Positions 1 to 54,003 are shown, numbered from the stretch's first letter. The stretch is 54,003 bases of DNA from Deltaproteobacteria bacterium CG11_big_fil_rev_8_21_14_0_20_42_23 (GCA_002796345.1 PCXC01000076.1:1-54003); one strand, 5' to 3'. The notes: generated from the letters alone by a model not told the origin. Made by a program: numbers and translations.

Positions 1-58
1 CAAACGCCCTTTTTTCAACAACACCAAACCGTAAACCACTCTCATTACTCACTTCGAT

Positions 59-718
59 GTGCTCATGGAGGGTTTTTCAGGGGGGACTAAAGTAAATCAA
101 GAAGGTGATGGATATGAAGGTGACACTACCGACAATGATTCCGATCCAGGTGGAGAAGGTAATGATAAAGGAGTTATAGAAAAAATATTCGATGACTTCA
201 CAGAAACACTTGTAGCAGATCTCGTAGGACCAGGCACTGACGAAGCAGACACCGCAGTAGAAGGCGAAGACGGCGAGAAGCAGAAGGATGAAGATGAAAG
301 AGAATCAGGAAGCATATCTGTAACAGGACATAATGTAGGAGGAATTGGACCTATGCATATGGCTATAGAGTATACCGATGAGGCTGGAAAAACAAGCACA
401 CTCAGCGCAGGCCCGGAAGGAGGGAAGTTGGTTAGTGAGCCGAATCGCGCCTCAGATGCTCCTGAGAAGAATTCTACTATTGGTCGAGTTACACCACCAG
501 AAGGAGTAACCACTAACGATTACATAAATGAATTGCGAAGGGCGGATGGAAAGTACTGTGACTGTGCAGATTATGATCTTTTTCCTGGTGTCTCTGACAG
601 TTATAATTCGAATAGTTATGTGCGTGGATTAATTGAAGCTACAGGAGGTAAAGCTTCTGTAAATTTTGGAAATTATTATGGTGGAAATGACCCATTACCA
701 GAACGTTATTTTAAATAG
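59..718 (+). CDS. Rhs-associated C-terminal (toxin-like) domain protein, probably a displaced fragment
   Basis: 219 residues. The first 85 are acidic, Gly/Asp/Glu-rich and low in complexity, like a linker. The folded part (about 85-219) has GPMHMAIEY with His100, a CDC pair at 167-169, then NSNSYVRGL (183-191) and a PLPERYF tail. From memory, the NSNS(F/Y)V...GL plus P-P-x-x-(Y/E)F pattern resembles domains at the C-termini of Rhs and other polymorphic toxins, possibly a circularly permuted papain/NlpC-like fold. No catalytic Cys can be assigned with confidence. The frame opens only after a stop at 32-34. The possible starts (GTG 59, ATG 65) have no Shine-Dalgarno, so this may be a cut-off toxin tip rather than an intact gene. 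The next gene begins 8 bases after the stop and is a candidate immunity protein. Confidence 0.5.
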   Translation: MLMEGFSGGTKVNQEGDGYEGDTTDNDSDPGGEGNDKGVIEKIFDDFTETLVADLVGPGTDEADTAVEGEDGEKQKDEDERESGSISVTGHNVGGIGPMHMAIEYTDEAGKTSTLSAGPEGGKLVSEPNRASDAPEKNSTIGRVTPPEGVTTNDYINELRRADGKYCDCADYDLFPGVSDSYNSNSYVRGLIEATGGKASVNFGNYYGGNDPLPERYFK

Positions 719-726
719 GGGTAAAT

Positions 727-1266
727 ATGAAAATTATTTTAGTTATATTGATCTTACTTACTATTAGCTTTGGTTTTGTGTTTAACTTTTATGAATATAA
801 ATATATTTCACTGGAAAATATTCCTGAGATTCAAATTTTATCATATGGAAAATCTGAATTATCACATCTTCAATTGAGCAATGAAATGCCAATTCGTTAC
901 AAATTAATTAGAGAAAAATATATTTTGATATTTGAGGTAGACAAAAAAAATCATTGGCCATCAATACTTGTTGGCTCAATGTCCCTGAATGGCGATGAGT
1001 TAATTATTGAAGATGTTAAAGTAGGATATTGTGGTGGTTTTGATGATGAAGTTATTCCATATAAAATGGATAACTTGAAAGCTTTGAGATATGTGTGGTC
1101 TCCTGCTTATAGGAAAAATTGTTCTGTAAAAAATAATCAAGAATACCTTCCAGATCAAATAATTAAGTTTAAGGTACAGAATAGAAACGGGGATCTTTTT
1201 GGAACAGAAGAACTACCTTTTTCTTTAATATCTAACGGGATTTATTACGAAATAGATGGGCTTTGA
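727..1266 (+). CDS. hypothetical signal-anchored protein, candidate immunity protein
   Basis: 179 residues. A hydrophobic N-terminal segment (residues 3-18) is preceded by a single Lys and followed by a soluble domain, so it is probably secreted or membrane-anchored on the outer face of the inner membrane. Three Cys lie in the soluble part (in GYCGG and KNC). I do not recognise the family. AGGGG lies just ahead of the ATG, and the gene starts 8 bases after the toxin-like ORF, which suggests co-expression. A periplasm-facing immunity protein would fit a cell-wall-directed toxin, but that is inference from position. The gene is clearly more AT-rich than the core genes in this window, in keeping with horizontally acquired toxin/immunity cassettes. 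Confidence 0.55.
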   Translation: MKIILVILILLTISFGFVFNFYEYKYISLENIPEIQILSYGKSELSHLQLSNEMPIRYKLIREKYILIFEVDKKNHWPSILVGSMSLNGDELIIEDVKVGYCGGFDDEVIPYKMDNLKALRYVWSPAYRKNCSVKNNQEYLPDQIIKFKVQNRNGDLFGTEELPFSLISNGIYYEIDGL

Positions 1267-1303
1267 AAACTTAAAAAAATAAAAACTATCAGAAAGTGAT
1301 AGA

Positions 1304-1618
1304 TTGATTCTTGTGATTTACATTTCCATAATTCTTATAACCTTATCACTACTAATGTTTGTGTTTGGCATCTTATTATTTAAAGATAATCTGAAGTTAT
1401 ATTTCCATCTTAATCACAACTATCATGAAAGATGGAAAGAGTTAACTTCTCTCTTTGGTTTATATGGAAGTAGTAATCCATTTAAATGGTTCCCGTATAT
1501 TTACAATGATCTTGATAATTCAGACTTTGTAATACTCAAACTTAAGAGAAATTTAAGAAGGAATTTTAAAATTTTTCTTCTTCTTTTTTCAGTCATTATA
1601 CTTTTTCTATTCTTTTAA
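1304..1618 (+). CDS. small two-helix membrane protein, unknown function
   Basis: 104 residues with a hydrophobic segment at each end (about 2-26 and 88-104) and a basic soluble stretch between them containing FGLYGSSNPFKWFPYIYND and KLKRNLRRNFK. The topology and the loop pattern loosely recall UspB-type small membrane proteins, but no assignment is made. The apparent start is TTG at 1304 with an AGAAAG-like sequence upstream; no ATG lies near the N-terminus. It follows the candidate immunity gene by 37 bases and is equally AT-rich, so it may belong to the same cassette. Confidence 0.45.
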   Translation: MILVIYISIILITLSLLMFVFGILLFKDNLKLYFHLNHNYHERWKELTSLFGLYGSSNPFKWFPYIYNDLDNSDFVILKLKRNLRRNFKIFLLLFSVIILFLFF

Positions 1619-1743
1619 TTTTTCTTACATTTTATAACGAATACCATCTAAGGCAACGAAGTGACATTATATACTGGTTTTTCTGCAAACAGAATCTGAA
1701 TAAATTTCTAAAAGAAAAGGCGTTGATGAAAGAAAAATGGTGA

Positions 1744-2094
1744 TGCAATTTATACTACTACAACGCCAGGTACTACGACCCAACACTTGGCAGATTCATC
1801 CAAGCCGATGCAATCATCGCAGACTTATTTGCACCACAAAATATTAATCCATACACATACGTACTGAACAATCCGTTGAAGTACACGGATCCGACGGGAT
1901 ATTTTGTGAATGGCCCTGAAGATGAATCTGTTTTTGTCCCGAATGACGCAAACAATTGTAGAGACGCATTGCAATGCGTCTCTACGGATGCTTCGTTCGG
2001 GACAAGAAAGAACATTGTCCGAGGAGGCCCTTCACATTCGTTCAAGGTGACGACAAATCAATACGGAATAGTGGGTGCCAGCAAGTTTTGTTAA
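1744..2094 (+). pseudogene. Rhs core C-terminal tail fragment (orphan Rhs tip)
   Basis: Starting just after an in-frame TGA at 1741-1743, the frame reads YYYNARYYDPTLGRFIQAD, then NPYTYVLNNPLKYTDPTGYF. This is the conserved end of the Rhs/YD-repeat core, after which the variable toxin domain normally begins. There is no start codon and no YD-repeat body. The variable part is only about 60 residues and ends at a stop at 2092-2094, after a long palindromic repeat has been read through in frame. It is a decayed Rhs tip, like the displaced tips often found downstream of full rhs genes. The internal TTG at 1876 is not a credible start. Confidence 0.8.
1936..2003. repeat. 68-bp imperfect palindrome with a 28-bp perfect palindromic core
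   Basis: The outer arms GTCCCGAA and TTCGGGAC begin at 1936 and end at 2003; with two mismatches they extend through GTCCCGAAYGAMGCA. The core at 1958-1985 is a perfect 28-bp palindrome with the half-site GTAGAGACGCATT. The shape is that of a REP/MITE-type mobile palindrome. It lies inside the Rhs tail and keeps that frame open. Confidence 0.75.
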
Positions 2095-2144
2095 TAATTT
2101 CAATTATTTGCAGAAATATTACTCTTAGTACGGGTGTTTGTTTT

Positions 2145-2192
2145 TTAACTAGGTGTCAAAAAAGATAGCAAGATTATTTGACACCTGGTTAA
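2145..2192. repeat. 16-bp inverted repeat around a 16-bp spacer (TTAAC-AGGTGTCAAA arms)
   Basis: The left arm TTAACTAGGTGTCAAA (2145-2160) and right arm TTTGACACCTGGTTAA (2177-2192) are inverted copies with one mismatch. There is no T-tract suited to a terminator for the preceding fragment. A close copy of one arm occurs at 53979-53993. This looks like a repeat end or a small palindromic mobile element 20 bases upstream of the next gene. Confidence 0.6.
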
Positions 2193-2212
2193 AAAAGTAG
2201 CATCATTAGAAC

Positions 2213-3340
2213 ATGAAAAAAATCACAAAAAAGCGATATCTTTCTGATCAAGTTAAAGCAGATCTTGATCGAAAAATGGTTTTCCTTGGAGGACCTCGTC
2301 AAGTTGGAAAAACAACATTGGCGCTTCAGTTATTGAACAAATCGAAACATGGCTATCTGAATTGGGATGTTGCGGAAGATCGAGAGGCGATTTTAAAACG
2401 TGCTCTTCCTGATTCTTCCTGTTGGGTTTTTGATGAGATTCACAAATATCGTATGTGGCGAAATTATTTGAAGGGAATATATGACAAACACCATCAGGAA
2501 AGAAAAATTTTAGTCACTGGTTCTGCCAGACTTGATCTTTACCGTCGAGGAGGAGATTCGTTGCAAGGAAGATATCACTATTTACGTTTATATCCCTTGT
2601 CTTTTGCAGAATTAAAAATGAAATCTTCAAATGATGTAATAGAATTGCTAAAATTAGGAGGATTTCCAGAACCTTTTTTTTCAGGTTCCGATATTCAAGC
2701 AAAAAGATGGCAGCGCGAATATAGAACACGTCTTATTCAAGAAGATGTTGTATCACTCGAGCAACTTCATGATTTAGGGAATTTAGAATTGTTGATGTTA
2801 CGTTTGCCAGAACTAGTGGGTTCACCATTATCCATTAATGCACTTCGTGAAGATTTACAGGTTAGTCATAAAACGCTCTCTAATTGGATCAACATTTTAG
2901 AGAGATTGTATGCTCTTTTTCGCTTATCTCCCTTTGGCAGTTCTAAAATTCGTGCAATCAAAAAGGAGCAAAAGCACTATCACATGGATTGGACATTAAT
3001 AGAAGAAGAGGGAAGCCGTTTTGAAAACATGATAGCACTTCATCTCTTAAAATGGGTGCATTATAAACAAGATACTGAAGGGGCTGATTTGGAACTGTGT
3101 TATTTTCGAGATGTTGACGGTCGTGAAGTAGATTTTATTGTGCAAGAAAAGAAAAAACCACTTTTGGCTATTGAATGTAAATTTTCTGATGCGCCAATTG
3201 CAAAGGGATTATCTTATTTCAAATCCAAATTTCCTGAATGCGATACATGGCAGTTATCTGCAGTTGGAACAAAAGATTATGTGTCTGGAGACAAGATCCG
3301 AGTGGCTCCTTGTCATCGGTTTTTGGGAGAGTTAGTGTAA
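2213..3340 (+). CDS. AAA ATPase of the AAA_14/DUF4143 family
   Basis: 375 residues, the usual length for this family of stand-alone ATPases. An N-terminal P-loop ATPase domain has Walker A GPRQVGKTT (27-35), Walker B WVFDEIHK (71-78) and a sensor region ILVTGSARLDLYRRGGDSL. The C-terminal DUF4143 part has a winged-helix-like stretch followed by a PD-(D/E)xK-like segment (FRDVDGREVDFIV...LLAIECKFS), as is typical. Members are common in bacteria and archaea, often as scattered accessory genes; their role is poorly defined and some are linked to defence or toxin-antitoxin contexts. The start is ATG at 2213 with a weak ribosome site. It appears intact and stands alone between two repeat-bearing gaps. 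Confidence 0.9.
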   Translation: MKKITKKRYLSDQVKADLDRKMVFLGGPRQVGKTTLALQLLNKSKHGYLNWDVAEDREAILKRALPDSSCWVFDEIHKYRMWRNYLKGIYDKHHQERKILVTGSARLDLYRRGGDSLQGRYHYLRLYPLSFAELKMKSSNDVIELLKLGGFPEPFFSGSDIQAKRWQREYRTRLIQEDVVSLEQLHDLGNLELLMLRLPELVGSPLSINALREDLQVSHKTLSNWINILERLYALFRLSPFGSSKIRAIKKEQKHYHMDWTLIEEEGSRFENMIALHLLKWVHYKQDTEGADLELCYFRDVDGREVDFIVQEKKKPLLAIECKFSDAPIAKGLSYFKSKFPECDTWQLSAVGTKDYVSGDKIRVAPCHRFLGELV

Positions 3341-3371
3341 GAAGCTCTACTATCCAACGCTTGGCAGATCC

Positions 3372-3388
3372 GCCGGCACCTTGCCGGC
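3372..3388. repeat. GCCGGC inverted repeat in a degenerate dispersed-repeat gap
   Basis: GCCGGC-ACCTT-GCCGGC forms a short GC-rich hairpin. It sits inside 3341-3551, a stretch with no convincing gene, next to AAAGGACGAGCAATCTCC. This resembles remnants of the dispersed repeats seen at 17091-17305. Nothing else was recognised in the gap. Confidence 0.45.
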
Positions 3389-3551
3389 AGGAAAGGACGA
3401 GCAATCTCCTCTCCAAAATCCATCATTTCGAACAAAAATTGTTTGAGAAGTTGAACCTGCTGAAAACTAAACATATCTTAGCTTGAAACTGGCTCTAAAA
3501 AAGCCTATTCTGCTGCAGGTTATGAAGGTGGCTATGATAATGCTAGAAAAA

Positions 3552-3806
3552 ATGACCTGGGAAGAAATCAAAAAACTTTATCCTGGTGAGTGGGTTGCTA
3601 TTGTAAATCACACAGGTGATACGAGTGCTCCATATGGAAACATACAAGGTGATGTTTTGTTTCACGAACAAGATGAAGGTCGTTTTACAGAACAGTTAAG
3701 GCAAGTAACCTTGGAGCAAACAATTGATATTCGATTTACAGGGAATATCCTTCCTGACAATCCAGTGGGACCCATTCTATGGCAGATTTCAAATACGAAC
3801 TCTTAA
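3552..3806 (+). CDS. small hypothetical protein, DUF5678-like, partner of the retropepsin-like gene
   Basis: 84 residues from ATG 3552, starting MTWEEIKKLYPGEWVAIVN. The frame is open further upstream to a TTG at 3483, but that segment reads through the repeat-bearing gap and the ATG gives a compact domain. The YPGEWVAIV opening resembles the short DUF5678 domain (often YP-x-W-V-A with a beta-rich remainder), recalled from family knowledge rather than searched. Its last 28 bases overlap the next ORF, so the two are probably translationally coupled. Small proteins of this kind are often encoded next to clan AA aspartic proteases, as here. Its function is unknown. Confidence 0.6.
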   Translation: MTWEEIKKLYPGEWVAIVNHTGDTSAPYGNIQGDVLFHEQDEGRFTEQLRQVTLEQTIDIRFTGNILPDNPVGPILWQISNTNS

Positions 3807-4165
3807 AAGGGGTTCCTTTTCTTACGGCAATAATTACAGGAAAGCACCTTCAATTTTCAGGAAGATTTATTGTTGATACAGGAGCTGCAATGACAATAAT
3901 TCGCACTCCAAGAATTGATGCTCTTGGTTACTCAGCAAATGAGGCTCTTCGGGTTTTTAATGTTGAATCGGTTATTGGAAAAGAAAAAGGATATACTATT
4001 AGGATAAAAAAGTTTGAGATTTTTAATAAATATTTCGATGATTTTGAAGTTGCAGCGCTAGATCTTCCTTCTCATTATCACATTGATGGACTTATTGGTA
4101 TGAATGTTCTTGGTCAGTTTGATTGGTGCATGCATCCAAAGGAAGATATTATTTCATTAAGATAA
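3779..4165 (+). CDS. retropepsin-like clan AA aspartic protease
   Basis: 128 residues, about the size of a single-domain retroviral-type protease that must dimerise to form an active site. The catalytic signature is VDTGAAMTII with Asp33-Thr34-Gly35 and the hydrophobic-hydrophobic-Thr-Ile strand after it. The C-terminal IDGLIGMNVLGQFDW matches the conserved G-h-D-h-h-G-x-N-h-h segment before the last strand. There is no signal peptide or membrane segment, so it should be cytoplasmic. The ATG at 3779 overlaps the end of the upstream small gene by 28 bases in another frame. Substrates of such stand-alone bacterial retropepsins are mostly unknown. Confidence 0.8.
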   Translation: MADFKYELLKGVPFLTAIITGKHLQFSGRFIVDTGAAMTIIRTPRIDALGYSANEALRVFNVESVIGKEKGYTIRIKKFEIFNKYFDDFEVAALDLPSHYHIDGLIGMNVLGQFDWCMHPKEDIISLR

Positions 4166-4212
4166 TATTTTTTTAACACAATCCAACAAAGAGACGAAGT
4201 GGGAAAGTGTCA

Positions 4213-4623
4213 ATGAAAATCACATTTTTAAAATTTCTTGTTTTTATACTTTCCTGCTCTCTATACTCTTGTGCTCAAAATCAGATGATTACTTCTTCGT
4301 ATGGAAGTGCACATTATACAGCGGAGCAAAAGAAAGAACTTAATAAATATGGAAATGAAGTAAGAAAACAAATTGTCGCTCATTGGGAAATTCCCAGTAA
4401 TGATAGTGATGTGTTGAGTTTGTTAACTGCAAAAGTAAGCGTAAATATTAATCGTGCTGGTGAAATAACAAAAATGAATTTAGTTCATTCCTCAGGCAAG
4501 CTGGACTTCGATGAATCTTGTCTGCAAGCCATCAAAAAAATAAAAACTCTTCCGCTTCCTCCCAAACATTTAGAAAAAGAAGCTTTTGAGGAAGGGTTTA
4601 TCATCTTATTCAATCCAATCTGA
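4213..4623 (+). CDS. TonB/TolA C-terminal-like lipoprotein
   Basis: 136 residues from ATG 4213. This start is preferred over GTG 4207 because GGGAAAG at 4201 is then well spaced and the signal peptide is compact. The lipobox LYSC puts the lipidated Cys at residue 20. The mature part is a TonB/TolA-C-type domain: a helix (EVRKQIVAHWEIP), then strands with VSVNINRAGEITKMNLVHSSG, FDESCLQAIKKIK and LPLPP, the classic layout. Unlike a real TonB it has no N-terminal transmembrane anchor and no proline-rich spacer. It is therefore a lipid-anchored stand-alone domain, perhaps a partner in envelope energisation or assembly. It stands alone and no ExbB/ExbD is in the window. Confidence 0.8.
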   Translation: MKITFLKFLVFILSCSLYSCAQNQMITSSYGSAHYTAEQKKELNKYGNEVRKQIVAHWEIPSNDSDVLSLLTAKVSVNINRAGEITKMNLVHSSGKLDFDESCLQAIKKIKTLPLPPKHLEKEAFEEGFIILFNPI

Positions 4624-4760
4624 TAGAGAGACCAAAGTATTCCTCACACCCAACCCCAACAAAGCACTTAAAACCCAATACTTAGCCCAGTATGCATCAA
4701 GAAGGTTCTTAAGCCTTTTTCTTTACTTCTAAAAAACTTCATAAAAACAGTAACTTCCAG

Positions 4761-4789
4761 TTGACACGTTGCGTAAAATCATATTTCTT
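4761..4789 (+). promoter_or_regulatory. candidate sigma70-type promoter for the giant lipoprotein gene
   Basis: A perfect TTGACA at 4761-4766 is followed, at a spacing of 15-17 bases, by only a poor -10 match (TATTTC/TTTCTT). GACACG and CGTGTC flank it as a short inverted repeat (from 4763 to about 4796). It lies about 60 bases ahead of the start codon. The -35 is good and the -10 is weak. Otherwise 4624-4846 holds nothing recognisable. Confidence 0.35.
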
Positions 4790-4846
4790 GGCGTGTCGCA
4801 TAAACGGGTTTTTGAAAATTTGCCATGAAAATACAGGAGATTGCCT

Positions 4847-7800
4847 ATGAAGAAGATGAACCGTTGGTCTACGTTTACGAACTTTTTTCTTTTGTTTCTC
4901 CTCTTTCTCACTTCATGTGGCGGCACACAATCTCAAAAGGGAACACTCTCCACAACAACGGAGATACCAGATGACAGTTCTTTTTCCGAAGCATCTGTAG
5001 AAATTCCCGGACTTCGAACAGCTTCCTCAATTACCTACGAAAACAAAGACGGAAGCAGAACCACAGAGTTTAGTTCCGCGCCGGTCTATTACCTCAAAGG
5101 TGATGCGTGGCAGGATATCGATACCACGCTGAGTTCTGATATTGAAGATGATGACTTTGATCTTGGAGTTGAAAAATCTGAGCTCAAAGTTTTTTTCAAA
5201 GACACTGCAAGCAACGCCAACTTTATTACGCGCGCTTTAAACCTAGATACTGACACCTCTCCTTATGTGATGAAATTTATGGCAGGTGAGAGTGCTTTGT
5301 TGTGGCAATCCGAAAAAATGAGTATCGTGGATAAAGACGAAAAAGCTCTTTACGAAGAGAATGCTGTTCGTGCTGAGCGAAAAAATAGTGAAAACCAAAT
5401 CTCATACGTAAATGTTTTTCAGAATGTTGACGAAAACTATATCGTTCTTCCCGAAAGTATTAAGCACAATGTTATCCTCAAGCAGAAATTTGACGATTTT
5501 TCAGATGCCAGCAAAGTCTTGCATACTGGAACGCTAAGCCTTCCACCAGAATTTGAAGTAATGGCAGATGAAACCTATCTTCAACCCGAAGAAAGTGTTG
5601 AAGCAAAATCATTCAAAATAAAAAAAGATGGAACAGAAAAATGGTATTATTTTTCAGCGCCTAGCATGTTCGAGCAAGATGGTGATGAAGAAATTCAAGG
5701 AACCTATAAACTTGAACGAACGCGCGAAGCCCTTCGCATCAGCATTCAGTTTGATTACGCTTGGATCCAAGATGCCAAACGCATTTTTCCGCTTGTGCTC
5801 GATCCTTCGGTGACACTTGAATCGAGCACGGCAAGTAGAACGGGTTACATCTATGGTAATGCCGGATCAAAAACGAGATCTTATTCTTCATCAGTCGGTA
5901 TGAAAATTGGGGGAGCAAACGGAAATGTAAATTATTATCGCGGGTATGCCGAATGGGATATCAGCGCTATAGCAGATGCCACTTCCATTTCATCAGCTAT
6001 TGTAAGGCTTCGTGATAGAGTGTGGAACGATGTCAGTGGCGATGGTTCTATGTCTACGAAGATCATAGAAATGAGTTTGCGGCCAACATCTTCAACTCCA
6101 CAGCAAGTTTATGATGATATTAGTGACGGTCGTGATTACGGCTATATTCAATGGTTTGGAAAGAACACGACAAAAGATTTTACTTTCGATGCGACAGAAC
6201 GCAGCCACGTTTTTAACAAACGCGGATTGGGTTGGTTTGCCATTGGCCTTCGTCTTTACAACGGAGTAGGTGACGACGCTGATAGTGTTTGGCTTCATAC
6301 CAACACCACAAGCTCAACGTATCGTCCTAAACTCATTGTTACTTATGCAGCTCCTACAGATGGTGCCAGTTTTGTGACTGAAACAATACCTGATGGAACA
6401 GACCTTGAGGTAAACACAAACTTTACAAAAACGTGGACACTTCGCAATTCTGGTCAGACTACGTGGAACAATACTTACTGCCTTCATTATGCAAGTGATA
6501 ATGTTGCTGGAACTTTAAGCACTAGTCAAAATCCTGTGTGTGTTCAAGGAACGGTTGCGCCAGGAAACAACTATATTTTTAGTGTTTCCATGCGCACACC
6601 TGCAAGTGCGCAAGCCAACGCAAGAGAAGATTGGTCATTTAAAAGAAACGGAACCACTATTCAAGTGAGTGCTTCGAATACCGTTTATGTTTTGATTGAT
6701 GTGACAGCGCCTGCGCCGTTTCCGGCACCTGGCTTAGTAAGTCCTGCTAATGGGGCAACAGCTATTTCACGAACCGCGCGTTTGGATTGGAACAGCATCA
6801 ACGGAGCGACAAATTATCGCGTGCAAGTAAGTACTTCAAGTGCGTTCAACAGTTTTCTCATCGACCATGCTGATGGAAATTCATATTACGATATGCAGCA
6901 GAATGATAATCTTCAGAGAAATACGTTATATTACTGGAGAGCCAGAGCTGGCTCAGCGGACAGAGGCGGAGAGTGGTCGGTTACGCGTAATTTTAGAACA
7001 GAAAATCTTACTGCTAGTTTTGTGAGTGAAACCTATCCTGATAATAATGTGGATGGAGCAGATGTTTTGGCCAACACTAACTTTACCAAAACATGGACCA
7101 TTCAAAATACCGGAAACAGTACATGGACAAGCAGTCATTGCATTCACTTCTTGGGAACAAATGTTCCGGGTGGAAATCCTCTGAGCCAAAATACAAATGC
7201 CACCTGTATTGTGGGAAGTGTTGCGCCTAATAACAACTACACCTTTAGTGTTCCCATGCGCACACCCGCAAGTGGAACGGGTTTGCGAGATCGTTGGCAA
7301 TTGCGCGATGGTTTCAATCAAAGCATTTTAGTGGATGGCTCGAATGAAATTTGGGCACTCATCGATGTTATTGCAGATCCATGCGGAACTGCTGGTGCAA
7401 GTTTGACCGTTACTTCACCAAATGGTGGAGAAAATTTACGCATTGGAAATAACTACACCGTTACCTGGAATGAGGTGGGAAATATTCAGCAGCTTCATAT
7501 TCATCTCTATAAAGGGGCGAATGTTGTTTATGGCTTGAGCAATAATGCACCAAACAACGGTTCCTTTAATTTCTCCTTACAAGCAGACACTGTTCCGGGA
7601 AATGACTACCGCATTGGAATGTCAAACCTCCATGCCAATGGTGCTTGTGATGGAACGATTTACGATTTCTCCAATAATAATTTTACCGTATCTGCAGCAC
7701 CATCAGCGCCAGTGCTTACTGCGCCTGCAAATGCGGTCAGTAATGTTTCTCGCACCGTTCGTTTAGACTGGAATGCTGCTTCAGGAGCCACAAGCTATAG

Positions 7801-10800
7801 AGTTCAAGCGAGTACCACGAATAACTTTTCAGCATTAGTTGTAAATGAACTTACTCCTTCAAACCAAACGCACTTTGATGTTCCTGCAAATAGATTTTCT
7901 TATGATACGCAATATTATTGGCGAGCACGAGGAGAAGACGCTTTAAGTGCTGGAGCATGGTCGGCCACTCGAAATTTCACCACCGAACAAGAGTTGCAAC
8001 TTACAGCAGCGCTTGAGAGTGAATCTCATCAAGATGGAACAAGCGTAAATCCGCGCCAAAATTTCACCAAGCGTTGGACACTTCGTAACAACGGAGAAGT
8101 AACGTGGAACAGTAACTATGTGCTTCGTTATGTAAGTGGACCTATGAGCAACAGCCATGTGGATATTCCTTTGGGAACAAATGTTGCGCCTAATCAAACA
8201 AAGTCTTTCTACGTTTCGATGACCGCACCATTAAGTGGCCAAAATATTCAAGATGATTGGCAACTGCGCAGTGATACTGGAGGCGTTGTTCCTGTTGGTG
8301 GGTCGCAAACCGTTTGGGCACGAGTAAATGTGGCGGCAAATGATTCTGCAGAGTGGGTGGGCGAAACTATTCCGGATGACAGCGCACCGTTTACTCCAGG
8401 ACAATCATTCACCAAAACGTGGACCATAAAAAACAGAAGTTCAGTCGCGTGGAACAGTGATTATTTCCTACGCCGCCGCGCAGTTGTAACTGAATTGAGT
8501 CAACAAAACACTCTTCCTATTTCGGGAAGTGTTGCGGTTGGTTCCAATTTTGTTTTCTCGGTAAATATGAGAGCTCCGCAACAAGCTGGTACCTATCGTG
8601 AAGAATGGGAACTTGTTGGACCAAGCGGAAGTGTGATTCAAATCCGCGGGGCTGATAATTCTTGGTCTACAGATAAAATTTGGGCAAACATTTCGGTTGC
8701 TGTTCCCGAAACGCCGCCAGATGGATTGCCTACTACAAACAGCTCCAATCCTACGTATGCCGAGATCAACCAAGAACTTTTGGCTCAAGCTGCAGCACAT
8801 AATATTCCGCCTAATATTTTACAGACGGTTGCGTTTCAAGAGTCTAAGTGGAGACAGTTTCGAGACAGTAATAGTTCCGGATTATTCCATTGCGGAACAG
8901 CTCTTCCATGGAGTGCAGGTGATATTGTTTATGGATATGATTTTAATCCAAACGATTGTCCTAACATCATCAGTGTTGGTATAGGTCTTATGCAAATTAC
9001 TATTCCCGTTACGAATACGGTGAATAATATTCAAAATGGAATCAACTGGGGTGATGCTACTTTGCACCAACAAGTTTCAGGAAACTGGCGAACCAATATT
9101 GAAAAGGCTATCGAAAAACTTAATGCCAGGTGGATGGAAAACATAGATTATCCAGGAGCAGCTGGATGCGATATCGACAAGCGTGTTATTGAAAACTGGT
9201 ATTATCCCATTGCTTGGTACAATGGGCAGGGAGGTATTGATGGTGCATATGGTTATGTGAGAGACATCTATTCTTATATGCGCGGAGATACGTTTACAAA
9301 TGCGCATGTAAGTCCCTATCTTACAACCCTTGCAAACATTGGTTCTCCTCAAGATATACCGGGTTACAGTGAAGTGATTTTTGAGAATGGCAATCAGCCT
9401 TATTCACTTGCTGAGCTTGTAGATAACGGTGGACGTATTCATCGTTGGACAGGTGGAAACAATTACAATGATGTAACCGATCTTGTTTCATCAGGAAACT
9501 GTGAATCAGGAACGGCAAATAATCTTTCCATTCCTTCTCAAGTGAAAGGACTCACGCTTACGCAAAATGGTGGTACGGTAAACTTTGAATGGAACGAAAA
9601 TCCGCAAGATGAGACTGTTCAAGGCTATTATCTCTATACTCAAACCGTTGACGCAAACGGAACTCCGCAAGGAAATGAAGTTCGCTTCGGGCCAATCCAA
9701 GGTTCGGGTGTCAGTCAAAATCTTGCAGCTGGTCGTTATCGTTTCCAAGTAGCAGCTCTCAATGCTGCTGGAACTGGAACGCGTTCTAAGTCTTATCTCT
9801 TCAGTGTTGAAGCGGTTCAAGCGGGATTAGCTCAAGTGCAAGGTGTAACAACAGATGTTGATGATCATGATGTGCGCATTACCTGGAATGCTGTTGGCAA
9901 TGCAAATAAATATCTCCTCGTATGGAAAACTACTGGATTTGCTGGCATTCCTCTAACAGGTTCGGCTGAAACAGACAGTACGACTTACTCCAAAGAAAAT
10001 GCAAGCGAAGGGTCATTCCGTATCCAAGTAAAGGCCTGCAAAGAAGCTCCGTGGTATGATGTGTTTACGAAGGACGAATGTGGAGCATGGTCAGATGAAA
10101 TTCAATTTAATGTTCCAGAAGCAAACTTCGACATTGCATGTACTGAGCTTCACAATAACAACATGGTTATGTCGAAGAGAATTGCTGTAAATGATATCAA
10201 TAACTATTGTTTCAAGCTCCCCGCAAACGTTGATGTAGTAACAGTTCAGATGGGTGGGAAGGGATTAGTATATCCGAAGGATGCAGATCTTTATCTAAAA
10301 CAAGGATCGCCGATTGCAGCAAATGAAATAGGACCTCGTCTTCCATGTCCTGATCCAGACGTCAAAAAACGTGATACAGATTGTTATCGAGATAGCATTA
10401 ATCCTATTTTCATTGCGCCAGCTCATGGAAGTTCATTTGAATCTGTAACTTTATATAATCCTCCAGCTGGAAAGTACTATGTGGCTGTCCATGGAAGTTC
10501 GAGTATGAATCGGATAGTTGGCGATGATAAAAGTTTGAATTACTTTATTAAACTCCATTATCATGGCGTAGCTCGCGAAGGACTTCCAAATGGGTTTGTT
10601 CTAAATAGAAATGGACCATCAAATGTGTTTAGCCCAGTTAATCCAGATGCAGGTGATTGGTGGTCAGTTGAACGAACTTGTGCAAGCAATTGGCAATTAG
10701 CGCAAGACGCAGGATGGGGACCGTGCAATCCTACAGTCACAATTAATGGTTCAAGTGGTATAGGTGTAGTAACAGCAACTCAAGCTGGGCAAAATAATCT

Positions 10801-13800
10801 TTCTTGTTATTCAAACTGTCGAAGTAATCATCACGATAAAGGAGATTGGGATTCAAGAGATTTCAATCTTTCAGATGGTACTGATAATGGTGAGAATTTA
10901 TATGCAGCTCTTTCAGGAACAGTTATTTTTAAGGGAAGTAATGGGGGTTATGGTCAAGAAGTAGTGATTCAATCCGATATCGATGCAAACTTTGCTGTAC
11001 GTTATGCTCATATGAAATCGTGGGCAAACAATTTGGAAGTAGGTCAACATATAGATGCTGGAACCTTGATTGGTCAAATTGGTGGAACAGGTGGCTATAA
11101 ACCTCACTTGCATTTTAACCTCCATAAAAACATCGCACTTAACACTGCGAGTGGAACTCCAATGAATCAAGAGGGACTCAATACAAGCTTGCGTGGTGGA
11201 ATGCATTCATCAACATTCTATTCAGCCTTTGTTCCACTTGATATAAATGACTATCTTGATCTTCCTTCAAATGGCAGTAAAACCTGGACCATTGTGGAAT
11301 CACGTTGTCCGGTTGATCTCAGCGTAACCGATAGCCAAGGAAGAAAAGTGGGCAAGGGTGCGTTTGGCACAATGGACCTCGAGATTCCAGAAGTTGAATA
11401 TTACACCGTTCATGCTGGAGTGGATGAGTACGAACTCTTAGCACTTCCAAATGTAAATGTAGGAAATGATTATCAAGTGAATATTGTGGGCGCGGGAGAT
11501 GGCGAATTTAACGTTGCTATTTCTTCACCAGATGCTCCACCTCAACACATTGATAACCTTGCTTATCTTGGTGAACGTGTAAGTCCGGAAATTAGCGCAA
11601 AGCTAAATATTGCTTCGCTAAATAGTTCTCGTCCATTAATGATTCAAAATGAAAATGGTGCTTATATTCCAGAACTCAACTTCGATGAAGATGATGCTGC
11701 ACAATATAATGCTCCAGCTCCTCAGATTGAAAATATTTCCAGCCGAGTTCTTTCTCGTGGTGGAAGCTTGATTATTACCGGAACAAACTTGGGTGGTTTG
11801 GCCAATGCACTTTCTGGAGAAGTAGACCTCATTCAAAATCATGATATTTATCGACCGTTCAAAATTCAATCATGGCAGCAAAATCAGATAGTGCTTGATT
11901 TTGAGGTCGATGTTCCATTTGGAGAGTATCAACTTCGTTTGATGGTGTATCCATCACGTCTTCTCTCAAATAAAATTGTCGTTGATGTGATTGATGGCGC
12001 ATCTACTCCTGTGCTTGAGAAATTATCTACTCCTTATGCGCTTGCAGATAGAGATGGAAATAGGCTTGAGCTTTCAGGAAGAAATTTTGCAGGTGCTGCA
12101 AGTGTTCGCATCGGAAATCAAAACCTTCAAGATACCTATGTAGCATCGCAAGGTTTTATTCATGGAACACTTCCAAGATTTGCTGTTGGAACATATAACG
12201 TCGTTGTGAATAATGGCAATGGTCGTCAATCTGCGCAGATTCATCAAATACAGTACATAGATCCAAATGGTGATCTCGATAGTGATGGTATTTTGAATCA
12301 AGTTGAACTTCTTAACGGAACGAATCCTGGAAACATCGATACCGATGGCGATGGCGTGAAAGATGGTGTTGATGATCTTCCAACCGATGAAAGTGAATCT
12401 GTTGATACCGATGGGGATGGTATTGGAAATAATGCAGATACCGACGACGACAACGATGGTGTCAATGATACGCAAGATCTTTGTCCACTTGTGAGCGATC
12501 CGAACCAAAGCAATGTTGATGGTGATGCTGCGGGTGATGTATGCGATGAAGATGCCGATAATGATGGCGTGCTCAATCAACTTGATGCCTTCCCGCTTAA
12601 TGCAAATGAATCACTTGATACCGATGAAGATGGCATTGGAAACAATGCCGATCTTGATGATGACAACGATGGTGTGAACGATGCGCAAGATGCATTTCCC
12701 TACAATTCAAACGAGACAGCAGACACCGATGGCGACGGCATTGGCAACAATGCAGATACCGATCGTGATAACGATGGGGTTGACAATGTAAACGATGCCT
12801 TCCCGCTTGATCCAAATGAATCGGCAGATACCGACAACGATGGCATTGGCGACAACGTCGATCTTTGTGCTGATACGCAAGGTTTGGCCGGTGCCGATGG
12901 CTGCGCTGCAAATCAGTCTCCGTTGCTTATCGATGGAAGTATGGAAGCTGCAAACCTAGATGCATGGCCAGCTAGCGGGAATCCGGTAGTGAGAGAAAAA
13001 ACAAATGCTGAAGCTGAAAGTGGTGTGCAAAGTTTACACCTTAGCACTGTTGGTGCTGCAAATGCTGGTGTAAGACAAAACAATATTCCAGTGGAAGCTG
13101 GAAAGTGGTACGAATTTTCCTTCAGCTATCAATTGCTTCAAGGCCAAATTAAACCTGTGCTTGTTACAAGTGGCAGTGCAGACTTCGAAGGATTACTTCC
13201 ACTTATTAGTAACACTGAAAATGGATGGCAGACCTACACCAGACAATTCCAAATTCCTCTCAACTTTGTGGGAGAGCTTGGCGTTCTTATCACCGCAGTT
13301 AATGCAGATGTTTATCTTGATGAGATAAACATTCGCAGCATTCCAGGGCCGCGACTTGTACTCGATGGAAACATGGAAGAAGAGGGCGTTGGCGCTTGGA
13401 ATTCTTACGGTAGTCCGGCGCAAAAGCTGAAAACAGCTGAAAAATCTTTAAGCGGAGTTCAGAGTCTCTACCTCGATACCGAAGGTGCAGGTGGTGGAGT
13501 GCAGCAGTTGGATATTCCACTTGAAGCGGGTGAATGGTATGAATATTCTTTCCACTATCAATTGCAGCAAGGTGAAATAAGAACTTTACTTGGCATCAAT
13601 TCTTCAAACATCGACTTTGAGAATGCGCTTGCCATCATCACCAACCAGAGCAATACGTGGCAGACCTACACCAGACAATTTCAAGTGCCTGCAGATTATG
13701 CGGGTGGATTGCGCTTTGTTATCAACACCAAAAATGCACGTGTCTATTTGGATGATGTGAGCATCACGCCAATTGCGGGTCCAGACATTGTGCTCGACGG

Positions 13801-14719
13801 CAACATGGAAGCGGTAGGTGTTGGTTCATGGTCATCTTACGGCAGTCCTGCGACGAAAGAAAAAACTGCAGTTGAATTTGCGGATGGTCAGCATAGCTTG
13901 CACATCAGCACGTTGGGTTCAGCAGGCGGAGTTCAACAGCTTGATCTTCCGGTTGAAGCGGGTCAGTGGTACGAATATTCTTTCCAGTACCTCATGAAAA
14001 AAGGTGAAATAAAACCTCTATTGGGAATCAATTCGTCAAACACCGATTTCGAAGGCAACGGAGCAGTGCTTCGTGATCAAAGTGGAACTTGGAAGTCATA
14101 TGTGCGGCAATTCCAGGTTCCAGCTGGTTTTGCGGGTGGCTTACGATTAGTGATTAATACTCGGGATGCCGATCTCTATCTTGATGCTGTTCGAATCATC
14201 CCCATTGCAAACCCACTTACCATTCTTGATGGTGACATGGAATCAGATACCTTAAGTGCTTGGCAAGCTTATGCAAGCCCGGCTCTTTTAGAAAAAGTTT
14301 CAGATTCTGTGCACGGTGGAAGCCGTAGTTTGTACATACAAACTCCTGATGCAACTGGGCGAAATCAAGGTGGTGTGCAGCAGCTGCAGGTCAACGTTGA
14401 ACCAGGGCGTCGTTATCGTTTTTCTTTCTGGTACAAGTCTCACGGAATGTCTCTTCCTCGGCTTGGAGCGGGAGATTCAAACAATGACTTCGAGTTTGTA
14501 GGTTGGGATGAAAATGGACAGCCATTGTATCCTGTGTTTACAAGGTCGGCAGCAGGGTGGACCTATTATGAACGAGAATTTATAGCACCAGATACCGATG
14601 ACTTCCGTGCCGTCTTTATTGTTTATGATGGAGAAGTATCACTGGATGGGCAAAGCTATATCGAATATGAGTTTGGCCAACTTTGGTTGGATGACGTTCA
14701 GATTACACCCTTGAATTAG
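4847..14719 (+). CDS. giant multidomain surface lipoprotein with lytic transglycosylase and M23 peptidase domains
   Basis: 3,290 residues from ATG 4847; AGGAG ends 7 bases upstream. The lipobox LTSC puts the lipidated Cys at 24. In order: a beta-rich region with a DNRLRE-like domain (about 30-500); NBR1-type Ig domains (about 506, 724, 1055, 1169) alternating with fibronectin-III-like domains and a KRE9-like domain (850-950); a lysozyme-fold SLT domain (1300-1480) with Glu1332 in FQESKW, GLMQIT (1380-1385) and WYN (1457-1459); two fibronectin-like domains; a PPC-like domain (1760-1910); an M23 domain (1950-2110) with His1995/1996, Asp2005, His2055 and HLH (2087-2089); two IPT/TIG domains; thrombospondin type 3 Asp-rich repeats (2475-2675); and four CBM4/9-like modules of about 143 residues. 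Both wall-cutting domains keep their key residues. It probably remodels or attacks peptidoglycan at the cell surface. A strong terminator follows. Confidence 0.9.
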   Translation: MKKMNRWSTFTNFFLLFLLFLTSCGGTQSQKGTLSTTTEIPDDSSFSEASVEIPGLRTASSITYENKDGSRTTEFSSAPVYYLKGDAWQDIDTTLSSDIEDDDFDLGVEKSELKVFFKDTASNANFITRALNLDTDTSPYVMKFMAGESALLWQSEKMSIVDKDEKALYEENAVRAERKNSENQISYVNVFQNVDENYIVLPESIKHNVILKQKFDDFSDASKVLHTGTLSLPPEFEVMADETYLQPEESVEAKSFKIKKDGTEKWYYFSAPSMFEQDGDEEIQGTYKLERTREALRISIQFDYAWIQDAKRIFPLVLDPSVTLESSTASRTGYIYGNAGSKTRSYSSSVGMKIGGANGNVNYYRGYAEWDISAIADATSISSAIVRLRDRVWNDVSGDGSMSTKIIEMSLRPTSSTPQQVYDDISDGRDYGYIQWFGKNTTKDFTFDATERSHVFNKRGLGWFAIGLRLYNGVGDDADSVWLHTNTTSSTYRPKLIVTYAAPTDGASFVTETIPDGTDLEVNTNFTKTWTLRNSGQTTWNNTYCLHYASDNVAGTLSTSQNPVCVQGTVAPGNNYIFSVSMRTPASAQANAREDWSFKRNGTTIQVSASNTVYVLIDVTAPAPFPAPGLVSPANGATAISRTARLDWNSINGATNYRVQVSTSSAFNSFLIDHADGNSYYDMQQNDNLQRNTLYYWRARAGSADRGGEWSVTRNFRTENLTASFVSETYPDNNVDGADVLANTNFTKTWTIQNTGNSTWTSSHCIHFLGTNVPGGNPLSQNTNATCIVGSVAPNNNYTFSVPMRTPASGTGLRDRWQLRDGFNQSILVDGSNEIWALIDVIADPCGTAGASLTVTSPNGGENLRIGNNYTVTWNEVGNIQQLHIHLYKGANVVYGLSNNAPNNGSFNFSLQADTVPGNDYRIGMSNLHANGACDGTIYDFSNNNFTVSAAPSAPVLTAPANAVSNVSRTVRLDWNAASGATSYRVQASTTNNFSALVVNELTPSNQTHFDVPANRFSYDTQYYWRARGEDALSAGAWSATRNFTTEQELQLTAALESESHQDGTSVNPRQNFTKRWTLRNNGEVTWNSNYVLRYVSGPMSNSHVDIPLGTNVAPNQTKSFYVSMTAPLSGQNIQDDWQLRSDTGGVVPVGGSQTVWARVNVAANDSAEWVGETIPDDSAPFTPGQSFTKTWTIKNRSSVAWNSDYFLRRRAVVTELSQQNTLPISGSVAVGSNFVFSVNMRAPQQAGTYREEWELVGPSGSVIQIRGADNSWSTDKIWANISVAVPETPPDGLPTTNSSNPTYAEINQELLAQAAAHNIPPNILQTVAFQESKWRQFRDSNSSGLFHCGTALPWSAGDIVYGYDFNPNDCPNIISVGIGLMQITIPVTNTVNNIQNGINWGDATLHQQVSGNWRTNIEKAIEKLNARWMENIDYPGAAGCDIDKRVIENWYYPIAWYNGQGGIDGAYGYVRDIYSYMRGDTFTNAHVSPYLTTLANIGSPQDIPGYSEVIFENGNQPYSLAELVDNGGRIHRWTGGNNYNDVTDLVSSGNCESGTANNLSIPSQVKGLTLTQNGGTVNFEWNENPQDETVQGYYLYTQTVDANGTPQGNEVRFGPIQGSGVSQNLAAGRYRFQVAALNAAGTGTRSKSYLFSVEAVQAGLAQVQGVTTDVDDHDVRITWNAVGNANKYLLVWKTTGFAGIPLTGSAETDSTTYSKENASEGSFRIQVKACKEAPWYDVFTKDECGAWSDEIQFNVPEANFDIACTELHNNNMVMSKRIAVNDINNYCFKLPANVDVVTVQMGGKGLVYPKDADLYLKQGSPIAANEIGPRLPCPDPDVKKRDTDCYRDSINPIFIAPAHGSSFESVTLYNPPAGKYYVAVHGSSSMNRIVGDDKSLNYFIKLHYHGVAREGLPNGFVLNRNGPSNVFSPVNPDAGDWWSVERTCASNWQLAQDAGWGPCNPTVTINGSSGIGVVTATQAGQNNLSCYSNCRSNHHDKGDWDSRDFNLSDGTDNGENLYAALSGTVIFKGSNGGYGQEVVIQSDIDANFAVRYAHMKSWANNLEVGQHIDAGTLIGQIGGTGGYKPHLHFNLHKNIALNTASGTPMNQEGLNTSLRGGMHSSTFYSAFVPLDINDYLDLPSNGSKTWTIVESRCPVDLSVTDSQGRKVGKGAFGTMDLEIPEVEYYTVHAGVDEYELLALPNVNVGNDYQVNIVGAGDGEFNVAISSPDAPPQHIDNLAYLGERVSPEISAKLNIASLNSSRPLMIQNENGAYIPELNFDEDDAAQYNAPAPQIENISSRVLSRGGSLIITGTNLGGLANALSGEVDLIQNHDIYRPFKIQSWQQNQIVLDFEVDVPFGEYQLRLMVYPSRLLSNKIVVDVIDGASTPVLEKLSTPYALADRDGNRLELSGRNFAGAASVRIGNQNLQDTYVASQGFIHGTLPRFAVGTYNVVVNNGNGRQSAQIHQIQYIDPNGDLDSDGILNQVELLNGTNPGNIDTDGDGVKDGVDDLPTDESESVDTDGDGIGNNADTDDDNDGVNDTQDLCPLVSDPNQSNVDGDAAGDVCDEDADNDGVLNQLDAFPLNANESLDTDEDGIGNNADLDDDNDGVNDAQDAFPYNSNETADTDGDGIGNNADTDRDNDGVDNVNDAFPLDPNESADTDNDGIGDNVDLCADTQGLAGADGCAANQSPLLIDGSMEAANLDAWPASGNPVVREKTNAEAESGVQSLHLSTVGAANAGVRQNNIPVEAGKWYEFSFSYQLLQGQIKPVLVTSGSADFEGLLPLISNTENGWQTYTRQFQIPLNFVGELGVLITAVNADVYLDEINIRSIPGPRLVLDGNMEEEGVGAWNSYGSPAQKLKTAEKSLSGVQSLYLDTEGAGGGVQQLDIPLEAGEWYEYSFHYQLQQGEIRTLLGINSSNIDFENALAIITNQSNTWQTYTRQFQVPADYAGGLRFVINTKNARVYLDDVSITPIAGPDIVLDGNMEAVGVGSWSSYGSPATKEKTAVEFADGQHSLHISTLGSAGGVQQLDLPVEAGQWYEYSFQYLMKKGEIKPLLGINSSNTDFEGNGAVLRDQSGTWKSYVRQFQVPAGFAGGLRLVINTRDADLYLDAVRIIPIANPLTILDGDMESDTLSAWQAYASPALLEKVSDSVHGGSRSLYIQTPDATGRNQGGVQQLQVNVEPGRRYRFSFWYKSHGMSLPRLGAGDSNNDFEFVGWDENGQPLYPVFTRSAAGWTYYEREFIAPDTDDFRAVFIVYDGEVSLDGQSYIEYEFGQLWLDDVQITPLN

Positions 14720-14740
14720 TCTCATAAGAACACGTTAAAA

Positions 14741-14772
14741 GGGGGAGCATGCTCAAACATGCTCCCTTTTTT
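14741..14772 (+). terminator. rho-independent terminator after the giant gene
   Basis: GGGAGCATG - CTCAAA - CATGCTCCC forms a 9-bp GC-rich stem followed by six T residues (14767-14772), 22 bases after the stop codon. Confidence 0.93.
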
Positions 14773-14777
14773 GTGTG

Positions 14778-14808
14778 TGTTCGGTGAACATGTTCAGTAT
14801 TTCGAACA
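14778..14808. promoter_or_regulatory. candidate operator: clustered TGTTC/GAACA half-sites (GAACATGTTC core)
   Basis: A perfect 12-bp palindrome TGAACATGTTCA at 14785-14796 is flanked by TGTTC (14778-14782) and GAACA (14804-14808). The same order of half-sites occurs at 21564-21624. It lies 150-180 bases upstream of the 606-residue lipoprotein gene. Confidence 0.55.
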
Positions 14809-14881
14809 GAAAACGAAAATAAGTGCAGGTTTTCGGATCATTGCCAAAAAAAAGTCAGGAAAAGATTGTTCTCTTCCTAAA

Positions 14882-14910
14882 AATAAGTAGCTTCGGCAAA
14901 GCTGCTTATT
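14882..14910 (+). promoter_or_regulatory. leader hairpin ahead of the 606-residue lipoprotein gene
   Basis: AATAAGTAGCTT - CGGCA - AAGCTGCTTATT forms a 12-bp stem with one G-U pair and a 5-base loop, 50 bases before the start codon. No T-tract follows, so it is not a classic terminator. It may be an mRNA leader structure or a small palindromic repeat. Confidence 0.4.
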
Positions 14911-14960
14911 ACAAGGCTTTGCGGACTACCATTAGAAAAAAGTTAGAAAGTGAGAAAACC

Positions 14961-16781
14961 ATGCAATCTCTTTGTTCCCTTTTCCGTAACAGTATTTTGT
15001 CCCTCATTCTGCTCACTCCCTTTTTGCTCAGCGCCTGTAGTGGTGGATCTTCAGAGGGGAGTGCGAATACATCCGCGTCAGCATCAGCTGGAAAGTACGC
15101 TTCAGTTAAGCGAGCAAAGGTTGATTATGAACACAGGGGAGTTTTGTATGCTTTTCTAAATTCAGCTCGAACACGAGAAATTGTTTTGATCATGCCATTT
15201 TATAAATCATACCCTGGCGAACAGTTTGAGCTTGGTACAAACGATGTTGATGATGAAAGCAATTACGGCAAAGGCATTCTTTTTATGCATGAATTTGAGC
15301 CAAATAAAAATGGAAATATTACTTTTAATGATATTCCATCTGAAAAGTTTAGCCTTACGGGTTCCTGGATTTCCACATCAGGAATGGTTGACGTTGAAGA
15401 AGCTGGAATTAAAAATGGGGATAAGCTCAAAGGTCTCATTCATGAAGTAGATTTTGTTCAGTTTGATCTCAAAACGAACAAACCACTTTTAGATGGTAAA
15501 GTGAACAGTTTGTCCGAAGAAGAATTTTCTGCAGAAATTAGTGAGGGTGGAATCGATGATATTGTAATTACAAATCTGGATAAACTTTCAGGTACACTAG
15601 GAACTCAAGTAAGGATGAGAGCACACAATCTTCCGTCAGAAGTGAAAGTTCGTTTCGAAGCTTGTGCAGACGAAATGCCAACTGAAATAATGGATGAATA
15701 TAATTTTACTGTAAACGTTACTAGCTATTGTTCAGATGCACGTTTTCACGTTGAAGATAAATCTGATCAAACTAATTTTTATACGCTTGGTTTAGCATTC
15801 AAGTTTGATAAACTTCCTCAACACACGACAACGGAAATTTCATCGGTCGCAGAGAATGCAGTGTTTGATAAAGCTGTCTATGATGCCGCCAGCGGAAACC
15901 TTTACATTCACTATCAAGACAGCGAAAAAATCTTGGTTTATTCTTCACTTCAATCTGGTTTTCTTCAGAGCATTTCGCTTCCTCATGCTGCACGCACGTT
16001 TGATCTTGCTTTCGACAAACCCTACATTCTTATTTCAAAAGAAAATCAACTTTTTCTTTTAGACAGCAACTTTGAAGTATTCAAAACCTGGACAGTGGAA
16101 GGTGACAACATTTTGGATATTGCGATTACTGCAAATAAAGAAGCTCTTATTTTATCTGGCGAATCGCAAGACAGCAAAAATCTTCATCTTGTTTCGTTAA
16201 GTTTTGATGATCAAGAACTCAAAAATGTTGAAGAACTTTCAAGTTTTAGTTTAGCAAAAGATCCAAGAGGTGAAGTGAAGTTTCAAGTGAGAAAAGATAG
16301 AAAAGCAGTTCTTATTTCAGATGCTGAAAAAAGTTTTTCTAAAGTAGTAAGTCTAAATGAAGATGGAAACTGGAAAAACTACAACTCAGATCTCCTTCCG
16401 TTGAACACGGTATTGTTGATGCATCCCAACAAAGACGAATTATTTACAGATGAAGCTGTAGTTGATTATGAGCACAAAGTTATCTCGGATCTTGCGATCA
16501 AAAAACTTCTCCCAGCTTTAGGTGCCGATGCACAAGTGGTGGGAAATATTGATGCCGATGGCAATGTGGTACTTGCCGCAAACAAATACTTTGAAGTGTA
16601 CAGCTCTGACAGTGAACGTCTTTTCACGTCCATGTTGGGAGATTACGAATCTGATGCAGCAGCATTTGGGCCAGTTCGCTTTGTGGGATTTGCACAAGAT
16701 GAAACGCAGCTTCTTGTGTTAACGCAACATAGAGTATTTGAATACTACTACCCAGAAATTCAAGCTGAACTCTCGGAGTAG
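14961..16781 (+). CDS. lipoprotein of unknown function with a beta-propeller-like C-terminal half
   Basis: 606 residues from ATG 14961. The frame extends upstream to a GTG at 14823, but ATG 14961 starts directly at a standard lipoprotein signal peptide (hydrophobic core, LLSAC with lipidated Cys 26), so the upstream part is leader. After a Gly/Ser/Ala-rich linker, residues about 40-290 form a beta-rich domain I do not recognise. The C-terminal half has repeating short strands of the kind found in WD/NHL-like propellers (for example YILISKENQLFLLDSNFEVFKTW, then LDIAITANKEALILSG). It is probably anchored in the outer membrane, where it may bind a ligand or partner. It lies right after the giant lysin-like lipoprotein and carries the operator-like palindrome upstream, so the two may be functionally linked. 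Confidence 0.75.
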   Translation: MQSLCSLFRNSILSLILLTPFLLSACSGGSSEGSANTSASASAGKYASVKRAKVDYEHRGVLYAFLNSARTREIVLIMPFYKSYPGEQFELGTNDVDDESNYGKGILFMHEFEPNKNGNITFNDIPSEKFSLTGSWISTSGMVDVEEAGIKNGDKLKGLIHEVDFVQFDLKTNKPLLDGKVNSLSEEEFSAEISEGGIDDIVITNLDKLSGTLGTQVRMRAHNLPSEVKVRFEACADEMPTEIMDEYNFTVNVTSYCSDARFHVEDKSDQTNFYTLGLAFKFDKLPQHTTTEISSVAENAVFDKAVYDAASGNLYIHYQDSEKILVYSSLQSGFLQSISLPHAARTFDLAFDKPYILISKENQLFLLDSNFEVFKTWTVEGDNILDIAITANKEALILSGESQDSKNLHLVSLSFDDQELKNVEELSSFSLAKDPRGEVKFQVRKDRKAVLISDAEKSFSKVVSLNEDGNWKNYNSDLLPLNTVLLMHPNKDELFTDEAVVDYEHKVISDLAIKKLLPALGADAQVVGNIDADGNVVLAANKYFEVYSSDSERLFTSMLGDYESDAAAFGPVRFVGFAQDETQLLVLTQHRVFEYYYPEIQAELSE

Positions 16782-16855
16782 TTCTGTAAGTTTTTCTGAG
16801 AAGAAAGGCTGAAAACTATTGATTGTTCAGCATATTTTTGGCAAATACCTTGCTT

Positions 16856-17068
16856 ATGCCGAATGAAAACCGGAAGCAAATTACAGAGCATTTGCACAAC
16901 TTGAATGGTGGTCTTTCCGTTGTGAAGAGTTTTATTTTCCACCTTGATTCTTGCTCGCTTGAAGGTGAATTACGCGAACTTCACGAAGCGGCGAAGAGAA
17001 ATCTAGAGCATTCCATTCGTACCACAAAAGAACTTTCACATCTCATCCAGTACCTCGACAAGCTTTAG
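16856..17068 (+). CDS. small two-helix protein resembling a histidine-kinase dimerisation (DHp) hairpin
   Basis: 70 residues from ATG 16856; the frame continues upstream to TTG 16825 without a clear benefit. The sequence is two amphipathic helices: ITEHLHNLNGGLSVVKSFIFHL, then ELRELHEAAKRNLEHSIRTTKELSHLIQYL. The HLHNLNGGLSVV stretch has the look of an H-box (His followed by Asn and a small hydrophobic run), and the second helix matches the return helix of HisKA/Spo0B-type hairpins. There is no ATP-binding domain, so if it takes part in phosphotransfer it must act as an intermediate or scaffold. It lies between the lipoprotein pair and the Ser/Thr kinase. The gene call itself is moderately secure; the DHp reading is inference from pattern. 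Confidence 0.5.
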   Translation: MPNENRKQITEHLHNLNGGLSVVKSFIFHLDSCSLEGELRELHEAAKRNLEHSIRTTKELSHLIQYLDKL

Positions 17069-17090
17069 TGGTGAAAGCAGCGTAACCACG

Positions 17091-17305
17091 TGACCTGCCG
17101 GTTACAGGCAGGGGATCTAGTAATTCAAACATTGTGCCGTCATCCTGAGAGTAACGAAGGATCTCCTCTGACAATTTGTAATTGTGAATCACCTGAGGAG
17201 ATTGCCACGTCGTTTAACAACACTCCTCGCAAAGACAGCAAATTGGTCGAATTACTGGATTTCCGTTTCCCTCCAAAAACATTGGCGGGCGGGAGGGTAT
17301 GAGAA
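17091..17305. repeat. cluster of dispersed intergenic repeat sequences
   Basis: No credible gene lies in 17069-17311. CCTGCC-GGTTACA-GGCAGG is an inverted repeat at the start. It is followed by GTCATCCTGAGAGTAACGAA, GGATCTCCT, GAGGAGATTGCCACGTCG and CTCCTCGCAAAGACA, then GAGAATGACA. These word combinations are typical of dispersed palindromic repeats seen in many environmental bacterial genomes; that is recall, not a search. It separates the convergent small DHp-like gene and kinase gene. Confidence 0.6.
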
Positions 17306-17311
17306 TGACAG

Positions 17312-20300
17312 CTAAAATCGTGCTTGGAGTTGTTTGAAGTGCTCGCTTACTTCAGGGACTTCAGGGACTTCATGTGTGAGGGATTTGAGGGTTGCTAATA
17401 AACCTTCTGCATTTTTTTTGCGGTCACTTTCAAGATAAATTTCAACCAAGGTTCCATATAAGCTATAGCGCATATTTGCCGAAAGGTGTTCATGGTTGTC
17501 GTAGTTCATCGCTTCCAGCAAATAATGTTCAGCTCGTTCATATTTTTTCTGGTGATATAAAGCATCTCCAAGTGCGATAAGAATTTCTGCACGTTTTTTC
17601 CTCACAAACACACTCGATTTTCCCTTTGGCCCGCTTGAAAAATCAAGCGCAGCCTCAAGGTATTCAGCAGCATTAGAGGCTTCTCCTAGTTCACTCAAAA
17701 TAAAACCAAGGTTTACCATTATTTCAGCTGTAACTGTTTCACTTTCAATATGCTGTGAAAGCGTAAGTGCTTCACGGTAATGCTTTGCGGCTTGTTTAGG
17801 TTTTTGCTGAAGCAAATGGATGCTTCCCATTCCATTTAAAACTCGAATGTTCAGTTGAAGTAAATGATGTTCAGATGCAATTTTCAATGCCGCTTTATAG
17901 TGTTTCATGGCGTGAGAAAATTCCTGCAGTGATGGATGTCGGTAGGCTTCGCCCAAGAGATAATGTTTCGAAGCCGCTTTTTCTTCTGCTGCGTGTTGAG
18001 TTGAAGTTTGAAGTTCTTGCATCAAGATGGGAATGGCATCTTTTGCTTTGCCCAAACGAAAGAGCGTTTCGCCAAGTTCATTGTTGTCTACCAAGTCTTG
18101 TTGCTTTTTGGGTAGTTTTTTTGCAGCTGTTGCGTTTTGTTCAAAAATTGTTGCAGCAGACTTTGCCTTTCCAGCTCTCAACTCAACTGACGCCAAATAG
18201 TTGCTGAGCCTTATTTTCCAGGCATCAGGATATTCTTGAAATAAAACAAGCTTTAGTGCTTCATGAAAATATTTTTCTGCTTCACGCGTGTTTCGTTTTC
18301 GAAGGCTTAATAAACCTTTTTGTTCGAGTGCTTTGATAGAAAATGTTTTGAGTATTTTTTCAGGAACCTGAAGTTGCTCAATTTTTTGTAATGCTTCAAA
18401 ACTTAAATCGTCTTGTTGTGCACGTTCATAAAGATTGCTTAAGTGAATGAGACAATCTACCTTTTCATTTAAGTTGTCTTCTGAAAGCTCAGTGTAAAGT
18501 TGTCTGCAATAATCAATAGCTGCATAATTATGATTGTGTTTCAGTTCAAAAGGAATAAGTCGCTTTAAGGCTTCAACTCTTACTTCGCGTTTTGATCCAT
18601 GTGCCAAATAATAATCAAGTTCATCTTGGCTTGTAGCCTCAGCCGATAACACTGTAACAATGGCATCGTGAAGAGCGTAGCTTTCTTTGTTTGGAAGTGT
18701 TTGAGAAATAATTTTTGCTACCATTCCATTGTTGAAAGTGTAAGTCGCATCTTCATTTCTTTTGATGTAAGCACTTTCTACCAAATGTGGAAGTTGCGTT
18801 ATACACGTTGCATCTGACAAGCATGCTTCAAGTTCATTAAGTGAAACAGCTCTTTTCCAACATGAAAAAACTGCGGCGAGAGTTTTTAACTTTGGTTCCA
18901 ACTGTTGATACCAGTTTAAGGTAGTTTCCTTCAAAGATTTTGAAGGACCAGAATGTGAAAAATCAATTCCAATTTGCTTTAACGTTTTTGCATCAGGTCT
19001 CCCGGCTAAAGTGAAAAGCTTTCCGCGGGAAATCATTTGTTCAAGGTGCTCGGTCAAGTAAAGTGGATTTCCTTCCGTTACGTTCAAGAGTTGATCCACA
19101 ACACTTTCCTCAGGTTTTTCTCCCAAAAGATTTTCCAAATATTCTGAAACTTCCTCATGCGAAAAAGGATTGAGTTCAAGTGATGTTACAAAATCATTTT
19201 TTAACCCCAAGTTCAGACAAAATGATTCGGGTGAAAGACGTTCGGAATTGAGGGTGCAGAGGAGGAGATAACGTTTGTTTTCTTTATCTTTAATTTTTTG
19301 CTGGAGTTCCAGTTTTTTCAAAAGATGTTTAAGCCCGTGAAGCAACTCTTCTTTTTGGCCGAAACCATTTTTTTCATCAAAGAGAAGGTCAAGATCATCA
19401 ATTAATACGCAATGCACAAAAGGTTCAGAAGAATTTTCTTTTTCCAACATTTCTTCCAAGGTGTTTAAATTTTCCTGACGAGAAAGATCAAGATGATGTA
19501 CAAACATTTCTTGCTGTTGAGCATAAGCTTTTACGTATTCAAGAAGTCTTGTTTTTCCAATTCCAGTCGGACCGGTAAGAGCAAGGACGGGAATATGTGA
19601 AGTATCAGCACGAAGCTGCTCGCATACATTTTCTAAAAAGAGATGCTCTTTTTTTCTGCCAATGAGTTTTCCTTTTTTAGGTAAATAGGCAAGCAAGGTC
19701 TCTTTACTTTCTGGTTGATGTTGATGAGGGCTTCTGTATTGCAGTGCCTGTGCGGCAATGCCGGAAGTGCTGTAGCGATCATCAGGATTTTTTGCCATGA
19801 GTTTCAAAATAATTCTATCCAAATAATGCGGAATTTCTTGTCTATATGCTGAAGGTGGTTTTGGCTCAGAATTCATGTGCGCCAAAAGTGTTGCTTCCAT
19901 ATCACGCTTCATATTTTTTTTGCGATCGAAAGGTTGAATGCCAGTAAGTAAATAATAAAAAGTAACTCCAAGCGAATAAAGATCACTCCGATGATCTGGC
20001 TTTTGCCAATTTTCGTGTCTAAATGTTTCACTAAAACGCTTGAGATGCGCTACCATTTCAGGCGGCATGTAGTTTGGAGTTCCACCCGCGCGAGAATTTT
20101 CACGGAACGAAGCAAGACCGAAATCAATTAAGGCAAGTTCGGGATGCTTTCCCTTTTTTCGCAACAATAAATTCTGAGGTTTGATATCAAGGTGCAACAG
20201 CTGCTGATTGCGCAAATATTCAAGTGCGCGCAAAGCTTGAAGCAATAAATCTTCAATCACATTTACTTCAGCCATTACTAAGGTGCTCAAGTCACCGTGT

Positions 20301-20611
20301 GGAAAAAGTTCGGTCGTGAAAAAATATTTTTCAAGCTGAGGATCAAAACCAAAATCATAAATTTTCGAAATGTGGGGATGGGAAAGATTTTTTAAAATCG
20401 CAAATTCATTTTTGAACTGTCCTGCAACCAGTTCTTTGTCTTTTATGGGAGACCAGTTGAGAAACTTGAGGGCCAGCTCGCGTTTTGTCTTGTCACTTGC
20501 CTTCCAAACGGTTCCCCCCATGCCTTTAGAAATTTCATGGAGGAGGGTGTATTGGCCAAGTACCAAGTGGTTTTCATTTTCTGACCCAAATTCAGGACGG
20601 TAAAATGCCAT
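17312..20611 (-). CDS. Ser/Thr protein kinase - AAA ATPase - TPR signalling protein
   Basis: 1,099 residues. The N-terminal eukaryotic-like kinase (about 20-290) has the Gly loop ISKGMGGTVWKA, Lys49 in ALKFL, catalytic HLDIKPQN with Asp142, DFG at 163-165, and YMPPE. His-Leu-Asp replaces HRD, so it is a non-RD kinase. Next is a P-loop ATPase (about 315-560) with GPTGIGKT (347-354) and Walker B CVLIDDLD, of the AAA_16/STAND type. The remainder is helical and rich in TPR-like repeats (about 680-1080) for protein binding. No transmembrane segment is seen, so it should be cytoplasmic. Similar kinase-ATPase-TPR fusions are common in myxobacteria-like genomes. The last codons contain a short VPEVPEV direct repeat. 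It lies convergent to the lipoprotein block and follows the DUF4912-like gene on the same strand. Confidence 0.9.
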   Translation of the reverse strand: MAFYRPEFGSENENHLVLGQYTLLHEISKGMGGTVWKASDKTKRELALKFLNWSPIKDKELVAGQFKNEFAILKNLSHPHISKIYDFGFDPQLEKYFFTTELFPHGDLSTLVMAEVNVIEDLLLQALRALEYLRNQQLLHLDIKPQNLLLRKKGKHPELALIDFGLASFRENSRAGGTPNYMPPEMVAHLKRFSETFRHENWQKPDHRSDLYSLGVTFYYLLTGIQPFDRKKNMKRDMEATLLAHMNSEPKPPSAYRQEIPHYLDRIILKLMAKNPDDRYSTSGIAAQALQYRSPHQHQPESKETLLAYLPKKGKLIGRKKEHLFLENVCEQLRADTSHIPVLALTGPTGIGKTRLLEYVKAYAQQQEMFVHHLDLSRQENLNTLEEMLEKENSSEPFVHCVLIDDLDLLFDEKNGFGQKEELLHGLKHLLKKLELQQKIKDKENKRYLLLCTLNSERLSPESFCLNLGLKNDFVTSLELNPFSHEEVSEYLENLLGEKPEESVVDQLLNVTEGNPLYLTEHLEQMISRGKLFTLAGRPDAKTLKQIGIDFSHSGPSKSLKETTLNWYQQLEPKLKTLAAVFSCWKRAVSLNELEACLSDATCITQLPHLVESAYIKRNEDATYTFNNGMVAKIISQTLPNKESYALHDAIVTVLSAEATSQDELDYYLAHGSKREVRVEALKRLIPFELKHNHNYAAIDYCRQLYTELSEDNLNEKVDCLIHLSNLYERAQQDDLSFEALQKIEQLQVPEKILKTFSIKALEQKGLLSLRKRNTREAEKYFHEALKLVLFQEYPDAWKIRLSNYLASVELRAGKAKSAATIFEQNATAAKKLPKKQQDLVDNNELGETLFRLGKAKDAIPILMQELQTSTQHAAEEKAASKHYLLGEAYRHPSLQEFSHAMKHYKAALKIASEHHLLQLNIRVLNGMGSIHLLQQKPKQAAKHYREALTLSQHIESETVTAEIMVNLGFILSELGEASNAAEYLEAALDFSSGPKGKSSVFVRKKRAEILIALGDALYHQKKYERAEHYLLEAMNYDNHEHLSANMRYSLYGTLVEIYLESDRKKNAEGLLATLKSLTHEVPEVPEVSEHFKQLQARF

Positions 20612-20618
20612 GTTTGTA

Positions 20619-20624
20619 AGTATA
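20619..20624 (-). promoter_or_regulatory. candidate -10 element (TATACT) directly upstream of the kinase start
   Basis: Read on the minus strand, TATACT ends 7 bases before the ATG, and no Shine-Dalgarno precedes that ATG. If the element is used, transcription would begin at or next to the start codon, giving a leaderless mRNA. No convincing -35 was found at 17 bases. Confidence 0.3.
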
Positions 20625-20681
20625 CCAGAAAGGGCTTTGTGAAGTATAGGTGTTTTCTGAATAAAATCAGCTAGATAGTAG

Positions 20682-20701
20682 TTTTGGCTCTTTGGCCAAA
20701 A
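20682..20701 (-). other. stem-loop downstream of the DUF4912-like gene
   Basis: TTTTGGC - TCTTTG - GCCAAAA forms a 7-bp stem between the DUF4912-like gene and the kinase gene. The T-tract needed for a rho-independent terminator on the minus strand is missing. It may attenuate read-through or simply be a small palindrome. Confidence 0.35.
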
Positions 20702-20747
20702 TCGGGGTTTAGAGCCAATATAATCGGTTTAACCCGTTGAACTTGAA

Positions 20748-21485
20748 CTACTTTTTGAAGCTAGAGACATCTTGAAAAAGGCCTTCAATGCTGGGGCTTG
20801 AAAGATGCTGGGTATTTCCATCGTGAAACAGCCTGTAAAAATAAGGGCCAAGCACCTGTTTTAGCTCTTCATCTTGAGTGGGGTTATTTTCTGCAAAAGA
20901 GCCGTTAGGAGCGTTTAATTCGTCTGAACTGGCCAAAAGAACCGTTTCACCCAGTTCGTTTTTTAGGATGAGGTCAAAAATGAGCTTTTGGTCTGAGTTA
21001 CTGGTTTTGAGGTACCAGTTTCCTTTTGGGCCATAGGTTTCGATGTCAAATCGAGACCTTTTTGTGCCAACAAGAAGCTCTGAAAAACGGAGGTACATTC
21101 TGGGATTATGGCCAAGCAATTCTGATTTTTCTTCTACAAGCGTTCTGGGAATGTTCCAGGATGTAAACAAGAAACGATTTTGAAAAAGAAACAATTTTGC
21201 CTGTGCTGTTTGTACAGGAGCAGCAGTGTATTGTTGTTTGACTACGCTGGCGGCCAAGAGTTCTGAGGCTAAGTTTTCTTGAACTGCTGGGGCTTGTTCG
21301 AAGAGCGAGTGGGTTTGCTCTACAAGGCGCGAAAAGTTTTTGTGGCTGGAAACGGGATCGAGGTTGTCGTGGTAGTGAAGGTCTTGTTTTTGAGACAGGA
21401 TGGTGGCGAGGGTGATGTGCTTTGAGTTTGGTGGGAGTAGTTTTGGTTTTTCGCGTCGTAATAGTCCTCTTAGGCTCAATTTCAT
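20748..21485 (-). CDS. DUF4912-like protein
   Basis: 245 residues from ATG 21485. The frame is open to 21650, but GGGAGG stands 7-8 bases ahead of ATG 21485, so that start is chosen. After an N-terminal basic segment (MKLSLRGLLRREKPK) and a helical region, residues about 100-200 match the DUF4912 layout: FLFTSWNIP, an LxLRxxELL-like strand, FDIETYGPKGNWYLKT, then the return LILKNELGETVLLASSDELNAP. DUF4912 proteins are found in deltaproteobacteria, spirochaetes and cyanobacteria and have no established function. There is no signal peptide. It is transcribed divergently from the sigma54 response regulator across an interval full of TGTTC half-sites, which suggests shared control. Confidence 0.65.
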   Translation of the reverse strand: MKLSLRGLLRREKPKLLPPNSKHITLATILSQKQDLHYHDNLDPVSSHKNFSRLVEQTHSLFEQAPAVQENLASELLAASVVKQQYTAAPVQTAQAKLFLFQNRFLFTSWNIPRTLVEEKSELLGHNPRMYLRFSELLVGTKRSRFDIETYGPKGNWYLKTSNSDQKLIFDLILKNELGETVLLASSDELNAPNGSFAENNPTQDEELKQVLGPYFYRLFHDGNTQHLSSPSIEGLFQDVSSFKK

Positions 21486-21502
21486 CTTTAAATCCTCCCG
21501 AA

Positions 21503-21629
21503 TGTTCGCAAGCCCTAGCTCAAGTTCAGGGAAAAAGCAAGAATTCAGCTGCATTCCACAAAGTGTTCGCAAAAATGAACATGTTCTAAAAATAGGACAT
21601 GAAATCTGTTTACATATCGGAACAGATTT
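21503..21629. promoter_or_regulatory. divergent control region with TGTTC/GAACA half-sites
   Basis: Half-sites TGTTC occur at 21503-21507 and 21564-21568; a perfect GAACATGTTC palindrome lies at 21577-21586; and GAACA occurs at 21620-21624 inside a 9-bp inverted repeat AAATCTGTT/AACAGATTT (21602-21610 and 21621-21629). The set lies 50-115 bases upstream of the proposed sigma54 promoter, the right range for an enhancer-binding regulator. Confidence 0.55.
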
Positions 21630-21679
21630 GAAAGGTTCCCGGAAAGCCATGTTTGGTGCAGGTTTAAGCGGTGATGTTT

Positions 21680-21695
21680 TGGTATTGGGCTTGCA
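21680..21695 (+). promoter_or_regulatory. candidate sigma54 (-24/-12) promoter
   Basis: TGGTATTGGGCTTGCA fits the TGG-N9/10-TTGCA pattern with GG and GC exactly 10 bases apart, as sigma54 requires. It ends 28 bases before the regulator's ATG. The TAT in place of CAC makes it imperfect. Confidence 0.45.
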
Positions 21696-21723
21696 AACTC
21701 TACTGCGAGAAAGGGGTTTTTAT

Positions 21724-23121
21724 ATGGGATACAAAGTATTGTGTGTGGATGATCAAGAGGACCAGCGTTTGGCGATTCGGATGTCGCTTAAAGGATATGC
21801 CGAAGTTTTGGGAGTGGAAAACATTCAAGAGGCCAAACGAATTTTGCTGCGTGAAAACATTGATTTGGTTTTGCTTGATGTTGGACTTGGTGATGAATCG
21901 GGAATCAATGGCGTGAAGCTGATTAAATCGGAATTTCCTGACATTGATGTGGTGATGCTTTCTGGGCAGCACGATCCAAAAATTGTAGTGGAGGCAATTC
22001 ATGCTGGTGCTTCTGATTATTTAACCAAACCATTTTCTTCCGAAGAATTTTTTGCGGTCTTCGCATTAGTGCTCAAAAATAGAAATTTAAGAGAACGTTA
22101 TGAAGCTCTTGTTTCGGGGCAAAATGATTTTAATCAAGATCGCGAAATTATTTTTACCGGACCGGCGTTTAAAAAAGTGTTGAAGCAAGCGGGACAGTTG
22201 AAGGGCTATCAGGCAAACGTCTTTGTCATGGGCGAAACAGGAACAGGGAAAGAATATATTGCTCGCTATATTCATCAACGAGAAGACGATCCCGCAAGAC
22301 CATTTATTGCAGTGAACTGCGCTGCCATTCCCGAAAACTTGATTGAGGCTGAATTGTTTGGAGTGGAAAAGGGCGCTTACACTGGTGCTTTACAGCGAAG
22401 GATTGGCAGATTTGAACTTGCCGATGGTGGAGATATTTTCTTGGATGAAATTGGAACCTTGAAGCTTGATCTCCAGGCAAAAATTTTGCGTGTGCTTCAA
22501 GAAAAAGAATTTGTTCGTCTGGGAGGAAGTGCTGCCACCAAAGCAAACTTTAGAGTTATAGCTGCATCAAATGAAAACATAGAAGACAAAGTGTCACGTG
22601 GCGAATTTCGCATGGATTTGTATCACCGCTTACGTGTGATTCAACTCGATTTGCCGGCTTTGCGAGACAGAAAAGAAGATATTCCAGCTTTAGTGGCGCA
22701 TTTTTTCTCAAAACATTCAAAACAGGGAGTCACCAAAACCATTCATCCACAAGCTTTAGAAAAGTTGATGGAATATTCTTGGCCAGGAAATGTGAGAGAG
22801 CTGGAAAATGTAGTGCAGAGTCTTATTATTCTCTCGCAGAAAAATAGTATTCAAGAAACCGATTTACCAGCGTGGGCATTGAATGGAATTCATGTAGGGA
22901 AAAATGCAAAAGTTTCTCATTTTGTGGCAAATTTTTCCGCCAGTTCAGGTGCTCCCTTTGATCAACAACAAAGCTTGAAAGAGTACACGCAATATGCTGA
23001 AAAAATGTACATTCAAGAAGTGTTGGGGATGACAAAATGGGACAAATCAAAAGCAGCACGCGTCTTAGATGTAGGCAGGACAACGCTTTACAGTAAGCTT
23101 AAGGAATTTAATTTGTTGTAG
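21724..23121 (+). CDS. sigma54-dependent response regulator (NtrC family)
   Basis: 465 residues from ATG 21724, with AAGGGG about 8 bases upstream. The open frame back to 21400 runs through the divergent gene and control region and is not used. The receiver domain has the acidic pair Asp9/Asp10, phosphoacceptor Asp52 (LLDVG) and Lys102. The AAA+ domain has Walker A GETGTGKE (170-177), the sigma54-contact loop as GAYTGA (217-222, a tolerated variant of GAFTGA), Walker B GGDIFLDE (235-242) and WPGNVRELENV. The C-terminal Fis-type helix-turn-helix is in WDKSKAARVLDVGRTTLYSKL. It activates sigma54 promoters when phosphorylated. No cognate histidine kinase is adjacent. Half-site palindromes and a sigma54-like promoter upstream suggest that it controls itself. 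Confidence 0.93.
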   Translation: MGYKVLCVDDQEDQRLAIRMSLKGYAEVLGVENIQEAKRILLRENIDLVLLDVGLGDESGINGVKLIKSEFPDIDVVMLSGQHDPKIVVEAIHAGASDYLTKPFSSEEFFAVFALVLKNRNLRERYEALVSGQNDFNQDREIIFTGPAFKKVLKQAGQLKGYQANVFVMGETGTGKEYIARYIHQREDDPARPFIAVNCAAIPENLIEAELFGVEKGAYTGALQRRIGRFELADGGDIFLDEIGTLKLDLQAKILRVLQEKEFVRLGGSAATKANFRVIAASNENIEDKVSRGEFRMDLYHRLRVIQLDLPALRDRKEDIPALVAHFFSKHSKQGVTKTIHPQALEKLMEYSWPGNVRELENVVQSLIILSQKNSIQETDLPAWALNGIHVGKNAKVSHFVANFSASSGAPFDQQQSLKEYTQYAEKMYIQEVLGMTKWDKSKAARVLDVGRTTLYSKLKEFNLL

Positions 23122-23142
23122 TTTTTAGATGCAGCGTATGGT

Positions 23143-23171
23143 GAAGGCCTCATGTTTGGGGCCTTCTTTTT
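23143..23171 (+). terminator. rho-independent terminator after the response regulator
   Basis: GAAGGCC - 10-base loop - GGCCTTC is followed by five T residues (23167-23171), 22 bases after the stop. Confidence 0.9.
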
Positions 23172-23230
23172 GTCCGGGCTTGACCTTTCAGATTTCATAT
23201 GAGAGGTAGTCCAGCAAAAAGGGAGGGTAA

Positions 23231-23845
23231 ATGAACTTATCGCAACGGAAAAGGCTTTTAAGTTTTTGTTTCATCGGAATGCTGTGCTGTTTTGGATGTT
23301 CTAAAAAGGAAGCAGCTTCTTCTCCCACACAAAATAATAAGGAGGTTATGGTGCAAAAAGATGGATGGAAAGAACCAATGGTAGCAAATATTGAGCAGGG
23401 GAAAAAATATACTGCTGTGATCAAAACAGAAAAAGGCGATGTTGTATGTGAACTTTTTGCAGATGCAGCTCCTCTTTCAGTAACAAACTTTAAATACTTG
23501 GCTGATGGTGAGTTTTATAACGGACTTACCTTTCACCGTGTCGTTCCAAATTTTGTGATCCAAGGCGGAGATCCAACAGGAACAGGCTCTGGCGGTCCGG
23601 GCTATACCATTAAAGCTGAAATTGGAAAGTCACACCCAAAAGGTGCGTTGGCATGGGCAAGAACACCAGACGAGGTGAATCCCGAACGAAAATCAAATGG
23701 TTCACAGTTTTACATCACTTTAGAACCCACACCATTTCTTGATGGGCAATATACCGTGTTTGGCCAAGTTGTTTCTGGCATGAATGTGGTAGAAAAAATT
23801 GCCATGGGCGACAAAATCGTTTCTGTAACGGTAAAAGCTGAATAA
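23231..23845 (+). CDS. cyclophilin-type peptidyl-prolyl isomerase lipoprotein
   Basis: 204 residues. ATG 23231 sits behind a strong GGGAGGG. The signal peptide ends in a lipobox with lipidated Cys23 (CCFGC-SKK), followed by a short Ala/Ser/Asn linker. The cyclophilin domain covers about 58-204: VIKTEKGDVVCELF, APLSVTNF, FYNGLTFHRVVPNFVIQGGDPTGTGSGGPGY, SNGSQFYITL and LDGQYTVFGQVVSGM, with the catalytic Arg in FHRV and the FVIQGGD and GSQF motifs intact. It catalyses cis-trans isomerisation of proline bonds during protein folding, here in the envelope. It stands alone between two terminators. Confidence 0.93.
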   Translation: MNLSQRKRLLSFCFIGMLCCFGCSKKEAASSPTQNNKEVMVQKDGWKEPMVANIEQGKKYTAVIKTEKGDVVCELFADAAPLSVTNFKYLADGEFYNGLTFHRVVPNFVIQGGDPTGTGSGGPGYTIKAEIGKSHPKGALAWARTPDEVNPERKSNGSQFYITLEPTPFLDGQYTVFGQVVSGMNVVEKIAMGDKIVSVTVKAE

Positions 23846-23865
23846 GAAATAATGCTAACATTTCA

Positions 23866-23895
23866 AAAAGAGAGCCCAAAAGGCTCTCTTTTTTT
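23866..23895 (+). terminator. rho-independent terminator after the cyclophilin gene
   Basis: AAAGAGAGCC - CAAAA - GGCTCTCTTT is followed by further T residues to 23895, about 20 bases after the stop. Confidence 0.92.
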
Positions 23896-23934
23896 AAGCA
23901 TTGTATATTGTTTTCTCTCCAAATGAAGTCGTAC

Positions 23935-24114
23935 TGATTTTCAACTCGAGAAATTTTTTTCCTCTTTGTGGAACGCACTTTTGAGGCCTTCATCTCGTTG
24001 ACAGCCTTAAAAAAAACGATGAAGGCCGAAATGTTGGACAATTTTTTCGCGGCGCTTGAGCGAAAAAATTAGAGTGAAACAAAGAGGAAAAAAATTTCTC
24101 TCAATTCAAAATCA
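23935..24114. repeat. 180-bp element with 35-bp terminal inverted repeats and two internal hairpins
   Basis: The left arm (23935-23969) and right arm (24079-24114) share TGATTTT-x-AA and then GAGAAATTTTTTTCCTC plus TTTGT as inverted copies with few mismatches. Inside are two more inverted repeats: GGCCTTCATC...GATGAAGGCC (23985-24027) and AATTTTTTCGC...GCGAAAAAATT (24040-24070). It contains no ORF. It fills the gap between the convergent cyclophilin and PBP1A genes. The layout fits a MITE-like element or a structured RNA. Confidence 0.7.
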
Positions 24115-24131
24115 ACTCACGGAATGTAAGT

Positions 24132-26756
24132 TTAGAGCCCACCTAAATCTGGTGTGGCTTGTTCGAAATCTTCTTCGAAGAAACTGCCAGCTTTATCTGA
24201 TTGGGCTCTTTCTTCGGCTACTTCAAAATGTGGTTCCAAGCCAAAGAGGGCAGAGCCGCCGGAAAGATTCGCGATATTGCTTTGGGGGAAACTTTGTGGT
24301 GGCGTGAAAGCAAGTGTTTCCATGTCTTTCGTGGCTTCTTGCATAAACTCTAGAAAAAGAGGGGCTGCAGTTCTTCCGCCAGTTTCAGTTTTTCCAATGG
24401 GCTTGAGCTGGTCAAAGCCAACCCACACGCCCGCAACCAATTGAGGCACGAAGCCCACGAACCAAGCGTCAGTTTCATCATTTGTGGTTCCCGTTTTTCC
24501 CGCCGCGGGTTTATTGAGCGCTCGAACGGCAGTTCCTGTTCCTCCTTGAACCACACCTTGCAAGAGCGTGGTCATGAGATAAGCCGTTTGTGGGGTGATT
24601 ACATGACCTGGCGCAATATCTTTTCCGTAGAGAGTTTTGATTTCTAAATCTGTTAACTGAAGCTGGTCACCTTTGGTGAATTCTTGTTGATAAGAAAAAA
24701 GACCCAGATTTAAGTCTTGAGGTTTTACTTCTTTTTCAAGGGCATCGCTTACGGCATCGAGGGTTTCTGCAATGGGAGTTTCGGTGTTGTCATTTGTGGG
24801 AACTTCGAAGTTGTAATCATCTTTTGCAGAAAATTCTTCAAGAATATTACCTTGGGCATCTTCAATTTTGCTGATGAAAACTGTGGGAGTCATTTTTCCA
24901 TCATTGGCAAACACAGCATAGGATTGCGTCAGCTCGGAGAGGTAAACTCCATTTGAACCCAGCGACATTGAAAGATATTTTTCGATAGGCGAAGTAAAAC
25001 CAAATTTACGTGCAAAGCCAGTGAGGTATTCTGTGCCGATATCGTGTGCGATTTTTACCGTGGGAACGTTACGTGATTGCATGAGTGCAGTGCGAAACTC
25101 TAACTCTCCTTTATATTTTCCGTCGTAATTTTTTGGAGCCCATAAATCATTTTCACCAACTTCATAGACAATCGGTTCATCAATAATTTTTGTATCGAAG
25201 GAATAGCCTTTATCTAATGCAGCGGCATAGACAAAAGGTTTGAAGGATGATCCTGGTGAACGTAAAGATTGTGTTGCCCGGTTGAACTCGCTGTCTTTGT
25301 AGCCATTTCCACCGATGAGCGCTTTGACAAAGCCAGTTTTGGGATCGAGAGCAAAAAGTGCCGCTTGCACTTCAGGAACTTGGGCAAGGTCGAAGCTCTC
25401 GTTATCATCACGAAGGCTTACTAAAATAATGTCACCTGCTTTTAAAATATTTTTTGGATTGCTGACATAATTTGCATCATCATATCCAGTTACTTTTGTG
25501 TTGTAGCTTCTTGCCCATTTATAACCTTCAAAAGGAATTATGGCGTGCGTTGTTCCAATGAAGAGATCAACATTTTTTTCGGTGAAGCCTTTGACAATGG
25601 CTTTATAAAAAGTATTTTTTTTGAATTCTAGAGTTGGAACAATATTATTTTTTTCGGGTGGCCATTTGAGTTGGGTGCGAAGATAATCGTTGAGCATTTC
25701 TTGCTGAAATTCATTTGCTTTTGCCTCAATAGCTTCAGGATCAATATGGCCAAAAGTGCCGCGGTAGCCTTGTCTGCGGTCCAACTTTCGTGCTCCATTT
25801 TGGATGGCGTGAAAAGCAGCTTCTTGAGTTGCTAGGTCCAGGCTCGTGTAAATTTTCAAGCCCTTGTGATACAAAACTTCGTCGCCATATTTTTCTTTTA
25901 CGAGCCGACGAACATATTCAACAAAGTTGAGTGATGGCTTGTGATGAAAACTCGTATCAAGCCCTGCTACATAAAGAGGAAAACTTTCTTGAAGTGCTTC
26001 TTCCATTTGCGTTGCGGTAATTATGCCTTCATGAAGCATGCGACGAAGGACATGCGTTTGGCGTTTTCTTGCAGCATCAGGATTTACAACCGGCGAATAT
26101 TTTGATGGTGCAGATGGCAACCCCGCAATAAGCGCAATCTGTCCAAGGCTGAGTTCGTTTGCATGTTTGTGAAAATAATTTCTCGCAGCAGCTTCAATGC
26201 CGTAAGCTCTGTTTCCCAAATAAATTTGATTTAAATATAAAGTTAAAATTTGTTGTTTGCTCAGTTTTCGTTCGAGACGAAGAGAGAGAATGGCTTCTTT
26301 AATTTTTCGACTAAACGTTTTTTCACGACTGAGTAAGAGGGAGCGAGTAACTTGCTGTGTGATGGTGCTGGCGCCTTGGAAAATGCCGTTAGACTTGAGG
26401 TTGGCGACGGCGGCTCTGAAAATGGCTTTTACATCAATGCCTTTGTGTTCATAGAAGCGATCATCTTCGGTAGCAATAAAGGCTTTTGCAAAGAGGGGAG
26501 GAATGTTTTCGTGCGAAAGAAAGATGCGACACTCTTCCCAGAACTCACCAATTTTATTTCCATCTTGCGCATACACTTCGCTGATGACTGGCGGATGATA
26601 ATCATTGAGAGAGCTAATATCGGGAAGGTCTCTGGCGAATTTAATGTAGACAATAAAAAAAGCGACAAGCGCAAAGACAAAAAAACCTATAAGAAATGTT
26701 GCCAGTTTTCCGAGACGTTTGATGTATTTTGAAAAAAAAATATTTAGGAATTTCAC
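24132..26756 (-). CDS. penicillin-binding protein 1A (bifunctional transglycosylase/transpeptidase)
   Basis: 874 residues; the start is GTG 26756 with weak ribosome-binding sequence. One N-terminal transmembrane helix (about 18-40) anchors it in the inner membrane with the catalytic domains in the periplasm. The GT51 domain has catalytic Glu97 in ATEDDRFYEH, then GASTITQQVTR and the KIKEAILSLRLERKLSKQQILTLYLNQ stretch in pieces as usual. The transpeptidase has SSFK with Ser503, SRN, and KTGTT near residue 740. An OB-like insert lies between them. It polymerises glycan strands and cross-links peptides. The C-terminus is extended and acidic. It is transcribed alone. Its substrate is the polymer that the giant lipoprotein would cut. 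Confidence 0.95.
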   Translation of the reverse strand: MKFLNIFFSKYIKRLGKLATFLIGFFVFALVAFFIVYIKFARDLPDISSLNDYHPPVISEVYAQDGNKIGEFWEECRIFLSHENIPPLFAKAFIATEDDRFYEHKGIDVKAIFRAAVANLKSNGIFQGASTITQQVTRSLLLSREKTFSRKIKEAILSLRLERKLSKQQILTLYLNQIYLGNRAYGIEAAARNYFHKHANELSLGQIALIAGLPSAPSKYSPVVNPDAARKRQTHVLRRMLHEGIITATQMEEALQESFPLYVAGLDTSFHHKPSLNFVEYVRRLVKEKYGDEVLYHKGLKIYTSLDLATQEAAFHAIQNGARKLDRRQGYRGTFGHIDPEAIEAKANEFQQEMLNDYLRTQLKWPPEKNNIVPTLEFKKNTFYKAIVKGFTEKNVDLFIGTTHAIIPFEGYKWARSYNTKVTGYDDANYVSNPKNILKAGDIILVSLRDDNESFDLAQVPEVQAALFALDPKTGFVKALIGGNGYKDSEFNRATQSLRSPGSSFKPFVYAAALDKGYSFDTKIIDEPIVYEVGENDLWAPKNYDGKYKGELEFRTALMQSRNVPTVKIAHDIGTEYLTGFARKFGFTSPIEKYLSMSLGSNGVYLSELTQSYAVFANDGKMTPTVFISKIEDAQGNILEEFSAKDDYNFEVPTNDNTETPIAETLDAVSDALEKEVKPQDLNLGLFSYQQEFTKGDQLQLTDLEIKTLYGKDIAPGHVITPQTAYLMTTLLQGVVQGGTGTAVRALNKPAAGKTGTTNDETDAWFVGFVPQLVAGVWVGFDQLKPIGKTETGGRTAAPLFLEFMQEATKDMETLAFTPPQSFPQSNIANLSGGSALFGLEPHFEVAEERAQSDKAGSFFEEDFEQATPDLGGL

Positions 26757-26836
26757 CAGATTCTTTTAGCTGATTAAAAAACTTAATCAAGGGCTAAAGA
26801 GGAGATGCAAAGAAAAAAGAGAGAGACGTGAAGCCC

Positions 26837-26868
26837 CTCAAAACAGAGCGTTTGCTCTCTGTTTTGAG
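26837..26868 (-). other. strong stem-loop downstream of the zinc-ribbon gene
   Basis: CTCAAAACAGAG and CTCTGTTTTGAG form a perfect 12-bp stem with an 8-base loop in the gap between the zinc-ribbon gene and the PBP1A gene on the minus strand. No T-tract follows directly, so it may be a processing or rho-related structure rather than a simple terminator. TGATTAA/TTAATCA (26771-26789) forms a second weak hairpin closer to PBP1A. Confidence 0.5.
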
Positions 26869-26880
26869 AGAGGTGAGTGG

Positions 26881-27075
26881 CTAGAAATCTTCAGCGTAAT
26901 CGTCATCGCCTTCGAAAATATCGAGGGCATCTGTGCTGCCAAGCATGGCGCCGCAGTTGTTGCACACCATGTCGTTGGTGAGATCGTGCGATCCACAGAT
27001 GGGACATTTTTCAGAAGAGCCTAAATCGATTTCGCCTTCGAATTCTTTTTCCATTTCATTCATTTCAAATCCCAT
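26881..27075 (-). CDS. small zinc-ribbon protein
   Basis: 64 residues from ATG 27075, behind GGGGAA. Two Cys pairs (Cys24/Cys27 in CPICG and Cys38/Cys41 in CNNCG) form a zinc-ribbon; both flanks are very acidic (EKEFEGEIDLG and DIFEGDDDYAEDF). Such mini zinc-ribbons are usually adaptors or regulators that bind larger proteins; the actual role is unknown. It is probably a single-gene transcript. Its upstream gap (27076-27259) is AT-rich and shows no clear promoter. Confidence 0.75.
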   Translation of the reverse strand: MGFEMNEMEKEFEGEIDLGSSEKCPICGSHDLTNDMVCNNCGAMLGSTDALDIFEGDDDYAEDF

Positions 27076-27259
27076 ATTTTATTCCCCGCAAAAAATTGAT
27101 GTTGTTTGTGTGTTTCTTAAAGTGAAATGGCCTTAAGCATTTTTTTTTGACTTGGCAAGAGGATTTTTTCATTTAAAAAACAAGGGTTTGCACATCTGTA
27201 TTTTGGTGAGACGCTGTAAAAGTGAAGAAGAATGCAGATTTGCGATGGGCTGCGATGTT

Positions 27260-28210
27260 TTATGCAGTGATGCGTGTTCCGGTTTTTCCTCTTAAAGCAT
27301 GAAGACATGAAGGAATGGAGGTGATGATTGCTTCATCTCCACCGTTGTCTAAAAACTTAAGACATGCTTCAACTTTTGGAGCCATACTTCCTTCTTTAAA
27401 CTCTCCGGCTTCAAAGTATTCTCGAAGTTTTTCTTTTTTAATTTTTCCAAGAGCTTCTTCTTTTTGTGTTCCGAAATGAATGAAGGCATGTTCAACGGCT
27501 GTAAGAATGAGAAGGGTGGATGCACAAAGTTCGGTTGCAATAAGAGAGCTGGTGAGGTCTTTGTCTATCACTGCTTCGGTGCCGTAATAGAGTTTGTGTC
27601 TATTTTTTGCTACGGGAACACCGCCACCGCCGCCAGCAATAACGATGTAACCCTCATTCAGCAAGCTTTTGAGGGCGTCGGTTTCTAAAACTTTTAGTGG
27701 TTTTGGGCTTGGAACCACTCGGCGCCATCCACGGCCGGCGTCTTCCTTCATTGCCCAACCTTTTCCCGCCATGATATTTTTTGCTTCTTCTGCATCATAG
27801 AAACGACCAACGGGTTTTGTGGGGTTATCAAAAGAAGGGTCGGACGAATCAACCAAAACTTGCGTTACTATAGTGGCAACTTTTGGCTGCCCACCTTTTT
27901 TCTTGATGGCATTGGCAAGCACTTGCTCCATCATGTATCCCATGCCGCCTTGAGTGTTAGCTACGTTTACGTCAAGGGGAAGAGGGTAAACCGTTGAAGC
28001 GGCAATTTCACTTCGCAAAATGGCGGCGCCAACTTGAGGGCCATTTCCGTTAGTGATGATGACCCGTTTGAAACCATCCAAAATTAAATTTGCGATGGAA
28101 TCCATGGTTTCACTTGTGGAGTAAAACTGTTCCTGAATGGTTCCACGTAGACCGGGTTTGCTGATAGCATTTCCACCAAGTGCAATGACAAGAGTATCTT
28201 CACGATTCAT
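27260..28210 (-). CDS. arcC: carbamate kinase
   Basis: 316 residues, the full length for the family. It catalyses reversible transfer of phosphate between carbamoyl phosphate and ADP, giving ATP and carbamate. Amino-acid-kinase motifs are intact: VIALGGNAI near the N-terminus, ITNGNGPQVG, QGGMGYM, VPSPKP, IVIAGGGGGVPV, DKDLTSSLIA and a C-terminal GSMAPKVEACLKF. No arginine deiminase or ornithine carbamoyltransferase is in the window, so the usual arginine pathway cannot be inferred here. It lies 5 bases after the second ApbE-like gene and so is probably the last gene of that operon. Confidence 0.95.
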   Translation of the reverse strand: MNREDTLVIALGGNAISKPGLRGTIQEQFYSTSETMDSIANLILDGFKRVIITNGNGPQVGAAILRSEIAASTVYPLPLDVNVANTQGGMGYMMEQVLANAIKKKGGQPKVATIVTQVLVDSSDPSFDNPTKPVGRFYDAEEAKNIMAGKGWAMKEDAGRGWRRVVPSPKPLKVLETDALKSLLNEGYIVIAGGGGGVPVAKNRHKLYYGTEAVIDKDLTSSLIATELCASTLLILTAVEHAFIHFGTQKEEALGKIKKEKLREYFEAGEFKEGSMAPKVEACLKFLDNGGDEAIITSIPSCLHALRGKTGTRITA

Positions 28211-28215
28211 AAAAG

Positions 28216-29118
28216 TTAAAATCCCGGCGTTCTAAAAAATTTGCCTTGTTTGTCTACAATCATGCCTTTCACACTTCCAAGTTTTAACAGTAAATCGTAG
28301 CCTGCCTGCGGACCCAATACCATCACGGCATTGCTGACGGCTTGAGCTTCGCTGGCGTTTTTCATGACGATGCTAGCACCTCTTGCTTGGAGGGGAATTT
28401 CCTTTTTATATCGAGGATCAGTGATGGAGTTGTCTTTGTAATCGGTAAAGTTTGCAGTGGAGCTCGCTACATTTTTTAAAACAATATACAAGGCTCTGTG
28501 AGCAAAGCTGCCGTTGTCATCTTGAACATTTACCTTCCAAGCTCCGTTAGCGCGCGAACCCATTGCACTGTAGCTTGTTCCCACTTTTGCTAAAACGTGA
28601 TTCATCCCACCGTTGATGACGTAATCCCGAAGCAGATCAGCGAGGTAACCATCCAAGATACCATCGAAGCGAACTTGCATTCCCTCTTTTTTTAAACGTA
28701 CAGCAGATTTCCCTTCGCTGAGTTTAATTGATTTATAATCTCCCACTTTTCCAGACGCGGTAATGTCAAAGGCACCGTCGGTCCATTTTGAAATGAGAAT
28801 GGAACGTTGAAAAAGATCGAGCACATTTTTGCTGAGTTTGTAGTAATTTTTATCGCCAGCTCGATTGAGTCTTGCCACTTCGCTGTTTGGATTTCTCCAA
28901 TCCAATTGAGCATGTGCAAGTTCGGCCTCGCGAATCGCATGATCTATAAGTCTATTCACGGCATCAGCGTCATGGAGGTAGCCCACAACTACAAGTGCAC
29001 AGGGAGTTTTACCCAGGAAGAATTTTTTTCCATATTCTTTTATGCCGGTACTTTGCGCGTGAAGAGGAAAAATAAAACACAAAAAGAGAACTAAAAAAAT
29101 GGAAGATATTTTTTTCAT
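28216..29118 (-). CDS. secreted ApbE-like protein, probably catalytically degenerate (copy 2)
   Basis: 300 residues with an N-terminal signal peptide (MKKISSIFLVLFLCFIFPLHA) and AGGAAAG before the ATG. The fold follows ApbE (FAD:protein FMN transferase): LDWRNPNSEVARLNRAG, WTDGAFDITASGKVGDY, then RFDGILDGYLADLL where active enzymes have DLGGIAKGYA, and SITDPRYKKE where they have HIIDPRTG. The catalytic Lys of IAKG, the metal-site His, and the late Asp (AQAVSNAVMVLG for AD-x-LATA) are all replaced. It probably does not flavinylate in the standard way and may be a binding protein. It follows another ApbE-like gene by 9 bases and precedes carbamate kinase by 5. Confidence 0.75.
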   Translation of the reverse strand: MKKISSIFLVLFLCFIFPLHAQSTGIKEYGKKFFLGKTPCALVVVGYLHDADAVNRLIDHAIREAELAHAQLDWRNPNSEVARLNRAGDKNYYKLSKNVLDLFQRSILISKWTDGAFDITASGKVGDYKSIKLSEGKSAVRLKKEGMQVRFDGILDGYLADLLRDYVINGGMNHVLAKVGTSYSAMGSRANGAWKVNVQDDNGSFAHRALYIVLKNVASSTANFTDYKDNSITDPRYKKEIPLQARGASIVMKNASEAQAVSNAVMVLGPQAGYDLLLKLGSVKGMIVDKQGKFFRTPGF

Positions 29119-29127
29119 AAACTTTCC

Positions 29128-30087
29128 TTATTTGTTTTCGGTATAGAGTTGTTTTTTAATTTTTTCTGCAAAGCTTTCGGAAGTAAGCAAGTTTCCTTCA
29201 AGGTCTGTGACGAAACCATGTACCGCAGGATGTTTGTTGATGTAACGAATGCTGGTGAGAGGTTCTAAACTATAAGCTGCAACGGCAAAGGCAGTGGCAT
29301 TCACTGCACTATTTGCAATAACGAAAGCATTTTTAATTTGAGGCACCACAACTTTTTTGTTTTTTGCATCAATGAGATTACCCGCATTTGCTTGGTCTAT
29401 ATGGGTTACAGCGGCGCTGCTTAGTTTGTATTGGTTTGCGTGATAGGCGAATTCTTTTTCTTTGCCTTGTCCCAACGTGATGGACCACGGTGTGTAAATA
29501 TCATTTCCTATATGCCTGCTTACACCAGCATATTCAACCTGCGCATTTGCAAAGCCGCTTTGTTGCAATGATGCAATGGCAGCATCTACCATTCCGGCTT
29601 TGAGAATCCAGCTGAGATCCAGTTTCATTTTTGATTTTGTGAAAGAAAGGCTTGAAGTGTTTTCGTTGAGTTTGATTCGTCTGTAATCGCGTTGGCTGAA
29701 GGCACTATAGGCAGAAGGAGCTGCAATATCAAACCAGCCGTCGGTGACTTTGGAAAGATTTACGGCTTGTTTGAGAAGAGAAAAAGCTTCGGGGCTTAAA
29801 GAAACACTTGTCTTTTTTCCAGCGTGGTTGAGCTTCCACAACGTATTGTTTTCGTACTCGCCAAGTTCTGTGTCTAATCTGGTCATTGCCGAGAAAGCGC
29901 GTTGTAGAGCCACTTTGCTTGAAGCTTCTTCGTTGTCAAAAGCCACCACTGTAATTTCAGCCGATTGGCCATTTTGAAACTGAACAGTTTCTACGAACTG
30001 TCTTTTTTCTGCCGCAAAGCTTGAGGTGGAAAGGAAAAAAAGTGAGAGAAAAAACACAACAGAAAGAGAACGAAACGAAATACGCAT
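29128..30087 (-). CDS. secreted ApbE-like protein, probably catalytically degenerate (copy 1)
   Basis: 319 residues with a signal peptide ending in SSFA-A and GGAG ahead of the ATG. ApbE-like landmarks are LDTELGEYENNTLWKLNHAG, SKVTDGWFDIAAPSAYSAF and LDLSWILKAGMVDAAI, the last standing in for DLGGIAKGYA. The HIIDPRTG motif is replaced by HIDQANAGNLIDAKNKK and the late Asp motif by SAVNATAFAVAAYSL. The fold seems kept while key Mg/FAD residues are lost. It is the first gene of a three-gene minus-strand operon with copy 2 and arcC. The two copies look like an old tandem duplication, since they differ strongly from each other. Confidence 0.7.
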   Translation of the reverse strand: MRISFRSLSVVFFLSLFFLSTSSFAAEKRQFVETVQFQNGQSAEITVVAFDNEEASSKVALQRAFSAMTRLDTELGEYENNTLWKLNHAGKKTSVSLSPEAFSLLKQAVNLSKVTDGWFDIAAPSAYSAFSQRDYRRIKLNENTSSLSFTKSKMKLDLSWILKAGMVDAAIASLQQSGFANAQVEYAGVSRHIGNDIYTPWSITLGQGKEKEFAYHANQYKLSSAAVTHIDQANAGNLIDAKNKKVVVPQIKNAFVIANSAVNATAFAVAAYSLEPLTSIRYINKHPAVHGFVTDLEGNLLTSESFAEKIKKQLYTENK

Positions 30088-30134
30088 AGAAACTCCTGTT
30101 AAAAAGATGAAATAATATCCTCGTTATGAGTGCA

Positions 30135-32948
30135 TTATTTTTTGAGTACTTTTTTGAGGTAATGCCCAGTGTAAGAGGTGGGATGTTTTGCAATTTCTTC
30201 CGGCGTACCGCAGGCAACAACTCTTCCCCCTTTGTCTCCTCCTTCGGGCCCCAAGTCGACACAGTAATCGGCTGCTTTGATAACGTCAAGGTTATGCTCG
30301 ATCACCACAACAGTATTTCCCTGATTTACAAGTCGGTTCAACACTTCAAGCAAGTTGCGAACGTCATCAAAGTGCAAGCCTGTGGTGGGCTCGTCTAATA
30401 TATAGAACGTGTGGCCCATGGCGCGTTTTGAAAGTTCGCGTGCGAGCTTAATGCGCTGAGCTTCCCCGCCTGAAAGAGTTGTGGCAGCTTGGCCTAATTG
30501 AATGTAGCCCAAACCCACGTCCAGTAAGGTTTCTAGCTTGTGGCTGATGGCTGGAATGTTTTCGAAAAAGGAAGTTGCTTCTTGAATGGTCATTTTCAAA
30601 ATATCAGAAATGGAAGAGCCTTTGTACAGCACCTCAAGGGTTTCACGGTTGAAGCGTTTTCCTGCGCATTCTTCGCATTCCACATACACGTCGGGGAGAA
30701 AATGCATTTCAATTTTGATGATGCCATCACCTTCGCACGCTTCACAGCGCCCACCTTTTACGTTGAAGGAAAAGCGGCCAGGCTTGTAACCACGCGCTTT
30801 TGAAAGCTGCAGCTCTGCAAAAAGTTCGCGGATGTGTGTAAACACGCCGGTGTAGGTGGCCGGGTTTGAACGTGGTGTTCGCCCAATGGGAGATTGATCG
30901 ATGCTAATAATTTTGCCCACAATTTGCCAGCCCAAAAGTTCTTTGATTTCTCCGGCTGGCTCTTTGGATTGGTTGATGCGTTGGTTTAAACCTGCAAGCA
31001 ACGTATCGTTGACGAAGCTTGATTTTCCGGAACCCGAAACTCCGGTGAAGCACGTAAGCGTGTTGAGTGGAATCATCACGTCGATGTTTTTGAGGTTGTG
31101 ATGTGTAGCGCCAATGACGTGTACTTTATCAATGCCGATTGGCCTACGCTGTTTCAGCATCGGGATGGATTTTTTTCCGGAGAGATATTGGCCTGTGAGT
31201 GATTTTTTATTGTTCATCACTTCTTCTGGAGTTCCGGTGGCAACTACTTTTCCACCGTTTACGCCTGCACCTGGGCCCATGTCTATTACGTAGTCGGCTT
31301 CCATGATGGTGTCTTGATCGTGTTCCACCACTAACACCGTGTTGCCAATGTCGCGTAAGTTTTTGAGCGTGGAAAGCAAACGGTCGTTATCGCGTTGATG
31401 CAGGCCAATGGAAGGTTCATCCAAAACATAGAGCACGCCCGTAAGTGCAGACCCAATCTGGGTTGCAAGCCGGATGCGTTGGTCTTCTCCGCCGGAAAGT
31501 GTTCCGCTGGTTCTGTTGAGGCTTAAATAATTGAGGCCAACGTTTTGCAAAAAGTGAAGACGATTGCTGATTTCTTTCAAAACTCTATCCGCGATAGCAG
31601 CGTCTTTTTTCCCCAACTTGAGATTGTCAAAAAACTTCAATGCATCTTCAATAGAGAGTGCGGTAATGTCTGCAATATTTTTTTCGCCAATGAGTGCCAA
31701 CAACGCTTCTTCGCGAAGACGTGAGCCTTTGCAGGTGGGGCAGTCGCGGTTGTTCATATAGCGGCTGATGGATTCGCGCACATGTTCAGATTTTGTTTCC
31801 AGCATTTTTTGTTCAAGCTGCGCCATGACTCCTTCATAAACAGTGGAGTAAGTTTGCTTTCCGCCTGGGCTTTCAAAAAAGAATTCTACACTTTGTCCCT
31901 GTGAACCATAGAGAATTATGTTTTGAATTTTTTCGGGAAGCTCATTGAAGGGCGTGCGAATGCTGAATTTATAATGCTTTGCCAGCGACTCGCAAAGATT
32001 GAGGTAATAGGTTGATGTTTTTGTTTGCCACGGTGCAATGGCTCCATCGCGAAGAGAGAGATTTGGATTTGGAATAACCAGAGAGGGATCAAAGTATTGT
32101 CGCGTTCCTAAACCATCGCAACTTGGACAAGCGCCTTTTGGACTGTTGAAGGAAAAAAGTTGCGGTGTTAAATCGGGAAAACTTTTTCCGGTTTCAATGT
32201 CTACATTTTTTGTGGAAAGAATTTCTTCAGTTTTTTTGTCGATAAATTCAATTTTTATAAAACCATTGGTTTGCGCAAGTGCAGTTTCTATCGAGTCTGC
32301 AAGGCGGCTCTTTACTTTTTCTGAAATGCTAATGCGGTCGATGTAGAGATCGATGTCGTGTTTTTTCTTTTTGTCGAGGGTTGGTAAATCGGTGAGTTCA
32401 AACACTTCGCCATTTATTTTTACGCGCGAAAATCCAAGTTTAATGTAATTGGAAAGCAGCTTGTGATGCTCACCTTTTCGGCCTCTGATGATGGGAGCCA
32501 AAATGCCAATTCTGGTTTTTTCGGGCAACGCCAAAAGCTGATCCACAATTTGTGTGACCGTTTGTGAAGAAACCGGACGGCCGTTAACGTAGTATTTACC
32601 TACTCTTGCGAAGAGGAGGCGAAGATAATCGTAAATTTCTGTCACGGTTCCAACGGTTGATCTTGGATTTCTTGATGATCCGCGTTGCTCAATAGCAATG
32701 GCGGGAGAGAGGCCCTCGATGCTGTCCATATCCGGTTTGTCCATCTGCTCTAGGAATTGCCGGGCATAGGCTGAAACAGATTCTACATAACGGCGTTGAC
32801 CTTCTGCGTAAAGCGTGTCAAAGGCCAGCGACGATTTTCCAGACCCAGAAAGTCCAGTGATGACCACCAGCTTATTTTTGGGAATGTTGAGGTCGATATT
32901 GGCTAGATTGTGTGTTCTAGCCCCTTTAATTTTAATTTCGTTGTGCAT
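30135..32948 (-). CDS. uvrA: excinuclease ABC subunit A
   Basis: 937 residues, full length. It recognises DNA damage and loads UvrB in nucleotide excision repair. Two ABC modules: the first has [20 protein letters not shown] and [16 protein letters not shown], the second has [15 protein letters not shown] and [15 protein letters not shown]. The C-terminal zinc module (CEACEGDG...CEECAGKRF) and the CPTCKGSRL pair are present. In the N-terminal zinc module, [10 protein letters not shown] is kept but the first CxxC pair is missing (the place reads [20 protein letters not shown]). The ATG follows GAGGG. It lies near mfd, the coupling factor of the same repair pathway, but in a separate transcript. 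Confidence 0.97.
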
Positions 32949-33155
32949 GAGACCCTCTTAAAATGAGGCCTGGGACTCTATCACAGTGAAGCAGTAAAAC
33001 AAGCAAAAATCTTTTTCCTCTCGTTAGATGTGGAAAAGAGATCCATACGCGAAAAGAGACAACTTTTTTAACAAAGGACGATAAGAGAGATATGACAGGT
33101 CAAATAGCAGCAATTCCAACTTTGTTTATGGCGCAAAATCAACTTATGCCATTAC

Positions 33156-34040
33156 ATGGCAGCAAACACAGCTGGGCCATTGTTTGTGCCTGTTCGCACT
33201 GCGCGTGAGCAAGTGCGTTCAGTAGCTTTTCATCAAGATCCTTTGCGTGCTTTTCGATTTTTGCATGAAATGAAGCTTCCAAACCACACTGCTCGGCTAA
33301 GTTTCCCTGCACTTACCGTTACTGATAAAAACGAGAGGCGCAATGTTCATTTAAAAGCGGAAAGAGGTGAGGGGAATATTGATCTCGAACTAGATGTTCC
33401 AAGTGAAGATTTGTCGCGAGACACTTCATCTTCTACAAATATATATGCAAGAGCAGAGTTAAGACTTGCTCGTAAGGGAAAATTTTCTTTAATCCAGTCA
33501 GTAGACCTTTCTTTTAGAAGAGACGCTAAAGGAAATGTTAGCTCACGTATTGGTTTTCATGGACTTGAGATGACCATATATGGTGCTTACTTTGCGCGTT
33601 ATGTAAATGCTCATGAACTATTACAGGAAAAAATTGGCAATAAGTGGTACGGAGATTTAACCCCAACTGGTTTTTTTCATGCCGTCAATGTTCTTCTTCC
33701 AGATGAATTAAACTTGAAATGGATGGATCAGAGAAGTCATCATCATCCGCTTCCGCAGAGAGAGCAGGTTGGATATTGGCCTCTTAGAGAAGATCCTCAA
33801 GATATCTTAGGTACAAGTTTGGGAGTGTGTTGTCCTGACGATCGTCCATATGTTTTTTTAAATTCGGGGATGAAGGAGAGAAGAAATGGCCTCCAAATAG
33901 ACTATGATGAGGGTGATGCAACAAGTGGTCCGGAATTTACAGTAAGACATTTTGCGCAGATTCATCAACGTGGAGTCACACCACTTTACCCTGGCGTTGC
34001 TAGGCTTTTCGGTTTTCTTTTAAGATTTCCCAAGCAATAA
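33156..34040 (+). CDS. unrecognised family, member 1; apparent N-terminal frameshift
   Basis: The ORF gives 294 residues from ATG 33156, but that ATG has no ribosome site. Another ORF starts at ATG 33092 behind purine-rich AAGAGAGAT, in a different frame, with an N-terminus (MTGQIAAIPTLFMAQNQLMP) like those of the two relatives at 37036 and 38127. It stops after 38 codons. Joining the two frames near 33150-33160 would give a complete member of about 315 residues. Shared with member 2 are G-x-L-x-VPV, F-x3-PLRA-x-RF, VP-x2-DL-x-R, an A-x-L-LA-type strand, and LPDE-x-KW. Cytoplasmic, mixed alpha/beta; no motif gives a function. Located between uvrA and the pnt genes. Confidence 0.65.
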   Translation: MAANTAGPLFVPVRTAREQVRSVAFHQDPLRAFRFLHEMKLPNHTARLSFPALTVTDKNERRNVHLKAERGEGNIDLELDVPSEDLSRDTSSSTNIYARAELRLARKGKFSLIQSVDLSFRRDAKGNVSSRIGFHGLEMTIYGAYFARYVNAHELLQEKIGNKWYGDLTPTGFFHAVNVLLPDELNLKWMDQRSHHHPLPQREQVGYWPLREDPQDILGTSLGVCCPDDRPYVFLNSGMKERRNGLQIDYDEGDATSGPEFTVRHFAQIHQRGVTPLYPGVARLFGFLLRFPKQ

Positions 34041-34050
34041 AATTGGCAGA

Positions 34051-34084
34051 TGAGATTCCCGCTTCAAGCATGCGGGAATGACAG
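34051..34084. repeat. short palindromic repeat (ATTCCCGC/GCGGGAAT)
   Basis: GAGATTCCCGC - 9 bases - GCGGGAATGACA has an 8-bp inverted repeat. It is of the widespread dispersed palindrome type and shares the GAATGACA end with the cluster at 17091-17305. It fills the gap between convergent genes. Confidence 0.55.
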
Positions 34085-34095
34085 AACGTGAGATC

Positions 34096-35481
34096 TTACA
34101 ACAACTTCACCTCACCCACAATTTTTGCCACCGCTTCTTTTGCTGAGTCGAAGAGCATCATGGTGTGCGCGAGATAAAAAAGATCGTTGTCTATTCCTGC
34201 ATATCCCGCATTCATAGAACGTTTGATGACGATCACATTTTTCGCAAGATCAACATTTAAGATGGGCATGCCATACAGCGGAGAGTCTTTGGCAGTGCGG
34301 GCTGCAGGGTTCACTACGTCATTAGCTCCAATTACCAACACCACATCAGTGCGTTCAAAATCTGGGTTGATGTGTTCCATTTCCACCAATTTTTCGTAGG
34401 GCACATCAGCTTCAGCGAGCAACACATTCATGTGTCCCGGCATACGACCAGCAACAGGATGAATGGCAAAGCGTACATTGGCGCCGCGAGATTCCAGCAA
34501 GTCTGAAAGCTCACGCACAGCATGTTGTGCGCCAGCTGCAGCCATTCCAAAGCCAGGAACGATGACTACACTCTCGGCATAGCCCAAAATCATAGCAGCT
34601 TCTTCAGAGCCGACTGAGCGATGAATTTTGTCGCCCGTGGCAGATGTAACACCAGAGCCATTTTCAGCGCCAAAGCTTCCAAAGAGAACACTGATAAGCG
34701 AGCGATTCATAGCCTTGCACATAATTTGCGTGAGGATAAGACCAGATGCGCCAACCAAAGCTCCGGAAACAATCAGCACATTATTGGCCAGGGCGAAACC
34801 TACAAAACTGGCGGCAATTCCAGAAAGAGAGTTCAAAAGTGAAATGACCACTGGCATGTCAGCGCCGCCAATGGAAACCACAAACAAAATTCCCAGTAAG
34901 AGTGATGCTGCCAAGGAAAGTGAGAAGTAGAGCGGGTTGTAGCCCATAGCGGTAACAGCAAGAGCGCTCGTGATAGTGGCGACAAAGAGCAGCAAATTAA
35001 CGATGTTGTGAAAGGGAAGTTTGAAATTTCCCTGCATGATACCTTGCAGTTTTGCAAACGCAATCACACTTCCGGTGAGCGTGACAGCTCCAATTGTAGT
35101 GCCCAACATAATGGTGGAAAGCCAAAAGGGTGAGGTGAGTAAAGAAATATCATTGGCATTGCGAATAATTTCGCCAACGGCAACCAACGCCGAAGCGCCG
35201 CCACCAAAGCCGTTTAAGAGAGCTACCATTTGTGGCATGGCCGTCATTTTTACGAGTTTTGCAAACAGCACTCCGATGAATGAACCGATGACGAGGCCGG
35301 CTATAATCCATTCGAAACTCAGAATGCTTTTATCAAACAGTGTTACCACAACTGCCAGCAGCATCCCCAATGCAGAAAGCATATTTCCACGGCGCGCAGT
35401 TGCGGGTGAAGTGAGTTTTTTGATGCCGAAAATAAAAAGCGTTGCGGCAATCATGTAGGTGATTTGGATGAAAAAGTTCAT
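34096..35481 (-). CDS. pntB: NAD(P) transhydrogenase subunit beta
   Basis: 461 residues, the usual length. The N-terminal two thirds is a multi-helix membrane domain with conserved stretches such as MPQMVALLNGFGGGASALVA. The C-terminal NADP(H)-binding domain III has VVIVPGFGMAAAGAQH, HPVAGRMPGHMNVLLAEADVPY in order, DVVLVIGANDVVNPAAR, and GMPILNVDLAKNVIVIKRS-x-GYAG. Together with the two alpha parts it transfers hydride from NADH to NADP+ at the inner membrane, driven by proton entry. Its ATG overlaps the stop of pntA2 as ATGA, so the three genes are translationally coupled. Confidence 0.97.
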   Translation of the reverse strand: MNFFIQITYMIAATLFIFGIKKLTSPATARRGNMLSALGMLLAVVVTLFDKSILSFEWIIAGLVIGSFIGVLFAKLVKMTAMPQMVALLNGFGGGASALVAVGEIIRNANDISLLTSPFWLSTIMLGTTIGAVTLTGSVIAFAKLQGIMQGNFKLPFHNIVNLLLFVATITSALAVTAMGYNPLYFSLSLAASLLLGILFVVSIGGADMPVVISLLNSLSGIAASFVGFALANNVLIVSGALVGASGLILTQIMCKAMNRSLISVLFGSFGAENGSGVTSATGDKIHRSVGSEEAAMILGYAESVVIVPGFGMAAAGAQHAVRELSDLLESRGANVRFAIHPVAGRMPGHMNVLLAEADVPYEKLVEMEHINPDFERTDVVLVIGANDVVNPAARTAKDSPLYGMPILNVDLAKNVIVIKRSMNAGYAGIDNDLFYLAHTMMLFDSAKEAVAKIVGEVKLL

Positions 35482-35783
35482 AAGCTTTTCTCTGGTTTAG
35501 GTTTCTTTTTAAACATTTCTAACATGCGATCGGTCACAAGGAAGCCTCCCACAACGTTAATGCTGGCAAGGATCAGCGAGGCGAAGCCAATTATTTTTGC
35601 TGTTTCACTTTCACTTGCGCCAGCTAAAATAAGAGAGCCAATAATAGTGATGCCAGAGATGGCGTTGGCGCCAGACATGAGCGGCGTGTGCAAGGTTGGT
35701 GGAACTTTTGAAATGAGCTCGAAGCCAACAAAGCAGGCCAAAATAAAAATGAAAAGAAGCAACAAAATAAGATCGGCACTCAT
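35478..35783 (-). CDS. pntA2: NAD(P) transhydrogenase subunit alpha part 2 (membrane domain)
   Basis: 101 residues with three or four hydrophobic segments: an opening ILLLLFIFILACFVGFELI, then VPPTLHTPLMSGANAISGI (the hallmark of this subunit), and two more helices. It is the separate membrane piece of the alpha subunit, as in the three-polypeptide transhydrogenases of several Proteobacteria. The start overlaps the pntA1 stop by 4 bases, and its own stop overlaps the pntB start. Confidence 0.95.
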   Translation of the reverse strand: MSADLILLLLFIFILACFVGFELISKVPPTLHTPLMSGANAISGITIIGSLILAGASESETAKIIGFASLILASINVVGGFLVTDRMLEMFKKKPKPEKSL

Positions 35784-36907
35784 AAGCTTTCCTTTTTCAA
35801 AAGTTCGGCAATTGTTTTATTTTTTATTTCGCCTTCATGTGTGAGGCATGAAGCGTTGATGATTTCATCTTCAAAGTTGAGGTGAAGTTTTCCATCCTGA
35901 AAAAGCAGCTGCAAAAATTCAGAAAAGTTGCGCGCTAACATTTGGCTTGCATGATGAGCGAGCATTGCAGGTAAGTTTGTGGGCCCTAAAATGGTGGCGC
36001 CATTTATTTTCACTTCTTCGTTTGGCCTTGATCCAGCAACGTTTCCGCCTTGATGACTTGCAAGGTCAACAATCACAGCACCCATTTGTACATTTGTGAG
36101 CATGTTTTCATCGATGAGTCTTGGAGCTTTTTTTCCAGGCACTTGCGCTGTAGTGATGATGATGTCTGCTTTTGCCACGGCTTCGCTCAAAACTTTTTGA
36201 ATATGCTCTGTGGTTTGCTGCGAAACTTCCTGCGCGTATCCACCTTTGCTTTCCACTTGTTCGGGAAGGGTGATGTCGATGAATTTTGCGCCTAAACTTT
36301 CCACTTGTTCTTTTGTTTCTGGACGAATGTCGAAGGCGGAAACTACCGCGCCAAGACGCTTTGCGGTGGCGATGGCACTAAGGCCTGCAACACCAACTCC
36401 CAAGATGAGTACCTTTGCTGGCGTTAAGGTTCCGGCCGCAGTGGTCATGAGTGGGAAAATTTTTTGCAAGTGATTCGCTGCCAGCAACACCGCTTTGTAA
36501 CCCGCAAGAGCAGCTTGGCTAGAAAGCGCATCCATACTTTGTGCGCGGCTGATGCGTGGGATCATTTCCATGGCGAAAGCCGTGATATTTTTTTTCGCAA
36601 GATCCGCAGCAATGCCGGGGTTGGAAAGGGCATTGAAAAATCCAACGACAGTGCTTCCGTTGGGAAAGCGCTGGAGATCGGCTGTTGAGGGTGGTGCAAC
36701 ACACAAAAAGACGTTTGCTTCAGCCAGAAACGAAGATAGTTTGGTTCCAGCGTCAAGATAGGACTGGTCGGGAAATCCAGCATTCACGCCAGCTTCCGCC
36801 TGAAAAAAGATTTCTAGTTTTGTGGTTTCAATGAGTTTTTTTGCCATTTGTGGAATAAGTGCAACCCGAGTTTCAGGCGATATTTCTTTTGGAATAAGCA
36901 ATTTCAT
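35780..36907 (-). CDS. pntA1: NAD(P) transhydrogenase subunit alpha part 1 (NAD-binding)
   Basis: 375 residues from ATG 36907. The frame is open to 36964, but the family starts at MKLLIPKEI, so the inner ATG is used. It resembles alanine dehydrogenase: RVALIPQMAKKL and EAGVNAGFPDQSY at the N-terminus, then the Rossmann segment ILGVGVAGLSAIATAKRLGA with AFDIRPETKEQ, then TTAQVPGKKAPRLI and VIVDLASHQGGN. It binds NAD(H) in the cytoplasm and docks to the membrane subunits. First gene of pntA1-pntA2-pntB. Confidence 0.96.
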   Translation of the reverse strand: MKLLIPKEISPETRVALIPQMAKKLIETTKLEIFFQAEAGVNAGFPDQSYLDAGTKLSSFLAEANVFLCVAPPSTADLQRFPNGSTVVGFFNALSNPGIAADLAKKNITAFAMEMIPRISRAQSMDALSSQAALAGYKAVLLAANHLQKIFPLMTTAAGTLTPAKVLILGVGVAGLSAIATAKRLGAVVSAFDIRPETKEQVESLGAKFIDITLPEQVESKGGYAQEVSQQTTEHIQKVLSEAVAKADIIITTAQVPGKKAPRLIDENMLTNVQMGAVIVDLASHQGGNVAGSRPNEEVKINGATILGPTNLPAMLAHHASQMLARNFSEFLQLLFQDGKLHLNFEDEIINASCLTHEGEIKNKTIAELLKKESL

Positions 36908-37035
36908 GAGGAATACCTTTACGTTAGAAGCACTTCTTCTACGAGGGAATGGATTGAAAGACAACGATTTTTCAGGTGAAATGAGAAAAGGCTTTTTAAA
37001 GCAACTTTTTCGAGAGCGAGGCGATAAGGAGCTAT

Positions 37036-38079
37036 ATGAGTCATGTCGTCGTCACAAGTCCAGCAGTTGCTGCAAACTCCCAGATCATTTCAGCTCTTCA
37101 CGCTGGGGTGGCGTTTCGTCCTCAGGGTTCACTTTTGGTGCCGGTGATGGACCCCAATGGGGAAATCGCGCATGCAGCTTTTTCCGCCGTACCACTGCGA
37201 GCAAATCGTTTTTGGCAGAGTGTTTCTGATTGGAGAACGACTTTGCCTGATCGTTTTAGTTGGAAGGATCATACTTTTCAGCATTATGTGTGTGCAGGAA
37301 AAAAATCACTTTCTTTTGCGATGCGAGGTGTTCCTGAAGCTGATTTGAGAAGAGCTGTACATGAAGGGGCAAAAGTAAATCTCGAAGCTCGATATGCTTT
37401 AACTGATGCAGAACAAGGTTTGCATCTTGAACAGTGTACCCTCATGAGAATGAAACCAGCTTTGAACCCTAGACATAGCAGGGTTTTTAGCAAAGAAGTG
37501 TATGGCGTAAACGGCATGCTCTTTGTGATGAGCGCAGCGTCACTGTTCAAATTTCTTCCTCTCTTAAAGCCTAGTGAAGTGTATTCTCAAGATCTTCTTC
37601 GCCGTGTGGTTCAATCGTTAATTCTTGGGAAAAATGGAAAACCATTTGTAAAAGCGAAATTAGTTTTTCTTTTAGCAACACTTTTATCTTTGCCAGATGA
37701 AATCCTGAAATGGGCTTCAGAAGAAAAACCGTCACCTGAAAAGGTTATATATCACGAAGGCATGTTGAAGCCTGAGCGTGGTTCAGTAGAGAAGATGAAA
37801 AATCCTTATTGTACTGTGTTTAGCTTTAGAGCGAGGGAACCTCATTTCAAACATGATGATGGCAGGGATCAAGTGATGAAAACTTTTCGTCTGCAGCTTG
37901 TTCGTGAATTTGATTTTAGCAATGATGGAGTTGATGCAGCATTTTCAGCTGAACAAGGTCCATACTTTGTGATACGGGTGCATACAAACATACAAAGGCA
38001 ACAGCTAACAGAGGCTGAGTCATTTTCTCCGCAGATTTCATCTTTTATGGAAAGTTTGCTTTGGTATGTTGTAAGTTGA
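37036..38079 (+). CDS. unrecognised family, member 2
   Basis: 347 residues from ATG 37036 behind AAGGAG with good spacing. There is no signal peptide or transmembrane segment, and the composition is mixed alpha/beta. Motifs shared with member 1: GSLLVPV, FSAVPLRANRF, VPEADLRRA, SLPDEILKW and a late GPYFVI strand. It is divergent from pntA1 with about 130 bases between the starts, and precedes member 3 by 47 bases on the same strand, so members 2 and 3 are probably co-transcribed. I do not recognise the family, and no catalytic motif stands out. Confidence 0.75.
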   Translation: MSHVVVTSPAVAANSQIISALHAGVAFRPQGSLLVPVMDPNGEIAHAAFSAVPLRANRFWQSVSDWRTTLPDRFSWKDHTFQHYVCAGKKSLSFAMRGVPEADLRRAVHEGAKVNLEARYALTDAEQGLHLEQCTLMRMKPALNPRHSRVFSKEVYGVNGMLFVMSAASLFKFLPLLKPSEVYSQDLLRRVVQSLILGKNGKPFVKAKLVFLLATLLSLPDEILKWASEEKPSPEKVIYHEGMLKPERGSVEKMKNPYCTVFSFRAREPHFKHDDGRDQVMKTFRLQLVREFDFSNDGVDAAFSAEQGPYFVIRVHTNIQRQQLTEAESFSPQISSFMESLLWYVVS

Positions 38080-38126
38080 GAAAAAATTTCTCTCCTTTTT
38101 AAAGATTAAGGGAGGACCAAAGTCAT

Positions 38127-39047
38127 ATGACAACAGCTCCCATGACAAATGGATTTCAAGCTCTTTTGGCCTTTGCACCAAGTGTTTCAACTTTTATTAC
38201 AGGTCAACAGCAAAGCCTTGCTCCATCTACCGATGCAAGGCATCTAGTTGCAAGTTTTCTACCTCAAGATGTAGGGGATGCATTTTTGAGTGCGAGTGCT
38301 GTTTCAAAGTGTGCAGCTGATAAAGGAATCTATTATTTTTCACCAACTGGAAAAAATGGGGTAGTAAGAGGTTTTGAGCTTAAGTACCAAAGGTTACAGA
38401 CTGGCGTATTGATAATGGATGTTGCTTCTCGGTTGGCAATCGTTGACGGTTGTGAAGTAGAGCAAAAAACGAGAGTGGAAGTAAGTAATCAGAAAGTACG
38501 CTGTACTCACAACGCTCTCACCTTTCTCTTGTCAGCAAAATATTTGGAAGATGCAGTTGTGAAAATGTCATATGTGCAAGATGAAGGTTCCGAGAGTTTT
38601 CGTTTCCCTTTTTCATCTTATCCTGAACTTCTAGAAGCTTGTGTCAAGGGGAAGATACACCATGATGCCGCTTTGCTCTTGGCTTCCCTTTTTTATTCAC
38701 CAACTCTTTTTCCTGAGATGAGTTTTGAACTTATGGTAAATAAAGCTTGGCATAAAATGGTGTGTCGGGATGATCGCTTTGTTTTAGCATCTGCAAGCAA
38801 AGTGAAGATGGGGAAGCCTAAAGAATTTGTTTCCATACGTAATGGGGAATATGGACAAAGCGGCAGGAGATTTAGCATTTTTTATGACAGAGAAGCACCG
38901 TATATTTTTCACAATATTTTTGAACCAACTGACCCCATGCTTGTCATCACTGAAGAACAGGAAGATGAGGCTGTTGGCGAGTTTAGCGCAGCTGCACAAT
39001 TTCTCTTGGGCCATTTATTGATGAGGGCTGAAGAGAGAGTGGAATAG
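38127..39047 (+). CDS. unrecognised family, member 3
   Basis: 306 residues from ATG 38127, behind GGGAGGA. Relationship to members 1 and 2 is weaker but visible: NALTFLLSAKYLEDAV against NGMLFVMSAASLFKFL, a following hydrophobic helix with F/LP-E, and a late APYIFHNIF strand against GPYFVI and RPYVFLN. The N-terminus (MTTAPMTNGFQALLAFAPSV) is also Ala/Pro/Thr-rich. It is cytoplasmic with no known domain. Its stop directly abuts the stop of the convergent phosphohexomutase gene, with no gap and no terminator hairpin between them. Confidence 0.7.
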   Translation: MTTAPMTNGFQALLAFAPSVSTFITGQQQSLAPSTDARHLVASFLPQDVGDAFLSASAVSKCAADKGIYYFSPTGKNGVVRGFELKYQRLQTGVLIMDVASRLAIVDGCEVEQKTRVEVSNQKVRCTHNALTFLLSAKYLEDAVVKMSYVQDEGSESFRFPFSSYPELLEACVKGKIHHDAALLLASLFYSPTLFPEMSFELMVNKAWHKMVCRDDRFVLASASKVKMGKPKEFVSIRNGEYGQSGRRFSIFYDREAPYIFHNIFEPTDPMLVITEEQEDEAVGEFSAAAQFLLGHLLMRAEERVE

Positions 39048-40472
39048 CTACAATCCCAACGCTTCCTTGGCATAAGCTAACATTGTTTCCACTTGTTCCT
39101 CTGTGGCTGCTTCCGCGTAAGTACGTATGAGAGGCTCTGTTCCAGAAGCTCTAAAGAGCAGCCATGAGTTGTCTTCAAAAAGAAAATGATGTCCATCAAT
39201 CGTAGTATGTTTTTTCAGTTTTTTTCCTGCACAGTTTTGAATGTTAAGCCCATCAAATTTTTTACGAGCATCTGCAATTTGTTCTTTGCTCAGCGAGTAG
39301 TCGATGCGGCGATATTTTGTGGGGCCGAATTCAGCTTGAAGATCTGCAACCAGTTGGCTGATTGATTTTTGTTCAACGGCCATCATTTCAAGTAAAAGCA
39401 AATTACTTAAAATACCATCGCGTTCAGGGATGTGCTGCGGGAAACCAAAGCCACCGCTCTCTTCGCCGCCCATCAAAACTCCAGCTTGTGTCATGGCAGG
39501 AGAGATATGTTTAAATCCAACTGCTACCGTTTCCACTTCAATGCCAAAGTGTTTCCCAATAGTGTCCACCATTTGCGTTGTGGAAATTGATTTGATTACC
39601 TTTTGCCCAGGCCACTTTTTATTTTTTACCGCATGCAAAAACAGTAGCGAATAAATTTCATGTGTAGTGATGAAACTGCCATGCTCATCCACAGCTCCAG
39701 CGCGGTCTGCATCGCCATCGAGAATGGCACAGTAATCGTAGCCACCTTTTTTCATGGTTTCTATGGCTTCATTTACATGTGGTGGAATGGGTTCTGGATT
39801 AATGCCGCCAAAAGTGAGGTCGCGTTCGGAATGCAGCTCTGTGACTGCGTTTCCCAGTAATGAAGAAAAAAATCCAATACCAGCACCATACATGGGCTCT
39901 ACAAGTACTTTATACTTTTGTTGTTTTATTTTTTCGATATCCACAAGAGTTTTCATCGAACTAAGATATTCTTCTTGAGGATCAAAAACGGTAACAAGTT
40001 TTTGTTCTTCAAGATGAGTTTTGAAATCCTCTTTACTTATACACTTTGCTTTTTTTGAAGCGGCATCATTTTTTTGAATTTGATGTTCAACAGGAGTTAC
40101 AAATTCGCCCGAAGCTGCACCTCCAGTATGTTCTTTAAACTTAATACCATTCCACTTTGGCGGATTATGACTTGCCGTAATCATAATGCCAGCGGTGCAT
40201 TTTTTGTGATTGGTGTACCAAGAAACTCCCGGTGTTGGGCAAAAGGTAGAAGCATAGAGAACAGGAATATTATTTGCGATAAGAATTCTTGCACATAACT
40301 CTGCAGATTCTGGTGATTGGTTTCTTCTATCGTATCCAATAACTACTTGTTTACCCGTGTTGGGAAGAGAAGGGTAGAGATCGCAAAAGGCTTGAATGAC
40401 TTTGCCAACATTTTCTTCGGTGAAATCTTCGCCAACTACGGCACGCCAACCATCAGTTCCAAATTTTATCAT
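39048..40472 (-). CDS. phosphohexomutase (phosphoglucomutase/phosphomannomutase family)
   Basis: 474 residues. All four family motifs are intact: the phosphoserine loop TASHNP with Ser101, the metal loop ILDGDADRAG, the sugar-binding loop GGEESGGFGF and the phosphate loop FRASGTEPLIR. It interconverts hexose 1- and 6-phosphates; exact sugar specificity (glucose, mannose or glucosamine) cannot be told from sequence alone. AGGA precedes the ATG. It starts 15 bases after pdxA and is probably the last gene of the mfd operon. Confidence 0.93.
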   Translation of the reverse strand: MIKFGTDGWRAVVGEDFTEENVGKVIQAFCDLYPSLPNTGKQVVIGYDRRNQSPESAELCARILIANNIPVLYASTFCPTPGVSWYTNHKKCTAGIMITASHNPPKWNGIKFKEHTGGAASGEFVTPVEHQIQKNDAASKKAKCISKEDFKTHLEEQKLVTVFDPQEEYLSSMKTLVDIEKIKQQKYKVLVEPMYGAGIGFFSSLLGNAVTELHSERDLTFGGINPEPIPPHVNEAIETMKKGGYDYCAILDGDADRAGAVDEHGSFITTHEIYSLLFLHAVKNKKWPGQKVIKSISTTQMVDTIGKHFGIEVETVAVGFKHISPAMTQAGVLMGGEESGGFGFPQHIPERDGILSNLLLLEMMAVEQKSISQLVADLQAEFGPTKYRRIDYSLSKEQIADARKKFDGLNIQNCAGKKLKKHTTIDGHHFLFEDNSWLLFRASGTEPLIRTYAEAATEEQVETMLAYAKEALGL

Positions 40473-40487
40473 AGCTTCATCCTTTAT

Positions 40488-41414
40488 TTATTTTTGGTTT
40501 TCTTGTGCAAATTTAATTGCCTCTAACATGCTGCACTCATCGGCAACACCTTTCCAGGCGATATCTTCCGCTGTTCCATGTGCAGGGCTTACACGAAGAA
40601 AAGGAAGCCCGAGCGTAATGTTTAGGATTTTTTTTGCAAATAAAAGTTTTGCGGGAATGAGGCCTTGATCGTGATAGGCTGCGACAATTAAATCGTAATT
40701 TAAATATTTTTTTTGCCCAAAAAATGCATCAGCAGAAAATGGTCCGTCAGCATAAATATTTTTTAGCTTAAGCTTTGCAAGTGCTGGTTCAAGTATTGTT
40801 TTTTCTTCATCACCCAAATGCCCATCTTCACCGGCATGAGGATTTATGCCAAGTACTGCAATTTTTGGAGTTGAAAGATTAAAATGTTTTTTCAGTTCTA
40901 CAACTGCAACACTGATGTTTTTTACGATACTTTCAACGTCAAGATGTTCGCAGACTTTTCTCAGCGGAACATGAATGGTATTGAGCATTATCTTAAAGCG
41001 TTCATTTCGAGCAGCAAACATCATTACGGGATGAGCTTTGCAATGTTTTCCCAGATATTCGGTATGCCCAAAAAAATCTGGAAGAATTGTGGTGATTCTT
41101 TTTTTATTGAGCGGTGCCGTAACAAGGGTTCGAATTTTTTTTTCATCGGCGTACTGAAGCGCAAGCTTTAAACTTTCCAGTGCAATGAGAGGAGAATCTA
41201 AGTCTTCAGCTTCTGCAACGCTTACCACATCTACTTCAGCGGGAAGTTTAAGTTTTGTGAGTGTTTCAGTTTTGGCAATGAGATTTTTTGGTGCAAAAAG
41301 GAAAATGTTTTTTACTTCCTCTAAAGTGAGAGCGCAAAGTGCTTTTAACACCACTTCAGCGCCAATGCCAAAGGGGTCGCCAATACTTATTCCAATGTTG
41401 TGTGGAATATTCAT
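40488..41414 (-). CDS. pdxA: 4-hydroxythreonine-4-phosphate dehydrogenase
   Basis: 308 residues. It carries out the NAD-dependent oxidation in the DXP-dependent pathway of pyridoxal phosphate synthesis. Conserved stretches: GISIGDPFGIGAE, VTAPLNKK, FFGHTEYLGKHC, the metal-ligand His in LNTIHVPLRKV, VLGINPHAGEDG, AYHDQGLIPAKLL, and the C-terminal GLPFLRVSPAHGTAEDIAWKG in pieces. All metal-binding His residues are present. It lies 8 bases downstream of the surA-like gene, the order found in many Proteobacteria. Confidence 0.96.
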   Translation of the reverse strand: MNIPHNIGISIGDPFGIGAEVVLKALCALTLEEVKNIFLFAPKNLIAKTETLTKLKLPAEVDVVSVAEAEDLDSPLIALESLKLALQYADEKKIRTLVTAPLNKKRITTILPDFFGHTEYLGKHCKAHPVMMFAARNERFKIMLNTIHVPLRKVCEHLDVESIVKNISVAVVELKKHFNLSTPKIAVLGINPHAGEDGHLGDEEKTILEPALAKLKLKNIYADGPFSADAFFGQKKYLNYDLIVAAYHDQGLIPAKLLFAKKILNITLGLPFLRVSPAHGTAEDIAWKGVADECSMLEAIKFAQENQK

Positions 41415-41422
41415 AAAAAAAG

Positions 41423-42382
41423 TTAACGGATATCAATATAGATACCTTGACGTTGCTGTTGAAGATAATTTTGCAGTTCTTCTTGAACGCGTTTGTCGTA
41501 GAGAACATTGTAAATATCATCACGAAGTCGATCAAAATCTTTCGATGAAAGTTCAGGAAGTGAAACCAATTTTATAATAGTAATGGAGTTTGGAGTTAAA
41601 AGAGGAAAGCTTACTTGTCCAAGAGAAAGATCTCTTACTGCTCTTGCGATTTCAGGTGAGAGGTCTTTTACATTTACCATTCCTAAATCGCCACCTTGGC
41701 TTGCGGCTTGGTCTTTAGAATGTTTTTTTGCCAATTCTTTAAATGTCTTCATATCACCGGCTTGCGCTTGTTTGCTGATGTCGGTTGCTTTTTTATAGAG
41801 TGCCTCAAATTCTTGTTGGTCTTTAATTTCTGCGAGAGGCAAAATAATTTGTGCAAGTCCAACTTCGTGTACACCTCTAAATATCTCTTGGTTTTCTTGA
41901 TAATAATCTTTTAAATCTTGATCTGTAATTTTTACACGAGGTCCAATAAATTGATTTACAAATTTTACGCGTTTAATTTCTCTTCGCATTTGTTCTTTGT
42001 ACTGATCGAAGCTCATTCCATTTTGTTTCAACTCTGCTTGAAGAGAGGCGCGGCTTAAATGGTTTTGCTCAAGAATATTTACAATAGCTTTATCCACATC
42101 GGCATCGCTTACTTCAACTTTTGAATTTTTGAGGGTTTGATCAAAAAGTAAACTATCCACTAGAGAGTCTAGAGCTTGTTGTTCGATTTCTTCATCAGAA
42201 AGTTTTCGCTGAGCTTCTTTTTTTAGCGTAGCTTTTTGAGCTTTGATGGCATTTTTCAAATCAGTTTGTGTAATAATTTCACTTCCAACAACTGCTTTAA
42301 TTTTATTCACCACTTCAGCCTTAAGTGAGCTTGGAAAGAGGAGAATGCAGAAAAGAAAGAATAGTTTAGTTTGTTTTGTCAT
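41423..42382 (-). CDS. surA: SurA-like periplasmic peptidyl-prolyl isomerase/chaperone
   Basis: 319 residues with a signal peptide (cleavage likely after LKA). The SurA N-terminal domain has VVNKIKAVVGSEIITQTDL and ALDSLVDSLLFDQ; one parvulin domain follows (about 180-275) with LAQIILPL, FKELAKKHSKD, QGGDLGMVNVKDL and SFPLLTPNSITIIKL. E. coli SurA has two parvulin domains; here there is only one. It should escort outer-membrane proteins through the periplasm. It overlaps the upstream ppiC-like gene by 17 bases. Confidence 0.88.
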   Translation of the reverse strand: MTKQTKLFFLFCILLFPSSLKAEVVNKIKAVVGSEIITQTDLKNAIKAQKATLKKEAQRKLSDEEIEQQALDSLVDSLLFDQTLKNSKVEVSDADVDKAIVNILEQNHLSRASLQAELKQNGMSFDQYKEQMRREIKRVKFVNQFIGPRVKITDQDLKDYYQENQEIFRGVHEVGLAQIILPLAEIKDQQEFEALYKKATDISKQAQAGDMKTFKELAKKHSKDQAASQGGDLGMVNVKDLSPEIARAVRDLSLGQVSFPLLTPNSITIIKLVSLPELSSKDFDRLRDDIYNVLYDKRVQEELQNYLQQQRQGIYIDIR

Positions 42383-43313
42383 AAGGATTCATCTCCGTAA
42401 GCACTTTTTCATTTATGCTTATAGTAGCATTTGCTTTTAAAGTTTCCATCCAAGAAGAAAGTTTATCTTCAGAGTGGTTTAGACGGATTTCATATTTGAT
42501 ACGAGGTGTAAGTTGAGAGAGAGATTGAAGGTGCGCATCTTTTTTTTCTCTGAGTTTAAAGATTTGATAGCCATAAGGAGTTTTCTCAACTGAACTGAGT
42601 TCGCCTTGTTTTAAGTTTTTGCAAATATCAATAAATTCGTTTGGTGCATTGCTGATGTTGATCCAGCCTAGATCTCCGCCGCGCGATGCATCTGGACTTT
42701 GAGAAAAATGTTTTGCCATTTTTCCAAAGTTTTCACCTTGAGTAAGTTTTGTATGAACTTCATCTGCAGTTTCTTTTGTGTCGAACAAAATTTGACTGAC
42801 CAGATATTGCTCAGGCGTAGTGAGGGCAGTTTTATTTTTTTCGTAATAGCTTTCGATTTCGTTTTCGCTGATAGGATCAAGTTCATCCAAAACAAGTTCA
42901 CTGAGTTTTTGAAGTTTTATTCTTTTTATTTCATCATGACGAATGTGTTCTTTTGAAAGATGAAGTTTTTTGAGCTGTTCCTTTGATTTTGAAGAATCGA
43001 GGTTAAATTTTTTAAGCGAAGATTGGAGTTCTTCTTCACTGGGAGTGAGATTTCTTTTTTCAGCCTCATCTAAGAGAATTTGTTCATGAATAAGTCTGTT
43101 GAGGGCAGCTTCCTTCATTTTTTTCTTAAATTCGTCAGAGTTGATGAGCAAGGGATCATATTTAAGTACTTCGGTTTGAATAATTCTTTGTACTTCGTCT
43201 TGCGTGATGGCCGTAGTATTCACCGTGGCAACCGCACTGCTTTTATTTTTAGTGCAGGCAAAACCAGGCACAAGCAGCAATGATAGGAAAAAGAGGGCGT
43301 AAAGCTTTTTCAT
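42366..43313 (-). CDS. PpiC/PrsA-type parvulin lipoprotein
   Basis: 315 residues. The lipobox PGFAC puts the lipidated Cys at 20. A SurA_N-like helical region (VATVNTTAITQDEVQRII; AALNRLIHEQILLDEAEKR) precedes one parvulin domain (about 170-270) with LVSQILFDTKE, FGKMAKHFSQSPDASRGGDLGWI, and TPYGYQIFKLREKK. It is a membrane-anchored foldase for exported proteins, a partner of the soluble SurA-like protein encoded next to it. The start overlaps the stop of mfd as ATGA. Confidence 0.9.
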   Translation of the reverse strand: MKKLYALFFLSLLLVPGFACTKNKSSAVATVNTTAITQDEVQRIIQTEVLKYDPLLINSDEFKKKMKEAALNRLIHEQILLDEAEKRNLTPSEEELQSSLKKFNLDSSKSKEQLKKLHLSKEHIRHDEIKRIKLQKLSELVLDELDPISENEIESYYEKNKTALTTPEQYLVSQILFDTKETADEVHTKLTQGENFGKMAKHFSQSPDASRGGDLGWINISNAPNEFIDICKNLKQGELSSVEKTPYGYQIFKLREKKDAHLQSLSQLTPRIKYEIRLNHSEDKLSSWMETLKANATISINEKVLTEMNPYDKTN

Positions 43314-46300
43314 GAGGACTGTCTGCTAACACAGCCAAGAAGCTCGCTCAAGAGCTTTTTGGCTTCAAAAAGAGTGTCTGCAGAGCTTGGATAGAGTAAC
43401 AGGTGAGATGGCGGTTTGATGCCAAAATGCTGAGGTTTTTCTTGAACTAATGTGATGATGATTTCCGCAGAAAGTGGACTGTCTGGGCTAAGCTTGCAGG
43501 TGAAGGCATTTGCGCTGGCCAGTATTTTGACGATGCGCAGTTGACGAGCAAGTGATTTCACTTTCATGAGTTCACACAGATTGATGGCTTCTTGAGGCAA
43601 ATGTCCAAAACGATCTTCCAGCTCTGAACGGAAAAGACCAATCTCTTCTTCGCTTTCTAAGTTTGCAAGCCGGCGATAGGTTTCAATGCGTACCCCTTCA
43701 TCTTGAATATAAGTGTCGGGAAGAAAGGCTTGCACGTGTAAATGCAACTCGGGGTCGATGTCTTCCAAGCGATGCTGAGAGGACATCAGCTTAATTTCTT
43801 TTTCCAAAAGCTTGGTGTAAAGTTCATAACCCACATCATTGATGTGCCCGGATTGTGAAGTGCCAAGGATGTTTCCGGCGCCTCGTATTTCTAAATCATG
43901 CATCGCAATTTGAAATCCGCTCCCCAATTCGGTGAACCGTTGCAAGGTTGCAAGTCTTCGTTTTGCGATGGACGAAAGTGTTTTTTCAGGAGGAACCAGC
44001 AAATAGGCAAAGGCGTATCGATCAGATCTGCCAACACGGCCACGCATTTGATAGAGCTGCGCCAAGCCAAAGCTATCGGCTCTGTTGATGATGATGGTGT
44101 TTGCATTTGGAACATCAAGGCCAGATTCAATAATGGTAGTGCAAAGCAACACATCAAATTCTTTTTTGATGAAGCGAATCATTATTTTTTCCAATTCGCC
44201 TTCTTTCATTTGTCCGTGAGCAACAGCAATTTTTGCTTCTGGAACAATGTGTTTTAGTTGCGCGTGCATAGAATCGATAGTTTGCACACGGTTGTGCACA
44301 AAAAAGATTTGGCCTTTACGTTCTAGTTCGGTGCGAATGGCGTGCGCAATCAGCGATGGCTCGAAACTGGCCACATGGGTGGAAATGGCGTGTCTGTTGA
44401 TGGGGGCTGTATTAATAATGCTGATATCCCGAATGCCCACCAAAGAAAAATTGAGTGTTCGCGGAATGGGTGTTGCAGTGAGTGTCAGAATATCAACCGT
44501 AGCCTTAAATTTTTTGATGTGTTCTTTGTGTTTTACGCCAAAGCGTTGCTCTTCATCCACCACAAGCAGCGCTAAGTTTTTAAACTTGATTCTGTTTTGC
44601 AAAAGCGCATGGGTGCCGATGATGATGTCGATGCTTCCAGATTCCAAACGTTTTAATATTTCGTTCTGGTCTTTTTTGGAAACAAAACGTGAAATCATTT
44701 CAATGTGAAAAGGAAAACCTGCCAAGCGTTTTTTAAAAGTATCAAAATGTTGAAACGCCAAGATGGTTGTGGGCACTAAAATGGCAACTTGCTTGCCGCT
44801 GTTTGCCGCGTGAAAGGCGGCTCTGAGAGCAACTTCTGTTTTTCCGTAACCCACATCGCCGCAAACCAAGCGGTCCATTGGTTTTTCTGAGCACATGTCG
44901 CGAAGGGTTTCGTTGATGGAGCGTTCTTGATCTGGAGTTTCATCGTATGGAAATTGTGCGCAAAATTCTTGATATTCATCGCCAGGATCGGGAAAAGCGT
45001 ATCCAGTCTTAATTTGCCGTTCGGCATAAATTTTAAGCAAGTCACCAGCAATGGCGCGAATTTCTTCTTTTACTTTTTTCTTTAAGTCTTTCCAGCGTGT
45101 GGCGCCAAGTTTATCGAGGGGAACAATGCCATCTCCACTGCCAATGTAGCGCTGCACTAAGTTCATGCGATAGACGGGAAGGTAGAGCTTGTCGCCGCCC
45201 AAGTATTCCAAAATGAGATAGTCGCCGGGTTCATCGCCAAACTTCAGGTGCTCCAAGCCAAGATAGCGGCCGATGCCGTGATCTTGATGCACCAAAAGAT
45301 CGTTAGGCGCAATTTCGGAAAACGAAGTAAAGGCTTCGCTTTGAGCCGAACTTGCTTTGGTGCTAAATTTCTGCTTTTTGCCAAAAATTTCTTCTTCCGC
45401 AATCACAATCAATTTTTCATCTTCGTATTGAAAGCCTTTAGAAAGAGGCGAGATGCGAACGCGAAGGCCTTGATTTCCAAGGGCTTGCAGCGAAGAAAAA
45501 CTTCCTGCGAAATCAGTGATGGAAAGAGCATGATGCGAAAATAATTCCTTGAGTCTCTCTGCTTGAATTTCGTTATGACACGTAAATAAAAGAGTGAATC
45601 CTTCTCTTATCCAGTCTTTAAGCTGGTTTGAGAGCGAGTCCAAAAGTGAGTGGTGTTTCAACGCATCTTTTTTGATCAGCATTTTCAGCTGAGTGTTTTC
45701 TTCAAAATGTACAGATGGCAGAAGATGTAGATTTTCTTTTTGCAGCGAAACAGCATTGAGAGCGAGAAATTTTTTTCCCTGCATTTTTTCGTTTGCTTCT
45801 TGTGGTGAAAGAAAAAGTTGGCTTGGCTGAATCAGTTTTTCAAGGCTTTGTGTTTCTTTGTGCAAACCCCCCATTTTTTTCCAGCATTTTTCACTTCTTT
45901 CAGCAGAAGCATCACTTTCATCTTTTATGATTAACGTATTGTGAGGCAAATAATCAAAAAAATCTGCCGTTTCTTGATGGAAGAGAGGAAAAAAAGTTTC
46001 AATGCCACTGAAGCTCAGTTGTTGCTTCAATTTTTCGGTAATGCTTCGAATTTCTGGCAATGGAAGATTGTGTTCTGCCGCTAAGTCGCGCAGTTTTTCA
46101 AGTGCGTCTAGCGATTTTTCTTTTGTGAAGAGAAATTTTTGTACCGGAATAATATCAAGCTGCAGCAGATCTTTCGCCTTCATCGATTTCTGACTCGACG
46201 GCGAAAAAGGGCGAAGGCTTAAAATAACATCGTCCTCAAACTCAACACGGACAGGTGTTTCCCGAAGCGGTGGCCAAAGATCAACAATGGCTCCACGAAC

Positions 46301-46819
46301 GGAAAACGTGCCGATGTCTTCCACCAGCGAAAATTCTTCGTAGCCACATTCAACTAAAATATGAGTAAGTTCATCGCGATCAAGGTTTTGTTTGAGTGTG
46401 AGTGAAAAAAAAGCTTCAGACAAAAAAGAAGCCGGTGGAAGTTTTTCCCGCACAGCATTTTCGGTGCTGATAATAGTGAGCGCTCTGTTTTGCTTCAGCT
46501 GTACCAAGGCTTCCACTTGCTTTGCCCAGGTTTCGGCATCGCCAGAAAGTTGTGTGTAGGGAAGGGTTTCCTGTTCGGGGTACAAGAGCAGCTTATGGTT
46601 TTCGCTGTGATCGAGAAAGCTTTTGATCTCGCTCATGAGCTGCTCTGCAGCTTGATTGCTTTCGGTCAAAATGAGCAAACAGCCTTCATTTTTTTGCACC
46701 AGCTTCGAAAGCAGATACGACTTGGCCCCACCATGCACGCCCTGCAGTGCATAGCCAGTAGAAAGCTGATCTGTAAAAAGCGTCTCACAGATCTTGGAAA
46801 TGGTGTTTCTTACAGACAT
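43310..46819 (-). CDS. mfd: transcription-repair coupling factor
   Basis: 1,169 residues, full length. Domains in order: a UvrB-homology module (about 1-350; the P-loop is degenerate, as usual); the RNA-polymerase-interacting CarD-like domain (LVHQDHGIGRYLGLE ... YLGGDKLYLPVYRMNLVQRY, about 490-560); an SF2 translocase with Walker A CGDVGYGKTEVALRAAF and Walker B VVDEEQRFGV; LTATPIPRTL; the second helicase domain with QMRGRVGRSDRYAFAYLL; and the C-terminal TRCF domain. It removes RNA polymerase stalled at lesions and recruits UvrA, encoded 10 kb away. First gene of mfd-ppiC-surA-pdxA-phosphohexomutase. Confidence 0.97.
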   Translation of the reverse strand: MSVRNTISKICETLFTDQLSTGYALQGVHGGAKSYLLSKLVQKNEGCLLILTESNQAAEQLMSEIKSFLDHSENHKLLLYPEQETLPYTQLSGDAETWAKQVEALVQLKQNRALTIISTENAVREKLPPASFLSEAFFSLTLKQNLDRDELTHILVECGYEEFSLVEDIGTFSVRGAIVDLWPPLRETPVRVEFEDDVILSLRPFSPSSQKSMKAKDLLQLDIIPVQKFLFTKEKSLDALEKLRDLAAEHNLPLPEIRSITEKLKQQLSFSGIETFFPLFHQETADFFDYLPHNTLIIKDESDASAERSEKCWKKMGGLHKETQSLEKLIQPSQLFLSPQEANEKMQGKKFLALNAVSLQKENLHLLPSVHFEENTQLKMLIKKDALKHHSLLDSLSNQLKDWIREGFTLLFTCHNEIQAERLKELFSHHALSITDFAGSFSSLQALGNQGLRVRISPLSKGFQYEDEKLIVIAEEEIFGKKQKFSTKASSAQSEAFTSFSEIAPNDLLVHQDHGIGRYLGLEHLKFGDEPGDYLILEYLGGDKLYLPVYRMNLVQRYIGSGDGIVPLDKLGATRWKDLKKKVKEEIRAIAGDLLKIYAERQIKTGYAFPDPGDEYQEFCAQFPYDETPDQERSINETLRDMCSEKPMDRLVCGDVGYGKTEVALRAAFHAANSGKQVAILVPTTILAFQHFDTFKKRLAGFPFHIEMISRFVSKKDQNEILKRLESGSIDIIIGTHALLQNRIKFKNLALLVVDEEQRFGVKHKEHIKKFKATVDILTLTATPIPRTLNFSLVGIRDISIINTAPINRHAISTHVASFEPSLIAHAIRTELERKGQIFFVHNRVQTIDSMHAQLKHIVPEAKIAVAHGQMKEGELEKIMIRFIKKEFDVLLCTTIIESGLDVPNANTIIINRADSFGLAQLYQMRGRVGRSDRYAFAYLLVPPEKTLSSIAKRRLATLQRFTELGSGFQIAMHDLEIRGAGNILGTSQSGHINDVGYELYTKLLEKEIKLMSSQHRLEDIDPELHLHVQAFLPDTYIQDEGVRIETYRRLANLESEEEIGLFRSELEDRFGHLPQEAINLCELMKVKSLARQLRIVKILASANAFTCKLSPDSPLSAEIIITLVQEKPQHFGIKPPSHLLLYPSSADTLFEAKKLLSELLGCVSRQSS

Positions 46820-46921
46820 CGTTCTTTCAAACTGATTTTAATAACAAAAATAAAGCCGCGCTCTAGCAAGAATGCTCACGTTTGCCAATGTTTGATTTCT
46901 GCCCTTTTTTCAGAAGCCGCG

Positions 46922-46952
46922 CTCATTCTCTCTTAGGGCGTGTGGAGAATGA
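46922..46952. other. stem-loop in the mfd upstream gap
   Basis: CTCATTCTC and GAGAATGAG form a 9-bp perfect stem with a 13-base loop. It lies between the end of the alpha-CTD-like gene and the mfd start, both on the minus strand. Without a T-tract it is not a clear terminator. AGCCGCGCTC occurs twice in the same gap (near 46855 and 46915). Confidence 0.4.
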
Positions 46953-46995
46953 GTTATGTTCCGAAACGCTCGAGTTTTGGAGTGAAAGAAGGAAG

Positions 46996-47970
46996 TTATT
47001 GTAATGTTAAGCCATAATACATTTGAAGAAATCCATCTATCTCTTTGACGGTTTGACCTCCAAAGCCTTTTATTCTGCGAAGTTCAGCTTTCCTTATTTC
47101 TGCTAATGCTTCTGGTGTTGTAATACCGCGCTCCTTTAGAAACTTTATAACTTTTGGTGTGAGACGATCATGATAAAACGGGTATGGACTGCGTAATGCT
47201 AATCCACACGTGGCAAGAGAATCTTCTATTGTTTTCAGGTAGCCCCTTTGCCAACCCGTTATACCGGTCAGTGTATCGCTCTCCTCGCCCAACAATTGTC
47301 CAAAGGTGTTGATGCCAGCAGATCTGAGCATTTCTGATACTGCTTCAGGAAATTTACCTTCAATATTTCGAGTCCCCATAATGTCTCTGTGCAAAGCGTG
47401 GAGCCTTGTTGCTCCTTCGGCCAGGAAGGTGCCAATATTGTTTGGATAATCATCGATCTTTGGTGCGTTTAGCTGCGCGACATAATATTTCCAATGGTTT
47501 ATTTCCACAACAGCGCTTAAATCACTCTGTTTAAGATCTGGGGGGGTGGGATAAAGGAGATCGGTAAACCGACAACCTTTTATCTTTACAGCTACAGTTG
47601 CCCCTGCTGCAAAAAGGGCGAATATAAGGTTTACTTGAAGTGCTAGCCCGACGCTTGGGCTAAGGTCTTCTATAACGACTCTATCCGTGCCGTGAGTAAG
47701 CACACATATACCACTGCCTGGGTTTCCTCGTAATAGAGATGCATTGAAAATAGGTCCAGCCCCATCACTCATGAGAGCATGAGGAAAAAAAATGGATGGA
47801 ACATCCAGACTAAAAGCACGAAGGTTTATTTTGCACGCAAGGTTGTAAGCAGATCTCAAGTTGGGAGCGATACCATCTGCAGTTGTTGCAATGGGTGCTG
47901 CATTTCCACTTGATGGAGCAAAAAACCTTCCGGGTGGAAGTTTTGGAAGTATTTGAAGAGTTGTAAGCAT
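46996..47970 (-). CDS. protein with two C-terminal RNA-polymerase-alpha-CTD-like helix-hairpin-helix modules
   Basis: 324 residues from ATG 47970, chosen because AGGAGG stands directly upstream; the frame runs on to 48039 without support. Residues 1-200 are an unrecognised alpha/beta domain with VVIEDLSPSVGLALQVNLIF and GATVAVKIKGC. The C-terminus holds two modules like the alpha C-terminal domain: about 207-260 (AVSEMLRSAGINTFGQLL ... LTGITGWQRGYLKTIEDSL) and about 268-322 (KVIKFLKERGITTPEALAEI ... LRRIKGFGGQTVKEIDGFL). In RpoA this module binds UP-element DNA and activators. The N-terminal part does not look like the RpoA assembly domain. A DNA-binding or transcription role is inference. 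Confidence 0.65.
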   Translation of the reverse strand: MLTTLQILPKLPPGRFFAPSSGNAAPIATTADGIAPNLRSAYNLACKINLRAFSLDVPSIFFPHALMSDGAGPIFNASLLRGNPGSGICVLTHGTDRVVIEDLSPSVGLALQVNLIFALFAAGATVAVKIKGCRFTDLLYPTPPDLKQSDLSAVVEINHWKYYVAQLNAPKIDDYPNNIGTFLAEGATRLHALHRDIMGTRNIEGKFPEAVSEMLRSAGINTFGQLLGEESDTLTGITGWQRGYLKTIEDSLATCGLALRSPYPFYHDRLTPKVIKFLKERGITTPEALAEIRKAELRRIKGFGGQTVKEIDGFLQMYYGLTLQ

Positions 47971-48165
47971 TTTTTTCCTCCTGCTTGATTTTGAGTGTTG
48001 TGCTTCGTGCTTCGAGTTCCTTTTCGCTGTTTTCGGCAAAAAGTTGCTAAAAAATAATACAGTGTTTTAGCTCTTTTTTTCTCAGCATTTTGCTCAAATA
48101 CGCAACTTTTGCCTGCTTGGGGGCCGATAGCTTAAGGATAGGGTGTGTTTGAAGGAAATGGGTTC

Positions 48166-48194
48166 TTGTTCTTTTGGGGTAATGAGACTATACT
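48166..48194 (+). promoter_or_regulatory. sigma70-type promoter
   Basis: TTGTTC (48166-48171), a 17-base spacer and TATACT (48189-48194). Transcription would start near 48201, giving a leader of about 22 bases to ATG 48223 that contains GAGAGGGA as ribosome site. This supports 48223 as the true start of the downstream gene. Confidence 0.7.
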
Positions 48195-48222
48195 TTTTGA
48201 ACAAAAAGAGAGGGATATCAAT

Positions 48223-49476
48223 ATGTTAAATGGTGGTTTTGCTGATATTAAGGGCTTTGATTCGTTTCAGAGCAATCTGCTCAAACCTTCTTTGGACGTC
48301 GATAAGAGCGTTGTTAAAGAAATCACGGATATCAAAAAAGAGATCGACAAGGCCGGTGAAAAAAAGAACGAAAAGCTCGCCCGCGCCCTCATTGACTTTG
48401 CCAAGCATACCTTAAAGGCCTCAAAAGAATCCAAAACTGCATTTCAAACGATCAGACTTCCTGGCAAGCGCGAAGTAAAAGACCTGCGCGACAAGCTGAA
48501 AAAGTCAGAGGCCAAGCACAAAACAAAAGAGGGTCAGCAAGAAGCAAAGCAAACAGAAGGAAAAATGCAGGGCGGAAAAGCGGCCGCGGTTTCTCGTTCA
48601 TATGTAATGCGTCAAGGGAAGATGCTAGAAAAAAATGCGCAACAAGCACAGACACAACAAGCGCATCAAACAAACGCAAACGCGCAACCAACACAAGCAA
48701 CGACAAAAGAACGAGTGCAACAATTGCTCAATGCCTTTGAAAAGCTTGTGGTAGCAAGGTTTGAGCAAGGTGCGGAAGTTGCAAATCCCAATAATGGAAA
48801 ATTAGCCTTTGGCGAAAAATCACTCGCCATGTGGAAAAGTTTTTTTGAAGGCATGATGGGAAGAACCGTTACCAAAAAAACTTCACTCGAAGACATTAGC
48901 AATTTTCTTTTTCGCGGCTTAATTCAAAAAGGAAATGGAAAAGGCATTGTGATTTCCGATCTCGTACTGGCCAATGGAAAAATTGAAAAGTTTATTCGAT
49001 TTAGTGTGATGGCAGATGCTCTTGCAAAATTAAAAAGTATGAATCCTGGAGATATTTTTTCAAAAGCTGCACTTGAAGGCATGAACGATGAAGACTTGAT
49101 GTACTTAGCGCTCAAAGCTTCACAAGGGAGCGAAATTGCTTTTAGTCAAGATGCATCGAAGGGAAAATTTTTGTTGGCGGGACAAACCGAAGCGATGCTT
49201 TCGCATGATCTTGGCGTTCCACTTCATGCGCAATTACAAAGTAAAACTCGTCTCATGAAAAGAAGAGGTGGCTTTGGCGGATTTATGGGTTCATTTCTCG
49301 AAAACGATCTCGAACCGCAAGATGATCCTTACCGCTTCGTGCCTTGGTGGCATTGGGGAAGGTTGAGCGCTCCGGTTAAATCGCCAAATCGTTGGGTGAC
49401 CATTGCTTTCTACCTTGCACTTCTTGCCATGGCCTTGATTGGCATTGCGACGATGACTTCACGATTGTTGCCGTGA
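48223..49476 (+). CDS. C-terminally membrane-anchored protein of unknown function
   Basis: 417 residues from ATG 48223; the longer frame to 48145 runs through the promoter and is rejected. Residues about 20-75 are charged and helical (probable coiled coil); about 90-165 is Lys/Gln/Ala-rich and low in complexity; about 165-330 is a folded helical domain (VQQLLNAFEKLVVARFEQG, FGEKSLAMWKSFFEGMMGR, DLMYLALKASQG); then a Gly/basic stretch (KRRGGFGGFMGSF) and WVTIAFYLALLAMALIGIATM as the only transmembrane helix, at the extreme C-terminus. The topology is that of a tail-anchored protein with the bulk in the cytoplasm. It is transcribed divergently from the alpha-CTD-like gene. I do not recognise the family. 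Confidence 0.7.
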   Translation: MLNGGFADIKGFDSFQSNLLKPSLDVDKSVVKEITDIKKEIDKAGEKKNEKLARALIDFAKHTLKASKESKTAFQTIRLPGKREVKDLRDKLKKSEAKHKTKEGQQEAKQTEGKMQGGKAAAVSRSYVMRQGKMLEKNAQQAQTQQAHQTNANAQPTQATTKERVQQLLNAFEKLVVARFEQGAEVANPNNGKLAFGEKSLAMWKSFFEGMMGRTVTKKTSLEDISNFLFRGLIQKGNGKGIVISDLVLANGKIEKFIRFSVMADALAKLKSMNPGDIFSKAALEGMNDEDLMYLALKASQGSEIAFSQDASKGKFLLAGQTEAMLSHDLGVPLHAQLQSKTRLMKRRGGFGGFMGSFLENDLEPQDDPYRFVPWWHWGRLSAPVKSPNRWVTIAFYLALLAMALIGIATMTSRLLP

Positions 49477-49514
49477 TGAATTGACAAGATGTTGTGGATC
49501 AGTTTTTTCAGTTT

Positions 49515-49611
49515 CCTCTCCCTTAAGGGAGAGGACTAAGGTGAGGGTGAGCTTTTTTTGCTCAGACAAAACTTTTCTCCCTCCCCTTAATCCCCTCCCG
49601 CTAGGAGGGGG
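49515..49611. repeat. dispersed palindromic repeats (CTCTCCCTTAAGGGAGAG type)
   Basis: A 20-bp perfect palindrome at 49515-49534 (half-site CCTCTCCCTT) is followed by GAGGACTAAGGTGAGGGTGA, a TGAGC/GCTCA pair, and CCCCTCC-CGCTA-GGAGGGG at 49592-49610. These are the words of a dispersed repeat family common in bacterial genomes. It lies between convergent genes and could also act as a bidirectional stop; no ORF is present. Confidence 0.65.
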
Positions 49612-49638
49612 TTATAAAATCAAACAATTCAAAACAAA

Positions 49639-49974
49639 TTAATTAATAGGGCCGAGAGGTTCGCCGCCTAACACATGCACATGCAAGTGAAAAATTTCCT
49701 GACGCGAATCTTTTCCAGAATTGATCAGCGTGCGGAATCCGGTAACATCAACGCCAGTGATTTGTGCAACATGTTGAACCGCTTCAAGAAGATGTGCAAA
49801 CACTTCTGCATTTTTTACATCCACTACAGAAGTGAAGTGCTCCTTGGGAACAACCAGTACATGCGTGTTTGCGGCGGGGTTGATGTCGTTGAAAGCTACT
49901 ACATGCTCGTTTTCGTAAATAATCTCAGCAGCTATTTCTTTGTTGGCGATTTTACAAAAGAGACAATTTTTCAT
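49639..49974 (-). CDS. HIT family (HINT-like) purine-nucleotide-binding hydrolase
   Basis: 111 residues, typical of HINT. The histidine triad is HLHVHVLGG (His96, His98, His100); CLFCKIANKEI at the N-terminus and AFNDINPAANTHVLVVPKEH are standard. It hydrolyses the phosphoramidate bond of AMP-linked compounds; the physiological substrate is unclear. GGAGGAAAC precedes the ATG. Last gene of the prfA operon, 8 bases after the HisA-like gene. Confidence 0.95.
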   Translation of the reverse strand: MKNCLFCKIANKEIAAEIIYENEHVVAFNDINPAANTHVLVVPKEHFTSVVDVKNAEVFAHLLEAVQHVAQITGVDVTGFRTLINSGKDSRQEIFHLHVHVLGGEPLGPIN

Positions 49975-49982
49975 GTTTCCTC

Positions 49983-50735
49983 CTATTCCTCTGCAATAGT
50001 TTCTTCAGCGCTGTCTTCAAGGATGTTGGTGATGTAATCAACGCCACTTTTGAGGTCGATTTTTCTCTGGTAAAAAGCTTTGTTGACCACCAAACCTTCC
50101 AAGCGAGGAAGTTTGAGGGACAAGATTTTGCGAATGTCGTGAAGTTCTTCAATTTCACTGGTGAGAAAAATTCTATTCAAACTTCCTTCGCAAAAACGTT
50201 TTGTGCTCAAGAGTGAATCGGCTGAGATGACGCCATCACTTCCCACATCGGAATAAAAAATGGCATATATGCCTTCGTCACGAAATTCTTTTGCATGTTC
50301 TTCTGCAGTTTTGTGTGAAGGTTTTGCCCAACCGGGAATGTGTAATTTTTTTTCTTTCACATCAATGCTCACGGCAATCCGCTTTGGATGGGCTTTTGCC
50401 ACTTCACTTAAAAAATCTGGTTCTTGATAGGCGATGGCATCTAACAAGCAAAGGTGAACTCCCTTCTTCAAATAAAACTCAACGGAAGCGAGAGTGCGAA
50501 AAGTTGCAGTAACGTGAACTGTAAATCCAAGTTTGCGAATATCACTCACTACACTTTCATTTTCACTTTTGGCGAGTGTGGAAAGATTGAGGTCGTGCAG
50601 CAAAAGCGTTTGAATGCCAGCTTCTTTTAGTGCAGTGGCAAATTCAAGGGGGTCTTCGGAAAAGAGGGCTGTTTTGCTGCCTTCAGGTCGTACTGCTTTT
50701 TTGTGTTTCACATAAACCATTGGAATCAGTTGCAT
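49983..50735 (-). CDS. HisA/HisF-like TIM-barrel protein, probably without the standard activity
   Basis: 250 residues, the length of HisA. The order of landmarks follows HisA/HisF: LIPMVYVKHKKAV (where HisA has IPAIDL with catalytic Asp), DPLEFATALKEAGIQTLLLHDLNL, FTVHVTATFRTLASVEFYLKKGV (HisA: GGGIR), KRIAVSIDVKEKKLHIPGW, EGIYAIFYSDVGSDG and a C-terminal VVNKAFYQRKIDL (HisA: GKALYEG). The first catalytic Asp and the Gly-rich phosphate loops are lost. It therefore looks like a repurposed barrel. GGGGG precedes the ATG. It sits in prfA-prmC-murA, after murA, where related genomes often carry histidine biosynthesis genes. Confidence 0.7.
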   Translation of the reverse strand: MQLIPMVYVKHKKAVRPEGSKTALFSEDPLEFATALKEAGIQTLLLHDLNLSTLAKSENESVVSDIRKLGFTVHVTATFRTLASVEFYLKKGVHLCLLDAIAYQEPDFLSEVAKAHPKRIAVSIDVKEKKLHIPGWAKPSHKTAEEHAKEFRDEGIYAIFYSDVGSDGVISADSLLSTKRFCEGSLNRIFLTSEIEELHDIRKILSLKLPRLEGLVVNKAFYQRKIDLKSGVDYITNILEDSAEETIAEE

Positions 50736-50753
50736 GGTTTCCCCCAGAGAAAC

Positions 50754-52010
50754 TTAAATATTTTTTTTGCGAATAATATTTGCTCCTAATGCACACAGTT
50801 TTTCTTCCATATGATCGTAGCCACGATCGAGGTGATAAATTCTGCTCACTTCAGTTTGCCCATCGGCTGCAAGTGCAGCTAAGACAAGGCATGCAGAGGC
50901 GCGGAGATCAGTTGCCATAATGGGTGCTCCGGTGAGCTTTCGCTTTCCATTCACAATTGCGGTATGGCCCTCAATGTTGATATCAGCTCCCATGCGTTTT
51001 AATTCTGGAACGTGCATGAAACGATTTTCAAAAATATTTTCGTTGATGATGCTGGTGCCGTTAGCTTTGCACATAAGTGCCATGAACTGTGCTTGTAAGT
51101 CGGTGGCAAAACCAGGATGAGGTGCAGTGGAAATGTTGACACTTTTAATTTCACTTGCTCCGATAATAGTAAGATCATTTTTATTTTTTTCAACACTTGC
51201 ACCGGTATCGATAATGCGATCGAGAAAAACAGAAAGATTTTCTGTTGGCGCATTGTGCAAGGTGATTTTTCCGCCGGTGATGGCAGCAGCTATTACAAAC
51301 GTACCAGCTTCAATGCGATCTGACATAACACGGTGGTGAACAGCGTGGAGTTTTTCAACGCCTTCAATTTCGATGTGATGGGTTCCAGCTCCGCGAATCT
51401 TTGCACCCATATTGCAGAGATGCTCTGCGAGCTCTACCACTTCAGGTTCTTTGGCAGCATTTTCCAAAATGGTGGTGCCTTTTAGCAGGCAGGCTGCCAT
51501 CATAATGTTTTCGGTTCCAGTCACGGTGACTTTGTCGAAGGAAATGTGGGCCGCTTTTAAGTTTTCTGCAAACACTTCTACATAGCCGTCGTGAAGTTCA
51601 ACTTTTGCACCCATTTGCTCAAGTGCTTTCAAGTGTAAGTCGATGGGACGTGCGCCAATAGCGCATCCGCCGGGGAGTGAAACTTTTGCATGACGAAGCC
51701 TGGCAACAAGTGGGCCCATTACCAACACAGAAGCGCGCATGGTTTTTACGAGTTCATAAGGAGCATCATCGGCTACAATTTTATCAGCATTCAATTTGAC
51801 GCCGTTTCCGTTTTGCTCTGAACTTACTCCCAAGTGTGAAAGCAATTTCAGCATAGTGGAAATATCTCGCAGGCGAGGAACGTTTTCGAGGCTGTGCGTG
51901 CCTTCGCAGAGTAAGCTGGCAGCAAGCAAAGGAAGTGCGGCATTCTTCGCGCCAGAAATATTCACTTCACCTTCAAGTTTTTTTCCGCCTTCGATAAGAA
52001 AACTATCCAT
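50754..52010 (-). CDS. murA: UDP-N-acetylglucosamine 1-carboxyvinyltransferase
   Basis: 418 residues, full length. First committed step of peptidoglycan synthesis: enolpyruvyl transfer from PEP to UDP-GlcNAc. N-terminal [21 protein letters not shown]; active-site loop [16 protein letters not shown] with catalytic Cys116, the residue that fosfomycin alkylates; then [26 protein letters not shown] in pieces, DRIEAGTF and [15 protein letters not shown]. It lies 9 bases after prmC and 18 bases before the HisA-like gene. Confidence 0.97.
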
Positions 52011-52019
52011 AAAAATATC

Positions 52020-52871
52020 CTAATCAGTTTGCGCAATCAAAGTTCGGTAGATGCCCGCTAAGTCTTTTTGGATCAGTATTTCCCGATAGCAATTTGATTT
52101 TTCTGCAATGTGTGAAATGACCAGAGCTTGATCGTATCCCATTTCGAGAAAGAGAAAGCCTCTTGATACCAAGAACTTTGGTGCAGTTTTTATGATTTGT
52201 TCGGCAATTGCAAGTCCGTTGTTTCCGGCAACGATAGCATTTTTAGGCTCATGTTTTAGTTCTTTTTCCAGATTTTCATAATCAGTTTCAGAGCCATAAG
52301 GTGGGTTGGCGGTTATCACATTGTACAGTGGGGCAATGGGACAATGGGGCAATGCTTCAAAAAGATTTCCGCAGAGAAATTGAGTGCGAGCTTGTGCAAA
52401 GAGCATGTTTTCTTTTGCCACGTCCAATGCTTTTTTAGAAATATCGGTCAGTGTAAATTGTGCGTGTGGTAATTCACTGGCAAGTGCAGCTGGAATGCAT
52501 CCGCTGCCAGTGCAGAGATCTAAAAGCTGAAGTGGATTTGTATCTGAACTAAATTTTTCAAGAACAGCTTCTACAAGATGTTCAGTTTCTGGCCGTGGAA
52601 TAAGAACATCTGGCGTAACTTTAATGCGTCTCGTCCAAAAATCTTTATAGCCCAAAATGTAAGCCATCGGCTCTGATGCAAGTCTACGTTGAAGAAGCTG
52701 TTGAAAGTTTTTTTCTTCACCTTCACTTAGGGATTCATTTTTTTTTAAAATTATATCAGAACGCGAACAGTTTAGAGTTGCACACAACAAAAGTTCGGCT
52801 TCAAGTCGTGGAGTATCTTTGTGCGCAGCTTGCAATTGTTCCACTGCATTTTGAAGGAGGGGAAAAATCAT
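52020..52871 (-). CDS. prmC: peptide chain release factor N5-glutamine methyltransferase
   Basis: 283 residues from ATG 52871; a TTG at 52877 would overlap the prfA stop by 4 bases and is the alternative. It methylates the Gln of the GGQ motif of release factors. The N-terminal helical release-factor-binding domain includes DTPRLEAELLLC and EPMAYILGYKDFW; the SAM-binding domain has VLIPRPETEHLVE, LLDLCTGSGCIPAALA and the catalytic ITANPPYG. Next to its substrate gene prfA, the usual arrangement. Confidence 0.95.
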   Translation of the reverse strand: MIFPLLQNAVEQLQAAHKDTPRLEAELLLCATLNCSRSDIILKKNESLSEGEEKNFQQLLQRRLASEPMAYILGYKDFWTRRIKVTPDVLIPRPETEHLVEAVLEKFSSDTNPLQLLDLCTGSGCIPAALASELPHAQFTLTDISKKALDVAKENMLFAQARTQFLCGNLFEALPHCPIAPLYNVITANPPYGSETDYENLEKELKHEPKNAIVAGNNGLAIAEQIIKTAPKFLVSRGFLFLEMGYDQALVISHIAEKSNCYREILIQKDLAGIYRTLIAQTD

Positions 52872-52873
52872 CT

Positions 52874-53944
52874 TCAAGTTTTTTGCTCTTTGAGAGCTTC
52901 GGTTTGATAGTGTGTGCGAAGAGCTAAGATGATGTCGTCTATTTCACCGTTCATAAAAGAGGGGAGATTGTGCATGGTGTAGCCGATGCGGTGATCTGTC
53001 ACACGACTTTGGGGGAAATTGTAGGTGCGAATTTTTTCGCTTCGGTCGCCGCTTCCAACTTGAGCTTTTCTTGCTTCAGATTCTGCGCTTGCTTGTTTTT
53101 GAATTTCAATATCCAACAATTTAGAGGAAAGCACTTTCATCGCTCTTGCTTTATTTTTGTGTTGAGAGCGATCATCTTGGCACGCAACGACAACTCCAGT
53201 TGGAATGTGAGTAATGCGAACGGCGGAAGAAGTTTTGTTCACGTGCTGACCGCCGGCTCCGCTTGCGCGGTATGTATCGATGCGAAGATCTGCTGGGTTG
53301 ATGTTCACATCTACTTCGTCAGCTTCGGGAAGCACTGCAACCGTAACAGCGGAAGTATGGACGCGGCCTTGCGTTTCTGTTTCGGGCACACGCTGCACAC
53401 GATGCGTTCCACTTTCAAATTTAAGTTTGCTGTAGACATTTGTACCAGAAATAAGCACCACAATTTCTTTCAGTCCACCGAGGCCAGTGAAGTTTTGATC
53501 AATCACTTCCACTTGCCAATGTGCACGCTCGGCATATCGAGCATACATGCGAAAAAGTTCGGCGGCAAAAAGTGCGGCTTCTTCTCCGCCAGTTCCAGCG
53601 CGGATTTCCAGGATAACGTTTTTGCTGTCGTTTGGATCTGAAGGAAGAAGAAGGATTTTTAGCTCATCTTCACATTCCGTAATAGTTTTTTCGAGAACTG
53701 GAATTTCTTCCTTCGCCATTTGGCGAATGTCTTCATCATTTTTCTCTTCGAGAAGTTTTTTGTTTTCTTTTAGTTCTTCTTTAAATTTTTTATATTTTTG
53801 GAAAATATCGACAATTTCTTTTAGTTTCGAATGTTCTCGTGTGATTTGTTGATAGCGATTTTGATCAGCCATGACACTTGGATCAGAAAGCTTATAGCTG
53901 AGGTCTTCGTATTTTTTTACCAGCTCGGAGAGTTTATCAAACAT
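52874..53944 (-). CDS. prfA: peptide chain release factor 1
   Basis: 356 residues, full length. It reads UAA and UAG and triggers peptide release. The tripeptide anticodon is P-E-T (187-189, the P-x-T form of RF1 as opposed to SPF of RF2), and GGQ is at 231-233 in [17 protein letters not shown]. The N-terminal coiled domain and [18 protein letters not shown] are standard. The start ATG 53944 has GGAAAC upstream. First gene of prfA-prmC-murA-HisA-like-HIT. Confidence 0.97.
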
Positions 53945-53978
53945 GGTGTGTTTCCGTTTTTGTCACGTCCTAAAATAG

Positions 53979-53993
53979 TTGACACTTAGTTAA
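53979..53993. repeat. copy of the TTGACAC-GTTAA repeat arm found at 2145-2192
   Basis: TTGACACTTAGTTAA differs by one base from the reverse complement of TTAACTAGGTGTCAA at 2145-2159. It lies just upstream of prfA; on the plus strand it also carries a TTGACA -35-like word. The rest of the window end shows nothing else. Confidence 0.4.
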
Positions 53994-54003
53994 GTCGTCC
54001 AGC

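Follow-up and report, generated by a model that had tools for sequence, protein, structure and literature searches.

Palindromic sites upstream of a predicted σ54-dependent response regulator gene and their probable use in its own activation

Two distant intervals of the stretch of deltaproteobacterial DNA analysed here (54,003 nucleotides, the window) carry the half-sites TGTTC and GAACA in the same order around a common string, GAACATGTTC. Does one regulator act on both and, if so, which? The first interval lies upstream of a gene for a 606-residue lipoprotein (14961..16781, plus strand), and the second between a gene for a DUF4912 protein (20748..21488, minus strand) and the divergent gene (21724..23121, plus strand) for a σ54-dependent response regulator, a bacterial enhancer-binding protein assigned by Pfam, NCBIfam and alignment. 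A sequence-only reading had taken the two clusters to be identical, the fused GAACATGTTC to be the shared element and both intervals to be promoters under the control of the encoded σ54 regulator.

An 18-bp palindrome and a three-site array

The strings and their order were confirmed at both loci: TGTTC, GAACATGTTC and GAACA lie at 14778-14782, 14786-14795 and 14804-14808 on the lipoprotein side, and at 21564-21568, 21577-21586 and 21620-21624 on the regulator side. The additional TGTTC at 21503..21507 is also present; it has no partner and was not counted as a site. The window holds exactly two copies of GAACATGTTC, as had been claimed, against about 0.08 expected from a first-order Markov model. 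The full order, TGTTC-N(1-40)-GAACATGTTC-N(1-40)-GAACA, occurs twice in the window and not once in 400 windows simulated with first-order composition. The genome scan that had been proposed, for TGTTC-N(1-10)-GAACATGTTC in 2,030,078 bases (2.03 Mb), returned just these two places, with none for the reversed control pattern.

When the spacing k in TGTTC-Nk-GAACA was varied from 0 to 20, k=8 was found twice in the window (starting at 14791 and 21564) and any other value at most once. These two, TGTTCAGTATTTCGAACA at 14791-14808 and TGTTCGCAAAAATGAACA at 21564-21581, are the only exact N8 palindromes in the window, where about 0.08 are expected. Since only the N8 spacing recurs and GAACATGTTC is a mere abutment of neighbouring sites, the predicted recognition unit is the 18-bp palindrome TGTTC-N8-GAACA, and GAACATGTTC was rejected as a motif. 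At 21577 it arises where two full sites abut, and at 14786 where the lone full site adjoins a GAACA half-site that keeps the 18-bp register. Nor are the clusters identical, the regulator interval having three palindromes (one exact, two with one mismatch) and the lipoprotein interval one full site with its abutting half-site.

In front of the regulator gene, site 1 (21564..21581, TGTTCGCAAAAATGAACA) is the exact palindrome. Site 2 (21582..21599, TGTTCTAAAAATAGGACA; one mismatch) abuts it, creating GAACATGTTC, and site 3 (21607..21624, TGTTTACATATCGGAACA; one mismatch) follows 25 bp after site 2. A σ54 −24/−12 promoter at 21680..21695 (plus strand, TGGTATTGGGCTTGCA) matches the core pattern used in our scans, GG-N10-GC, with TTGCA, and lies just 5′ of the regulator ATG at 21724. 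Relative to this element the sites start at −116, −98 and −73, with spacings of 18 and 25 bp, and so lie within the range of about 60-150 bp upstream taken here for enhancer sites of a σ54 promoter.

The encoded protein is built as such an activator. Its receiver domain (REC, 5-111; PF00072, E=1e-21) retains the Asp of LLDVGL in the alignment, a predicted site of phosphorylation. The AAA+ σ54-interaction domain (143-308; PF00158, E=1e-63) is followed by a C-terminal Fis helix-turn-helix (426-462; PF02954, E=2e-11) with the recognition helix GRTTLY. The σ54-contact loop reads GAYTGA, which we counted as a contact loop, being a conservative variant of GAFTGA. The departure from GAFTGA does tell against an activator, as does the loop GAYTSL in the orthologous regulator of one relative (G005, L050), where the site array and the promoter are intact.

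From these features we infer DNA binding, phosphorylation and activation by the regulator, and consider it very probable that the clusters are binding sites for this NtrC-type protein and that it activates its own gene and a small regulon. A dimer of its Fis-type domain would bind each 18-bp TGTTC-N8-GAACA, and the three tandem sites (18 + 25 bp, a sum of about four helical turns) would form an enhancer 73-116 bp upstream of the σ54 promoter. After activation, for which phosphorylation of the receiver domain is the presumed trigger, an AAA+ oligomer of the regulator would form on the array and open the σ54 promoter, resulting in positive autoregulation. The same combination of enhancer and σ54 unit would also control the small regulon, mostly of exported proteins.

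Conservation of the array and the predicted regulon

The palindrome alone is a poor guide to targets. Its exact form occurs at 10 places in the genome against 7 for the control, about chance level, which counts against the activator model, and most of the places outside the two intervals overlap open reading frames. We therefore rejected the palindrome alone as a genome-wide predictor; it is useless without a σ54 element. The sequence-only reading had named random or intragenic occurrence as evidence against itself. The single palindrome behaves in just this way, whereas the composite of palindrome and σ54 promoter is found far above chance.

A homologue search for the regulator covered 60 genomes, the window's own included, and 13 of them (again counting its own) encode a close homologue with the GRTTLY helix. 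The first spacing matrix included sites from regulator promoters; an independent matrix, for which the training sites came exclusively from other promoters in other genomes, removes this circularity for the regulator promoters. With the independent matrix, one to three palindromes were found upstream of the regulator gene in 13/13 GRTTLY genomes. In shuffle tests (300 each) the best score went unmatched in 11 of the 13 regions and was matched by one shuffle in G008 and by two in G042. The sites precede a σ54 or σ54-like promoter in all 13, the −12 element in G028 being TTGT rather than TTGC. Seven genomes (G000, which is the window's own, G001, G005, G006, G008, G023 and G042) keep the three-site array, with spacings of (18,25), (20,23), (18,24), (19,24), (19,23), (18,23) and (19,22), that is, 18-20 and then 22-25 bp. 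Two further regulators have different helices (ISRVTLH in G043, ISRYTLY in G045); here the σ54 promoter at the regulator gene is kept, with no site or one weak site.

An exact palindrome with a σ54 core is present in 11/13 GRTTLY genomes against 3/47 others (Fisher p = 7e-8, an optimistic value because in these related genomes helix and sites share ancestry, so that the co-occurrence is partly phylogenetic). The anatomy of the sites, the σ54 element, their conservation and the co-occurrence with the recognition helix can all be read directly in these genomes. Binding of the motif by the regulator, with activation of its own gene, is the most likely reading. In G013 (L153 7325, minus strand) a second σ54 promoter, TGGCATGGGGCTTGCT, points away from the regulator promoter, and one array may serve both directions there.

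In the window's own genome the exact palindrome and σ54 promoter also stand together upstream of genes on two other contigs, for an SpvB-domain exported protein (C14) and for an exported protein with Ig-like domains (C48), and a composite with one mismatch precedes a Ser/Thr kinase gene on contig 37. In the relatives the composite lies ahead of about 15 other genes, many of them for exported proteins; the products include lipoproteins, an M23 peptidase, an OmpA protein, PEGA-domain proteins, permeases, an OPT transporter and an IS200-like transposase. Upstream of the transposase (Y1_Tnp) gene, at L078 in G001, are an exact palindrome and a σ54 promoter. The predicted regulon centres on the cell envelope and on exported proteins, with no single function common to all members. 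The genome also has many σ54-type promoters without the palindrome, several of them ahead of lipoprotein genes, and these probably answer to other activators. Those directly 5′ of lipoprotein genes in this genome (L111, L114, L122, L133, L134) perhaps make up another σ54 regulon of envelope genes.

The targets bear on whether a different regulator recognises the palindromes. Some LexA boxes consist of GAAC/GTTC half-sites, and an SOS repressor of the LexA type with TGTTC/GAACA half-sites would suit the half-site composition seen here. Against this, the composites have a spacer of 8 and stand at enhancer distance from σ54 promoters, DNA-repair genes are absent from the targets found, and the presence of the sites tracks the activator's recognition helix. 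We consider such a repressor very improbable, and retain the encoded activator as the protein that would bind the array.

The cluster upstream of the lipoprotein gene

The cluster at 14778-14808 begins just 3′ of a terminator-like hairpin (14736..14773, plus strand) that closes the upstream gene. This gene (4841-14719) encodes a 3292-residue protein with a lipoprotein-like signal at its start and with Ig-like, carbohydrate-binding (CBM_4_9), M23 peptidase and thrombospondin-type repeats. Extra half-sites occupy 14778..14790 (TGTTCGGTGAACA), and the GAACA at 14786-14790 abuts the full site at 14791..14808 in the register of sites 1 and 2. The full site, placed about 150 bp 5′ of the lipoprotein start codon in an intergenic leader, has a score of 23.0, the highest among the 10 exact sites of the genome. 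A random palindrome is a rather unlikely explanation. About 7 exact matches are expected genome-wide from the control count, and most other exact matches fall within open reading frames; this one is intergenic in a window expected to hold about 0.08, and the TGTTC-N(1-10)-GAACATGTTC composite is unique to the two places. In 400 simulated windows no exact palindrome arose with a GAACA adjoining it, and it is this half-site neighbour that makes chance unlikely.

The sequence-only reading had one regulator serving both intervals as equivalent promoters. Its first part probably stands: the regulator's own promoter combines the array with a −24/−12 element, the array tracks the GRTTLY helix in relatives, and the encoded σ54 regulator is the best candidate for both. 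We suggest that this activator probably also occupies the 14791 site. The equivalence fails, and the absence of a σ54 element near 14791 is a point against the activator model. Neither strand has a σ54 promoter candidate from 14808 to 14961, and so there is no promoter with enhancer at the lipoprotein gene; the best σ54 matrix score in 14720-15000 is 3.2, within the coding region, as against at least 11.3 for all 26 sites from which the matrix was built. A σ70 scan around this cluster found no σ70-like site. Further away, a σ54-like sequence at 16839-16854 (TGGCAAATACCTTGCT) was judged to be a chance match, overlapping the start of a small open reading frame 2 kb from the site; this frame (16856-17068) encodes 70 residues without a Pfam match.

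With no σ54 promoter downstream of the 14791 site, its activation of the lipoprotein gene is at most a possibility, and two accounts of a bound site have to be weighed. The activator may switch on the lipoprotein gene, a possible target, through a degenerate σ54 promoter or another sigma factor. The score of the site, its intergenic position, the half-site in the 18-bp register of the regulator promoter and the simulations point this way, while the weak σ54 scores and the lack of a σ70-like site point the other; we put this somewhat below an even chance. The lipoprotein, which has no confident Pfam or NCBIfam family, is matched by only weak, partial homologues in 2/59 other genomes, and without a close homologue the 14791 site cannot be footprinted. 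At the equivalent position G008 also has a lipoprotein gene (L152 13435-15075), which was considered and set aside; homology and a matching site with a σ54 promoter are both lacking. Alternatively, the cluster may bind the activator and activate nothing, as a decoy, as a relic whose σ54 promoter was lost or as a site of repression. A strong site without a promoter is what this account predicts, and nothing speaks directly against it, yet promoter-less enhancer sites would be expected to decay and the 14791 site is near-perfect; we hold this, too, to be a real possibility short of probable.

Signal input and relation to known activators

The DUF4912 gene and a gene for a 1099-residue Ser/Thr kinase-ATPase-TPR protein (17312..20611, minus strand) lie divergently from the regulator gene. 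Both are syntenic in G001, G003 and G008, so that with the window's own genome (G000) four genomes have a DUF4912 gene and a gene for a kinase of about 1100 residues in this arrangement; in G038 the kinase gene occurs alone. This neighbourhood, 17312-21488 in the window, is seen at L147, L149, L152 (G008) and L157, at the last as the kinase alone. The two proteins are possible signalling partners of the regulator. In part of the lineage no histidine kinase was seen beside the module of regulator, DUF4912 protein and kinase, while in G006 and G045 a histidine kinase lies near the regulator instead of the Ser/Thr kinase module. A bolder proposal, which we think unlikely, is that in part of the lineage a eukaryotic-type kinase drives the module as a σ54 circuit whose output is the activator. 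The phased three-site enhancer would then be a self-locking device, and promoter-less sites such as that at 14791 would act independently of σ54.

Of the named NCBIfam models shown, NtrC and NifA included, the regulator reaches the cut-off of none. It shares the order of REC, AAA+ and Fis domains with NtrC (NR-I, TIGR01818), its best NCBIfam match, but at 390.3 bits against a curated cut-off of 558.6 it is not NtrC. The upstream activating sequence of NifA is TGT-N10-ACA, a palindrome upstream of a σ54 promoter. The sites described here resemble it in being TGT/ACA palindromes so placed, and differ in an outer spacing of 12 instead of 10 and a conserved half-site of five bases; the regulator, unlike NifA, has a receiver domain. 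With TGT-N12-ACA sites and a NifA model score of 320.6 against a cut-off of 528.85, the genes do not form a NifA regulon.

Closer parallels come from Desulfovibrio vulgaris, where sites for NtrC-type activators often adjoin the σ54 promoter of the activator's own gene, regulons of σ54 response regulators mostly comprise one to four operons and some motifs have TGT and ACA half-sites 9, 11 or 12 bp apart (PMC4641369). The predicted circuit is like these in its small, autoregulated regulon and in its motif, since TGTTC-N8-GAACA is TGT-N12-ACA. D. vulgaris belongs to a different lineage, and we found no conserved three-site array described in PMC4641369; the strings TGTTC and GAACA are absent from its text, the motif logos being in figures. 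Our literature search found no paper linking TGTTC/GAACA sites to σ54.

The regulator is a new, well-supported case of a familiar control circuit, set apart by its conserved three-site enhancer; the circuit's arrangement is kept in at least 13 related uncultured bacteria. For an uncharacterised activator, sequence alone yields a DNA motif that can be tested, a predicted circuit at its own promoter and a list of targets. With spacing near-constant over several families, the three-site arrays lend themselves as a data set for studying the arrangement of such activators on DNA, and the adjacent Ser/Thr kinase raises the question of which signal drives the regulator.
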